Shown piece by piece: positions 1 to 64,000 of a DNA stretch of 64,000 bases. The stretch covers positions 2,787,138 through 2,851,137 of the forward strand of contig JADCRB010000016.1 in the NCBI GenBank assembly GCA_021464245.1. The letters are read 5' to 3'. The stretch's first letter is position 1. Every line of letters starts with the position of its first letter. The translations under genes were made by a program, and so were the position numbers. A model generated the notes under the pieces. That model had not been told where the DNA came from and did no database searches. It worked only from the letters and a program-made list of their open reading frames with translations. This DNA is from Carallia brachiata (taxonomy: Eukaryota > Streptophyta > Magnoliopsida > Malpighiales > Rhizophoraceae).

Positions 1-1031
1 ACATGTCAAATGGACATGGAACATGTATTTTTTTCTTTTATTGGATTTACCGGTTGTCTAACTTGAGAATCTCCTATGGGTTAAATTGGTTTTTTTGTTC
101 TTATTGGCGTAAAGTAAAATGTGAAGCTGAGGCACTAGGAATATGTCTATCTTACCTGATCTTATATAGCTAGTAACAGGTCAATCTTGGCTGCTTTTGC
201 TGTTACCAACTCTCCTAATAAAGCATATCAAGCATTAATAAATTTTTCTAACCCTCATCTAGGTAATGAAGCTCTTATTTGTCGTCATAGAAAACTCTTA
301 GCAATGTCTTAATATTTTTGGTTCTTTTTTTGTTTTTATGAAATGGTGAAAGAAAAAAAATGATATTCACCTTTGATGCAACAAAAATGGCTCGTTTTGG
401 TTTCCTTCCACGATATACAAGGAATGAAAGTCTAATCATATGGTTTGAACTTCCTAATTGCTTAATATTCCACAATGGTACACTTTTATTGCCTTACCCT
501 TTCCATGTCTATATGTTCGGGGGAAGGGGGAAGAAAAAAGAAAAAACATAGAACCCCATTCATTTGGTTGATCTCATGCTTAAGTTTCCTATCTTTTGAG
601 TCACATAATTTTTATGACTTCTATGTACATTTGACATAAGATAAATGAGGATTGTACACCTAAAGTCAACTAGCACTCGGACATTGTTATATTTTCAAGG
701 AAAACAATTTGTTGTCTTAGTTTAACACTCAATCTCATTTTTTGGCATTGTCTAGGAAGTTGATGGTTGCCTTATAAACTTGCCTGGTAAACTAGATTGC
801 TATGGTTGCTCTAGTAGACTCATTGTGCCAACTATCTTGTTGATTGTCTTCGGACAAGCAATCATGCATGTAACAAATAAACTAAACTTAGTATTGAGTT
901 GAAGTTTGACTGAACTTGAATAGAACTTATCAACAACTACAGGTGCCATGACAAGTTAATTTTGTGTTTTCATATACTGGTTTTGTCTTTAATTGGTGGA
1001 ACTTATGCTTGCTTAATTTTTCTTGCTATAG
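1..1031. other. No recognisable gene; probable intron ending at 1031
   Basis: AT-rich sequence without a convincing reading frame; the short frames near 275-551 resemble nothing known to me. The last bases (about 1010-1031) are pyrimidine-rich and end in AG directly before the acidic exon, so at least the right end is probably an intron of the gene ending at 1103. Earlier exons, if inside the window, could not be identified by eye. Confidence 0.4.
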
Positions 1032-1103
1032 GATGATGATGGTGATGATGATAATAGTGATGAAAGAGATGATGATGCTAGTGAAGATGATGTGAAAGAT
1101 TAG
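1032..1103 (+). CDS. Terminal exon encoding a strongly acidic protein tail (gene unidentified)
   Basis: Seen: a T-rich tract ending in AG at 1030-1031, then 23 codons dominated by Asp/Glu (DDDGDDDNSDERDDD, then ASEDDVKD) and a TAG stop at 1101-1103. Acidic C-terminal tails are common in histone- or nucleic-acid-binding chaperone-like proteins, but the tail alone does not identify the family. The following roughly 200 bp (to about 1300) is AT-rich and could be a 3' UTR. The upstream exons needed to name the product were not found. Because a CACTA end lies 1.3 kb downstream, the exon might instead be captured cargo. Reading frame and splice acceptor are inferred by eye; no start codon is claimed. 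Confidence 0.45.
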   Translation, partial: DDDGDDDNSDERDDDASEDDVKD

Positions 1104-1339
1104 CAACGATTTTCTGGACTAAGCCTTTGAGTTGATTGTAATTCTCTTATGTACACCATCTAAGCTTTTATGAGTTATTATTGATGTACTAATTATGGGT
1201 TGTTAATAAGTTTTACTATGGAAGTTTGAATTTATATATTCTTGAATTGCAAAAGTTAAACATTCTATTTGATATTTTATATTTGTTTTGATGATCAAAA
1301 AATTGTTGTAGCATGTAATATTTAAAAAATCATATGCCA

Positions 1340-2439
1340 ATTGTAACCCGCTTTGTATTTTCTAAGAAATACCAATGTCTTTCGTCAAATAACAGCTGCC
1401 TTTTTATCTTCCAACTGCTGCCTTTTTGTAATCGAACTGCTGCGTTTTGTATGAAAACTACTGCCTTTGTCCCTGAAAACCGTTGCCTTTTATTTAAAAA
1501 CCGCTACGTTTTCTTCCGAAAACTGCTGCTTAATAGTCTGTTTGGATTGTAAGAATTTGATAGGGAAGAAAGTGATGAGAAAGAAAGTGATTTGATAAGA
1601 AAGTTGTGAAAAAGAAAAGTGAATGAATCCGTTGTTTGGATAGATTATGATTATGTAGGAAAGAAAATGATTAGAAAGTGAATTGATATGTTTGAATTGT
1701 ATGAAAAAGTGATGAAAAAGTAATAATATGTAAAATTACCATATTAGCCCTATTGACTTGAATAATTATTTTTTAACTTTTTGTGCCACTTGTTGCACTG
1801 TAGTTGGTAAATTTATCTTGTAAATGCATGTTGGCCACCTCGTCCATGCTGGTTTGGTTTTTTTTTTCCTCTAGTCACGTCATCACGTCTTCTTCTTTTC
1901 TTTGTAAAAATTTTTTTGGCCGTTCTCTAACGTGGGGAGACAGCATTTGTTGTTTGAAATGCTAATTATATGTTGTATTAGTACTGAATAGGTATATAAA
2001 AATTTCTAACATACGTTAAAAAAATTACAAAATTTATTTCAACTCATAAAAAAATTTAGCTGATCTTTTGTTAAAAAAAAAAATCACACTTTACTGATCT
2101 TTTTTTTTTTCTACTTTCTTCACTTGATGTGACAGCTTGACAGATAATGCTGTACAGTTTTTCCTCTCATCTTCCCAAACGTGGGAAAGAATGTTTTTTC
2201 TTTTCTTTTCCTATTCTAAAACAAACAGAGCATAAAAGTCAGCAAAACCACTGCCATTGATGCTTAGAACTGCTACTTAAAGTCTTTATGCATCAGTTTT
2301 CATTTTCGTTGCAATAACTTGAAAAATCACTGCCTATTAGCTGTTGCAGACCCTATCAAATGCACCAGACGCAAAACCGCTGCCTTAGATATTAGGCAGC
2401 GGTTATGAACAGCTGCCTAGAGTCATTTTTGGCGTAGTG
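1340..2439. mobile_element. Right end of a CACTA (En/Spm-type) DNA transposon with subterminal repeats
   Basis: The right boundary reads as the reverse complement of a CACTA terminus: it starts CACTACGCCAAAAATGAC when read inward from 2439. Inside are many short subterminal repeats of the type GGCAGCGGTT / AACCGCTGCC in both orientations (about 1390-1530 and 2250-2420). This is the usual plant CACTA architecture, where the transposase binds such repeats. The block is split by the MITE at 1534-2232. No transposase frame and no matching left CACTA terminus were seen, so the element is truncated or extends left of the window, perhaps with the acidic exon inside it. Confidence 0.7.
1534..2232. 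mobile_element. Tourist-like (PIF/Harbinger-type) MITE nested in the CACTA end
   Basis: About 700 bp bounded by imperfect terminal inverted repeats (TAGTCTGTTTGGAT on the left, TGCTCTGTTTGTTT reading in from the right) and flanked by the trinucleotide TAA at 1531-1533 and 2233-2235. A TAA/TTA target duplication is the hallmark of PIF/Harbinger elements. The CACTA subterminal repeats stop at the left edge and resume at the right edge, confirming an insertion. No coding potential is seen. Confidence 0.65.
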
Positions 2440-4559
2440 AGAAAGAGAAAAGAAAATGAAAGGAAAAATATTTTTTATTTATTTTCTATCAATCTAAACA
2501 ATTATTTTTTATTTTTTCTCTTACAAATTACTATTTATTTTTTTTCTCACAACTTTTTAATTATTATTTTTTATCAATCATAATATTATCATATTGTACT
2601 ATTTTTTATTTATTTTTTTATTTATTTTCTTCATATTCAAACATAGTGTCAAGGTCGACTAACATTGACTTTAAGAAAGTTGCAACGTGGAGCCTATTTA
2701 GGTGCTATAGCAGGCATAAGTCCCATGCATGAAAAGATAGAAGGTTACTATATGCACCATATGGTGAAATTGTCCGGTCTCATTCTTTTTGTTTGGTCCG
2801 AATTTTTGGCATGTTTAAGGGCCCAACTACAGGTACCGACAAAAGCTGAATACTTGTACCGAAAGCTTAAAAAAAATAATTTCCTTTTTTTTATAAAAAA
2901 AAGTAAAATTTAGATTAAAATGGGTGTTATCTTAAAACATAAAATTTAAATATTATATGAAATTCTTTACAAAAAAAATTTTTTCCTTTGAAATTTTTTT
3001 TAGTTAAAGTGGTACAAAAATATTATTATTTTATTAAATATGTGTACTATCAGTACACAAATATGCGTACACTTATCTTTTTCGTTTGTATATTTAGCAT
3101 AATTGCATATAGCATAAAAGACAAAAATAGGTTAGCAGGCTATGTTAACCTAATGAGAAAAGTTAGGTGTACAGAGATTTATGTATTGAAAGTATGCATA
3201 TTTAATAAAATAATAATATTAAGCTGGTGATATGCAAATAGTTAAAATAAATGCGCAAGACGAATGATTAAAATGTGTTGATAGTTATTAGAAAAGTTCT
3301 TACTTTCTTGAACATTATTAAGAAGTCTGTATGCATATTCTTATTTAACTATGTGCACAAGTTAATTTTTTTCAACAAAAAAAAAAAAGGAAAAGAAAAG
3401 GGAGTGGGTTCCGGGCGAGACTTACGTTTGCTATATCCACTCGCCTTCCTCTCTTGTCCATTTTCTGTGGCATTCTACTTGGACCCTTTATATATTTATG
3501 TTGAATTTTACAAGTGAATGTCGAAAAGTACAAAAGAGCCCTACTTTAGGAGAGTAACTAGTTTATATAACTAGTTTATCCATGGACACAAACAAAGTCC
3601 ATACTTAGCAGAAATTACATGTCAAGCATAACTTCTTCAATCATGAGGTATGATAATTATGTGTTCAATATTTTGCAAATTTTGGTGCATAAATCTTTGT
3701 TGAATGTTGAGTGCATAATGATGTTATTTGATTGCTATGTTCTGGCAATTTTTTTGGGCTAGTTTTGAATTTTTTTTAATTCTCCTATACAAATTTTTTG
3801 TTAATGGACATAAATTTAGAGTTTTAAATTAATTTGGGATTGGTTTAAAAAATTAGAAATGTTGGGTTTTGAATGGTTTTGTTAAAAAAAAAAAAGTGTT
3901 AGTTAATGCAGTTGAAAAGAAGAAGAAGAAAAGGTTTGGAAAAAAAAAAAAAAGAGATCAAGTCCGACCAAGGTCTGGACATGGTTCGGTTGTGGTCTGG
4001 TCTTGGTTCGGTTGAATACTATTCAGCAATTATAAAAAAAAAAAAAGAAGAAGAGGAGGGTTGATCGGTTGATGCAGTCAGTTGACCGGTTAAACCAGTC
4101 AGCCGATTTGACCCAGCCAACTTTTAGTCAAACTTCATTTAAAAAAAAAAACTTCCTAACACACTCTCTCCTCTTTCTTCCTACTTTTTCTTTCTCTTTT
4201 CTCTTTCCACTTATTTTATTCTTTTTTTTGTCTTTTTCCACATACTCTTTTTCTTCTCTCCACCTTTATTTATTTATTTCATTCTCTTTCCTCTTGTTTA
4301 ATATTATTTCTCTTCTATTTTTTTACTTATTTATTCATTTATCTCTCTCTCTCCTTTTCTTTTCTCTTTCTTTTTAGTTTATTTTATTTTATCTTTCTTT
4401 CTTTAATTATTTCTTTTCCTTTTTCTTTCCTCACAACCCCAACAACTCTTTCTCTACAAACTCCACTACCCAAATATTTTCTTTAAATTCTCCACTTACC
4501 CAATTTTCTTTAACTCCCTAAATACCCAATTTTTTTTTTTTTTTTACTTTGCACAACAC
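2440..4559. other. Intergenic, AT-rich; CT-rich low-complexity tract
   Basis: No supported gene. 2440-2650 is very AT-rich. A region rich in GGTCTGG/GGTTCGG-like words lies at 3960-4130. A long pyrimidine-rich (CTTT/TTCTC) tract at 4140-4450 creates an open frame on the plus strand that is compositional only. Confidence 0.6.
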
Positions 4560-6037
4560 TCTTAATTATTTTCCATTGAGCTATGGGTTAGAATGTTGTT
4601 CAATTATGGTTTTTATTGTCTAACTGGGTGTTGAATTTGTTGGGTTTGTTCTAATTTTCCTAAGACGATAGTTTGAGTTAAGTGTGGGGGTGTTCCTTTT
4701 GTTCTAAGAATATTAATTTTGGACCGTACTTTATTTTCTCTTTTGGGATGCGTAGGATTAGTTAGGAATAGAATTTCTCGTGTAGATGTGTGTTGTTTTC
4801 TTCTTGTTCTCTATGCGCTTATTATTTCCTTTCTCTCATGATTTTTGCAGATGTTGCGGTGACTATACGATTGACGTGTGAGCGAAGAAAGTGGATCGTG
4901 GCCTTCATTGACTCTCTAATACTCTGGAAGTTTCGCTTTCTTTTCTCTTAATTTATTATGTTTTCGCAACATTGAGGACAATGTTGGCTAGGTGTGGGGG
5001 AGAGGTTATATTTTAAAATTTTGCCCAACTTTTTACCAAAATTTTTGCGTTTGTCTCATAATTTTGGTGTGTGCTTGCATAATTCTACATGAGCTTCACT
5101 TGAATTTTGTTTGAGTTCAATTTTTGAATGTCGATGATAGTACTAATGCATGCAAGGTTGGTCTTTGAGTATTTTTTGACATTAACTAGTCAAAGATCGT
5201 TAGTAGTGAACTTGTTCTTCACTTGAAGAATTTTTGTTTCTAATTTAATTTTAAAGTTGTGCGATAATCTTTTAAAGAGAGATGCTAGTTTTTAGAGATT
5301 TTCATGTAGTTTTTAATTATGTACACTCATTTAAAGTACTTGAACAAATGTTATCTTCTCTTCTTCTAAATTTTTTTGGGGATATGATTTAAGAATTGAA
5401 AAGAAAAAGAAAAGAAAGAAAACGAGGCTTGCAAGTTGTTAATTAAGTTATTTACTCCGCTATTTTGAGTTACTGAGTAACTGGGGGTCGGCATTACGAT
5501 CGTTTGGTCTTCACGTCAAAAGGTAGCTCAAATTATGAGTATGCAAAGCACTCTAAATATCTGCTTATGAAGTAATAATCAGGTACCGACACCACAAGTG
5601 ATGGTATTCGTGTCAAAAAGTATGTCAGTATTTAGAGAAGAGTATCAAAGCCTCTGGTACATAAAAAAATAGTTAAAATAATTAATTCCGATTGATCCCT
5701 AGTGTGGTTTTGTATATTTAAGAGAAGATAATTTTTGTCCTTGGACTTTGGACGAGTGTGTGTAATTCCTTTCTACATGACGGTAGCTAAGTGTTATTAT
5801 TGATTAATAAAGGCTTCTTACACACAATTAATCAAATTGAAAACTTATTTTGTGGGGAATGAGGACACTATTGATTACATTTGATTAGTGAAGTGTTGAG
5901 TGATACTTTTAGATTGATCTTGTACTTTGTTAATGAGTCACTATTTCTAGAATTCGATTTGAATGAAATTTTGGTAAAGGTCATGTGATATTTTTGAATT
6001 GCTTGAGGACAAGCAACAGTTCAAGTGTGGGGGAATT
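4560..6037 (+). mobile_element. 3' internal region of a Tat/Athila-type Ty3/gypsy element
   Basis: A non-coding stretch ending in the polypurine tract AAGTGTGGGGGAA immediately before an LTR start at 6038. Two further AGTGTGGGGG/GGTGTGGGGGAG words lie near 4683 and 4990, within phrases (about GAGGACAA..) typical of the 3' internal region of plant Tat/Athila elements. No pol domain remains to the left, so the element is truncated at its 5' side. Orientation plus is set by PPT then LTR. Confidence 0.6.
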
Positions 6038-7384
6038 TGATAGGTTTAATATTTGCATAGATATTACGTGTAATTCAGTATTTAATTTGATATTTATTTA
6101 TGCAAATACTATATTTGTCAGTGAATTTTACTTCTATTTGTTATTTTATATTTTGAAGGTCAAATGGATGCAAATAGAAGTAATTGGAGCGGATTTGATA
6201 CTATTCTGGCAGATTTTTCAGTTTTGCGCAATGTTTGGTATATCGGCCATAACTTCCTCTACACACGTCGGAATTAGATGATTCTTAAGCCAAATCGAAA
6301 CTAAGCGATAAAGCTACAACTTGGCTGTTTTGACCAAATTCGGATTCTGTCTGGAAGGGGTCAAAATGTGGATCCGAAGATACAGGGTCAAAACTGTCCA
6401 AAAAATTTACAAATCCTTTTCCGACTTGAATTTGCACTCTTTAGGGTTTAGAATTTTATTATTTGAGGGGACTATAAATATTGAAGTTACAGCAGAGTTA
6501 AAAGATTTTTGGAGGCTATTTTGAGAGACACAAGACAAAGAGAAACGTAAAGAGCGAAGAGGAGAAGAGTATAAGAAAAAAACGCGAAGACGTCGGATAC
6601 GAGTTTTTCAATTCCTTTTCTTTTCTGTTTTTTCTTTTGAACTCAATGATGTTACATATTAGTTTTTCTTTAATTTTTGGCATGAATGGCTAAAACCCTA
6701 AACTAGGGCGAAAGGGATGTAGCCTAGTTTAAGGTTGGGTTATTTGATTTTTGTAGATACTTAGTAGTTCTTTTGATTTTATTGTTGTTGTATGTTAAGA
6801 ACTAGATTTGATTTATCTATTTTGTTCTTAAATATGCTTTTGTTCCTGGCCATCATGAAAGTAGTCATAGGATTTGTGTTGAGATCGACATATGAGACAA
6901 TCGTGCACTAAATAGATAAACATATGAACTTTGAGTCAGACATGAGATTTATATGATGTCATTAAAAATTCTCTGTTCTTAATAGGTTAAATCTATTTTG
7001 TGTGAGTTCGAGAGAAGATCATAAATAAATTGAATACAGTTAGAGTTGCTTGACAAAGAACACTAACTAAAGAAGAAGAATTGACATTCAAATCATTAAT
7101 CCACAAAATTCATGTAATTCAGCCCCCTCTAGGTGAAAACCCATAGTCTCAGTACTCTCTATCTTGTGTTCAATTTTAATTAAATTGCCTCTGATTTTCC
7201 ATTACTTAAATTGCTTAATTTTTATTTCAATAATTCTGCTTCTCATTAATTTTCTCAAACATAAAACCTTCAGTTTAAATAACATAAATCATAATTAATT
7301 CTTTGTTCTCTTGGGTTCGACGCTTGGAGTATTCATCAGGATTTTATTACTATGATCGGCCTGTACGCTTGCAGGATTTTATCG
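6038..7384 (+). repeat. LTR of a Tat/Athila-type Ty3/gypsy retrotransposon
   Basis: Begins TGATAGGTTTAATA right after the polypurine tract. It contains a TATA box (CTATAAAT, 6472-6479) and a transcribed part with the ATGAATGGCTAAAACCCTAAA-type passage near 6680 that is common in these LTRs. It ends with the GTTCGACGCTTGG ... GTACGCTTGCAGG passage (7315-7375). The exact 3' end is uncertain because the sequence abuts copia integrase within a few bases of 7384 and no terminal CA or target duplication could be fixed. Confidence 0.65.
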
Positions 7385-7393
7385 ATTAGTAGG

Positions 7394-7933
7394 CTACCTG
7401 TTTATTAAAAACACAACAGTTCTAAAATAGTCAACCCAATGTTGTTTTGGAATTTGGGTGTGTAGCATCATAGTAAGGCCCAATTCTTGAATATTTCGGT
7501 GTTTTCTCTCTGCAAAACCATTTTGTGCTAAAGTATATGGACATGAAGTTTGATGTATAATCCCGTGATCATTCCAATAAAAAAGAAACCGCTTATCACA
7601 AAAATCCATACCACCATCACTTTGAAAAATTTTTATCTTCCCATCAAACTGGCACTGTATCATTTTATAAAAACTGATAAATGAAAGAAAAGGTTTAGAC
7701 TTATTTTTCAACGGATAAAAACAAGTAAATCTCATGCAATCATCAACAAAAATAATGCATCGAAAATTATCAGTAGAGCATACAAGAGCAGGTCCCCATA
7801 AATCCGAATGTATTTTCTCAAAAGGAGTCTCACATCTTTTTGAATGTGAAATAAAAGGGAGTCGACATGACTTCCCAACTTGACAGCTTTCACAAATATT
7901 TTGAGACTTAGTAAAACTACTAAACTTAATCAA
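7394..7933 (-). pseudogene. Copia integrase core (fragment)
   Basis: About 180 codons with the GAG-pre-integrase zinc-binding end (CESCQVGK) followed by the rve core. HSDLWGP carries the first catalytic Asp, FQSDGG the second, and NGFAERKHR the Glu. These residues define the DDE-type strand-transfer enzyme that inserts cDNA into chromosomes. The frame stops at the position of a normally conserved LINRLPT motif, where a TAG follows LINR. The frame is offset by one register from the upstream protease frame, implying a small indel. Non-functional remnant. Confidence 0.85.
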
Positions 7934-8511
7934 ATTATTTTTCTGAAGATAGTCAGAACCTGTTGATGAGGTTGTCCCAGTCGCCTATGCCATACGTCTT
8001 CAGTAGTCCTCCAAAATTTGGAAGAAAATAGTGTCAGTTCACGATCTTCACCTATGGCATAAACTCCATTTCTTTTAACTCCTACTGTTATTATTTGACT
8101 CGTTCTCCTGTCCTTAATCACGTAACCAACATCATCAAAAGAAATTACGTATGAAAAATTAGAGGTCAATTGACTAATAGAAAACAAATCCCTCTTAATG
8201 TCAGGAACCGAAAGAACATCTCGAAGAATTAAAGACTGTGGCTTAGATTTTTTTTCTGCATCTCCAATATGTGTAATTTTAATAGAATCACCATTGCCTA
8301 CCATGATACCATCATCTATAGTATAACATTTCAAATTGAATAGTTTACCTCGATCACTGGTTATGCGCGATGTCACCTGAGAATCTGGTAACCATTTAGA
8401 TGTTTGTGCATCAGAGATTGCAAGAGCTGCAAGTGCATGAGACGTGCACTGTTCCTCATAAGCATGCTTATACCTTTGAAAACATTTAATAGTTGTATGC
8501 GCATTTACCAC
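7930..8511 (-). pseudogene. Copia protease and GAG-pre-integrase region (fragment)
   Basis: Contains the degenerate retropepsin site PDSQ (usually DSGA) followed by VTSRITSD and MVGNGDSIKITHIGD, the standard copia protease neighbourhood. It then runs to the gag_pre-integrase motif VWHRRLGQPH. The retropepsin would cleave the Gag-Pol precursor; substitution of the Gly after DS and the lost reading frame make it inactive. A zinc-knuckle remnant (CQICG side, H and C residues) lies at its N-terminal edge. Confidence 0.8.
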
Positions 8512-9408
8512 AGATTTGACAAACCTTGTCGCTATTTAGCCGAAATGGTTGTTGCACATCAATACCTCCTCCACGGGGAATAAATTGATTTCCCCCACGA
8601 TTACCTCCTTCTCAATTGGCTTCCTCACCACCCTTAACCTGATTGTTTCCAGCAAATTGATTGCCTCCATATGAGCCCTCATATGAAAAACCTCTTCCTC
8701 TCAAGTTGAAGTACCCACAACCTCTTGGGCTACATCAACGCCCACGTTGTTGCTGGCCAAAAAATGCGACCTGTGGAGGATGCTCCGTAATTGTGGCTTT
8801 AAGTCATTCTTCATAGCTTTGTAGGAGTGGGACTAACTGATTAATTGTTGGTACTGGAGGTTTTAACACAGTTGTTACAAAAGCTTCGTTGCCTAAGCCC
8901 AAACCCCAGAGCAATGCAATCACCTTGTTTTGATCTGGAACAGGCTTTCCAATAGTAGCAAGATTATCACATAAATATTTAAATTTGCGTAAATAAGCCT
9001 CAAGTGCATCGGTTCCTTTTGAAACTTGAGTAAGATCAAAATTTAAATTCAATTCTCTTTGAAGAGAATTTTGGGCAAAAGTACTATCAATAGTTTTCCA
9101 AATCTCTTCAGAAGTTTCAAAACCAACAATTAGACCCAACATTTCTTCTCTCAAAGTACTGGTGATCCATCCTCTAAGTAGCCGATCTGTCCTCTTCCAT
9201 TCAGTGAAATCGAGATTTGTGACTGTCTTTGGGGTAGTTTATGAGCTGCTTGCGGGACTGTTGACAAATCTTGATTTTCCACCAAGGCCATTACCTGTGT
9301 TTTCCATAGAAGATAGTTTCATGAATTTAATCAAATAGAAACAAAGTTTGCAACATTCAGTGTTGTAGGGTAAGGATATTTGGGGGTGGATTGAGTTATA
9401 GTAGCCAT
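8512..9408 (-). pseudogene. Copia gag (UBN2-type), broken
   Basis: A start codon at 9406-9408 opens MATITQS..., 9 bp downstream of the primer binding site. The best preserved stretch, 9154-8804, has the UBN2/retrotran_gag pattern (EEIWKTIDSTF, LEAYLRKFKYLCDNLA). A Gly/Arg-rich segment (8560-8790) and a zinc knuckle follow. Stops interrupt it before 9154, after 8804 and around 8600-8700. Gag would form the virus-like particle; this copy cannot. Confidence 0.75.
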
Positions 9409-9416
9409 TGCCTATA

Positions 9417-9428
9417 GCTCTGATACCA
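9417..9428 (-). other. Primer binding site, initiator-Met tRNA type
   Basis: The minus strand reads TGGTATCAGAGC, the standard plant retrotransposon primer site for tRNA-iMet, directly inside the 5' LTR. Confidence 0.85.
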
Positions 9429-9823
9429 TAAAGACTTTTAGAAACCAAAGGGCAAGAAACAATTGTATTGTTGTATTGTTGAGAGTCTAGCCTTAAGACT
9501 TTTTATATACACGGTACAATCGTAAGACTAAAGAAATAACCATATAGAATTATATACAAATAACGAAATAAAATAACAAATTATAATTCTCTGCGATCTG
9601 CTCGTAATCTACCGGCTGGCATTGAAAAGGCAGACAGGCCGGGCGGATGACTTTCCAGACAAGGTGGCTGATTATTCTGAGATGAAATATCTGCGGCGCA
9701 ATTTTGTTCTTCATCAAGATTTTCTCCATCAAATAGTAGGCACTTTATTTATTATCATGTTCTCTAGAACCCCTATCCCACATGAAAGGTAACAAAATGT
9801 GGATAGAAGATTAATTTCCAACA
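9429..9823 (-). repeat. 5' LTR of the truncated copia element
   Basis: On the minus strand it starts TGTTGGAAATTAAT (from 9823) and ends next to the primer site at about 9429, about 395 bp. It contains a TATA box (minus TATATAAAA, plus 9501-9509). No second copy is in the window, so neither age nor target duplication can be judged. Confidence 0.75.
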
Positions 9824-11089
9824 TCAGCTTTGTTGGTAATTAATAGTGCTGCTGTATCTTCTCGAAAACAAGATAGATCTTGCTTAACTATAACTGATAT
9901 ATAATAAGTATTTGATTCATATACCCAACCCTAATTAAACTTGGAACTAAGATTTTGTTGTTAATGTATATAATGACTCATTGATTGGATTGTGAACGAA
10001 ATTCCCCCTTTTGTATTCTCAAAACGAAAAATGAGTTCTTATAATTCAAGTCCCTTTTTTTATTTCATTTTTTCAAGAAAATAAAAAAGTTAAAAAAAAA
10101 AACACGCAAACTGACTTATAATCAAATAGATGATATAAAAAAAATACCACAAAATGAATGGAGCAGGTCAACATCTATTTCAATATATAGTTACATGATT
10201 ATAATATAACATAACTAATATGTTAGCGCTTCTTAAAAAATATTATAAACTCGCATAACACATGAGTCTAACATTAATATATGTTGAAAAGTTGAAGAAA
10301 ACTCAGCATATTTTCCTTTAGTCACCTCCTTGATTTTTATGTGTCTGCATCTTTTAATTAGCAACTTAAGGGAAATACAAGGGAAAAAAAGAAAAAAAAA
10401 GAAAACTACTTTCAAATTCTCTTTGTTGTTTCTTCAAAAGAGAAAAAAAAAATATATTCTAAAGTCACCTAAAGCTCTCCCAAATTTTCTTTTTGGGAAA
10501 GAAACTACTCTCAAATATCTCTTCTTGTTTTCTTAAAAAAAAAAAAATTACTTCTCCTAAATTCCCCTTTTATTTTCTTAAAAAGGAAAGAAAATTGCTC
10601 CTAGATTTTTTATTAATTTTATCTTTTTTTCATTATCTAATTCTTTTATTTTTCCATTTTTGTTTTCTTTAAAAAAAATGAAAAACAAATATTCATAATT
10701 TAACTTCCAAAAAATTTAAAGTAATCAGATATACAAACATCCTAAATCGTTGCAACGTGCGCGGGACCAAGTCTAGTTAATTATTATTGTAAATGTTTTG
10801 TATCAAATATATGAAAATTTCAATAAACTAATTGTCAATTATTGATTTTATTGGTTCAATTTCTGGTTTAATTAGTTGAACCTATTAGCCCTTAACTCTA
10901 TGATTTTTTTCTTTTGCGATCTATTATAATATCAGAGGTTTGGCTATAACAACATTTGGTTGAAAACACCACGTGATCAAGGCGAGGAGTTATTGGATAC
11001 TTGATAGACCAACAATAATAGTATATGCTTGCTAGTTATACTCATAAAATTTTTTTTGGTCAAAAAAAGGGTGACCAAATGGGCAACTC
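9824..11089. other. Intergenic; no gene seen
   Basis: AT-rich with alternating A- and T-runs (10380-10690: imperfectly repeated TTCTCTTTGTTTTCTT / AAAGAAA words). Short frames here have no recognisable domain. The only structured feature is the Helitron-like terminus near 10776. Confidence 0.6.
10741..10777 (+). mobile_element. Helitron-like 3' terminus
   Basis: A GC-richer palindromic stretch (CGTTGCAACG followed by GTGCGCGGGACC) stands out of AT-rich DNA and ends in CTAG followed by T at 10777, as Helitron 3' ends do (hairpin, then CTRR, insertion before T). The left TC end could not be located, so the element's length is unknown. Confidence 0.45.
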
Positions 11090-11650
11090 ACGTTTTAAAA
11101 TTAAATAAAATAGATTAGGTTCGAATGAAAAAATATTCAATTCAAGTAAATGCATAAATGAAACTTTAATTTATTCAAATTTAGACCAATTTACGTAAGT
11201 TTGGTGATTTAAGCAATATATTACATAGAATTTAAAATTAATAAAATTAGACCAAATTTAAGCAAATATGACGGTTTTGAGTAACTGCTTAATGAAGCTT
11301 AATGAGTATTTTATACTCAAATTTCAGAAATTAACTTAAATATGTCTGATTTCAATTAAAAAAAACATTTGATTTGAGTAGCTATTTAAATGAATCATAA
11401 GGTTTTTAAAATTTAAATTAATTTACGTAATTTATAAATTTCAACAACATATTACTCAAAATCCAAAAATTAAATAAAAAGGCCATACTTGAAAAAAAAT
11501 GATTTGATTAGCTGCTTAAATGAAATATAATTAATGTTATTCAAACTTAGAGTATTTATTTAATCTAGAACTTTAAGTAATTGAAAACTTCAAACTTAAA
11601 TAAAATGTGTTAAATTTGAATAAAAAATTTCTGATTTGAGTAACTAAATA
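11090..11650. repeat. Degenerate tandem repeats, period roughly 170 bp
   Basis: Three to four diverged copies share words such as GATTTGAGTAACTGCTTAA, TTTACGTAA, TTTAAGCAATATATTAC and AAATTAAATAAAATG in the same order. Heavily eroded; no coding potential. Confidence 0.4.
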
Positions 11651-12371
11651 TTTTAAGAGCAAGCTAAATTGATATTCCGAAAGGAGGGACAAATTTGAGA
11701 TCTCCAAAAATAGCAACATGTAAGGAGAGATTTTGTGTGAACCAAAAGAAAAAAAAAAAACATGTAACCAGAGATTGAGTCGTGAAATTAATTACTTGGA
11801 AAGCTTTAGGTCTCTCAAGGCATATATCCCTTGGAGGACTGGAGAATCAGTGGGAATTTCAATATCTAATCTTCAAGCCATCTGAAGAAGTGAAGGGAAA
11901 ACAAGTTCGAATCCACAAGGCATGTGCTCGGCATTTGCCTCTTCCAGCTTCCATATGTACTTTTTAAAGAAGCTTGATCCTGATATATATCACAGTAAGT
12001 AATTAGAATGGCTGAGCACAGATATCGCTGCAGTAATTTTCTCAAATATCATCACTTAAATTTTCTTCCTTCATGAATGTCAAACTATGGTGTTACCGTA
12101 AGTTTACTCTATTGTGACCGGGTAATCACAACTTCAAATTAAAACGTGTATATAGCCTTTTTGTGAAAATAGAATGCAACCCTTACGCAGATCCTACGTC
12201 TAAACAACTGGTTGCCAGTATGTGAATACTAATATTCATTGAAATTGTAGTGAAAAAAGTGTCCTAAAAAGCTGATGTTAAGCTCCTTATTAATTATAAG
12301 ATAATTTCCATACATATCTTTTTCATATTTTTCTGGGTGTATATTCCATGTGTTCAATGCAACAACACAAA
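11651..12371. other. Intergenic; no supported gene
   Basis: One 61-codon plus-strand frame (11782-11967) shows no recognisable domain. Nothing else stands out before the diterpene-synthase relic. Confidence 0.5.
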
Positions 12372-12596
12372 TTAAACTAAGATGTTGATTAACCAGTCAT
12401 GTGCTTCAAATACATGTTTGTCACCCCATGAACCATCGGGGAGTTGATTGTTGGCGACCCATTCAAGGGATGATGGGAATTGAGGATTCCCATTGATGTC
12501 CTCTACAAGAGCCACGCATGCAGTATCATGGGCAGATACAGTTATCTCCTAAGCATTGATTTTGTCTTGTTCACAACTTTGTTGATCTCATCATGG
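12372..12596 (-). pseudogene. ent-copalyl diphosphate synthase (class II diterpene synthase) fragment
   Basis: The minus strand translates (58 codons, 12548-12372) to a peptide containing SAHDTACVALVEDING, PQFPSSLEW, NNQLPDGSWGD and HDWLIN. In ent-CPS and related class II diterpene cyclases the matching block reads SAYDTAWVALV ... PQFPSSLEW ... NNQLPDGSWGD near the N-terminus of the mature protein. Upstream, in another frame, DEINKVVNKTKSML resembles the preceding helix; the TAG and frame change between them mark an indel or decayed splice junction. A stop follows HDWLINILV, and the DXDD catalytic region is absent. ent-CPS makes ent-CPP for gibberellins in plastids; this is a non-functional piece of one family member. 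Confidence 0.75.
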
Positions 12597-12812
12597 GGCG
12601 ATTTTACCTTCGGAGAAAAACATAATTCCAATAAGCTTTCCCTATAGTCTTGATCACAAAACATTAATCATAATATTGACCACGTTTTCTTTTCTTTTTT
12701 TTTTTTTTTTCAGTCGAGTTGAATTGAAGAAGGTAAAGTTGAACAATAATTAAAGTTTGGAGCTTGAATTCTTAGATCTCACTCCCAAATTTCATAATTA
12801 GTAGCTACTAAG

Positions 12813-13185
12813 TGATGCAGTTGCAGCTGCTGATAGGGATTTCTTCTCCCAGAAGAAATTCCAAAAGTTTCGATCCACGTAAGATAGGATTTATTATTCA
12901 GTTATTAGATTCTATCTTATTTATGACGTGTTAACTACGTATTTATTTTTCAGTTATTTTCATAATTATCTGTTAGCAGTTATTTATTTCTGTTTAGGAT
13001 TTATCTATTAAGTTCTATAAATAGAGCTTGAATCTTTGTTATTTTTCAGACTTTATGCAATTGAATGTTAATTACAGACAATTTTCTCTCGAGTGGATTT
13101 TCGTTTCTTTTCGGGTGGATTCTCGAGTGATTAGTTGTCGGGTGGATTCCTGACTTAGGATGTTCTTCATATTCGTCCTACATCA
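12813..13185 (+). repeat. 5' LTR of the chromovirus
   Basis: Starts TGATGCAGTTGCAG, ends CCTACATCA, and contains the promoter TATA box TATAAATAG at 13016-13024. The 3' LTR at 19093-19465 is the same length. Confidence 0.95.
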
Positions 13186-13188
13186 GTT

Positions 13189-13200
13189 TGGTATCAGAGC
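13189..13200 (+). other. Primer binding site, initiator-Met tRNA type
   Basis: TGGTATCAGAGC three bases inside the 5' LTR, complementary to the 3' end of plant initiator-Met tRNA. Confidence 0.9.
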
Positions 13201-14206
13201 AAAACCTCGATCCAAATCTGTTTCGATCCTAAATCACAGTTTCGATCCTAAATCACATACCAAATACGTTCCTAAACTTATTTTTCATCGTACCTAACCT
13301 TAAAAAATCATAGAAAACCATTGAAAAACCACACAAATCCCAAAAAATCAGCTTCTATTCGTCCTCGCCGGATCGCCGCCGACCACCGAACGCCACCGTA
13401 CGCGCCGTCGCCTATCACCAGCAACAGCTGAAACACACCTCCCCAGGTTCCCCGTCACCAGATCCGTCCACCCCCGGTACCCACGCGCTGTTAGCGTGGG
13501 ATTTCCCCGAACGGCGTTTGAAAGTCATTGTCTTCCTCTTGCGCCGCCGCTCGATCGCCCCCTTTCCGTAGCCGTCGACGCTCGAACCTGGTTAGAAAGG
13601 TTCTCTGACATCCGATCTTCCTATTTCCGTTGTTATCACGCTGATCGGAGTCCAGTACGACGCCGTTCATCGTTCTTCCCGTGCGCGCCACTGTCGTCGA
13701 CCGCCGTCCGTCCGCTTCCAGGCCTTGTTGTTGCCACCGGTGCTTTACCTGATCACAGTCGGACCTCCCACGGCGCTTTCCAACCCTCGTCAGAGCTTGC
13801 TGCTGTCGCCGAAATATGCTCTCACCACCGCCGGAAGTTCCTCACCGGCCACTATTCTTACAATTGGATAGAAGGTTTAAATTAAAAGTTGAGGTTTTTT
13901 TTTTTTTTTTCTCTCGTTGAAAATTTGATTAATTTTTAGGTCAGTTTAATATTTCAGTAAATTTTTGTTAGGTCAAAAAAAAATTTTGCCTTCTATTTTA
14001 TTACCCCATATTTACTATTCCTTTATTCACATCATTGAAAATTTTATACCGCCCACTTTTCATACTTTATTACCCATACTTTTGTTGTCCCATAGCATTA
14101 TCATTCGTTCACCATATTTTATTTTGATTGTGTGCATCATAGTAGTTTATAATTTTTATTATTTTTTGCAATTAGTATTGATTTTAGCATAATTCTTTCA
14201 CAAAAC
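13201..14206 (+). other. Long untranslated leader of the chromovirus with a CpG-rich block
   Basis: One kilobase between primer site and gag. Bases 13360-13860 are strikingly GC- and CpG-rich (CGCCGCCGACC, CCGTACGCGCC) compared with the AT-rich remainder, and are open in overlapping frames on both strands, as GC-rich DNA tends to be. A pyrimidine tract follows at 13890. No domain is recognisable; it may be leader sequence proper or an old captured fragment. Confidence 0.6.
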
Positions 14207-15651
14207 ATGGTTAATACTCGAGAAACAGTCAAATCTGCTACCAAGCCCGCTTCTGAAATAGATGAGCTTCGAGCTAAAGTTCACGCCGCACAATCTACCT
14301 ATCAGTCCAACATGAACAGCCTTAGAAACAACTTGCTAATTTGGCCACCCAACTGAATGCCATTTTAAAATGTTTGGACAAACAACCAATAGACGAATCT
14401 GTTGGACAGCTAATTGGGGCAACCCATGTTCAGGGTTCTGTCAATGCCCATTTTCTTATGCCTTACTCGCAGGATCCTAGGAATTTAGTCACCCCGAGAC
14501 TAACTCTTAGGTTTCCCCCCGATGGAAATCTACATGGACATATTGATGAAGAGTATTTTTATCATGATGCATTTCCTACACGTTATGTCCCTAGCGGTAC
14601 ACGTAGGCATCATATTCATGAATTGGATGATGATGTGCGTGATGATTTGCGTGATGATGTGCATACTCGAGTTCATGATAGGTATCATAGGCCACAGCAT
14701 ATGCATGCACGTCCAGATCATAATGACATCACTAGGAAGATCAAATTAGATGCTCCTAAATTTAATGGTGAATTGAATGCTGAAGTGTTTCTTGACTGGC
14801 TTGATAGTTTAAAGGATTATTTTGCATGGTATGACATGAATGATCTTGAGCGTGTTCAATTTGCAAAGATTTAATTGGTAGGGTCAGCTAGAAAATTCTG
14901 GCAGAATGAGCTTCGTAGAGCTGAACGTTTAGGCGAGCCTCCTATCATTCTTTGGGAAGTCATGAAGATGAAGTTAAAAGCTAAATATATTCCCTCCTAT
15001 CGTAGGAGTCAGCTCTATTCTCAGCTTCTAAATCTGAAGCAAATGACTTCTTACGTTACTACTTATATGGCTAAATTTGAAGAGCTTATCCTTAGATGTG
15101 AACTGTATGAAGATCCTTACCTTACTCTCAACCGTTTTGTTAACGGTCTCAAGCCTAAAATCCAAAAAGAGATTCTCTTACTTGGTCCTGATTCTTTGGA
15201 AGAAGCTTATCACAAGGCCTTAGATGTTGAGAAGTACATCAAGACCTCTTCATTCACGCGGTCGTCCCCCTCTGTTGGAGTGCGTGCAACCAAAATCTCC
15301 TTTTCTTTTGGTTCCATTTCTCAAGTCAAACCTATCAATCCTTCCACTTCTTTGCACTCTACTCCTTCCACTTCTCGTCCGGTACACTCTGCTCCCGAAT
15401 CTTGTGCGAGTAACACTTTCATTGAGTGTTTTCGTTGCCATAAAAAGGGTCACATTGCCTCTCGTTGTCCCGATCGTGCTCTCATTATGGATAAAGAGTC
15501 TGATGATCTCTCAGGGAGCGAATATCAAGTTGTTGATCCCTTAGAGTACTCTGGTGAAGATGATAAATTCATTGAGGACTTTGTGGATGATGACCAGCAT
15601 TGTGCTGCTGTTAGGTGTGTTTTGCATACTGTTATGGACAATGATACGTAG
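14207..15651 (+). pseudogene. Chromovirus gag, broken
   Basis: ATG at 14207 opens MVNTRETVKSATKPAS; a one-base frameshift near 14335 and a TAA at 14872-14874 break it. The central part (14720-15240) has the Retrotrans_gag pattern (FNGELNAEVFLDWLD; KFWQNEL; YMAKFEELILRCELYED). A CCHC zinc knuckle, CFRCHKKGHIASRC, lies at 15427-15468. Gag assembles the particle and packages RNA. The TAG at 15649 sits where same-frame protease coding continues, so it is probably a nonsense change in a former gag-pol ORF rather than a natural gag end. Confidence 0.9.
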
Positions 15652-17187
15652 AAATGAACAAGCATATTCCACACCTACATTCGATCTGGTGATCGCATGT
15701 GTAAGTTGGTTATTGATGGAGGGAGTACCATGAATGTTGTTGCGAAATCTGCTCTTTCACGATTAAACCTTAAGGCAGAACCACATCCACAACCATTCCG
15801 TGTAGCTTGGGTAAATAAAACCACCTTACCAGTCACTGAGCGGTGTTTAGTGCCCATCCAATTAGGTGACTATAAGGATAAGGTTTATTGTGATGTTTTG
15901 CCCATGGATGTGGCTCATATTCTCTTAGGTCGTCATTGGCTCTATGACCTTAATGTGACCAATCATGGTCGGGAGAATACTTATATCTTCAACTATGAAG
16001 GCAAGAATATCATCCTGAACCCAGCTAAGCCCTCTATTAAGGACATGAGGCCGAAACCCAAATCTCTTCCCCCTTTTTCTGCTAATAAAGGTCTTCACAT
16101 TTTGGATCATAAGGCCTTTGAAAGGGAGTTAGGGAGTAATGACTATTTGATAGTTGTTGTTTCCAAAGAGATTATTCCACATTCGAGCACACCTCGAGCT
16201 GTTCTTCCTTCTACTTTTGATAAATTACTCAAGGAATTTGTGGATATTATGCATGATGACCTTCCCAAGGAGCTCCCACCCATGCGAGACATACAACATG
16301 CCATTGACTTAGTTCCTGGTTCACAGTTACCTAATCTTCCACACTATAGGATGAACCCAAAGGAACGTGAAGAGTTGAATAGGCAAGTGGAAGAATTATT
16401 GTCTAAGGGTTTTGTATGACATTGCCTTAGTCCTTGTGCTGTTCCTACTTTGTTGACCCCTAAGAAAGATGGGTCATGGAGGATGTGTGTTGATAGTCGA
16501 GCTATCAACAAGATCACCATCAAGTACCGATTTCCCATTCCTAGGCTAGAGGATATGTTGGATATGCTAGTTGGTTCTAGTTGGTATTCTAAAATAGACC
16601 TTCGTAGTGGGTATCATCAGATACGCATTCGACTTGGGGATGAGTGGAAGACTGCATTTAAGATGCAAGATGGTTTATATGAGTGGCTAGTCATGCCCTT
16701 TGGATTGTCAAATGCTCCTAGTACATTTATGAGAGTTATGACTCATGTCTTGAAGCCATTCATAAATCGGTTTCTAGTGGTCTACTTTGATGACATCCTT
16801 ATCTACAGTAAGTCCGAGAAAGAACACATAGATCACTTGCGGTTAGTTTTCCTTACTCTTAGAGAAGCTAAACTGTATGTCAACCTTAAAAAGTGTACAT
16901 TCTTACAGTCTGAGGTGTTATTCTTAGGATTTTTTGTTTCTGCTCGTGGTATAGCTGCGGATCCTAAAAAGGTTCGGGTCATTCAAGAGTGGCCTAAGCC
17001 TAAGTCTCTTACTGAAACTCGCAGCTTCCATGGTTTAGCCTCCTTCTACCGGAGGTTCATTAGGGGATTCTATACCATTATGACCCCTATTACTGATTGC
17101 TTGAAAAAAGGAGACTTGCAGTGGTTTAGTAAAACTTTCATAGCTTTTAAGGACATCAAAAGCAAATCAATGAAGCTCCCTTTCTGA
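15652..17187 (+). pseudogene. Chromovirus protease and reverse transcriptase, broken
   Basis: Protease: LVIDGGSTMNVV around 15709, the D-G-G variant of the retropepsin D-S/T-G site seen in plant gypsy elements. Reverse transcriptase follows: [20 protein letters not shown], the substrate strand [14 protein letters not shown], and the catalytic YFDDIL at 16783-16800. A TGA at 16417-16419 interrupts the palm N-terminus where R would be expected (CGA to TGA). The frame is lost near 17185, at the start of RNase H. Same frame as gag, supporting an ancestral single polyprotein. Confidence 0.92.
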
Positions 17188-17597
17188 GCCATCCCGACTT
17201 CAATAAGGTGTTTGAAGTTGCTTGTAATGCTTCAGGAGTTGGCATTGGAGGAGTCCTTAGTCAAGAAGGACACCCCATCGCTTTTTTTAGCGAAAAACTC
17301 AATGAAGCGAAGCAAAGGTACTCTACATATGATAAGGAGTTTTATGTTGTTGTTCAGTCTTTGCATCATTGGAGGTATTATTTACTTCCTAAGGAGTTTG
17401 TTTTGTTTTTTTATCATCAAGCTTTATGTTATTTGAATTCTCAAAAGAAATTAAATACTAAGCATGGTAAATGGGTTGAATTTCTTAATGAGTATTCTTT
17501 TGTGCTTAAACATTGTTCTGGTATAGAAAACAAAGCTGCTGATGCTCTGAGTAGAGTTGTGTGTGTGTTCTTCAAGAGTTGTATGCTTATGTTGTAG
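17188..17597 (+). pseudogene. Chromovirus RNase H, frameshifted
   Basis: Continues pol in a shifted frame: ACNASGVGIGGVLSQEGHPIAFFSEKL, with the first acidic Asp of RNase H replaced by Asn (usually CDAS). Then KEFYVVVQSLHHWRYYLL and the tail ENKAADALSR. RNase H would degrade the RNA of the RNA:cDNA hybrid. A second frameshift at about 17575 separates it from the integrase. Confidence 0.88.
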
Positions 17598-19160
17598 GTT
17601 TTGAGAGATTGCATGATAAGTACCCTACTTGTCCTGATTTTGGTCTTATATTTCAGTCTGTTTGTGATGGAAATCATAGGACTATGTTGATTTTGTTGTG
17701 CATGATGGATTTCTATTTAGAGCTAATAAGTTGTGCATTCCTCGTACATCACTCCGTGACTTTTTAGTTTGGGAAATGCATGCTGGTGGATTAGCTGGTC
17801 ACTTAGGAAGGGATAAGACCATTGCACTTGTTGAGGATAGGTTTTACTAACCTTCCTTGAAGAGAGATGTGTCTAGAATTGTGTCACAGTGTCGCACTTG
17901 TCAAGTTGCTAAAGTTAAAAAGCATAACACTAGTTCGTACACACCACTTCTTGTTCCAATTGAACCTTCCCGTGATGTTAGTATAGATTTTGTGCTTGGT
18001 TTGCCTAGGACATTTCGTGGTAATGATTGCATCCTTGTGGTTGTGGATAGATTCTCTAAAATGGCTCATTTCATTCCATGTAATAAGTTCACTGATGCAT
18101 CTCATATTACAAAGTTGTTTTTTAGAGAAATTGTTAGATTACACGGTTTGCCTGTTTCCATTATGTCTGATAGAGATGTTAAGTTTGTGAGTTATTTTTG
18201 GAAAACACTTTGGAAATTGTTTGGGACTTGTTTGAAATTTTCATCTGCATTTCATCCTCAAACAGATGGTCAAACTGAGGTAGTTAACCGAAGTTTGGGA
18301 GACTTACTTAGGTGTCTAGTGGGTGAAAAACAAGGTAATTGAGACTTGATTTTACCAACAGCTGAGTTTGCCTACAATAATTTTGTTAACCGTTCTACTG
18401 GTAAGAGTCCATTTGAGATTGTACATGGTTATACCCCTCACACACTTGTTGACCTCGTTCCCCTTCCTCCTGATCTTCGTCATTCTGAGCCTGCTAAAAA
18501 TTTTGCTACATACATTCATAACCTGCATGCTGATATTAGGCGCAAGATTGCTTTAAGTAATGTTGATTATAAGCTTGCTGCTAATGTACATCGTCGAGAT
18601 AAACAATTTCATGTGTGATTTTGTCATGGTTCGCATCCGTCCTGAGCGATTCCCTAAAAATAAGCCCAAAAAGTTGCAAGCTCGAGCCATTGGCCCATAC
18701 TCCATCATTGAAAAACTTGGACCTAATGCATATTTACTTGATTTACCAGCTGACTTGAATATTAGTCCTATTTTCAATGTGGAGGATTTGACACCTCACC
18801 GAAGCACTTTCGAGCCTCCTTCGCTGCCTTCTAGTCTCTCTGTAGGTATAGCTATGCCAAAAGGGCCTACTTTTGCTACACGTGCCGAAGATATTGAGAC
18901 TATCCTGGATGATGAGTACGTTGCTTCTTCTTATGGAGGATTTCAACGTTTTCTTGTTCAGTGGAAAGATTATCCTGCCTCTGATGCTACTTGGGTTCCT
19001 GAGGATGATCTTCGATTGATGGATCCTGAGTTGCTTGATGCTTACTTAGCGTCTTCCTCGACGGAGTCGAGTTCTTTTCAACCAGAGGGGAATGATGCAG
19101 TTGCAGTTGCTGATAGGGATTTCTTCTCCCGGAAGAAATTCCAAAACTTTCGGTCCACGT
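17598..19160 (+). pseudogene. Chromovirus integrase with C-terminal chromodomain, broken
   Basis: The HHCC zinc-binding end is visible (HAGGLAGHLGRDKT, then CRTCQVAK), interrupted by a TAA at 17848. The core has [16 protein letters not shown] and [13 protein letters not shown], supplying D, D and E. A TGA near 18340 replaces an expected Trp and a frameshift lies near 18600. The C-terminus carries a chromodomain (18895-19050: VEWK-type LVQWKDYPASDATWVPEDDL), which in this clade directs integration toward marked chromatin. The frame runs about 68 bp into the 3' LTR. Confidence 0.92.
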
Positions 19161-19465
19161 AGGATAGGATTTGTTATTCAGTTATTAGATTCTATCTTGT
19201 TTAGGACATATTAACTACGTGTTTATTTTTCAGTTATTTCCATAATTATCTGTTAGCAATTATTTATTTCTGTTTAAGATTTATCTGTTAAGCTCTATAA
19301 ATAAAGCTTGAACCTTTGTTATTTTTCGGACTTTATGCAATTGAATATTAATTACAGACAATTTTCTCTCGAGTAGATTTTCGTTTCTTTTAAGGTGGAT
19401 TCCCGAGTGATTAGTTGTTGGGTGGATTCCTCACTTAAGTTGTTCTTTCTATTCGTCCTACATCA
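19081..19465 (+). repeat. Polypurine tract and 3' LTR of the chromovirus
   Basis: ACCAGAGGGGAA (19081-19092) precedes the LTR start TGATGCAG at 19093; the LTR ends CATCA at 19465, followed by the target duplication CTAAG. TATA-like TATAAATAA occurs at the position matching the 5' LTR TATA box. Confidence 0.93.
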
Positions 19466-19470
19466 CTAAG

Positions 19471-19813
19471 CTATACTGCTAGTGGTTATAAGGATCCGTC
19501 GTTTGATTCGTAGTCAAATAATTTTGTTTAAGATTAGTAAGCATGTTAAGAAAATGATGTTTCAATTCAACTAATCATTCTGACATAGTTAACATCAATA
19601 TCATTGCCAAGATTATAGGTTCATGGAAAGCACATTACAAGAACCAAGAAGCTGGGGTATTGTTGAGCGTGGGGTTCAGGTGGAGCAAAGTCCAAAATGC
19701 TACTATGTTGAAAGAAGTAGGCCATCCTTTGGGCCTATATATTGCGAAGATTCAGGCAAAAAAGTTGTACTTATGTGAGGAGCAGCAGTCGAATACCAAA
19801 CGTGTGTCGTACC
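19471..19813. other. Intergenic; no gene seen
   Basis: Mixed-composition sequence with no recognisable frame or repeat; perhaps low-copy DNA between two elements. Confidence 0.5.
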
Positions 19814-19822
19814 CTGTCCCTC

Positions 19823-20104
19823 GGCAAAAGTAAATAATTAGTTTTGTATGTTTGGCTAAATTTTAATTAAGTTCTAAACATGGTCATTTCATTAATTTAA
19901 GTCCTAAATGATTATGTATCTATTTCAATTGAGTCTATAGTAGATGGAATATAGTTTGAACGTTAATAGGGACAATTGACCAAATTAAAAAATTATAAAA
20001 AAATAAAGAAAAAAAATTCAAAAAATACCAAAACACATTTATGCATTTGAATACGTACACAATACGCATAACCGGCATATTTAAAAAAAAAACACCAAAA
20101 TCTA
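19823..20104 (+). repeat. Left terminal inverted repeat of the Pack-MULE-like element
   Basis: Begins GGCAAAAGTAAATAATTAG and runs to the CAAAATCT word; aligns to the reverse complement of 22122-22409. Confidence 0.65.
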
Positions 20105-20219
20105 AAAAAAAAAAAGAGTAAAAAATGAAAAATAACCTGCGTATTTCCTTGTTTTGAAATATGACTCTATATTTTGAGAGCTTTGAGAGTTGCTCTTTGA
20201 GAATTGATCTTTGTTGTTT

Positions 20220-20335
20220 CTTTTTTTTTTTTTTTTTTTTGGTTTACAAGGAGTCCTAATAAGCATATGAGGGGAAGGGGGAATGAGGTTGGTGAGGAGC
20301 ACTCCCCTCGACCACTAGAGCAAATGCTCAACCTC
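20220..20335 (-). mobile_element. Short tRNA-like SINE with a 14-bp target duplication
   Basis: On the minus strand it runs from GAGGTTGAGCATTTGCTCTAG and the A-box-like TTGCTCTAGTGGTCGAGG to a terminal poly(A) (the T-run at 20221-20241). It is flanked by the perfect direct repeat GATCTTTGTTGTTT at 20206-20219 and 20336-20349, the signature of LINE-mediated insertion. About 116 bp, no clear B box, so possibly 5'-truncated or diverged. Confidence 0.7.
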
Positions 20336-20504
20336 GATCTTTGTTGTTTATGGGTTGTGAGCTTTGTAGGGATTTATGTGGGCTTGGTTTCATTCGACTG
20401 TGATTAGGGCTCTCTTGAAGCTCTAGCTTTCTTGTGCGTCTTTTGCAAATCGCTGTGTTCTTTGATGTTCTCTCTTGTTGCTTGTGCTGCTGATCATCTA
20501 TTTT

Positions 20505-20645
20505 ATGTTTCTCTGCTGGAAGCAACGGCGGTTGAATAGCCTGAACAGGAAACAACTGCGCGCAATCTGCAAGAAACATGGCCTCCTCGCCAATAAGTCC
20601 AATCGCCAAATGGCCGATCTCTTGGCTCCCGCTCTCAACAACAAA
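20505..20645 (+). CDS. Captured exon 1 of a SAP-like plant protein (fragment)
   Basis: ATG at 20505 opens MFLCWKQRRLNSLNRKQLRA and continues ICKKHGLLANKSNRQMADLL. The pattern LxRKxLQxLCKKHGIPANxxNxxMAxxL opens a family of plant proteins of unknown biochemical role that are usually annotated as SAP-like, so the family call is by motif only. The frame ends at a GT donor at 20646, in phase 0. The hydrophobic residues before the motif are unlike the family, so the start may not be the authentic one. Together with 22008-22121 it forms a two-exon fragment inside the inverted-repeat element; whether it is expressed cannot be seen. Confidence 0.5.
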
Positions 20646-21296
20646 GTTTGCTCCCTAAAGTCTCTCCCTCCTTTTCTCTTTCTTTTTCCTTTTCTCTCTT
20701 TCTTTTCTCAGATTGGAAATTTTTCACGTGCTAATGCCTTACTTCTCTTCCTCTTGCCTTTTGTTTAGTTGCCTAGAAAATTGAGGCGACTTAACAGGAA
20801 TCCATTTTTTTTTTGTTTTTTTAGATTCCAAGGAATCTAAATTTCTTATATCTACCAAAAACAAAATTTTTGATCCGGTTTGTTTGCTGTTTTGCTGTTG
20901 TAAATCCAACGAAAATTCAAGTTGTTATCGCAAAGGAAAAAAGTAAAGTTTCAAAAAAATTTTACCCAATTTTTTGTCCGAATTGCAACAGGTGCACTGT
21001 TTTCTACAACAACACTTATTTTTTGCAACAAAAAAGTTTATTTCCTTTTTTGGTTGCAAAAAATAACACTGTCCTTATAAAAAGTAGAGAATTTGTTACA
21101 ATTCAGGCAAATAATCAAAAAAAAAATTTCTAGAAGGATAATGGGACTTTATGGAAAATTAATTGATAGCGCAAGTTGTTTGTTTGTTTTTTTTTTTGTT
21201 TTTTTCCCATAATTTAAAGGATTTGAGTGTAGGTTAGTTTGGTCATAAATTCTGATTTTGAATTGAAGTGTATGACTCGTTTTTTGCAATTTCTCA

Positions 21297-21973
21297 CATA
21301 GTTTTTAAAACTGGACTGGTTATTGAACTGGTGTGAAGATTGGGTTAGTGGTTGAGCGGTTCAACTAAAAAACTAGTAGTTAAACTGACGGGTCAATTCT
21401 TATTTAATAAAATAATAATAAATTCTTATAATTTATCATTTTTTAATAACAAATGATGAGTATAATCATAAAAAATAGAACACGAGTCTACTTACATCTA
21501 AAATAAAATCAGAATACAAGATATTTAAGATAATTTCTTAATTAAATGAATTAATAGAGTATAAATATCAAAATAAAATATTATAAAACTATTAATAGAG
21601 CATTTATATCTAAAAATAAAATATCATAAAATCAATATATGATCTAAAAATGTTACATTTCTTATTGATAGAAATAAGTGTGATTTACCCTCATCTTTAA
21701 TCAAAAAATGAAAAAAAATTAAAATGACGTCGTTTTAGAGAAACAACCCAGGTGACCTGGGTGCCGGTTCACCGGTTTTTTAGTCTGACCAACCGATTTA
21801 CTAATTTTTGGGTCACTGGTTCAAGTCAGTTCAGGCCGGTTTAGGCCGGTTCAGGCGGTTTTTGAGCAGTTCATTTCCTACCTCGGTTTTATGATAAAAC
21901 TGGACCAGAATGGCCTCCGGTTCACCAGTTTTCCGGTCCAACCAGCCGGGTCGATCCAGTTTTCAAAACTATG
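21297..21973. mobile_element. MITE with 8-bp target duplication inside the captured intron
   Basis: Terminal inverted repeats CATAGTTTTTAAAACTGGA (left) and CATAGTTTTGAAAACTGGA (reverse of right), with the GGTTCACCGGTTTT-type interior common to a widespread plant MITE family. Flanks ATTTCTCA (21289-21296) and ATTTCTTA (21974-21981) form an 8-bp duplication with one mismatch, pointing to the hAT superfamily. It lies wholly within the intron between the two exons. Confidence 0.65.
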
Positions 21974-22007
21974 ATTTCTTATTCCTGTTCTTTTTTATTT
22001 TGCACAG

Positions 22008-22181
22008 ATGAACCAGAGTCTAATTCCCGTAGATCCTAGAAAAGGATATAATGAGAGTGAGACTAAGGATTTGCCCAATAAATCGAAGAAAGTTAGATTT
22101 AGTCCGAATAATGAACATACGCAGATTTTGGGATTTTTTTTAAAAAAATATGTAGGTTATGCATACTGTATACATTCTTGA
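22008..22181 (+). CDS. Captured exon 2 of the same SAP-like gene, running into the terminal repeat
   Basis: Follows a clear acceptor (T-rich tract, TTTTGCACAG at 22007) and stays open in phase 0 for 57 codons. The peptide includes NKSKKVRFSPNNE, matching the KKVRFSPxxE motif found downstream of the SAP-like N-terminus in this plant family, which supports the exon pairing. From about 22122 the sequence belongs to the right inverted repeat, so the last ~20 codons (QILGFF... to TGA at 22179-22181) are element-derived. The authentic gene would continue with further exons that were not captured. Confidence 0.5.
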   Translation: MNQSLIPVDPRKGYNESETKDLPNKSKKVRFSPNNEHTQILGFFLKKYVGYAYCIHS

Positions 22182-22409
22182 TGTATAAATGTGTTTTTCA
22201 ATTTTTTAAATCGTTTTACTTTATTTTTGAAAATTTTTTACTGTAGTCAATTGTCCTTCTTAACGGTCAAATCTTATTGCATCTAATATATGACTCAATT
22301 GATATGGATGTACAAATGTTTAGGACTTAAATGAAACGACCTTAACATTTAGGACTTAATTAAAATTTAACCAAATGTATAGAATTAATTTTTTACTTAT
22401 CCCCCCCCC
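22122..22409 (-). repeat. Right terminal inverted repeat of the Pack-MULE-like element
   Basis: Reverse complement aligns with 19823-20104; ends in a run of ten C (22401-22410) next to the second copy of the target duplication. Confidence 0.65.
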
Positions 22410-22418
22410 CTCTCCCTC

Positions 22419-23343
22419 CTTTATTGTTAGACTACCAACTTCAATAAACTAAAAAAGCAAAGCACATACATGCTAATAACATGTATGCGTAAACTATTTG
22501 TCTCTTGGAAGATATAGCAGTGATTAGAGCTTATGACCACTCTTGTGTGTTCTAAAAGTCTGAGATTTATAATAAAAGAAAAGTTATGTTATTGTGTAAT
22601 TTATATTCTAATGAACTTTTCAATTAATTAAAAAAAAACAAAGAAAAACCTCGAGAACTTCCGCTGCAAAGTCAATCTCTACATTTCCTTGCAAGCAGAA
22701 AATCTTTGTCCCTGTATTCATACCCTATAATTGTCAGTTTGTCACTATAGAACTATAGCTTATCTCAACAGATTAACTCCAAGCAACCTTTTTTTTTGTT
22801 CATTAATTATCAGGCTTTGATTCCTAAAATACCACCAGATCCGTACGGCAGCTTTTGATATAATTGTATGGAAATGTAAAGTGTTATGGTTACAGAAAAT
22901 AAATAAACTTACTATTGGGGGTACAATTTGGACGAATGATGAGGTTAATTCTTATGTCTTTGAACCCATACAACAATACACCTGTTCAGAATTCGCCAAA
23001 CATGTCATCGAGCATCACCACTACGTAACAACACTTATTAAAATAATTTTCTAATACACACTATCAACGGTAGTAACCATTTTCCTTCTCACCGTTCTCC
23101 AATCATTTTTAGTATGAAGAGATTGACGCATGGTTTAATGCTATGCATTCACATAATTCCCGTGAGCGACACAAAATACCCAAAAAACAAAAAGAATTTG
23201 GGGCTACAGTTGCTACACCAAAGGTTTAGAAGACCTCTGTCCTATCTGGAATTAATTAACAAGAAAATTAAGTTCAAACATACGAAATAAGATATAAATA
23301 GCTCACCCTTGTACAAGTAGTCTTTCGTGCCTTTTCTTGCCGT
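22419..23343. other. Intergenic; no gene seen
   Basis: No supported reading frame, repeat or RNA feature recognised. Confidence 0.5.
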
Positions 23344-23354
23344 AAGAATGAAAA

Positions 23355-23491
23355 TTAGACTCAAAGTATTAACTTAAGTGGTTACTAACCTTTTTGATCA
23401 AGAGTGTGGTCAGAAGTTTGTTCTCACTACACCCCTCCCCTTTCTCCTTTGTATGAGTTTAATTCTCCCTAAAGACCAAAAAAAAAAAAAG
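23355..23491 (+). mobile_element. tRNA-like SINE with 11-bp target duplication
   Basis: Contains an A-box-like TTAACTTAAGTGGTTACT and a decayed B-box-like AGTTTGTTCTCAC, then a pyrimidine-rich body and terminal poly(A) (23477-23490). AAGAATGAAAA flanks both sides (23344-23354 and 23492-23502). About 137 bp. Confidence 0.6.
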
Positions 23492-23589
23492 AAGAATGAA
23501 AAAATTAAGGACAGAATGATGGAACTGACAACAAGAAAGAAAAAAAAAATTCAATCTGTTTATGGACTATACGCATCATGTATGTTATA

Positions 23590-23892
23590 AATGCTAGAAT
23601 GAGCATGAACATGCAATCACCAGTCATTGCAGCTAAATATTGTTTAAATGCTAAAATGGGCTTTGCAAAAAAGATGGGTGAGCCTTGTCATGCAACGCAT
23701 CTATTCTGTTTCCTACTCTTTTCTGGTGAATTCTAGTCCAAGAGAGGAATTCTGGCCGTCAAGAGAAATTCAGCAAGATGATCCTATCTCACCTTATTTA
23801 TTTCTCATATGTGTAGAAGCTTTTTTTTTCCTTATTGGCGACATTTGCTAGGTAGGAGGATATTCATGGTGTGAAGGTGTGTCGCAGTGCAG
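23590..23892 (+). pseudogene. L1-like LINE reverse transcriptase, 5' part before the inserted element
   Basis: Encodes KRWVSLVMQRIYSVSYSFLVN and then REIQQDDPISPYLFLICVEA, the RQGDPLSPYLF region of non-LTR reverse transcriptase, followed by HGVKVCRSA. The text breaks off exactly at the target site (CCTCT) of the gag-only element and resumes at 26785. Upstream reverse transcriptase and endonuclease parts are missing or too decayed to recognise. Confidence 0.8.
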
Positions 23893-23897
23893 CCTCT

Positions 23898-24339
23898 TGT
23901 TGAGTTGAGAGGGATAAAACCACTCAATTATTTCCTTATTCCTTCTCTCAAATACACACAAATATTACTTCTCAATTACCTCCCTCTCTCTCATGACAAC
24001 TCACCACCACATCTATTTTATTGGCTTACTCAATTCTCTCTTTTGTCACACACACAAAACAACAACATTCATCGCCTATTTATAGATTGGCTAGGAACAT
24101 TCTAAATAGCTAAGGAAGATGAAGCTTCAAGAAACTTCATGGTTGGTGAACTTTGTAGAAGCTTCTAGAAATGGACAATTGATGGGAACTAGGCATTTTT
24201 CTATAAGCTTCTTCTCCTTTCTAGACTTATCTTTATTTCTAGAATATTCCACACTTGTGTTGATCTTCAATTCTCCCCCTCAACACAAGTCGCTCTTCTT
24301 GTCATTCCAGAGTTTTCTAGAAACTTGTGTTGATCTTCA
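23898..24339 (-). repeat. 3' LTR (minus orientation) of the gag-only element
   Basis: Plus strand starts TGTTGAGTTGAGAGG and ends GTTGATCTTCA. TATA box on the minus strand (TATAAATAG, plus 24076-24084). Near its right end it contains an extra internal copy of the polypurine-tract/LTR junction sequence, also present just outside the LTR. Confidence 0.9.
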
Positions 24340-24354
24340 ATTCTCCCCCTCAAC
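24340..24354 (-). other. Polypurine tract of the gag-only element
   Basis: Minus strand GTTGAGGGGGAGAAT directly before the LTR start TGAAGATCAAC. It is flanked by complementary 11-mers ACTTGTGTTGA / TCAACACAAGT (about 24322-24362), so tract and junction could fold into a hairpin. Confidence 0.75.
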
Positions 24355-24758
24355 ACAAGTTTCTCTTCTTGGTTATTCAGAGGACTAGAGCTGCGCTTCT
24401 TATCCTTCAATTGTAATATGTTCTTTCGCTCCGGATTGAACGATATAACTTTATTTTCCATGTTTCGCTCTCTTATTGGACGCGAAGGTCTTGACCAACT
24501 ATAACTGTGATGGTTGTGGTAACTTGGACTTCGACTTTGGCTTCTACCACACCAAGGAGAGTGTGATCTTACCGATGATCGAGAATGACTTTGTCCACAT
24601 CTTCGTTTATTAAAAATATCCATTTTATTTCCAACTTCGCAATCTCGAGCCCAATGTCCATATCTACCACAGTTAAAATAGCAGCCCAACTTTTTGCCCA
24701 TGCATTCTCGTCTTGACTCGAACTGACTTTCATCAAGCAATGTTCTAGGATAGTGCAT
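24355..24758 (-). CDS. Second zinc-knuckle plus RS-rich frame, SR-splicing-factor-like (captured?)
   Basis: The minus-strand frame starting at 24758 contains a CCHC knuckle around NCGRYGHWARDCEVG and then an Arg/Ser-rich tract (SHSRSSVRSHSP, GRSQSRSPSY). In plant RS2Z/RSZ splicing factors a knuckle reading FNCGxDGHWARDC is followed by RSP repeats; the GHWARDC core and the downstream RS tract match that arrangement. The RRM and the second knuckle of RS2Z proteins are missing. A first knuckle already exists in the gag frame, so this one is extra. Inference: transduced host SR-gene sequence; the alternative is an expanded gag tail. The open frame reads on into the LTR to 24267. Confidence 0.5.
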
Positions 24759-24856
24759 CTAAACTTCGTCAATAGGAGCAACAGTCTTCCATCTTTGACT
24801 TTCTTTGAGAAGCTTCTTCTTCAACCCATTTTTATTAATCTTCTGTTTGTCGTTTG

Positions 24857-25402
24857 CTATTGATCACCTTTGTTTCCTTTTTCTCTCTGAAGTGTATCTC
24901 TGTCCTTCGTAAGAGCATCTGCTTTTCTTTGAAAAGAATTTTTCTTCAAATTCTCGATCACATCTTTCAAATAATTATTTTCGTTCGTTAATTTTTTAAT
25001 CTTCATCTGCGTCTGCCTTACAATACCTTGCAACGTGGCTTTCAGCATTTTCATCTCCACCTGCAACTTGTTCAGTTCAAGCTTATATTCAATTTCATCA
25101 GACTTGCCACATCCTTTACCTTGTCCATTAACTTCATCACGAAACTTGCTATCCACAAGAAGACTATCCTCAACTTCATCAACTGTTGTAGTGTTCAAGG
25201 CAACTTCTTCTTGGTGGCAACTCTCACTTCCATTATTTGAAGTGTCTCTAGCTATTTCTTTTACCGCGAACAATGCTTCTACGTCCCACTCATCTTCACT
25301 GCAACATGCATCTCGATCTTTGTTAGATGTTGCAATATTCCCTTGCACAGTCTGCTCTTTGAACCAACACTCTCTTGCATAATGTCCTCTCCTTCCGCAG
25401 TT
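24857..25402 (-). CDS. Gag C-terminal extension with coiled coil and protease-like remnant
   Basis: In frame with gag after the TAA at 25403. It begins with the remaining knuckle residues (NCGRRGHYAREC), then SEDEWDVEALFA and LLVDSKFRDEVNGQ, placed where autonomous copia relatives have a protease site of the DSG type. This suggests a decayed start of protease. A heptad-like coiled coil follows (LELNKLQVEMKMLKATLQ and KKLTNENNYLKDVIENLKK), then a stop at 24857. No catalytic protease is left. Coiled coils could aid particle assembly; that role is inferred. Confidence 0.55.
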   Translation of the reverse strand, partial: NCGRRGHYARECWFKEQTVQGNIATSNKDRDACCSEDEWDVEALFAVKEIARDTSNNGSESCHQEEVALNTTTVDEVEDSLLVDSKFRDEVNGQGKGCGKSDEIEYKLELNKLQVEMKMLKATLQGIVRQTQMKIKKLTNENNYLKDVIENLKKNSFQRKADALTKDRDTLQREKGNKGDQ

Positions 25403-26194
25403 TTAGCACTCGATGTTCCGCCTCCTTGGACCTTCATTCCATCGCCAACCTTGATTTCGATCCTGAGGAACTCCCCCTAATTGGATATTCCTATCTTGTG
25501 GCCGCTTTGACTCCTCTTCCTCGTCATTCTTTAATTTCGCAAACTTATTGGCTTTGTAACACCATTTTCTTTGGCCAGCATAGAGAGCCTCATCTTCTTC
25601 CTTTGTTGGCACTCCGGCCATTTGTTTCGCCAAAGTCTCTTGGCTTACGAGTAAATTTTCTAACTCTTCTATGGAAGGTTGAATGGGCCAACCTTGAATT
25701 GCAGTAATAAATCCTCTATATTCTAGCCGCAAACCATGAATAATAATTCTTCTCATTCTAGCTTCACTAATTTTAGACTCAGAATCCAGTTTCGAAATTT
25801 CGCGGCAAATTGATTTAATTTTTGTAAAATATTGACTTATAGTCATTTCACGCTGAGTTGTAGACATTAGTTCATTCTCTAATAATTGAAGCCGCATATC
25901 ATTCTTTTTAGCAAATCGTAAAGCTAGATTATCCCAGGCTTCTTTCGGAGTTTTAGCGTACCTAACGTGCTCCAATATCTCTTCCTCTATTGTTGTCTTG
26001 ATGGCGAACATCGCTTTTCCAGCCTTTATATTCCATTTCTTCAGTGTCGCGGCCTCATCTGGTGGTGCGGTGTCGCTGCCACTGACAACCTCCCAAAGGT
26101 CCTGGCCTTGGAGGTAGGACTCCATGCACGTTCTCCACACGCCATAATTTTGGCTATTGAGCTTTTTGATAACCCCCACATTAATTGCATCCAT
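25403..26194 (-). CDS. Gag of the gag-only element (UBN2/copia type)
   Basis: ATG at 26194 (minus), 263 codons: MDAINVGVIKKLNSQNYGVW is the N-terminal gag signature, followed by YLQGQDLWEVVSG, KAMFAIKTTIEEEILEHV and a UBN2-type helical core (AWDNLALRFAKKND, EISKLDSESKISEARM). The TAA at 25403-25405 falls inside the CCHC knuckle (C-stop-N-C), so the knuckle is cut from this frame although the same frame reads on for 181 codons. The N-terminal 263 codons are uninterrupted, consistent with recent activity of the family. Confidence 0.85.
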   Translation of the reverse strand: MDAINVGVIKKLNSQNYGVWRTCMESYLQGQDLWEVVSGSDTAPPDEAATLKKWNIKAGKAMFAIKTTIEEEILEHVRYAKTPKEAWDNLALRFAKKNDMRLQLLENELMSTTQREMTISQYFTKIKSICREISKLDSESKISEARMRRIIIHGLRLEYRGFITAIQGWPIQPSIEELENLLVSQETLAKQMAGVPTKEEDEALYAGQRKWCYKANKFAKLKNDEEEESKRPQDRNIQLGGVPQDRNQGWRWNEGPRRRNIEC

Positions 26195-26323
26195 TATTTT
26201 ATTTGGTTCTAGACCAAAAATTTCTCACAGTCCCAGACTGCGTGTGGACAGAGTTTCCTCACGAACTCTTCGTTGAATCCGATCCCAGATCGGTAGCACA
26301 AAAATCACGGTCCCAGACCGCAA

Positions 26324-26335
26324 GCTCTGATACCA
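26324..26335 (-). other. Primer binding site, initiator-Met tRNA type
   Basis: Minus strand TGGTATCAGAGC, three bases inside the 5' LTR that begins at 26339 on the plus strand. Confidence 0.88.
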
Positions 26336-26338
26336 AAT

Positions 26339-26779
26339 TGTTGAGTTGAGAGGGATAAAACCACTCAATTATTTCCTTATTCTTTCTCTCAAATACACAC
26401 AAATATTACTTCTCAATTACCTCCCTCTCTCTCATGACAACTCACACACACATCTATTTTATTGGCTTACTCAATTCTCTCTTTTGTCACACACACAACA
26501 CAACAACATTCATCACCTATTTATAGATTGGCTAGGAACATTCTAGATAGCTAAGGAAGATGAAGCTTCAAGAAACTTCATGGTTGGTGAACTTTGTAGA
26601 AGCTTCTAGAAATGGACAATTGATGGGAACTAGGCATTTTTCTATAAGCTTCTTTCCTTTCTAGACTTATCTTTATTTCTAGAATATTCCACACTTGTGT
26701 TGATCTTCAATTCTCCCCCTCAACACAAGTCGCTCTTCTTGTCATTCCAGAGTTTTCTAGAAACTTGTGTTGATCTTCA
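26339..26779 (-). repeat. 5' LTR (minus orientation) of the gag-only element
   Basis: Near-identical partner of 23898-24339; followed by the second CCTCT. Confidence 0.9.
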
Positions 26780-26784
26780 CCTCT

Positions 26785-27660
26785 GTGACTCAATCACTCA
26801 ATTGTCCTTTGCAGATAATTCTTGTTGTTTACTAATACCACTGTTGAAGAAGCTGATAAATTAAAGCTATCATTGCGCTGTATGAAAGAGCTTGAGGACA
26901 AAAAGTTAACCTTGCAAAGACTGAGCTTTGTTTCAGCCGCACTGTCCCCGAGACTATGAGAAATTCAATCCAGCAACGACTTGGTGTAACAACGGTAAAG
27001 ACCCAACAAAAATATCTTGGCTTGCCAATAAGTATTAGCTATTCCAAAAAGAAAGCTTTTGGCCAAATATTGGATAAAGTGAGGAAGAGAGTCTCAAACT
27101 GGGGGGAACGAAAACTATCTCATGCAGGCAGAGAAGTCCTCATAAAGTAAGTTATGCAGGCCATACCCACATACTTGATGAGTTGCTTCCTACTGCCGAA
27201 AAACTTGTGTAATGACATTGCCTTATTGGTGAATAAAATTTGGTGGGCTGACTCCGATTCAGTGAAAAAGATACATTGGAAAGTCTAGGACAAGATGATT
27301 GTCTCTAAGCATGCTAGTGAAGTAGGCTTTTGGGACTTTAGAGATCTCAACTTGGCTTTAATGGGGAAGCAAGCTTAGAGAGTGGTTTCCCAACCACAAT
27401 ACTTGTTATCCAGAATATTGCAAGAATGTTCATTACAAAGGAAAAATTTTTTTACAAGCTGAATTGGGTTTTAATCCAAGTTATACTTGGAGAAGCATCT
27501 TGGAGGCTAGATTTTTATTGATTAAAGGATTACGGTGGCAAGTGGGAAATGGTGAGTCCATCCGCATTTAGGAAGACCCATGGCTACCAACCGAGAATGG
27601 ATTCCACGTCCTTTTCCCACACTGCACAGGTAATATGGGATGGTTTCCTAATTGATTGAT
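26785..27660 (+). pseudogene. L1-like LINE reverse transcriptase, 3' part
   Basis: Continues the LINE after the insertion. It has a decayed catalytic FADD region (TTTGCAGATAAT at 26815, the ADD changed to ADN) and then TTVEEADKLK. It continues with TQQKYLGLPISISYSKKKAF, VRKRVSNWGERKLSHAGREVLIK and IWWADSDSVKKIHW, the conserved post-RT (thumb / zf-RVT) portion of plant LINEs. Many stops (for example after VLIK at 27150) show it is dead. RNase H and poly(A) tail are not found here. Confidence 0.8.
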
Positions 27661-28231
27661 CATTCAAATGGATGCTGAAATGTTGAGATGGTAATGAATA
27701 CATTTATGCCATAGAAGAGGGACCAAATCCTTGTAATCCCTCTTAGCTTTTGGAGACACGGTCAAAAATACAAGAGTAAAAGAATAAGAAATATTTAAAA
27801 TGATGAATTTGTACTAATTATTGTAGAAATCAGAATAAAAATTTTATTTTTAACTCTTTTTATGTCTACACATGTTCAAGAGCTCAAAAAATTATTAAAA
27901 CATAATTGAACTATGGGATTCATGTATCAAATCAACTATCAATTTATCACTCATTTTATTTGTGATTGTCGAGTGATATTTAAAATATTCTTTTTATTCA
28001 GGCCTTATTTTTCTCCCACAACCTTTTTTTATTTTCTTAATTTACAATAGAATAATTTATAATGAAAAAATTGACAATTGTAGTGTACGAATTCAGGGGA
28101 AAAGGTCTTGCCCTCGCAAGGAAATGCAGAGAGTGACTTTGTACCGGAAGATCCCACCAAATAAGTAATTTATGACTTTAAGCTTATGTTATAGGTGGCT
28201 GTTATGAGTCAAATTAGAAATTTCATTATGT
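27661..28231. other. Intergenic; no gene seen
   Basis: AT-rich, without recognisable coding or repeat structure up to the LARD target duplication. Confidence 0.5.
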
Positions 28232-28236
28232 GTTAG

Positions 28237-28863
28237 TGTTGGAAAATTATCAATAAAAATAGATACAAAATTTAGATAAATAAATTAAGAACAAAGTTTA
28301 CGATGTTGAACAATCAATGAAATATATAAATACATATTACTAAATAAATAAATAAAATTAAAGAAGAAAAGAATATCATGTCTGAAGCGTGCATATGCAC
28401 TGCCCTTAAGGATAGTTTCCGCCCCCGTAGACAAGTAGTCCCAGTGCAGTAGGTCGCAGCGGCTATCCTCCCAGGATACGACAGATCTTCCCACTAATGT
28501 GCACTTCAAATAGTGAGGTGACAAAAACAGTTTCATCTCTAAACTAAACCAGCAGCATAAGCCTCTCATGTATAGATAAAGGAGAAAATATTCTCACACT
28601 TCTCATTGTCACTTGAAAGATGAGGGATGGTCTTTTTATAATAGGTATAATTTTATCTCTCATAAGTAAGAATAAAGTTTTCAATAAATTACAACGGCTA
28701 GTAATAGTTAAATATATAATGACAAGTAACGGCTAAATAACGGTCAAATAACGGCTAGTTCAACGGCCATAAAACGGTTAGTCCAACGGTCATATAACGA
28801 CTAGTTTGACCAAGTCATATACGTGATAATTAGCCTTTTAAAATGTAATAATAATTTACAACA
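28237..28863 (-). repeat. LARD LTR, left copy
   Basis: Contains minus-strand TATTATAAAAAGACC (plus about 28632-28646) and a cluster of AACGGCTA/AACGGTCA words (28694-28800), a possible U3 repeat array. The 94-codon minus frame inside both LTRs is not family-recognisable. Confidence 0.88.
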
Positions 28864-31800
28864 ATCCCTCGCTATTTTAAAAGGTTAATACTGCTGGATT
28901 AATCAACGAGAACATAACACATCATTTTTGGTGCCTTTTGGGCTATGAACCAAAAATTAGGAGAACAAGTTTTAATATTCAGAAGTATGGTGAAATAAAA
29001 ATTTCTATGAACCATAACTTCTTTATGAATAATAGTGAACTTGTCACCGTATCATATTCTCTAAGACTATACTGTTTAACGCGATTGGGCGCTGTTAGGC
29101 CTTGCGCATGCCTGGTTTATTTTCGTGAGAGCTCTAGAGATCTTACCTAAGATCTCATAGGAGCGGCCTCACTCCACTCTCATATAGTTGATTCTATCAA
29201 GCGTGCATTCCGGTAACACACCACCCATAAGGGATATAGAATTTATTAAGAGTATATTACTCAACCTCAAACATCAGAATTTTCGCACTATCTACACCTT
29301 AGGAAGAGACTTTATAATTTGATAATGCTAACAAGGTCAATCAGTGATTTGTTATTACCCATATGAATCTACTTCAAGGGATCTCCTATCACATAGGTTG
29401 GGTTTCAATCACTCTTGATCATTCCTCTATAGGCATATGTCTCATTCCCCTCGATGTATTTTCACTAGCTTACAGCTTAGTGACAGTCAGAGGATCAATC
29501 TAATTCATCTCTGACAAAAATAAGAGATCTCAATATATTTTCCTGCATAAGCTTCACTAACTCATAAGTTAAATAAATATGTTTATTTCTTCCATTACAC
29601 AAGTTATTCTTGGTAAGAACAACATAAACTTAGCAAACACAGATCATCGACACTCATACTGTCGGTTTCGCACAGAATGAAATATTCATCCTCAGTCAAT
29701 TTGCCTCCATAACAGCCATCTCTAAAGCTATATACTTGAAATTCATGGTGGATCATGCCACCACTTTACCTTTAAAGGTGAACTCAAATCCATTTAAGAG
29801 ATTTTTTCTCATCTGAATAAAAATTCAGTTAATATCGTTATACTCTTTTAGTACGAGTATTCATCACAAAATATATCATAATTCATGATATCTCTCAAAT
29901 GATGCAGAGTGAATAATTTTATAAAATGGCAGTAAAACACTATTACCATCAAATTTTCTAAACAGAGCCCCCGCATGGAAATAAAATTTTTCCAATCCAT
30001 AAATCACTGGTGCATCAATAAAAATAGTAATACTTATTAACATTACCTTTTCACATGATCTAGGAGCAATTGGAATCTCGTATGCTTGTGCTTCAGCTTC
30101 AAATATATAGATGCAATTTTTTTTTTCTCCGTAAGATACAATTGCAAGAATTTCTCAAAAGCCAATCCATAGTGGCAGTGAGCTATTCTAACCTTGTCAG
30201 CTTATATGGACAAACCCAACAATTCAACAAGTTCAATAAACCAATCAAAATTATTATTCAATAATCCCAGCAAGTCATGTACTTAGAAAACCACTCAACT
30301 ATATAATTAGTCTCCTGTTTAATAGGTTCCCCTAGCTTGTTTGTTGCAAATTACTGGATCAGTTTACTCAATTCCAAGCCTCCATTAACAATATAAATGC
30401 TATCTTTATTTTATCTTTACCCCTTTGGGTTGCAAGAACTTACAATAAAGTTAGCATAACATGGCAAAGAATATTTGCAAGGCTCAAATATGTTAAACCT
30501 CAGCATTAGATCACTTCGAACTGCTCCAAAATGTTAAACCTCAGCTTTAGATCACTTCGAACTGCTTTTCAAGTAAGCATTACTCTTTACACAATATTGA
30601 AACTGCAAGTAATTATAGAGTATGTCTTCAAAAATAAAATGTGTTGGATTTTACCCTTCCTTTAAGAGTCAAGTAAGCGGTAATTCAAATGACTAAATAC
30701 CTTCACCAAAACTAATTCTCATTCTCTCATAAGAAATTAATTTGAGATGTTACCATAGTCTTCTCAATTCACATGCCTGATTGCAGTTAAATGATTGCAT
30801 CTAACCTTGAATGCTACTTTCTCTTTTTCCTTGATCATTTTATATTCTGACTTTTGCTTTTGACTATTGGACTGGACTTGACAAGGTCACACACGAGCTC
30901 TAGCATTGATAGAGTGCCATCGCAGCAAGCATTGGTGTTGTAGTCCCTTTTAGTCGAGCTTTCTTGACGACTGGCAATATAGGCCTCCAAATAACCATTG
31001 TATTTATATTCATCGCCTGTATCTAGTTCAATAGCTTCAAAACATCCACATACAACCAATATTAGTATCCTTTTTTTTTTTTTTTGCCAACTACAAAAGT
31101 CACAAAGAATTAAGAATATCAACAAAATTATTACCTTTGCTCTTCTGAATTATACATGAAACTCGTATTGTCTTGTCTAGACAAAATCAATTAGTTTTCT
31201 CATTATCATATACCTTGTTTCTTACAGAAAACCAATCAACCAAGGAAAAACTAGATATAAATTATACAAATAAAATTCTCTTTTCCACTTTATAATGGAT
31301 ATAGCTCGTGTGAGCATAATAGACCCAAACAAATTTTTTTTTAAAACAATAAAGATAGCCCAATATTCGTGCTATCAATCAAGAAATCACAGGCACAAGT
31401 GATTGTGTCAAACAACAAATGGATAAAAGCCCAATTTTCCCAATGTGCCAACAAGCTTATTGTTATCGTGCAGTATAATTTTTAGGCATTCTTTGATATA
31501 CGACAGAGACATTCTTCACATGTTTCAAATTTTAAAGTCAGGAGATATGCCCCAAATTCAAGCAAAGCAAGTCATGATGGTCATGTTCTGTTTGAAAAAT
31601 TTAGAATCTTACCTGGTCCCTCGATTCAAAAGACCACACTTTGATAAATGAAGATACTCAATGAAATAAGCCAATTTCATGTCCTTGCGTTAGCATCAAT
31701 TTCACTATGAAATTAAGACCAACTATTGGCCTTCTATGGCTTGTGATTACTCCACCAACACCAAACTCTTAAGCATGGAATATCACTAGGCAAGCAACAA

Positions 31801-32732
31801 CACCTAACAATGGTTTTCAATGCTAACAAAATAATTTTGTCAACGGACATTAAATCTCCATCCTAACAAAAGCTATCATAACTAATGCTTAACAAAAAAT
31901 GCTCACAAAGTAACATATAAGCAGAGACATGCCATGCAAAAATCTATTTATAGATATCAAAAGCAATGACTCAGATTTAAGAGCCAAAAAAAACTCCTTT
32001 TAGATTTCTTCCAAGTACTGGCCTTTATATAGGATAATGTATCACCATTCATCAGTTAAAATAAAGCCTAAACCTTAATAACCAATTTGGAAAGCAAGAA
32101 AAGTTCTACTGCATATTTCAAGTCTCAAGCTAGCACAAAGATTTTTCTAGTTTAACAAAAATCATCTTGATCATCCAAATAAACAATATAGCGTTGAATT
32201 GATGTTACATTCCACTTATCCATCTTGTCCTTAAATAATACATATGATTGTCTAAAACCAACATCAATAACTAGACAATATAAGAGAGAACCTATAATAC
32301 AAAAATGGAAAGCAAGAAATTATAGATGCCAACAAGGATTGATGATGTGGATAATATGAAATTTTAGAAGCTGCACAAGAGACACAACAATGCTTGGCCA
32401 TGCAATAGAATGAACAAAAATTAAAAACAAATTGAGATGAGCCTTCTCATATAAGGACAAGGCACACGAGAAAAAAAAAGTGCATTGTCTAATTCAAAAT
32501 ATTATTCTCACAGACTATCGATTTCATCTATACACACATAATAGCATGCTCAAGATTGAAAATTTTTTAAGGCATGCATTGTCATATCGAATCCAAAGTT
32601 CATATACATCAATTAACAAAAGACACCGAGATAGAAAATTTAAGAAATCGGGATTTACTCCACCAACAATGAGCTTATTTAATAATAGACATCACAAGCA
32701 AATGATTCTAACATCGAAACTATCCTTAAGAA
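28864..32732 (-). other. Non-coding interior of the LARD
   Basis: No frame with a recognisable domain in either strand. The longest minus frame (30835-31125, 96 codons) resembles nothing known to me. A perfect-to-near-perfect 41-bp tandem duplication lies at 30490-30571. The part next to the left LTR (28900-29300) is GC-richer than the rest. Confidence 0.7.
30490..30571. repeat. 41-bp tandem duplication in the LARD
   Basis: Two adjacent copies beginning ATGTTAAACCTCAGC, differing by an A/T change and end bases. Confidence 0.8.
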
Positions 32733-33359
32733 TGTTGGAAAATTATCAATAAAAATAGATACAAAATTTAGATAAATAAATTAAGAACAAAGTTTACGAT
32801 GTTGAACAATCAATGAAATATATAAATACATATTACTAAATATATAAATAAAATTAAAGAAGAAAAGGATATCATGTCTGAAGCGTGCATAAGCACTGCC
32901 CTTAAGGATAGTTTCCGCCCCCGTAGACAAGTAGTCCCAGTGCAGTAGGTCGCAGCGGCCATCCTCCCAGGATACGACAGACCTTCCCACTAATGTGCAC
33001 TTCAAATAGTGAGGTGACAAAAACAGTTTCATCTCTAAACTAAACCAGCAGCATAAGCCTCTCATGTATAGATAAAGGAGAAAATATTCTCACACTTCTC
33101 ATTGTCACTTGAAAGATGAGGGATGGTCTTTTTATAATAGGTATAATTTTATGTCTCATAAGTAAGAATAAAGTTTTCAATAAATTACAGCGGCTAGTAA
33201 CAGTTAAATATATAATGACAAGTAACGGCTAAATAACGGTCAAATAACGACTAGTTCAACGGCCATAAAACGGTTAGTCCAACAGTCATTTAACGACTAG
33301 TTTGACCAAATCATATACGTGATAATTAGCCTTTTAAAATATAATAATAATTTACAACA
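32733..33359 (-). repeat. LARD LTR, right copy
   Basis: Same length and about 98% identity to 28237-28863; ends TTTACAACA before the second GTTAG. Confidence 0.88.
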
Positions 33360-35359
33360 GTTAGTGGTAGAGATGAGATTTTAATCCCTGAATCTTCCTA
33401 ATGTATACTATAGTAGGATGTTGGGCTCTGTTGCACCCGAGCCTAGCGCCGCATAATTCCCCAGCACTTGTGCACTTAGCTCATATGTGCCAAAAAAAAA
33501 AAAAAAGAAGAAAACAAAGAAAGAAAGCGCCTTTCGCAATTTGTTTTGCTAACTCCGATGCATATATGTATTATTTTTTATCAAAAACTTTCTATTTTTC
33601 ACAATTATTCTCTAAGGAAAGTTTTGAAAAAAAAAATTATATGCCTGATGAATGAGATATTGCGTGAATGAGATGAGCCAACGGTGGGAAGAATATGTGC
33701 TAGTATTTAAAAAAATGAAATTTTCATTTAATTTGATATCTAAATTTTACAATAAATGTCATGTTAGCATGTTATGTTGTCAAAATTTTTACCTACTTGG
33801 GTGTAAGTTAATGGGATCCGTTAGTATCTATACTTAAGTTTTTGATAAAAATAATTTTCAGGAACCAAATTATTACTTTTCAAAAATGGTGTTATAAGAA
33901 CGCAGATAGTTCAGGATTTATTTGGATATTAGCTATTTATTTTTTCAACGTCAATGTGCCTACTACCAAAGACTTTAAACAGTAAACGTTAACAAAGAAA
34001 AGTAAACGTTAACAATGGTCATGAAAAGGCCCAACGGAGAATCCTCGTCCCATAATTGAAGCATCTAGGTAAAAAGGTCTTTGAAAGCTGTGGTGGGATT
34101 TTCTAGTTCACTAGAAAGATGCAAATCTTGTGACCATTACTTACGTTGAATTCAATTATTATTGGGTCACAATCAACGATAAATCAGAGTAAACAGTCTA
34201 ATTCCTCTTTTCTAACTGTGAAAAATTTTAGGATGTTTTTCGGTAATTTCTTCTTCCACTTTTTCCTTTTTATTTTTTTTTAGGGTAAATCTCCTAAAAA
34301 ATCCATGAATTTTTCAAGGTTTTTTTTATATCTATTATGATCTTTTACTTTATATCATGAATTCTTTAGTTGGTTTTAAATCTATTATCTCGTCATTCCA
34401 AATATAATAACAAATTTTGTACCCAAATCTAAGATACCAACTTCAAACTTTCCAAAAAAAATAAAAAACTTTTGATTTTTGAATTGAAAATAGAGATTTA
34501 AAGTTGGAATTTTGAAAATGAAAATGAAATCTGTTATTTTAGAATGACAACATGACAGATTTGCAACCGATTAAAGAGTTTGTGATGTATTTAAAAAAAA
34601 TAAAAGTTCACAATAAATTTGTAAAAAACCAAAAAGTTTATGGTTTTTTATCAGATTAACCTGTTTTTTTTTTTCTAAGAAAACCAATTTTTAATAGGAA
34701 AAAACCTTTTCATTTCATAAGAGTTACTTCAAAAATAATAACAAAAAGATATGAACCGTTAAATAGATGAATTTATGAAACAAAAAACAAATAAACAGTC
34801 AGACGCTGCTAAATCGAACAGCATTGCTAATTATTGTATAAGCATGCAGTCTTACTCTTTGCATCGAAGGCAGACCTTGAAATCAAACTACTTAAAAAAG
34901 AGCTCTGTCGTCGTTGAATTTGCTAGTTTTGGTTGTTAAATCCCAATCAAACAAGCCCCCGCCACCCCCTAGTTGGGTACAAAATGTGAGTTTCTTAACT
35001 ACAATTTTTATTTTTCAGCCACCAAACATTGTAGTCTAATGATAAAGAGGTTATTCGTCTAGTAGGCCAAAAGCTTTGGTTTAATGTTCCGTATAAGCAT
35101 ACATATGTTTTGATAAAATTGTTCCTGTGTTTAGTGCTATTTTCTCCAGCGAAACTGTAATATACTCCCTTTTTTTGGCCATTTATTATGACAAAAAAAA
35201 AACTTTCTTTTTTCAGCGCCGATACGCCCACCATCAAAGATTTCAACTATAAGTATATGTCACGCCTTACCATTGTCGGGTCCAATCGAGAACCTCTTCC
35301 CATAAATATGGCCTTAACAATATCGTCTAGTTTCGGGCGTTATTTAGGCCAAACATTAA

Positions 35360-36371
35360 GGGTGCGTTTGGTATATAAATTGGATAGTGCGGTATAAGAT
35401 AGTTTAGACTAATATAGTATATGATAAATTAGATTATTAGCTTATATTATATTTGGATGTTAATAAATAATATAGAATAGTTATCCCATTTAATGTTTGG
35501 ATGATATGAGATAGAATAGTATAGTATATCAAAATTACTTTTTTACCCTTAAAGATACTTGATTTACATTTACTATTAATTTTAATATTTTTATTAAAAA
35601 TAATTAAAATTAAGTAATGAAATTAATATTTATTTTACATGTTATTATACATTATATTGTTTATAATTTTTTATTTTTGTATAAAAATATTTTTTAAAAT
35701 TAATCATTAATTTTATTTATACAAATAAATTTTAAAATATCTAAAAAAGAAATTAATATTTTTTTAATTTTTTGAGGAAATATTAAATAAATTTAAGGAG
35801 ATAAATTTTCAAATTTATATGAAAAAAAATGAAAGAATGAGCACGAGAGAGAGAGAGAGAGAGGAGAGAGAAAGGAAGGCAGGAAAGAGGAGGGAGGGGA
35901 GAGAAAGGGAAGAGAGAGAGATGAGGAGTGAGAGAGAGAAGAGGGAGGAGAGAGAAAGGAAAGAGAGAGAGAGACGAGGAGTGAGAGAGAGGAGAGAGGA
36001 GAAAGAAAGGAAAGAGGGAGGAGAGAGAAAGGAAAGACAGAGAAGAGGAATGAGAGAGAGAAGGGAAGAGAGAGAAGACGAGAGAAAAATGAATTTTTTA
36101 AATTTTATGTTAATATTTTAAAAAATATTTAAAATTTATTTTAATTAAAAGATATTTTAATAAATATATAATTTATTAACGCTAGTCCATGATGTGGGAT
36201 AGATTAGCCCATGTGAGTTAGAAGGATAGTATTATCTCATATTCATAAGATAGTAAGTCCACACTAGCCTATCTTATACATATTTTATTAACCAACCAAA
36301 CATAAACTAAAGTGAGATAGTTAGCCACTGGCCTATCCTATCATATCTTATCTCATAAAACAAACGCACCG
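35360..36371. mobile_element. Tourist-like MITE, about 1 kb, with empty-site evidence
   Basis: Terminal repeats GGGTGCGTTTGGTAT (left) and CGGTGCGTTTGTTTTAT (reverse of right) flanked by TAA (35357-35359, 36372-36374). The paralogous unit at 40040 reads straight through this site (AAACATTAAGTCC), giving a natural pre-insertion reference. The interior includes a GA-rich tract at 35838-36090. Confidence 0.8.
35838..36090 (+). repeat. GA-rich purine microsatellite inside the MITE
   Basis: Near-continuous GAGAGAGA/GGAAAGAG on the plus strand, producing an artificial Arg/Glu-rich 100-codon frame with no biological support. Confidence 0.85.
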
Positions 36372-37146
36372 TAAGTCGTTGTGATTTGAAGGCTTGGAAG
36401 ACAAAATTTGACTTGAAATTTTTTAATATTACGATTTTGATATTTAAAAGTTTGACCTAATTGAATTTGCATCTCAATTGAACAAATTTTGTACAGTTTG
36501 CAATCTAAACTTGTACCTAACTTTATAAACCAAAAGTGAAAAAAAAACAAATCATCTTATTTCAAAATCTTACTTCATGTTGAATTAGGCTCACCTCTAT
36601 GAAAACTCTAATCGAGTAATGGTTATTGAGTATAGATATATTATTGGCATTGTGTTATCTCTCTCTCTCTTCTTCTTTGTCTCTCTCCAGTTAAGGATCA
36701 ATAGAGTTAAAACTCTTCAAATATTTTCAATGTAATTATTAATTTTTTTTGTTATTTCTATTGTTTATCATCTTAACTTAATTTCTAGTCTTTTTATTTT
36801 TGTTATTCATTCATTGAAAAAGTACTTATTTGTTTTTTGTTGTTATTATAATGGTTCAGATTTCTAGCAATAGCGACCGTTTTCATTTTAGCTATTCTTT
36901 CTAGTAGCATGCAAAATTAATATATCCTAATATTTGTGAATATTTAAAATTTAAAAATTCTTTTTCAAGCCGGGAGGTCGTGAATATTTTATGAATATTT
37001 AAAATTTTTTTCATTCTTTCTAGTACTCCATTTTTTTTTTTTTTTAAATTCAATGTGTCCACTACAAAAGACTATAAACAATAAAGAAAAGTAAACATTA
37101 ACATGGTCATGCAAAGGTCCAACGGAGAATCTTCGTCCCATAATGA

Positions 37147-37373
37147 TATGGGTAAGTGACTGGGAGGTTTCAGCTATAAAATTGGAGTCTGTTTTGCACT
37201 TGTGGCTGAGCTTTGGGCCATACTTCATGGTTTGACTCTTGCAATGGACCAGGGGTATCGAAAATTGGACCTAGAAGCTGATTCTAAATTGGCTATTGAT
37301 CTTATCGCGGGCTTATTTCCCTTAACTCATTCTTGTGGCTATCTGACAGAGAAATGTCGAGCACTCGCTTGAG
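37147..37373 (+). pseudogene. LINE-type RNase H (RVT_3) fragment
   Basis: Frame containing LGGFSYKIG, AELWAILHGLTLAMDQGY and LDLEADSKLAIDLI, with the RVT_3 RNase H pattern carried by plant LINEs (catalytic E in AELWAI and D in EADS). The N-terminal Asp-bearing strand is missing and a TGA ends it after CRALA. It abuts a partial copy of repeat unit A on its left. Confidence 0.75.
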
Positions 37374-38249
37374 CATTAGCTCAAGGTCATCGGTTTTGTT
37401 GTTTAAGAGTATAATTAAGAGTTCAATTCTTATCACATTGCTTCTTTTTTTTCCTTATATAAAATAAATACTAATCGTTGAGAGTTCGACTCCTGCCGCC
37501 GCGCCCTCCCTCTTTCCAACAAGTCAACCTTTTGTAAATATTAGCAATAAAAGGTTCCCAAACTGTGGTAGATTTATGTATGCTTGAGGATGGGCACGAA
37601 AAAATTAAAATAGGTATACTTTATACTAATTTTAGCCTATTGTCCCTTATCAATTGTATTTACTAGAAAAAAAGTGGTATGAGAAAATTTAAATTTATAT
37701 TATTACTTAACTAAAATTTATATTTTTCTCTCACTAAATTATGTATTTCATATATCACTCTCACTCTTTGTATTTTTTTCAACTAAAAAGCCACAATGTA
37801 TATTAAAATAATATTATTTTATTGTGTAAGTTACTATTTATTAATAAAATAATGTTATTTTACTATTTATATTATTATTTATAATAAAAAAGTTTAAAAA
37901 ATAAATGTTTAATATTTATTTTTCCCCTCTCACTCCAATTTCTAGATCCGCCACTATTTCCCGATAAATTTCTTCTGCGGATTGGCACTCAAAGGAAGAC
38001 TAAGATACTTAATCGGAAGAGATTCCACTTTAATTCTAAAGTTATAGGCAACTGAAGTTAGCCATTGAGAGCCTATGTTTAGCCAATCTACTGTGATATA
38101 CTCTCTTATTTTTCTTTTTTTTAATGAAAAAAAAAAACTCATTTTTAACGCCAACACGCCCACCATCAGAGAATTTCAACCATCAATATATGACACGCCT
38201 TACCATTATCGAGACCAAAAATTTATATGCGTATTAAACTTTTTTTTAT
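37374..38249. other. Intergenic with a partial repeat-unit copy
   Basis: 37950-38230 matches part of unit A/B (ATGACACGCCTTACCATTATCG). 37380-37520 has two decayed tRNA-B-box-like words (GAGTTCGACTCC, GAGTTCAATTC) but no boundaries that would justify calling a SINE. No gene. Confidence 0.5.
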
Positions 38250-40508
38250 TTTTTTTATTTTGACGTGAATGTGCCCACTATCAAAGACTTTAAACAATAA
38301 AGAAAAGTAAACATTAACATAATCATGCAAAGGTCCAACGGAGAATCCTCGTTCCATAATTGAGGCTTCTCTATAAAAAGTCTTTGAAAGCTGTCGTGGG
38401 ATTTTCTAGTTCACTAAAAATATGCAGATCTTGTTGCCATTCCTTGCATTCCATGCTTTGAAACTTTCTTTGTTTTTTTTTCTTCTGTTTTTTTTTTTTT
38501 TTTGAATTGGATGTTGAAATTATTATTAGGTCACAACCAACAGTAAATCAGTAATTGATTATTGGTTATCCTTTTATAATTGCATTATTATCAATGACTA
38601 TGCAAAGAGCACTCCTACGTAACAATGCATAAAGGATAATATGAGAGCAAAAAAAAGGCAGCAAAGTAATTAAATTTACATTTTGTTTTATTTATTTGCG
38701 GGACAAAATAAAAATTGATTGTTGCTAACATGTTCCTTTCTAAATGTTGCTATTGAATTTTTGTTTCCTTTTCAAAATGAACAATTAATGTCAATAACAT
38801 CCCTCTCATGAAGAGAAGCTGCTGTTCCCATAGTATTTTTAAAAATAAACACTAAGTTTTTGATGGTTTGACAAAAAAAGAAACTTCTAAATATTGCCGG
38901 CCGTTTGATTTCCAAAGAATTTCGAAACAAATTAAATTGTGAATGGATATTAAAATGGGTCTTATTTTTAATGTGCAAATAAAGGAATTGAAGACTTCAA
39001 TTATGAACTAGTCCCCGAACTTAGTGATTGTTTTGATCTGATTGCTATAATTTATGGTGTTATGTTCTCGTTACCGTACTTATTTCTTTAAATTTTCAAT
39101 GCAGCACTTAGTGACTTTCTTTTGTTAAATCCAATGGATATGTAGTATTCTTGACCAAAACTATTTATTTTCAAAATCCTTCTTTTACCCAAAAAAGAAA
39201 AGAGATTTGAAGGGGAAAAAAAAACATACAGCAAATGAGAGTAAAGAGTCTAATTCATCTATTCTAACTCTGAAAAATTTTAGGATGTCTTTTGGCGATT
39301 CCTTGTTCCATTTCTTCTTAAAAAATTTTTGATTCACAAGAGTAACTTTGAAATAGTAACAATTAGATATGAGCCGTAAATAGTTGAATTTATAATATTC
39401 AAACAATAGAATAATTTTCAGATACTATTGAATAAAATTATATTGCTATTTAATTGTATTCATATAATCTTTGTAATATAAAATCACAAAGTCACGTCTT
39501 GGAATTGGACTACTTCAAAAGGGGCATCTCTATCTTTGTTGAATTTGCTAGTTTTAGGTCCCAAATCCCAATCAATCAAGCCCCCGCCACCCCCTAGTTG
39601 GGTATGAGATGCGAGTTTCTTAAATACTTTTTTTTTTTAAGCTACCGAAATTTACAGTCATTCGTTGTTAGTCAAAAAACTTAGGTTTATGTTTCGTGCT
39701 AGGCATTCAGTGAAGTTAAACTTTCGCTTATAAAATTTGTTCCTCTGATGAATTCTATTCTCTTCAGTGACACTGTGATATACTCCCCAATTTCTTTTTC
39801 TTTTGTTTATGAAAAAAAAAAAAGAACTTTCACCCACATCAAAGAATTTCAACCAAAACCTTTCTTTTTCCTTTTTTTTTTTTGGTAAACAAAAAACTTT
39901 CTTTTGCCAGTGCAAGCCCACATCAAAGAATTTCAACTATCAATGTATGACGCGTCTTACCATTGTTGGGACCAATAGAGAACCTCTTCCCATAACGACC
40001 TTAACAATATCGTCTTGTTGCGGGAATTATTTAAGCCAAACATTAAGTCCTTTGATTTGAAGGCTTGAAAGCTGAAATTTGACATGAAATTTTCGAAAAT
40101 TACGGTTTTGATATTGGAAAATTTGACTTAACTGAGAGTTTGCAACTCAATTGATCAAATTTTGTACAATTTTGCAATCTAAACTTGCAACTAACCCTAT
40201 AAACCAAAAAAAAAAAAAAAAAAGGAAAAAAAAACCAAATCTTTGTTATTTTGGAATCAAACTTGATGTTGAATTATTCTCGACCTACTCAAACAATGTT
40301 TATTGAGTATAGATCTATTATTGACATTGTGTTATTTCTCTCCTCTTCTTTGTCTCTCTCTAGTTAAGGATCAATAGAGTTAAAACCCTTCAAATATTTT
40401 CAATGTAATTTTTAAATTTTTTTATGTTTTCCATTGTTTATCATCTTAACTTAATTTCTAGTTTTTTTTTATTTTTATTTTTGTTAGTGATTTAATTGAA
40501 AAGCATTT
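38250..40508. repeat. Diverged repeat unit, copy B (interrupted by the Tat element)
   Basis: Carries the same ordered words as copy A, but without the MITE at 40040. It is split near 40508 by the Tat element; its continuation (GGTTTTCATTTTATTTATTCTTTC, compare 36880) resumes at 50237. No coding frames. Confidence 0.65.
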
Positions 40509-41332
40509 TGTAAATGCGTTTTTTTAGTTTTTTTTTTTTTTAAAAGAAGAAATAGTCGATGCCAAATGGTCGGCGTTGCCAAATTCAAAATTGGCAACGC
40601 CGACCCAAAGAAAAAGAAAAAAAAAAAGATTCTTTTCCCATATGATGTTTACATGGGAAAGGAGTCTTATAAATAGACCCTCACTTCTCAGTTCAAAATA
40701 TATTCAGTAAATCTGTAAACAAAAAAATACAGAGAATTTGAGAGAAAAAGAAAATTTTGAAAATCTCTCAAAAAAATTTCTCCTTTTTTTACATGTTTTA
40801 TTTTGCAGTATACTCTACTAACTCCTTTTTGAGAGATATTTCAGGTGTAAACCCTAAAAAATTTGTTGTTTCCATTTCTAAATTTATTTTTGGGTTTATA
40901 TTCTCCAATCGCTATAAATTTGAAATTATGAGAATATAGATCTAAAAATATCAAATTATTACAAAACCAGCTGGGATCAAGCCTCATACGGCCCTCAGTA
41001 AAGTCCAGGCAACTCATCCGAAAACAAGTCCCTTCGACCCTCGGTGAAATTAAGTCAGATCGGTTCAGATTAGGTCTCTGCGGTACTTAAACGTAGCTCA
41101 GACGTCTACCTCAGATCCAGTTTCAGTCTACCCAGTTCAAGAAAAAGCTGTGGAATTTATTGCTGTCAAGATCAAACTCGAGCAGCCATTGACAGAGTTA
41201 CGAAGGAACACTAATCGGAGGATCTACGAAGATGGACCCCACGTAAATTTTCTTTTATTTTAAATTTTTATTTGTAATTTATTTTTATATTTTCGAGTCT
41301 AACTGTTACAGCCTCGAAATTTACCCGTTACA
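40509..41332 (+). repeat. 5' LTR of Tat element 1
   Basis: Starts TGTAAATGCG, ends CCCGTTACA. TATA box TATAAATAG at 40668-40676. A perfect inverted repeat with 15-bp arms (40568-40582 / 40591-40605, loop ATTCAAAA) lies about 65 bp upstream, followed by a second smaller one (TTTCCCAT ... ATGGGAAA, about 40636-40660). Confidence 0.9.
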
Positions 41333-41573
41333 AATTTTTTTATGCTCGGCGGGGCCTCCTCACCTCCTATCTCAAGTTCCTTTAAAAAAAAAAAGTAAAA
41401 AGAAGCTGCGAAAAAAAAAAAAAAAAAAAAAAAAAAGGCAAAAAAGAAAAGAGCCAAGAAAAAAAAAAAAAAAAGAAAAAAAAGAAAAAGAAAAAGGGAA
41501 AAAGACAAAATAAAGAAAAGACAAAAAAAAGTAAAAAAGTAAAAGAAAAATTAAAAGGTATCCATCACATTCA
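41333..41573 (+). other. Primer-site region and A-rich leader of Tat element 1
   Basis: Just inside the LTR, TTTATGCTCGGCGGGGCC corresponds to TTTGGCACGCTCGGTGGGAC in element 2 and marks the primer site; the tRNA is not assigned. 41383-41560 is almost pure A/G. Confidence 0.65.
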
Positions 41574-44102
41574 ATGGTACCGAAAAGGAGTACAACTGCT
41601 GCCACAAAAAAGAAGGCAGCTGCTCCACTGCCTGCATCAACTACCCTACCTGGGTACGTAGGCCTAGAAACCCATAGACGAACACGATTTCTCGCTGTCC
41701 AAACTCGACAAAACATTGAAACGGAGAGTCCACAGCTCGCACAGCAACAGGATCTCTCCCCTGATTTTCTTGGCTCATGGAGGAGTAGATCACCTACCCC
41801 GATTGAAGCCAGGGGCAACGCGACGAAGCCTACTCAACAGAATCCAACATATTATGTAGAGATCCACATAGAAGAATTAGAGGAATCCTCTACTCCAGTC
41901 TTTCGTGGAGCCTCATCTGTTGTCGTCATGAAGACCAACACAACCAGCACAGAGGAAAGGATTTCAGAATTAGAGAACAAGATTTTGCATCTGATCAGAG
42001 TTGTAGAGGAAAAAGATCAACAGATCGCCGCTCTTAAAGGAAAAGGCTCGATCCAAATTGATCCCGAAATCCGCGATAAGCAACCATATCCACCCGGTTT
42101 CACTCTAGAAGCCTTACCAGCCAACGTCTTCACTGCAGAAAAGCAACTAGGTAGTTCTACACAGCTGCCACCCTCAAATTCTGTATCTTCGCTCTCTGTT
42201 CAACAATTGCAGGAAATAATAGTTAGTACGATCCGCCTGCAACAAGCTACATCCTTCAAAGGATCACAGATGTACGTCAAACCGTACACCAGACGAATCG
42301 AAAGTCTCAACATGCCTTTGGACTACCAGCCGCCCAAATTTCAACAATTCGACGGACGAGGCGATCCCAAACCGCACATCGCCCACTTCGTTGAAACCTG
42401 CAACAACGCATGGACTTACGGAGATCTCTTGGTGAAGCAGTTTGTTCGTTCACTCAGGAAGACCGCTTTCACCTTGTTCATAAATCTTGAACCAGGATCG
42501 ATCGACAGTTGGGAACAGCTACAATGAGAGTTCCTCAACAGATTTTTCAGCATTCGAAAGACGGTAAGTATGATGGAACTTATCAACACCAAACAAAGGA
42601 AATGAGAGCCTGTTGTCGAATATATCAACAGATGGCGTGCCCTCAGCTTGGACTGCAAAGATCAACTGACAAAGACTTCTACCGTAGAGATGTGCATCCA
42701 GGGAATGCATTGGGAGCTGTTATACATCCTGCAGGGTATCAAACCCCGAACCTTCGAAGAACTGGCGACCTGCACACATGATATGGAGATAAGCATCCAG
42801 ACTTCTGGGGGTATAGTTCCCATCTAGTTGGACCAGCAAGGAGGCAGAAGGGAGATTAAGAAACCCAACAGTTCAAAAAAAGGAAAAGAAGTGATGACTG
42901 TTAAAGCCACACCAGTAAAAGTGGGAGCCAAAGTTAAGGTAAATCCTCCGACCCAAATAACTCAGCCAAAACAATCAGAAAGGCGGAAGGTGACATTGCG
43001 AGAGTTAGAGCAGAAGCGGTATCTATTCCCCAACTCAAACGTCTCTGACATTCTTGAACAACTTTTGGAGGTGAAGCTGATCGAACTCCCAGAGTGCAAG
43101 CGGCTTAATAAAAAGGATCAAGTCAGCGATCTAAGAATCTGCAAATATCACCGCATAGTAAGTCATCCAACCGAGAAGTGTTTCGTCCTGAAAGAGCTAA
43201 TCATGAAGCTCAAAAGCCAGAATAAAATCATTTTGGACCAAGAAGGCGTAACCTCAGCAAACCAGACCACCATCACTTCAAAACCATCAGAAGGGGTGAC
43301 ACACCGTAAGGAGGAGCCGCTCGACAACAAAAAGTCGACAATAAAGAAGGTATATGAAGCTCTCCAAACCCTTCTCGCTAACCTTCAGCTGTTTGCAACT
43401 TTGCAATCAACAGAAGTATGGCAAAACCAAGTCAGCAACACTCTTCATAACTCAGCTGGATCTCTTCTATTGAGTAATTCCAACTTGACAGAGCATCAGA
43501 CGACCCAAAATCACGTCGGATGTTACTCCGCTATCTCATTTTCAGATGAGGATCTCCTGCTGGAGTCCAAATCCCATAATCGACCGCTATATGTATTAGG
43601 CTATATGAGAGAACAGAAGGTCCGACGTATTCTAATTTACGATGGCTCGACAATCAATATTATCCCAAAATCCACCATAAAGGAGTTCGGCATTGGCATT
43701 GATGAGTTATCAGACAGCCGCTTGATGATTCATAGCTTTAATCAAAGAGGACAGAAAGTAATTGGGATGATTCGCCTGGAGCTAACTATCGGTAGTCTCA
43801 CTTCTAGCACTCTATTTCATATGATCGATGCACGTACCATGTATAAGATGTTGCTAGGATGACCGTGGATTCATGGAAATAGAGTTGTGCTCTCAAGCCT
43901 GCATCAGTGCTTCAAGTACTACAATGGTGGCATTCTAAAGGTCAATGCTGACTTAAAGCCGTTTGATGATGCTGAATCACATTTAGCGGATGCAGTCTTC
44001 TACACCGACACAGACAATCCGGAGATCATTCCATTAAAAGCTACTTGGACTGGGGGCATCCACAAAAAGGGAAAAGCTATCGAAGAATCTACCAATGCTT
44101 AA
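41574..44102 (+). pseudogene. Gag-protease of Tat element 1, broken
   Basis: ATG at 41574 (MVPKRSTTAATKKKA). One frame runs to TAA 44100-44102 but is cut by TGA 42525, TGA about 42603, TAG about 42825 and TGA 43860. Gag has a coiled-coil ERISELENKILHLIRVVEEK near residue 125, the capsid-like PKFQQFDGRGDPKPHIAHFVE, and a CHHC knuckle variant (CKYHRIVSHPTEKC). Protease shows ILIYDGSTINIIP, the DGS variant of the active site, and ends TLFHMIDARTMYKMLLG. Intact family members would make particle protein and maturation protease from this region. Confidence 0.88.
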
Positions 44103-44890
44103 CCCCATGCTCTGACAAATGGAAAGCTGTCATAGCTTGCTAAACTTCGTCCGAAGGATGTTGCATCTTCAAGCACCACTCCAGTCCTATGCTATGTACC
44201 GAAGTCACGTCGCCCAGAAGGTCAACCCCCTTTCTTTTATTGTATTGATCTTAAATAGGAGCAAGGACATAACCAACCCAAAACAAAAGAATTGCACGAC
44301 TTGAAGGAGACTTACACTCTGCTTATACCAAAGATTGAGTCGGTTTTGTCTTCAAAACCATTAAAAGGCTTCGTCAGACCATACACAGGAGCAGTCGAAA
44401 GCGATTCACTTCCAGAAAGAAGAACACACAAAAGGATTCGATCCTAATGCATACAAGCTCTTGACCAAGACAGGTTAAGACTTCTCAAACCTGAGCACAA
44501 TGGGTACGCTGCCGTCCACACATGACGCCGCTTCTCAATCATCACTGTCCCGACCTGTCTTAGGCTATTAGGAGAAGTCACCTATGTGAATCACGCTAAA
44601 GAGCCGAAACCGAGCAACTGATGCACGTGCCATCACCACTACCACCAAACAAGATAGGCTTATCCATTCAAACAAAGAAGATGAAGTCAAGGGCTCTACA
44701 TTTCATGTCACAATTAGCGAGGAGGCTGAGTCTGACTCATCAGACGGTGAAGTAAAGGAGGCTCCCCTGAAACTTGAAGATGGTTGTCAAGCAACTGTTG
44801 ATGAACTCAAGGAGGTCAATCTTGGCTCTCCGGAAGATCCCCGACCTACATTTGTAACTGCTTTACTTACTGCAGAAGAAGAACAAGAAT
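44103..44890 (+). pseudogene. Pol linker of Tat element 1, decayed
   Basis: Fragments of the protease-RT linker in mixed frames, ending with ISEEAESDSSDGEVKEAP and FVTALLTAEEEQEYVQVL shortly before reverse transcriptase. No catalytic domain; aligned to 60250-61000 of element 2. Confidence 0.6.
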
Positions 44891-45650
44891 ATGTTCAGGT
44901 ATTAAGTAAATACATGGACGTGTTCGCATGGAGTTACAAAGAAATGTTTGGACTTGACCCAAAAATTGTGGTGCATCGTCTAGCAGTAAAGAAGGGTGTT
45001 CGTTCTGTCAAGCAGTCACAACGACGGTTCCGCCCGGAACTTATTCCACAAATCGAGGAGGAGGTTAACAAGCTGATTAATGCTGGCTTCATCTGAGAGG
45101 TCACCTACCCAACGTGGATTGCCAACATAGTCCCGGTAAGAAAAAAGAATGGATAGTTAAGGGTATGTGTTGATTTTAAAGATCTTAACAGAGCCTATCC
45201 GAAAGATGACTTTCCATTGCCCATAACAAAGATCATAGTCGATGCAACAACGGGTCACAAAGCATTGTCCTTCATAGATGATTCTTCAGGCTATAACCAA
45301 ATCAGAATGGCACCCGAAGATGAGGAGTTGACAGCATTCCGTACCCCAAAAGGTATATACTGTTACAAAGTAATGCCGTTTAGATTAAAAAATGCTGGCG
45401 CCACTTATCAACGTGCTATCCAAAAAAATTTTGATGACATGTTGCACAAGATTGTAGAATGTTATGTTGATGACTTAGTAGTAAAGACTAAGGAGTGCAA
45501 AGACCATCTCGAGGATCTCAAAACGGTATTTGGAAGACTTCGCAAACATCAACTCAAAATGAATCCTCTCAAGTGCGCATTCGGTGTCACATCAGGCAAG
45601 TTTCTTGGGTTCGTGTTGCTTTATCGTGGAATCGAAGTTGATTAATAAAA
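44891..45650 (+). pseudogene. Reverse transcriptase of Tat element 1, broken
   Basis: MDVFAWSYKEM, KKGVRSVKQSQRRFRPEL, IANIVPVRKKNG, SSGYNQIRMAPEDEELTAF, and the catalytic YVDD (CYVDDLVVKT). In-frame stops at about 45094 (TGA) and 45157 (TAG), and a TAATAA at about 45643, inactivate it. YVDD and the Tat-specific wording match element 2. Confidence 0.9.
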
Positions 45651-46840
45651 GGTTGAGGCAATTCAAAAGATGTCTGAACCTACAAACCTGCATGCACTGT
45701 GAAGTCTACAAGGAAAGCTGGCCTACATTCGCCGTTTCATCTCCGACTTAGCTGGGAGGTGTTAACCTTTCCATCGACTGATGAAGAAGGATGTTAACTT
45801 CGAGTGGGACAAAGCTTGCAGCAAAGCCTTCGAGAACATAAAGAAGTACCTTTCCAATCCACCACTCCTGGGTGCTCCAATTCAAGGAAAGTCATTGATT
45901 CTCTACATTGCAGTGCAGGAAAAGTTTTTGGGAGCCCTACTTGCACAGGAAAATGAGCAGGGAAAAGAAGTTGCTCTGTATTACTTGAGCAGAACACTAA
46001 ACGGTCCGGAACTGAGCTATTCGCCCATTGAAAAGACATGTTTAGCACTGTTCTTCGTCATTGATAAGCTAAGGCACTATATGCAAGCTCACACAATACG
46101 TCTCATTGCCAGAGCTGATCCTATCAAATATATCTTATCTAGACTAATCTTATCAGGACGACTTACCAAGTGGGCAGTAATGCTACAGAGTTACGACATT
46201 CTTTACGTGCCTCAAAAAGCAGTAAAGGGACAAGCCCTAGCAGATTTCTTGGCAGATCACCATGTCCCATCGGATTGGGAGTTCACAGATGATCTTTCGG
46301 ATGAAGAGGTCTTTTACATTGAGACACTACCACTATGGACGATGTTCTTTGATGGTGCAGCAAGACGTGATGGTGCTGGTGCCGGCATAGTGTTTGTCAC
46401 TCTTCAACGACAAATACTACCATGTGCTATCATTCTCGGTGAATTATGTTTAAATGATGTTGCTGAATACCAGGCTCTGATCATTGGTCTTCAAAGGGCA
46501 GTCGATATGAAGATTCCAACTATAGAAGTCCATGGAGATTCCTAACTCGTCATCAACCAACTTATAGGGTTGTATGATGAAAAGAAAAAAGATCTTACAC
46601 CTTACCATCAACGTGCTCGACAGCTAATGGATGAATTTGAAAGCATCACCTTGGAGCATGTGCCTCGACGAGAAAACACTCAGGTAAACACGTTGGCTAA
46701 CCTGGCCACTTCTCTGGTAAAGTCAGAAATTCAGGCTACAGTTGTTGTCGTATGTCAGAAATGGATAGTGCCACAGAAGGATGATGAAGAAACTACAGTA
46801 GCCAACGTTGCATCTGTACGTCTCACAGAGAACGAAAAAT
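45651..46840 (+). pseudogene. Dual RNase H (retroviral type plus archaeal type) of Tat element 1
   Basis: First RNase H: FEWDKACSKAFENIKKYL, LILYIAVQEKFLGALLAQ, ELSYSPIEKTCLALFF. Second, archaeal-type domain: WTMFFDGAARRDGAGAGIVFV, NDVAEYQALIIGL, IEVHGDS and HVPRRENTQVN, giving the D-E-D residues. Tandem RNase H of this type defines the Tat clade. A TAA at about 46543 cuts the second domain. Confidence 0.9.
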
Positions 46841-47324
46841 TCTGGAGGCGTTATGGGCGTATCGTACAACTTACCGGACTCCAACACAGGCGACGCCATA
46901 CTCACTTGTCTACGGTGTCGAAGCAATACTTCCGTTAGAAACACAGATTCCATCTCTGCGCATGACTATTCTGGAAGGACTCACGCAGGAGGAGAATGCT
47001 CGCCTACGTTTGGATGAGTTAGAAGCCCTTGATGAAAAGAGACTCGAAGCACAACAACAACTCGAATGCTACCAAGCCCGGCTCACCAACACGTTCAACC
47101 GCAAGGTTCGCCTTCGATCTTTTCAAGTTGGAAACCTTGTTCTTGTAGTACGACGGCCCATCAACATGAAGCATCGGCCTGGTGACAATCTTACTTTCAA
47201 ATGGGACGGGTCATACTTAGTGCAGCAGGCCTATACTCACAACGCTTACATACGGTTAGACCATTAAGGTGTCTGAATTGGCCTAATCAATGGTAAATTT
47301 TTGAAACAGTATTATGTGTAAATA
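46841..47324 (+). pseudogene. Integrase C-terminal remnant of Tat element 1
   Basis: Only the end of integrase survives: LEGLTQEENARLRLDELEALDEKR, VRLRSFQVGNLVLV and the final NGKFLKQYYV. Compared with element 2, about 1 kb containing the zinc-binding and DDE core is missing; the text jumps from the end of the second RNase H straight to the post-core region. This deletion alone would prevent autonomous integration. Confidence 0.85.
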
Positions 47325-47921
47325 TGTTAAAAAAATAAAAAAAATCGAAAAAAATAGAAAAAAATCAAAAATAGAAAAAAAAATAAAAAAGAAGAAAAAA
47401 ATAAAAAAAGAAGAAAATAAAAAAAATTTTAAAAAAAATTCAGAAGTCCCGATATGAAAGTCCAAGCGAGAGTTCAAACCCGAAAATCTAAACTCAAACA
47501 CTTGATTCCAAATCAGAAAACTCAAGCCCAACTCCAAAGCCTGAAAACCAAATCCAAATCCAAAACCCAAACACTCGACTCAAATCCAAAAAGTCTAAGT
47601 CGAGAAGCCGAAACGCTCTACCCAAATCCAAAAGCCCAAATCAAGAAAGCCCAAAAAAATCAAGTCCAATTTAAAACCCAGACACAAAACCTAAGCCGAA
47701 AAACCCAAATCCAATCCAAAACTCGAAACCCAAAAATCCCAAGTTCTAGACACAGTTCAGAACCCAAGTTCAAAATCCAATCCAACTCCTGCCTCGCATA
47801 AGTATAAACTGTGAAAGGCCCAAAAATATAAAAGCGACGGAGGGTTTGAGTCTGAAACCCAGCCTCAGTCTCAACCGATTTTCACCACATATCAGACCTT
47901 TGCTCCTCTGCTAGAAGAAAG
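47325..47921 (+). other. Low-complexity spacer between pol and the homeobox frame
   Basis: 47329-47450 is A-rich with scattered AAAAATAGAAAAA words; 47455-47790 is an imperfect array of CCAAATCC/CCCAAAC/CACTCGACTC words. The same arrangement, inverted, lies at 56640-57065 in element 2. Confidence 0.7.
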
Positions 47922-48501
47922 ATGGAATCAATTGGAGAACCTCAAGACAAGGGAGAAGAAAAGTCACCCCGCACAAGGTGGCAACCAACCATGGCACAAC
48001 TGTAAATTTTGGAGGAAGTCTTCCACAACAATAGAGGTATTATTCCTAATACATCGAAGGAAAAAATGTGTTTTATTGGTTCCAGAATCAGAGAAATAGG
48101 AAGAAACCAGCACTGAGAACTACTTTTTCCAAAGCACAGTCTGCCGTTCCGATAGTAGATCCCACCGGAACAGCTTCGCCCTCAAATGAAGCAAATCCGA
48201 GTTCTACCACTGCAATGGTCTCTTCAGGCTATAACGATCAAAGCCATAGCTTATGGGAGCATGCGTACTGGTCCTAGTGATCTTACGCAATCAGTCAAGG
48301 GTTCATCTCCCCTAAGTACTTAAGTTCAGGAGGGACTTTTCTAGCATAAGGAAGTCATTCTAGCGAAACTTTGCCTCTCTTCTCAGAATATTCCAGCAGC
48401 ATCAACCAGCCGGAATGCTCCATCGACGTCAACATCATCGGCCCACCAGACGAGGCCGAGCTTGACTTGGAGTTGTGCCTCGAGCCCCGTCAGGATGGCT
48501 A
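47922..48501 (+). pseudogene. WUSCHEL-like homeobox cargo of Tat element 1, broken
   Basis: ATG at 47922; SPRTRWQPTMAQL opens the homeodomain and keeps the canonical Arg-Trp, then a TAA interrupts it. About 44 bp of the homeobox is deleted near 48047, after which VFYWFQNQRNRKKPALRT (from 48068) gives recognition helix 3. Further on are TLPLF (48368-48382), an exact WUS-box core, and LDLELCLE near 48462, an EAR motif with one Arg-to-Cys change. A TAG at about 48275 replaces a Trp present in element 2. In plants WUS is a nuclear repressor/activator of stem-cell fate; this copy is dead, but it shows the cargo predates the split of the two elements. Confidence 0.85.
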
Positions 48502-48513
48502 ACAAGATAAGGT

Positions 48514-48592
48514 GCAACGACTTCTACAGCATACGGCAACGACTTCTGCAGCACACGGCAATGACTTCTGCAACACACGGTAACGACTTTCG
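48514..48592 (+). repeat. 22-bp tandem array downstream of the homeobox frame
   Basis: 3.6 copies of GCAACGACTTCTGCAGCACACG variants; the matching array in element 2 is at 55837-55918. Confidence 0.85.
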
Positions 48593-48780
48593 TGATGGGC
48601 GTCAGCCGCTGCCTCTTTTGTCTCTTATGAGGGAAAGGGACGTGGATGACCCTACTCAATACTGTGTACCTTCTTTTTGACTTTTTTTTAAAAAAAAAAG
48701 CTCTGTATTGTATGTATATATATCCTACATGCCCAATTCATAACACTCACCCCTTATCTCTTCTTTTTCTCAAAAAGAAA

Positions 48781-49060
48781 ATGGCTAGTCTCTGCACTTG
48801 TCTTAGGAAGTTATTTGATCAAGGGGATGGAGATGCACGAGCTAAGAAATGAATGAGTAGTCTTCCTCGAGGGATCCCTAAAAGCTCTTGAAACTCAGTC
48901 TCTAACGCCATTAATGTCATGGAGTTCCAACCACTCTCCTTAGTTCACATCTACTATAGAGGGATGAGAAGCTGCAATCATCCTGATATTCCTTTAGATG
49001 CGGCGACATACAGAGAAGTTCCAACTACTCTCCTTACGTCGGAGCAGACTCGAGAATCAT
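48781..49060 (+). pseudogene. Second cargo frame (MASLCTCL...) of Tat element 1, broken
   Basis: ATG at 48781 in good context (AAAATGGC) opens MASLCTCLRKLFDQ; a TGA at 48850 and an insertion/stop shortly after break it. Later segments (VMEFQPLSLVHIYYRGM, REVPTTLLTSEQT) match the intact 82-codon frame in element 2. A TATATATAT stretch lies about 60 bp upstream. Function unknown. Confidence 0.6.
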
Positions 49061-49444
49061 CACTATAGTCAGTCTCTCTGTGTGCTGGTCTTGAAGTTTC
49101 GTAGTGCTGGGCCTTCCTCATGAGAAGGTTCAAGTTCTTTGCCTACCGAATCATCCTCACCAGAGCTATGGAACTTTAAGACATATAAATTTTTTTTTTG
49201 CGAGCTATGGAAGTTCGACGTCACCTGGAGTCAAGGCTTCAATTTCTATATTGGCTGAGCTGCTAACTTCCTCAAGATCGTATCAGATTCCTATTGCGAT
49301 TCAACAACAGCAGGCTAGCCAGAGATAGAAGATTTCAACATTCAATGTTCATCAGTACGTTTCAAGCTTCAAACTGGACTTCAAGACTCAGATCGAATCA
49401 CGACCACAAAGTTCTTCCTTACCGACCCTTGAAGTGGGAGCATT
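49061..49444 (+). other. 3' untranslated region and polypurine tract of Tat element 1
   Basis: No supported frame; ends with GAAGTGGGAGCATT, the polypurine tract, next to the LTR start TGTAAACG at 49445. Confidence 0.65.
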
Positions 49445-50231
49445 TGTAAACGTGTTTTTCAGTTAAAAAAAAAATAAGAAGAAATAGTCAATGTCAAATG
49501 GTCGACGTTGCCAAATTCAAAATTGGCAACGCCGACCCAAAGAAAAAGAAAAAAAAAAATTCCTTTCCCATGTGATGTTCACATGGAAAAAGAGTCTTAT
49601 AAATAGATCCTCGCTTCCCAGTTCAAAGCATATTCAGCAAATCTGTAAACAGAAAAATACAGAGAATTTGAGAGAAAAATTTTTTTTGAAAATCTCTCAA
49701 GAAAATTTCTTTTTTTCTTACATGTTTTACTCTGCAGTATACTCTTCTAACTCCTTTTTTAGAGATATTTCAGGTGTAAACCCTAAAAAATTTGTTGTTT
49801 CCATTTCTAAGTTTATTTTTGGGTTTATATTCTCCGATCGCTTTAGATCTAAAATTATAAGAATATATATCTAAAAATATCAAATTATTACAAAACCAGC
49901 TGGGATCAAGCCTCATACGGCCCTCAGCAAAGTCCAGACAACTCATCTGAGAACAAGTCCGTTCGACCCTCGATGAAATTAAGTTAGATCGGTTCAGATC
50001 AGGTCTCTGCGGTTCTTAAACGTAGCGCAGACGTCTACCTCAGATTCAGTTTCAGTCTACCTAGTTCAAGAAAAACCTGTGGAATTTATTACTGTCAAGA
50101 TCAAGCTCGAGCAGCCCTTGACAGAGTCACGAAAGAACACTAATCGGAGGATCTACGAAGATCGACCCCACGTAAATTTTTTTTTATTTTAAATTTTTAT
50201 TTGTAATTTATTATTATATTTTCGAGTCTAA
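49445..50231 (+). repeat. 3' LTR of Tat element 1, truncated at its end
   Basis: About 787 bp, aligned throughout with the 5' LTR (roughly 90% or better by eye), including the inverted repeat (49500-49514 / 49523-49537, one mismatch) and TATA box. It stops at GAGTCTAACT, lacking the last ~30 bases ending GTTACA. Confidence 0.85.
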
Positions 50232-50232
50232 C

Positions 50233-51366
50233 TAGCCAAGGTTTTCATTTTATTTATTCTTTCAGGTGGCAAGTTAACTTAATTTCTCCTAATACTTGTG
50301 AATATTTAACATTTTAAATATTTGTGAACATTTAAATTAATGTGAAGTTATTTTTAGGTCCCAATCGACAGTAAACTAGTAATTGTCTTTTAGTTTCCTT
50401 TTATAATATTGCCACCAACAGTTAGAACCTAAACTCTTATTTTAGAAATTTTAGATTCTAATTTTCAAAAGGAGTGGCAAGATTTATGGGGATGTGGAGA
50501 ACCAACTCATTGTGTAGCTCTGGTTATAACAAGCCCAACAAGCCTCTTAATTGAAAAAAAGAAATGAACAACAAATTACAATAACATAACTTTCATGCAG
50601 GAATATTTGACTGTTCCCACAATATGACCTCAACTTCCTCGTGCATTCCTTAATTTTCAAACCTTAGGTCGACATGATTTGATGGTTTGAAAAACACTTT
50701 CAAGCATAACCACTTTGAATTGCAAAGAATTTCAAAATGAACGAAATTGTTCAATGTTAATGTGTCTTATTTTAATAGGAAAAATACTTTAACTTGAGTT
50801 TGGTAGCAAACTTGCACCTTACATTTCAATTATAATAGAATATACTCTATGATGAAAAATACTTTTTTTTTTTTTTGGGATCAATGATGAACAACAGTTA
50901 ATCAAACATAACGAGGTAAAATAAATATATGTTTATTTCTTTTACAAAAGTTTAAATGTTTCAAAAATAATGGTTCTAGCGATTAACCAATGCCAAAAAG
51001 AAACACATAAAAAGGAATTTATCGGTAAAGTTTTAGCAGCAACATTGTCACTAAAAAAAAAAAGTCAATGCAGAAAACATTCAAATCCCAATAAGCCCCA
51101 AACTGGTTTCGTTCTTCTGAAAAATGAAGGGCAATTTACTCTTGTTAGTACATTTATGGTAGGAGTTTTGTAATTATTTCGAACTTTTATTAATGATAAT
51201 GAACAGAGAAGAGTGATTGTTACTCAAATATATGTCAATATAATTTTTTGTTAACTTTTAAAATATAAGGTTTAAATCATTATTAGGTTCAAATTATAGT
51301 GCTTTGTCTGGATGTGAATTTTCCTTTCAGATGTCTATGTTATGACTTATTATGTTATGTTAAACT
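50233..51366. other. Continuation of repeat unit B, then intergenic
   Basis: 50237-50400 continues copy B. The rest is AT-rich; a TTGGTAGCAAACTTGC-containing stretch and A/T runs show no gene or clear element. Confidence 0.5.
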
Positions 51367-51371
51367 CTTGT

Positions 51372-52153
51372 TGTAAACGCGTTTAAAAAAAAAAGAAAAA
51401 AAGTCAAAACCGCGTTAGTCACCAATTGTACGGTTGGTAATTTTTATTTTTTTACTTCCACACAATATTTTTACACAGGAAGGAAGGTCTATAAATAGGC
51501 TCTCGCCTCCAGTTCAAAATCATATTCAGAAAATCTATAAACAGAAAAATATAGAGAACTTGAGAGAAAAAGAAAATTTTAAAAATCTCTCAAAAAATTT
51601 TCTCTTTTTTCTACGTATTTTTAGTCTACAGTATATTCTCCTAACTCCAATTTTAGAGATATCTCAGGTGTAAACCCTAAAAAATTTGTTGTATCTATTT
51701 CTAAGTGTATTTTGAGTTTATACTTTCCGATAGCATCAGAACTGGATCTGTGAGGTATAGATATAAAATATTAAAATATTACAAATCCGTCTGAGATCAA
51801 ACCTAATACGGTCCTTAGAAAAATCTAGACAACTCACCTGAGAATAAGTCTCCTTAGCCCTCGATCAAATTAAGTCAGATCGAATCAGATCTAGTCTCTG
51901 TGGTCGAAGTATTTACCTCAGATCCAGTTTCAGTCCCCAGCAGGATCTAGTCAGTTCGAGATAAAACTGTGAAATTTATTTATATCAAAATCAAGCTCGT
52001 GCAGTCCTTAACAAAGTCATGAAATAACACTAATCAGAGGATCCGACGAAATCGACTCCACGTAAATTTTATTTTATTTTAAATTTTTATTTATAATTTA
52101 TGTTTAAATTTTCGAATTTAATTATTATAGGTTTGAAATTTACGTCCGTTACA
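51372..52153 (+). repeat. Solo LTR related to the Tat family
   Basis: Starts TGTAAACGCG, ends GTCCGTTACA, 782 bp, with TATA box CTATAAATAGG near 51490 and the family passages CAGGTGTAAACCCTAAAAAA and CCACGTAAATTTT. The perfect duplication CTTGT flanks it (51367-51371, 52154-52158), so it arose by LTR-LTR recombination after a normal insertion. Confidence 0.88.
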
Positions 52154-52773
52154 CTTGTACTTATATTTTAAGTTTCAAGTGAGCATTTCATTGCCTTAAA
52201 AGCCCGGAATGAGGAGAGTTTATGGGGAACAAGATCTACATATAATCATATTGTTCAGTTGAGCCAATTTAATAAACTCATATTGGATATTTGTTCTAGT
52301 TTTCCTATTCCAGGGGAGGCTCATTCTACGCCCATCCGGCTTGTAGGGTAGAGTCCACCTCCTCGTAGTTTAGTGAAGCTCAACGCAGAAGGGAGTTCCC
52401 AAGGTAATCTGGGCAGAGCGGAATTCGGGGGCTTATTGCGTGATGAGTTTGGGTTTTGGAAGGGTAGTTTTGTGGATATGGCTAGTGTGGATACAAACGC
52501 TGTCGCCGAACTTATGAGTATTTATCGTGGTTTGGAGCCTTGTTTAGATCTTTATTTTCGCTGTGTAATCGTTGAGTCTGATTTTCTTGAAGCATTACAC
52601 CTGAATTCCAGCAAATAGAATATGCACCACGAGTTTGGCAGGTTGATTTACAACATGAATCAAAAGCGGAGAATTACTGTGTCGATTGCCTATCTAAATT
52701 GGTTGCATCTTTCTTGTTCATGTTAGGTGTTAGTTTTGCTTAATTTTCTTTTCTGCTCATATGTACCAAAAAA
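52154..52773 (+). pseudogene. LINE 3' end with RNase H (RVT_3) domain
   Basis: VKLNAEGSSQGNLGRAEFGGLLRDEFG is the first strand, with the catalytic Asp replaced by Glu (usually NTDGS). Then VAELMSIYRGL and IVESDFLEALHL. Just after a stop come HESKAENYCVDCLSK and the poly(A) run at 52769. Plant LINEs end this way (RNase H, short 3' UTR, poly(A)). The left edge is the target site of the solo LTR; upstream LINE coding was not seen. Confidence 0.78.
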
Positions 52774-54338
52774 AAAAAAAAAGAGCGCAATTTTTTTTGC
52801 TAAGTCCATATGGATATGTGTTATTGTTTAGAAAAAAATTAGATAGTAATATTTAATAGCAATAAAGTAGTAATAAAGTGATACAAACTATTGGATAATT
52901 GAAATTTGAAAAAAAAAATCAACTATTAAATACTGTTCGATTAACTGTATAACCACTTTGTTATTATATAAGATTAAATTGCATAATAAAACTCTAATTT
53001 TTATCAAAAAAAATTATTTTTCACAATTATTCTTTGAGGAAATTTTTGCCAAAAAAAAAATTATATGCCTGATGAAGTAATGAGAGATTGCGTGAATAAG
53101 ATGAGCCAATGGTGGGATGAATATATGCCTGATGAAGTAATGGGTGAAGAAGGAGAACAGAATTTTTCAAAAAAAAAAAAGATTTTTCTCATTTAATTTT
53201 AATTCTAAATTTCACAATAAATGTCATGTTGGCACGTTATGTTGTCAAATTTTTTACGTACACAGGTGTAAGTTAATGGTATTCGTTAGTGTCTGTAGTT
53301 AAAATTTTTGATAAAAATAGGGGTTATTATACAAATAAAAAATCATTTTTGTGTCGAGTAACAAATTAGTATAAACTATTAAAAATAATAATTTATCTTT
53401 TTTTGAATTTTTTGTAATAAATCTAACACGCTATAATATTTTTTGAAAAGAATTTGTCTATTTCGATGACTTGTTAATTACATGTGTCAACAGACACTAA
53501 CAAGTATAATTGTCATATCATCGAAATAGACTGATTCCTATGAACATTTCATCCAAACAGACAGATTTTGTCCATGGGAATATCATAGCATGTTAGATTT
53601 ATTACCAAAAAATTTTAGGAGGATAAATTATTACATTTTAAAGTTGGTATTATATTTATTACTCCACAAAAAGTTAGTAATAGTTTTGTATATTAATACT
53701 AAAAATAATTTTAAGGAACTAAATTATTACTTTTCAAAAATGGTGTTATGAGAACACAGATAATTTAGGATTTATTTGCATATTAACTACTTATTTTTTC
53801 AATGTCGATGTCCTCGCTACTCAAGACTTTAAACAGTAAAGAAAGTGGACATTAACAATGGTGAAGCAAAGGCCCAACGGAGAATACTCGTCCCATAATT
53901 GAGGCGTTTATGTAAAAGGTCCTGGAAAGCTGTCGCGAGATTTTCTTTTGTTTTTTTTTTATGTTATGGACGCGTCGTGTGATTTTCTAGTTCAATAGAA
54001 AGCTGCAGATGTTGTGGCTATTACTTGCTTCCATACGTTGAAACCATTATTAAGTCACAATCAATCGATAAATTAGTAATGGACTAATTTTGCATTATTA
54101 CCAATGACTATTTCCTTAACCACGGCTCCATCCAATTGCAAATCACTACTGGTTATTCAACATTGACTCTATGTGTGAAAATTTTCAATAGCGATGACAA
54201 AATAGTTTCGGATTTGGACCTATATGCCAACACAAAGTTTTCTTTCCATTTATTCTCAGATCTTAAACGTCAAGACATTTTGCTCCCGTAATGCAATTTT
54301 ATTGATTTATATTTTCATATATTGAAATTAAAACTCAA
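52774..54338. repeat. Diverged repeat unit, copy C
   Basis: Downstream of a LINE poly(A), as in copy A. It shares the TATATGCCTGATGAAG word, AATAAATGTCATGTTGGCA, GACTTTAAACAGTAAA and CAACGGAGAATACTCGTCCC in order. Ends near 54120; the remainder to 54338 has no recognisable feature. Confidence 0.65.
53320..53699. mobile_element. Fold-back MITE with 8-bp duplication (hAT-like)
   Basis: 380 bp that is nearly an inverted repeat of itself (AATAATTTATC ... GTAATAAATCTAACA on the left, reverse-complementary words at 53580-53650). TAAAAATA flanks it (53312-53319, 53700-53707). Copy A reads through without it (GATAAAAATAATTTTCAGG at 33845), confirming the insertion. Confidence 0.75.
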
Positions 54339-55008
54339 TGTAAGACGTAAATTTCGAATTTAAAACAATTAAACTCGAAAATACAAAAATAAATTACAAA
54401 TAAAAATTGTAAAGTAAAAGAAAATTTACGTGGGGACGATCTCCGTAGATCCTCCGATTAGTGTTCCTTTTTTGACTCCGTCAAGGGCTGCACGAGCTTG
54501 ATCTTGACAGAAATAATTTCCACCGCTTTTTCTTGAACTGGATAGACTGAAACTGTATCTGATTTGGACGTTTTGATTACGTTTAGGAACCGTAGAGACT
54601 TGATCTGAGCCGATCTGGCTTAATTTCACCGAGGGTCGAATGGATTTGTTCTCGGATGAGCTACCTGAATTTTGCTGAGGCCGTATGAAACTTAATCCCA
54701 GCCAGATTTGTAATATTTTGATTTTTTTTTTTTACTATCTCTCTTTTTTTTTTTCTTTTTTTTCTTTTTTCTTCCGCTTGCTTTTTTTTTTTTTTTTTTT
54801 TTCGCTTCGCTGCCTCTTCTGCGCTTTATTTTTTTGCTGCTGCTTTCTGCGCCTTTTAATTTCAATTGGGGAGGCCATTTATAGGCCTCCCCCTGCCTGC
54901 CACCAACCATTTGGTTGGTGGCAATTAATGAGGTTGGCAGCCACCAACCTTGAAGGTTGGCGGCTGCCAACCATATATATTTTTTTTTTCTTAAATTATT
55001 TGTTTACA
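54339..55008 (-). repeat. 3' LTR (minus orientation) of Tat element 2
   Basis: Plus strand starts TGTAAGACGTAAATTTCG and ends TTGTTTACA. It carries three adjacent palindromes: 54868-54892 (9-bp arms GGGGAGGCC around TATAAAT), 54900-54921 (10-bp arms) and 54932-54972 (18-bp arms, one mismatch). The TATA box lies in the loop of the first. Confidence 0.88.
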
Positions 55009-55399
55009 AATACCCTCATTTCAAGGGTCGGTAAGAAAGATTTTTACAGAGATAATTCGAACCGAGTCTTGAAGTCCAGTTTGAAATTTGGAAAGTCCTG
55101 ATGAATATTGAATTTTGGAGTCTTCCATCTTTGACCATGTCTGCTGTTGTTGGATCGTAATAGGAATCCGATACGATCTTGAGAAAGTTAGCAGCCCAGC
55201 CAATATAAAAATTGACATTCTAGCTCCAGGTGCATTCGAGCTTCCATGGCTGGCAATGGCTGGCAAAGGTTCTTTGAAGTTCCAAAGCTCTGGTGAGGAT
55301 GATCCGGTAGGCAAAGAACTCGAACATCCCCAAGAGGAAGGCCCAGGACCTTGGAACTTCAAGACCGGCACACACAGAGACTGACTGTAGTGATGATTC
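55009..55399 (-). other. 3' untranslated region and polypurine tract of Tat element 2
   Basis: Minus strand CCTTGAAATGAGGGTATT precedes the LTR start. A minus frame (55455-55021) is open, but it overlaps the second cargo frame in another register and is not preserved in element 1, so it is not called. Confidence 0.6.
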
Positions 55400-55648
55400 C
55401 TAAGTCTGCTTCGACGTAAGGAGAGTAGTTGGAACTTCCCCGTACATCGCCGCATTCAAAGGAAGATTAGGATAATTGCAGCGTCTCATCCCTCTGTAGT
55501 AGATGTGAACTAAGGAGAGTAGTTGGAACTCCATGACACCGATGGCGTTAGGGATCCCTCGAGGAAGACTACTCATTCTTTTCTTAGCTCGTGCACCTCC
55601 AACTTCTTGATCGAAGAACTTCCTGAGACAAGTGCAGAGACTAGCCAT
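55400..55648 (-). CDS. Second cargo frame, 82 codons, function unknown
   Basis: ATG at 55648 in strong plant context (AAAATGGCT). The product starts MASLCTCLRKFFDQ, with Cys residues near the N-terminus that could be lipidated, then RMSSLPRGIP, VMEFQLLSLVHIYYRGM and EVPTTLLTSKQT to a TAG. It is intact here and recognisable but broken in element 1 (48781). It does not match a family I know. It lies downstream of the homeobox frame and 22-bp array, with a minus-strand TATA-like run (55702-55714) about 55 bp upstream of the ATG, so it may have had its own promoter. Confidence 0.55.
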   Translation of the reverse strand: MASLCTCLRKFFDQEVGGARAKKRMSSLPRGIPNAIGVMEFQLLSLVHIYYRGMRRCNYPNLPLNAAMYGEVPTTLLTSKQT

Positions 55649-55701
55649 TTTCTTTTGAGAAAGAAGAGCTGAGGGGTGAGTATTATAACTCGGGAATGCA
55701 A

Positions 55702-55714
55702 GATATATATATAC
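55702..55714 (-). promoter_or_regulatory. TATA-like stretch ahead of the second cargo frame
   Basis: Minus strand TATATATATATCT, 54-66 bp upstream of the ATG at 55648; a similar run occupies the same place in element 1 (about 48714). Confidence 0.4.
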
Positions 55715-55836
55715 ATGCGATAAAGTTTTTTTTTTTTTTTTGAAAAAGTCAAAAAGAAGGTACGCAGAATCGAGCAGGGTCATCCACGTCCCTTTCCTGT
55801 ATAAGAGACAAAAGAGACAGCGGCTGACGCGTGTCA

Positions 55837-55918
55837 CGAAAGTCGTTGCCGTGTGCTGCAGAAGTCGTTACCGTGTGCTGCAGAAGTCGTTACCGTGTGC
55901 TGCCAAAGTCGTTGCACC
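55837..55918. repeat. 22-bp tandem array
   Basis: Units at 55837, 55859, 55881 and a partial at 55903 (plus: CAGAAGTCGTTACCGTGTGCTG). It lies 18 bp beyond the homeobox stop codon. Confidence 0.9.
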
Positions 55919-55935
55919 TTATCTTGTCGGCCGTC

Positions 55936-56547
55936 CTAGCGAGGCCCAAGGCGCAGCTCCAAGTCAAGCTCGGCCTCGTCTGGTGGGCCGATGATGTTGA
56001 CACCGCTTTCCGGCTGGTTGATGCTGCCGGAATATTCTTGAAAGAGAGGCAAAATTTCGCCGGAATGACTCCTATGTGCTAGAAAAATTCCTCCTAGACT
56101 TAAGTATCTAGGAGGGATGAACCCTTGGCTGACTCCGTAAGACCACCAGGACCAGCATGCATTCTCCCATGGGCTACGACTTTGATGAACATACCGTGGA
56201 GAGACCATTGCAGTGGAAGAACTCGGACCTGCTTCATTTGAGGGCGAAGCTGTACTAGTGGGATTTACTATCGGAACGACAGACTGTTCTTTGGAAGAAG
56301 CAGTTCTCAGTGCTGGTTTCTTTCTGCTTCTCTGATTCTAGAACCAATAAAACACATTTTTTCCTTCGATTGCCCCTAGCGGGCGCAATCGTGAGACAAG
56401 TTGGTAAATTTGAGATGCATTAGGAATAATACCTCCATTGTTGTGGAAGACTTCCTCCAAAATTTGCAGTTGTGCCATGGTCGGTTGCCACATTGTGCGG
56501 GGTGACCTTTCTTCTCCCTTGTCTTGAGGTTCTACAACTGGTTCCAT
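55936..56547 (-). CDS. WUSCHEL-type homeobox protein (HD, WUS box, EAR) carried by Tat element 2; one nonsense codon
   Basis: ATG at 56547, stop TAG at 55936-55938: 203 codons interrupted once, by TAG at codon 70 where element 1 keeps CAG (Gln). Homeodomain spans residues 17-77: W20, P22, Q46-I47, L54, IEGKNVFYWF (60-69), then N71 and RSRKK. The FHNNGGIIP loop (34-42) has the same length as the YNN loop of WUS, one residue longer than in most WOX proteins. ILPLF (165-169) matches the WUS-box core TLPLF, preserved exactly in element 1. LDLELRL (194-200) is an EAR motif that recruits TOPLESS-type corepressors in plants. No introns are seen, suggesting capture from spliced RNA. The homology is strong; expression and function are unknown. 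Confidence 0.85.
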
Positions 56548-57100
56548 CTTTCTTGTGGCAGAGGAGCAAAGGTCTTGGTATGTGGTGAAGATCGGTTGAG
56601 ACTGATGCTGAGTTTCAGACTCAAACCCTCCGTTGCTTTTATATTTTTGGGCCGTTCACAGTTTATACTCATGCGGGCCAGGAGTTGGATTGGATTTTGA
56701 ACTTGGGTTCTGGACTGTGTTTGGAATTTGGAATTTTTGGCTTTTGGGTTTTGGATTGGATTTGGGTCGAGTGTTTGGGCTTCTAGACTTGGATTTTTGG
56801 ACTTGGGTCGAGTGTTTGGTTTTGGATTTGAATTTTTGGATTTGGGTTGAGTGTTTGGGTTTTGACTTTGAATTGGGCTTAAGTGTTTGGGTTTGGACTT
56901 TCGCTTGGTCTTTCAGATCGGGACTTCGTAATTTTTTTTTTCTATTTTTTTTTTATTTTTTTTTCTTTTTTCTATTTTTTTATTTTTTTCTTTTTTCTAT
57001 TTTTTTTTTATTTTTCTATTTTTTTTTGATTTTTTTTTCTATTTTTTCTATTTTTTTTTAAACATATTTACACATAATACTGTTTCAGAAATTTACCATT
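56548..57100 (-). other. Low-complexity spacer with about 40-bp repeats
   Basis: 56690-56930 (plus) is rich in GGATTTGGG/TTTGGGTTTTGG, with GGGTCGAGTGTTTGG-like words recurring at 56764, 56805 and 56844, period about 40. 56930-57060 is T-rich. The homologous spacer is in element 1. Confidence 0.7.
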
Positions 57101-58363
57101 GATCGGGCCGATTCGGACGCCTTCTTGGTCTGACAGCATGTAAGCGTTGTGAGTGTAGGCCTCCTGCACTAAGTATGGCCCGTCTCATTTGGAAGTAAGC
57201 TTGTCACCAGGCCGATACTTCATGTTGATGGGCCGTCGCACTGCAAGAACAAGGTCTCCAACTTGAAAAGATCGAGGGCGGACCCTGCGGTTGAACGTGT
57301 TGGTGAGCCGAGCTTGGTAGCACTCAAGTTGCTGTTGTGCTTCGAGCCTCCTTTCATCTATAGGGCTTCTAACTCATCCAGACGTAGGCGAGCATTCTCT
57401 TCCTGTGTGAGTCCTTCCAGAACAGCCATGCGCAGGGATGGAATCTGTGTTTCCAACGGCAGTATTGCTTCGACACCGTAGACAAGTGAGTATGGCGTCG
57501 CCTGTGTTGGAGTCCGGTAAGTTGTAAGCCCATAATGCCTCCGGAATTCTGTCATGCCAATCTCTTTTGGATTTAGAGACTACCTTTCGCAACAGGTTGC
57601 ATAAGGTCTTGTTGAATGCTTCGGCCAAGCCATTTGCTGGGGCATTGTACATGGATGACTTGTACTGCTTGAACTTGAACTTCTCGCAGAGCTTGTCGAT
57701 TAAGCTGTTGTAGAACTGCTTACCATTATCAGTGATGATGAATCGAGGGACTCCATAGCGATAGATCAGCTGAGTCCGGATGAAATTGGCAACATGCTCC
57801 TTCTTTACCTCTCTAAGTGGAATGGCTTCAGCCCATTTTGAGAAGTAGTCGGTTGCTGCGAGGATGTACAGGTGACCCAGGGATGACTTTGGCAAGGGCC
57901 CCACTAAGTCGAGACCCCAAGCTTCAAAGGGCCAGGATGAGACAGTTGGATGCAGTGGCTCCGGTGGTTGATGTATGTAATTGGCATGAAATTGACAAGC
58001 TTGACAAGTTTTAGCAAACTCAATTGAATCACGTACCATGGTTGGCCAGTAGTATCCCATCCTTCTGAGTTGGAAGTGCAACTTAGGCCCTGATTGATGT
58101 CCGCCACAAACACCAGAATGTGCTTCAGTGAGAGCCTGTTTTGCCTCTTCATTGCCTAGGCAACGAAGTAAAACTCCATCAAAAGACCTTCGATACAGAG
58201 CATCCTTGAGATATATGGGGAGCTCGTCGTTGAATTTCTGTCTTATGACGACGATCTTCAGGCAGCTTCCCGTGCTGTAAATAGTCAATGATTGGTTGGC
58301 GCCAATCTTCGTCCTCCGCGAGACGTATAGATACAGCGTTGGCTGCTGTAGTTTCTTCATCAT
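57101..58363 (-). pseudogene. Integrase of Tat element 2
   Basis: Largely open from 58363 to 57374. The zinc-binding end is EAHSGVCGGHQ ... CQACQFHAN. The core has LDLVGPLPKSSLGHLY (D), FIITDNGKQFYNSL (D) and NGLAEAFNKTL (E). A one-base shift near 57530 moves into the C-terminal frame (TPYSLVYGVEAILPLE, then GLTQEENARLRLDELEAL). The complete D-D-E set distinguishes it from element 1, where this segment is deleted. The shift and upstream disruptions make it inactive as a polyprotein. Confidence 0.88.
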
Positions 58364-59581
58364 CCTTTTGTGGCACTATCCATTTCTGGCATACGGCAAC
58401 AACTGTAGCCTGGATTTCTGACTTTGCAAGAGAAGTGGCCAGGTTAGCCAACGCGTCTGCCTGAGTGTTTTCTCGTCGAGGCACATGCTCCAAGGTGATG
58501 CTTTCAAATTCATCCATTAGCTGTCGAGCACGTTGATGGTAAGGCGCAAGATCCTCTTTCTTCACGTCATACAATCCTGTAAGTTGGTTGATGACGAGCT
58601 GGGAATCTCCATGGACTTCTATAGTTGGAATCTTCATATCGACAGCCATTTGAAGACCAATGATCAAAGCCTGGTATTCAGCAACATTATTTGAACATAA
58701 CTCACCGAGAATGATAGCATATGGTAGTATTTGTCGTTGAGGAGTGACAAACACTATGCCAGCACCAGCACCATCACGCCTTGCTGCACCATCAAAGAAC
58801 ATCGTCCATGGTGGTAGTGTCTCAATGTAAAAGACCTCTTCATCTGGAAGATCATCTGTGAACTCCCAATCTGACGGAACAGGGTGATCTGCAAGGAAGT
58901 CTGCTAGGCTTGTCCTTTGACTGCTTTTTGAGGCACGTAGACAATGTCGTAGCTTTGTAGGATTACTGCCCACTTGGCAAGTCGTCCTGACAAGATTGGT
59001 CTAGATAAGATATATTTGACAGGATCAGCTCTGGCAATGAGACGTACCGTGTGAGCTTGCATGTAGTGCCTCAGCTTGTCAATGGCAAAGAACAGTGCTA
59101 GACATGTCTTTTCAATGGGCGAATAACTCAGCTCCGGACCATTTAGTGTTCTGCTCAAGTAGTACAGGGCAACTTCCTTTCCCTGCTCATTTTCCTGTGC
59201 AAGCAAGGCTCCCAAAGATCTTTCCTGCGCTGCAATGTAGAGAATCAACGACTTTCCTTGAATTGGAGCTCCTAGGACCGGTGGATTGGAAAGGTACTTC
59301 TTTATGCTCTCAAAGGCTTTGCTGCAAGCTTCGTCCCACTCGAAGTTGACATCCTTCTTCATCAACCGATGGAAAGGTTGACATCTCCCAGCTAAATTGG
59401 AGATGAAACGGCGAATGTAGGCCAGCTTTCCTTGTAGACTTCGCAGCTCGTGCAGGTTTTTAGGTTCAGGCATCTTTTGAATTGCCTCAACCTTTGACTG
59501 ATCAACTTCGATTCCACGATGGCGCACGAACCCAAGAAACTTTCCTGATGTGACACCGAATGCGCACTTGAGAGGGTTCAT
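58179..59581 (-). pseudogene. Dual RNase H of Tat element 2
   Basis: First domain (59581-58904): KKDVNFEWDEACSKAFESI, KSLILYIAAQERSLGALLA, SYSPIEKTCLALFFAID. The frame shifts near 58940, then the archaeal-type domain (58973-58179) has WTMFFDGAARRDGAGAGI, NNVAEYQALIIGLQMA, VHGDSQLVINQL and RRENTQADALANLA, with all acidic residues kept. It sits between RT and integrase as in the Tat clade. Confidence 0.9.
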
Positions 59582-60216
59582 TTTGAGCTGATGCCCGAAG
59601 TCTTTCGAACACTGTCTTGAGATCCTCGAGGTGGTCTTTGCGCTTCTTAGTCTTTACAACTAAGTCATCAACATAACATTCTACAATCTTGTGCAGCATG
59701 TCATCAAAAATTTTTTGCATAGCACGTTGATAAGTGGCGCCAGCATTTTTCAATCCAAACGGCATAACTTTGTAGCAGTATATACCTTTTGGGGTGCGGA
59801 ATGCTGTCAACTCCTCGTCTTCTGGTGCCATTCTGATTTGGTTATAGCCTGAAGAACCATCCATGAAGGACAATGCTTCGTGACCCGTTGTTGCATCGAC
59901 TGTGATCTCCGTTATGGGCAATGGAAAGTCATCTTTCGGCAGGCCTGTTAAGATCTCGAAAATCAACACATACCCTCAACTGTCCATTCTTCTTTCTTAC
60001 TGGGACAATGTTGGCAATCCACGTTGGGTAGGTGACCTCTCGGATGAAGCCAGCATTGATCAGCTTGTTCACCTCCTCCTCGATTTGTGGAATGAGTTCC
60101 GGGCGGAACCGTCGTTGTGGCTGCTTGACAGAACGAACACCCTTCTTTACTGCTAGACGATGCACCGCAATTTTTGGGTCAAGTCCAGGCATTTCTTTGT
60201 AACTCCATGCGAACAC
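59502..60216 (-). pseudogene. Reverse transcriptase of Tat element 2
   Basis: FAWSYKEMPGLDPKIAVHRL through NGQLRVCVDFRDLNR, then (after a frameshift near 59945) FMDGSSGYNQIRMAPEDEE and CYVDDLVVKTKKRKD with the YVDD catalytic box. A second shift near 59570 leads into RNase H. Otherwise close to full sequence and better kept than in element 1. Confidence 0.9.
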
Positions 60217-61005
60217 GTCCCTGTATTGACTTAATACCTGAACATATTCTTGCTCTTCTTCTGCAGTAAGTAAAGCACTTACAAATGTAGGTCGGGGATC
60301 TTCCGGAGAGCCAAGATTGACCTCCTTGAGTTCATCAACAGTTGCCCACCATCTTCAAGTTCCGGGGGAGCCCTCTTCTTCACTTCACCTCGATGAGTCA
60401 GACTCAGCCTCCTCGCTAATTGTGACATGAAATGCAGAACCTCTGACTTCACCTTCTTTGTTTGACTGGATAAGCCTGTCTTGTTTGGTGGTGGTGGTGA
60501 TGGCACGTGCATCAGCTGCTCGGCTTCGGCTCTTTAGCGTGATCCGCACAGGTGACTTCTCCTGATAGCCTAAGCCAGGTCGGGACTGTGATGTTTGAGA
60601 AGCGGCGCCATGTGTGGACGGCAGCGTACCCATTGTGCTCGGGTTTGAAAAGTCATAGCCCGCCTTTGCCAAAAGCTTGTATGCATTAGGATCAAATCCT
60701 TCATGTGTTCTTCTTTCTGGAAGTGAGCCGCCTTCGACTGCCCCCGTGTGTGGTTTGACGAAGCCTTTTAATGGTTTTGAGACAAAACCGGCTCAATCTT
60801 TGGTATCGGCAGAGTGTAAGTCTCCTTCAGGTTGTGCAGCTCCTTTGTTTGGGTTGGCTATGACCTTGCTCCTGTTTAAGATCAATACAATAAGAGAAAG
60901 GGGGTTGACCTTCTGAGCGTCGTGACTTGGCACATAGCGTAGGACTGGAGTGGAGCTTGAAGATGCAACATCCTTCGGACGAGTTCAGCAGGCTGTGGCA
61001 GCTTT
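60217..61005 (-). pseudogene. Protease-RT linker of Tat element 2
   Basis: Linker with FSNPSTMGTLPSTHGAAS, RITLKSRSRAADARAITT and ISEEAESDSS in mixed frames, matching 44103-44890. No catalytic residues known. Confidence 0.6.
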
Positions 61006-61530
61006 TCATTTGTTGGAGCCTGGGTTGGCATTGGCAGGTTCTTCGACAGCTTTTCCCTTTTTGTGGATGCCCCCAGTCCAAGTAGCTTTTGATGGAATGA
61101 TCTCCGGATTGTCTGTGTCGGTGTAGAAGACTGCATCCGCCAAATGTGATTCAGCATCATCGAACGGCTTTAAGTCAGCATTGACCTTTTGAACGCCACC
61201 ATTGTAGTACTTGAAACACTGATGCAGGCTTGAGAGCACAACTCCATTTCCATGAATCCACGGTCGTCCTAGCAACATCTTATATGTGGTACGTGCATCA
61301 ATCACGTGAAATAGAGTGCTAGAAGTGAGATTACCGATAGTTAGCTCCAAGCGAATCATCCCAATTGCTTTTTGTCCTCCTTGATTAAAGCCATGAATCA
61401 TCAAGCGGCTGTCTGATAATTCATCAATGCCGATGCCGAGCTCCTTTATGGTGGATTTTGGGATAATATTGACTGCTGAACCATCGTCGATCAGAATACG
61501 TCGGACCTTCTGTTCTCACATAGCCTGATA
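61006..61530 (-). pseudogene. Protease of Tat element 2
   Basis: The minus strand gives a site of DGS type around 61470, then MMIHGFNQGGQKAIGMIRLEL, SSTLFHVIDARTTYKMLLGRPWIHGNG, the retropepsin ILG/LLGRPW end typical of Tat. Unlike element 1 the Arg of LLGRPW is intact. Ends with a stop at 61006. Confidence 0.8.
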
Positions 61531-63529
61531 CATACAGCGGCCGATTGTGGGGTTTGGACCCCAGCAGGAGATCCTCATCTGAAAATGAGATAGCAGAGTA
61601 ACATCCGACGTGATTTTGGTCCGTCTGTTGCTCCGCTGAGTTAGAATCATTGATGGCTGAGATTCAGCTGAGGTCTGGAGAGTATTGCTGACTTGATTTT
61701 GCCACACTTCTGTTGATTGCAAAGCTATAAACAGCTGAGGGTTAGCGAGAAGGGTTTGGAGAGCTTCATATACCTTCTCCGTTGTCGACTTTTTGTTGTC
61801 GAGCGGCTCCTCCTTACGGTGTGTCACCTCTGATGGTTTTGAAGTGATGGTGGTCTGGTTTGCAGGTTAGCCTTCCTGGTCCAGAATGATTTTATTCTGG
61901 CTTTTGAGCTTCATGATTAGCTCCTTCAGGACGAAACACTTCTCGTTGGATGACTTACTATCCGGTGATATTTGCAGAATCTTGGATCGCTGACTCGATC
62001 CTTTTCATTCGGCCGCTTGCACTCTGGGAGTTCGATCAGCTTCGCCTCCAAGTTGTTCAAGAATGTCGGGGACGTCTGAGTCGGGGAATGGATACTGCTT
62101 CTGCTCCAGCTCTCGCAATGTCACCTTCCGCCTTTCCTGTTGTTTTGGCTGAGTTATTTGGGTCGGAGGATTTACCTTGGCTTTGCGCCCACTTTTACTG
62201 GTGCGGCTTCAACAGTCATCACTTTCCTTTTCCTTTTCCGGAGCTGTTGGGTTTCTTAATCTCCCTTCTGCCCCCTTGCTGGTCCAACTGGATGGGAACC
62301 GTGCCTCCGGAAGTTGGATGCTTATCTCCATATCATGTGCGCGGGTCGCCAGTTCTTCGAAAGTTCGGGGTTTGACACCCTGCAGGATGTATAACAGCTC
62401 CCAATGCATTCCCTGGATGCACATCTCTACGGCAGAAGTCTCCGTCAGGCGATCTTTGCAGTCCAAGCTGAGGGCACGCCATCTGTTGATGTATTCGACA
62501 ACGGGCTCTCCTTTCCTTTGTTTGGTGCTGGTAAGCTCCATCATACTTACCGTCCTTCGAGTGCTGAAAAATCTGTTGAGGAACTCTCGTTGTAGCTGTT
62601 CCCAACTGTCGATCGATTCTGGTTCAAGATTTATGAACCAGGTGAAAGCGGTCTCCCTGAGTGAACGAACAAACTGCTTCACCAAGAGATCTCCATAAGT
62701 CCCTGCGTTGTTGCAGGTTTCAACGAAGTGGGCGATGTGCTGTTTGGGATCGCCTCGTCCGTCGAATTGTTGAAATTTGGGCGGCTGGTAGCCCAAGGGC
62801 ATGTTGAGACTTTCGATCCGTCTGGTGTACGGTTTGACGTACATCTGTGATCCTTGGAAGGATGTAGCTTGTTGCAGTCGGATCGTATTGGCTATCATTT
62901 CCTGCAATTGTTGAACAGATAGCGAAGCTATAGAATTTGAGGGTGGCAGCTGTGTAGAACTACCTGGTCGCTTTTCTGCAGGGAAGACGTCGGCTGGTGT
63001 GGCTTCTGGAGTGAAACCGGGTGGATATGGTTGCTCCTCGCGGATTTCGGGATCAACTTGGATCGGGGCTTTTCCTTTGAGAGCTGCGATCTGTTGATCT
63101 TTTTCCTCCACGACTCTGATCAGCTGTAAAATTTTGTTCTCCAATTCTGAAATCTTTCCTCTGTGCTGGTTGTGTTGGTCATCATGACGGCAACAGATGA
63201 GGCTCCGGGAAAGACTGGGGGAAAACTCTTCTGATTCTTCTGTGGATCTCTACGAATGAGTTGGATTTGTTGAGCAGGTTCGTCGTGTTGCCCCCGACTT
63301 CGATCGGGGTGGGTGATCGACTCCTCCATGCGGCAAGAGAGTCAGGGGAGAGATCCTGTTGTGCGAGCTGTGGACTCTCCATTTCGACATTTTGTCGGGT
63401 TTGGACGGCAAGAAATTGTGTCCGTCCCCGGGTTTCTGGACCTGCGTACCCAGGTAGGGTAGTTGATGCAGGCAATGGAGCCGTTGCCTTCTTTTTTGTG
63501 GCAGCAGTTGTACTCCTTTTCGGTGCCAT
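61516..63529 (-). pseudogene. Gag of Tat element 2
   Basis: ATG at 63529 (MAPKRSTTAATKKKA). A frameshift near 63200 separates the N-terminus from the main part 63144-62209, which has the coiled coil ENKILQLIRVVEEKDQQIAAL, QPPKFQQFDGRGDPKQHIAH and the capsid-like FVRSLRETAFTWFINLEP and REFLNRFFSTRRTVSMMEL. A shift near 62205 and stops (for example near 61868) follow before the knuckle region. The plus-strand frames opposite it are shadows. Confidence 0.88.
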
Positions 63530-63540
63530 GTGCTGAACAC

Positions 63541-63745
63541 CTGTAAATTTTTTTTTTTTTTTTTTACTTTTTACTTTTTTACTTTTTACTTTTTTACTTT
63601 TTACTTTTTTTTACTTTACTTTTTTTTTTACTTTTTTTTACTTTTTTTTTTACTTTTTTTTTCTCTCGGCTCCCCTTTTACCTCTTTTTTTTTTTAGGAA
63701 CAAGAGATGGGAGGTGAAGTTGTCCCACCGAGCGTGCCAAAAATT
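63541..63745 (-). repeat. (TTTTTAC)n-type microsatellite leader and primer-site region
   Basis: Plus-strand T-runs separated by AC at 63550-63660. Next to the LTR the minus strand reads TTTTTGGCACGCTCGGTGGG, the primer site; the matching tRNA is not assigned. Confidence 0.75.
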
Positions 63746-64000
63746 TGTAAGGCGTAACTTTCGAGCCTAAAACAATTAAACTCAAAAATACAAAAATAAA
63801 TTACAAAAAAATTGTAAAGTAAAAGAAAATTTACGTGGGGTCGATCTCCGTAGATCCTCCGATTAGTGTTCCTTTTTTGACTCCGTCAAGGGCTGCACGA
63901 GCTTGATCTTGACAGAAATAATTTCCACCGTTTTTCTTGAACTGGATAGACTGAAACTGTCTGATTTGGACGTTTTGACTACGTTTAGGAACCGTAGAGA
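63746..64000 (-). repeat. 5' LTR of Tat element 2, cut by the window edge
   Basis: Plus strand starts TGTAAGGCGTAACTTTCG and aligns with 54339-54605; the rest, with the TATA region, lies outside the window. Confidence 0.88.

What the first reader, a model, noticed from the sequence alone, without database searches (positions are those of the whole stretch)
55936..56547. A Tat-lineage retrotransposon carries a WUSCHEL-like transcription factor gene
Seen: between pol and the 3' LTR, in element orientation, lies a 203-codon frame with a WOX homeodomain (IEGKNVFYWF, WUS-length YNN-type loop), a WUS-box-like ILPLF and a terminal LDLELRL EAR motif, in the same order as in WUS. Known: WUS-clade proteins control shoot stem-cell identity and repress through the WUS box and EAR. 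Inference: the element family captured a host WUS/WOX mRNA and moved it around. A retroelement expressing, or dominantly interfering with, a meristem regulator could gain access to cells that form the germ line. I know of no commonly described plant retrotransposon with this cargo.
Basis: partly seen in the sequence, partly recalled or inferred. Interest (0 to 1): 0.93.

Follow-up and report, generated by a model that had tools for sequence, protein, structure and literature searches.

The report
Jumping gene carrying WUSCHEL-like stem-cell regulator
A plant retrotransposon family present in very many copies carries, inside itself, a gene resembling WUSCHEL, the master regulator of plant shoot stem cells; the two copies first noticed are broken, but a good number of copies elsewhere in the same genome have the whole reading frame.

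Summary
The frame at 55936-56547(-) is real and WUSCHEL-class: PDB WUSCHEL E=1.6e-16, no gaps. It is not open: TAG interrupts the homeodomain at codon 70. The second copy has a 46-nt deletion and four stops. Both lie between pol and 3' LTR of Ty3/gypsy elements with the Tat-type second RNase H.

In the host genome (337.5 Mb) the DNA search gave 1219 first-look candidates; all 40 that were scored match over 609-612 of 612 bases. Long frames (ATG, at least 195 codons) occur in 10 of those 40 and in 18 of 20 copies picked by homeodomain score.

The cargo homeodomain is 33/64 identical to host WUS, synonymous sites saturated, dN 0.43: long protein-level constraint, inside the element or before capture. 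Among copies, selection is weak or absent.

Prior art: a 2023 meeting report describes LTR-flanked WOX amplification in two Vigna species, over 1000 copies in one. This host may well not be Vigna, on weak evidence. Effects on stem cells are untested.

The parts
55936..56547 (-). WUS-class homeobox frame of copy E2 (203 codons plus stop, broken by TAG at codon 70)
56338..56340 (-). in-frame TAG in the homeodomain (WF*NQ)
56548..56700 (-). leader upstream of the WOX ATG; strongly conserved between most copies
   Evidence: 87.5-99.3% identity to E2 in 14 loci
56638..56643 (-). TATAAA about 95 nt upstream of the ATG, candidate core promoter (inference)
   Evidence: at this place in 16 of 17 copies looked at
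55400..55783 (-). second small ORF downstream of WOX, no Pfam match
57377..58363 (-). integrase (rve, H2C2) of E2
58182..58802 (-). second RNase H (PF13456) of E2, Tat hallmark
   Evidence: PMC5348765 and PMC8775202 passages
58907..59581 (-). Ty3/gypsy RNase H of E2
59505..59975 (-). reverse transcriptase part of E2
62212..62898 (-). gag of E2
54339..55008 (-). 3' LTR of E2
   Evidence: outer ends placed by eye at TG...CA
63746..64000 (-). 5' LTR of E2, cut by the window end
47922..48489 (+). WOX remnant of copy E1 (46-nt deletion, four stops)
40509..41332 (+). 5' LTR of E1
49445..50233 (+). 3' LTR of E1, truncated at its 3' end
36372..36956 (+). paralogous repeat without E1, giving an approximate empty site

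Best explanation
A Tat-type Ty3/gypsy retrotransposon family carries a WUS-class homeobox gene as a sense-strand accessory gene between integrase and 3' LTR. Its source copies encode a protein of about 203-207 residues with a WUS-length homeodomain, a WUS box (TLPLFP in many young copies) and a C-terminal LxLxL motif. The gene was taken up long ago, or from a donor already far from today's host WUS genes, passed through RNA, and stayed open in lineages that transpose; individual insertions then decay. Most likely working (inference, about 0.3): transcription from the internal TATA leader gives a WUS-like repressor that binds WUS-type sites, recruits co-repressors through WUS box and EAR, and favours stem-cell identity in cells where the element transposes. 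Shown: anatomy, high copy number, mobility, long open frames, past constraint. Inferred: expression, DNA binding, benefit to the element.
For: WUS match without gaps. Tat domain set. Whole-genome DNA search: 1219 first-look candidates, 40 scored, all 40 cover 609-612 of 612 bases at 95-100%. In the homeodomain search 101 of 150 scored hits, on 53 contigs, have the hit length of the element gene once host WOX genes are set aside (47, tallied by eye and counted in 100); 49 of the 101 were read as sequence and all 49 are the element gene. Long frames: 18 of 20, 3 of 14 and 10 of 40 in three samples (122; L025 is in two of them). Same order at 14 loci. Young LTR pairs and one TSD (87). Stem constraint: homeodomain 33/64 identical to host WUS, pS 0.83 (saturated), dN 0.43; of 4000 neutral simulations to that identity none kept IEGKNVFYWFQN and 10% had no stop in 64 codons. 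Homeodomain omega 0.535, 2dL 7.66, in 29 copies. Leader conserved in most loci, with TATAAA (83, 96).
Against: E1-E2 differences in the WOX frame fit neutrality (synonymous fraction 0.255 against 0.276 expected, P 0.62), while RT and RNase H of the same two copies are constrained (P 0.004 and below 0.001). Linker omega 0.95-0.96. In the 40 DNA-picked copies homeodomain omega is 0.685, not significant, and stops are not depleted there (5 of 15, in 65 of 207 codons). Singleton versus shared variants: P 0.22 over the whole frame, 0.054 in the homeodomain. The 29-copy homeodomain test is biased because 27 of those copies were picked by homeodomain score. WUS-type sites (motifs recalled) are not enriched in 4 of 5 LTRs. 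No expression data.
Confidence: 0.62

Rival explanations
1. Passive passenger. The WOX gene was captured once, does nothing for the element, and is copied because it sits inside a successful element; open frames reflect recent copying from few source copies.
For: Neutral-looking differences between E1 and E2, linker omega about 0.95, stops not depleted in the homeodomain, no overall shared-versus-singleton difference.
Against: Saturated synonymous but limited amino-acid change against host WUS, and retention of homeodomain, WUS box and LxLxL end; N-terminal and C-terminal omega below 1 in the DNA-picked set (2dL 8.12 and 4.29, among five tests); conserved leader.
Confidence: 0.35
2. The constraint predates capture: a divergent WUS-type host gene, since lost or not sampled, was captured fairly recently and has evolved neutrally since.
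For: The host WOX genes found here (WUS, WOX1, 2, 3, 4, 5, 9 and 13 types, named by their homeodomains from recall) contain no close relative of the cargo; no AU test places the cargo beside one of them; most copies read are 86-100% identical to one intact copy in the frame (80% for E1 with its gap).
Against: Weak constraint within the family. No intron was seen in the copies read, but I did not search for an intron-bearing relative.
Confidence: 0.3
3. Segmental duplication or chance neighbourhood of a WOX gene and LTRs, not cargo.
For: Only two copies were visible in the window; L015 and L016 are so alike that they may be a duplicated or doubly assembled stretch.
Against: The window copies are inverted relative to each other, E1 has an approximate empty site, 40 of 40 scored genome matches, shared internal order at 14 loci, target-site duplication at one copy.
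Confidence: 0.01
4. The cargo acts through RNA: transcripts yield small RNAs that silence host WUS, helping or harming the element.
For: Very high copy number.
Against: Homeodomain DNA is saturated at synonymous sites against both host WUS genes, so matching stretches long enough for small-RNA targeting are unlikely.
Confidence: 0.03

Closest known systems
LTR-flanked WOX amplification in Vigna marina and V. riukiuensis (PMC10714607, one passage read; the bioRxiv paper it cites was not held)
   Same: WUSCHEL-related homeobox gene mostly between identical LTRs with target-site duplications, many copies, more than 1000 in V. riukiuensis.
   Different: The passage names neither element lineage nor WOX type. 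Here pol, Tat type, WUS box and EAR, decay, dating and selection tests are described. Whether the two families are related, or even the same, could not be tested.
Gene capture by plant LTR retrotransposons (review PMC13317346, passages; pepper NLR retroduplication PMC5664825, passages)
   Same: Host gene sequence carried between LTRs and multiplied through reverse transcription.
   Different: The passages speak of surveys of many captured genes and of NLRs; WOX, WUSCHEL and homeobox do not occur in the review and were not looked for in the pepper paper. Here one developmental transcription factor is a fixed part of a family with about a thousand candidate copies.
Tat lineage of Ty3/gypsy (PMC5348765, PMC8775202, passages)
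   Same: Dual RNase H; extra sequence between pol and 3' LTR (the latter recalled).
   Different: A homeobox cargo is not mentioned in the passages read.
WUSCHEL / STENOFOLIA homeodomains (PDB 6ry3, 6wig)
   Same: Homeodomain, WUS length; WUS box and LxLxL order as in host WUS.
   Different: Only about half the homeodomain residues match host WUS; third helix of young copies reads NRRSRKK instead of NHKARER; intronless; inside an element.

Membership tests
Tat lineage of Ty3/gypsy LTR retrotransposons | LTRs flanking gag-pol with integrase last | tested here: met
Tat lineage of Ty3/gypsy LTR retrotransposons | second, archaeal-type RNase H beside the Ty3/gypsy RNase H | tested here: met
   PF17917 then PF13456; criterion; the archaeal type itself was not tested by a tree
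Tat lineage of Ty3/gypsy LTR retrotransposons | RT phylogeny inside the Tat clade | not tested
   no plant element library at hand
WUS-clade WOX proteins | WOX homeodomain | tested here: met
WUS-clade WOX proteins | WUS-type extra residue in the loop | tested here: met
   gap-free against WUS, gap against STENOFOLIA and host WOX1/2/3/4/5/9/13
WUS-clade WOX proteins | WUS box TLxLFP (motif recalled) | tested here: met
   TLPLFP in 15 of 18, 0 of 3 and 4 of 10 long-frame copies of the three samples; looser box in 17, 2 and 10; ILPLFQ in E2; ETLPLFP in both host WUS genes
WUS-clade WOX proteins | groups with WUS in a tree | tested here: inconclusive
   long branch; AU p 0.61 with WUS, 0.63 WOX2, 0.33 WOX3, 0.24 WOX4, 0.23 WOX5, 0.09 WOX1
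WUS-clade WOX proteins | meristem repressor activity | not testable with these tools
   needs expression and binding assays
Retrotransposed mRNA capture | no introns where the donor gene has them | tested here: inconclusive
   host WUS genes have two introns by eye, cargo none, but donor identity is unproven and splicing of element RNA would look the same
Vigna WOX element family | sequence relationship | not testable with these tools
   no Vigna sequence at hand

The most novel reading that the evidence does not exclude
A Tat retrotransposon lineage has kept a WUSCHEL-class transcription factor as a functional accessory gene over a period long enough to saturate synonymous sites, and uses it to gain or keep access to stem cells that feed the germ line: a plant retroelement with its own stem-cell factor, perhaps arisen more than once or spread across plant families.
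Probability: 0.2. Interest if true: 0.93.

Novelty: new variant of a known kind. Interest (0 to 1): 0.7.

Why it matters
If the protein works, a parasite of the genome has armed itself with the regulator that defines shoot stem cells, the cells from which plant gametes descend. That would make the question of how plant retrotransposons reach the germ line testable with a single gene. Even as a passenger it fills the genome with WUS-class frames, which can mislead counts of WOX genes and could feed new genes to the host.

Tried and rejected
Segmental duplication: rejected. Simple dN/dS of 0.53 between E1 and E2 looked like selection but vanishes once the transition bias (57 to 14) is matched. 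Self-regulation through WUS sites in the LTRs (motifs recalled): no enrichment in 4 of 5 LTRs; L050 has an excess of TGAAT only, 13 against 3.9. Homologue search among 5.8 billion proteins: none at E 0.001. Viral contigs: none for WOX, none for RNase H. Bacterial and archaeal genome contigs: one 25%-identity hit, dismissed as chance. Host naming: plastocyanin scores about equally against 1ag6, 4dp0 and 9pcy (spinach, poplar, bean by recall; the calls give no organism), 77 of 95 identical to 9pcy by my count. A urease exon differs from 3la4 (jack bean, recalled) at about 15 of 94 positions by my count, but 3la4 and 4g7e (pigeon pea, recalled), both from the same tribe as Vigna, differ from each other at about 11 of 92 in that stretch, so this test is weak. 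Host WUS, WOX1, WOX4 and WOX13 genes come in pairs. Together these lean against Vigna but name no host. Literature searches for WOX or WUS in retrotransposons; among the listings and passages seen only PMC10714607 reports it. Passages looked at without finding it: PMC6482515, PMC7004133, PMC13317346, PMC6982007; PMC5664825 was read for retroduplication only.

Full report
What is there. On the minus strand, 56547-55936 reads as a 203-codon frame with a homeodomain, ILPLF and a terminal LDLELRL. The homeodomain matches Pfam PF00046 at 35 bits, cut-off 22.9, and the solved WUSCHEL homeodomain at E 1.6e-16 without gaps; the only other PDB match up to E 1, STENOFOLIA, needs a gap. The frame is broken: TAG at codon 70. 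A second copy on the plus strand, about 47922-48489, has a 46-nt deletion in the homeodomain and four stops. Among ungapped codons no stop of the sense frame is shared by both copies, whereas every other frame has 5-8 shared stops. Their common source was therefore open.

The element. E2 runs from a 3' LTR at 54339-55008 to a 5' LTR cut by the window end (63746-64000). E1 runs from 40509 to 50233, its 3' LTR truncated. Domains are gag, RT, Ty3/gypsy RNase H, a second RNase H of type PF13456, then integrase. The second RNase H is the Tat mark. E1 sits in a repeat whose other copy at 36372-36956 lacks it, an approximate empty site. The E1 LTRs differ at 56 of 761 aligned columns, the visible part of the E2 LTRs at 8 of 260. 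With a rate of 1.3e-8 per site and year, recalled and assumed, that is about 3 and 1.2 million years.

The genome. The window lies in a 337.5-Mb, 164-contig assembly. The homeodomain search had 1347 first-look candidates and scored 150; 101 of these, on 53 contigs, have the hit length of the element gene once host WOX genes are set aside (tally by eye, counted), and the 49 of the 101 that I read as sequence are the element gene. The DNA search with the WOX frame had 1219 candidates and scored 40; all 40 cover 609-612 of 612 bases at 95-100%. Candidate numbers are not copy counts. In 14 loci with 4 kb fetched, leader, WOX, the following region, the small ORF and the stretch before the 3' LTR occur in the same order in all 14, the integrase end in 11 and 3' LTR sequence in 12; the LTR matches in the other two lie out of place. 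L015 and L016 among them are nearly identical.

Copies with long frames. I read three samples; a long frame means ATG and at least 195 codons before the first stop. Twenty copies picked from the equal-score group of the homeodomain search: 18, of which 17 with a WUS-box-like motif. By the stricter count of no stop and no frameshift against one intact copy it is 16 of 20, one of them without the ATG. Fourteen others from that search: 3. Forty from the DNA search, including E2 and L025: 10. The first two samples are biased towards good homeodomains, the third towards copies like E2. For six young copies I fetched the places where the LTRs should lie. Five gave LTR pairs, mismatches in aligned columns: 11 in 885, 8 in 941, 17 in 814, 31 in 677, 2 in 741, the last three covering part of the LTR; one gave none. 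Of the two with both outer ends in view, one has a 5-bp target-site duplication (GTGGG) and one has none. At the assumed rate these insertions are about 0.1-1.8 million years old.

Origin of the gene. The host has two WUS genes, each with two introns by eye, and a third exon with ETLPLFP and SLEL. The cargo has the same motif order and no intron, so it passed through RNA; whether as a captured mRNA or by splicing of element RNA cannot be told. Host WOX1, 2, 3, 4, 5, 9 and 13 types, named from recall, were also found. In the tree the cargo copies form one clade (bootstrap 100) on a long branch, and no sister group tried is rejected by the AU test: 0.61 with WUS, 0.63 with WOX2, 0.09 with WOX1. 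The WUS-type extra residue and the WUS box favour WUS, but this is not proof.

Selection. Against host WUS the cargo homeodomain (L048) has 33 of 64 identical residues, 83% of synonymous sites different and dN 0.43; the two host WUS genes differ by dS 0.17. In 4000 neutral simulations run to the same identity, IEGKNVFYWFQN was never kept and 10% had no stop. The gene was under protein-level constraint for most of that branch, in the element or earlier in a host gene. Within the family the picture is weaker. E1 against E2 looks neutral in WOX, gag and the integrase part tested, and constrained in RT and RNase H. Twenty-nine distinct copies: omega 0.82 overall (2dL 3.58), homeodomain 0.535 (7.66), linker 0.96, C-terminus 0.76. 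Eleven intact ones: homeodomain 0.32 (4.19), whole frame 0.72 (2.34). Forty DNA-picked copies: 0.73 overall (5.41), N-terminus 0.29 (8.12), homeodomain 0.685 (2.45), linker 0.95, C-terminus 0.56 (4.29). Shared against singleton variants differ only as a hint in the homeodomain, P 0.054. Stops are not depleted in the homeodomain, 5 of 15.

How it may work. In most loci the 153-nt leader is among the best conserved parts of the 3' third, and it carries TATAAA about 95 nt before the ATG in 16 of 17 copies looked at. I infer an internal promoter and a WUS-like repressor. WUS-type sites are not enriched in four of five LTRs, so I see no sign of self-regulation. A benefit through stem-cell access is the boldest reading that remains open.

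What is known. A 2023 meeting report says that V. marina and V. riukiuensis have accumulated many WOX copies, over 1000 in the latter, mostly between identical LTRs with target-site duplications (PMC10714607, passage). The preprint it cites is not held. The present host may well not be Vigna: its plastocyanin matches the bean chain 9pcy at 77 of 95 positions (my count), no better than spinach or poplar chains (organisms recalled), and its WOX genes are paired although Vigna has no recent genome duplication that I know of. The urease comparison does not decide it, since two ureases of Vigna's own tribe differ almost as much from each other. If the host is another plant, WOX cargo in LTR elements is known from two lineages, and whether this is one old event or two is the open question.

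Noticed in passing
23897-26779: LTR pair (98.2% identical) around a copia-type gag with zinc knuckle and no pol domain found among the ORFs scanned: perhaps a short, young, gag-only non-autonomous element.
   Followed up: no
12813-19465: Ty3/gypsy chromovirus with gag, protease, RT and chromodomain between 92% identical LTRs.
   Followed up: no
28237-33359: Direct repeats of 627 nt, 97.9% identical, 4.5 kb apart start to start: likely another young LTR element.
   Followed up: no
55400-55783: Second ORF downstream of WOX with a TATA-like run before an inner ATG, 75-98% identical to E2 in 14 loci over its stretch, no Pfam match; may be another accessory gene.
   Followed up: partly
51467-52153: Further diverged LTR of the same family beside E1, possibly a solo LTR.
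   Followed up: no
L017, L018, L031-L034, L011, L012: Host WUS, WOX1, WOX4 and WOX13 genes occur in close pairs, suggesting a fairly recent whole-genome duplication.
   Followed up: partly
window:53346-53672 and 3019-3220: Self-inverted stretches about 70% identical to their own reverse complement, foldback or MITE-like.
   Followed up: no
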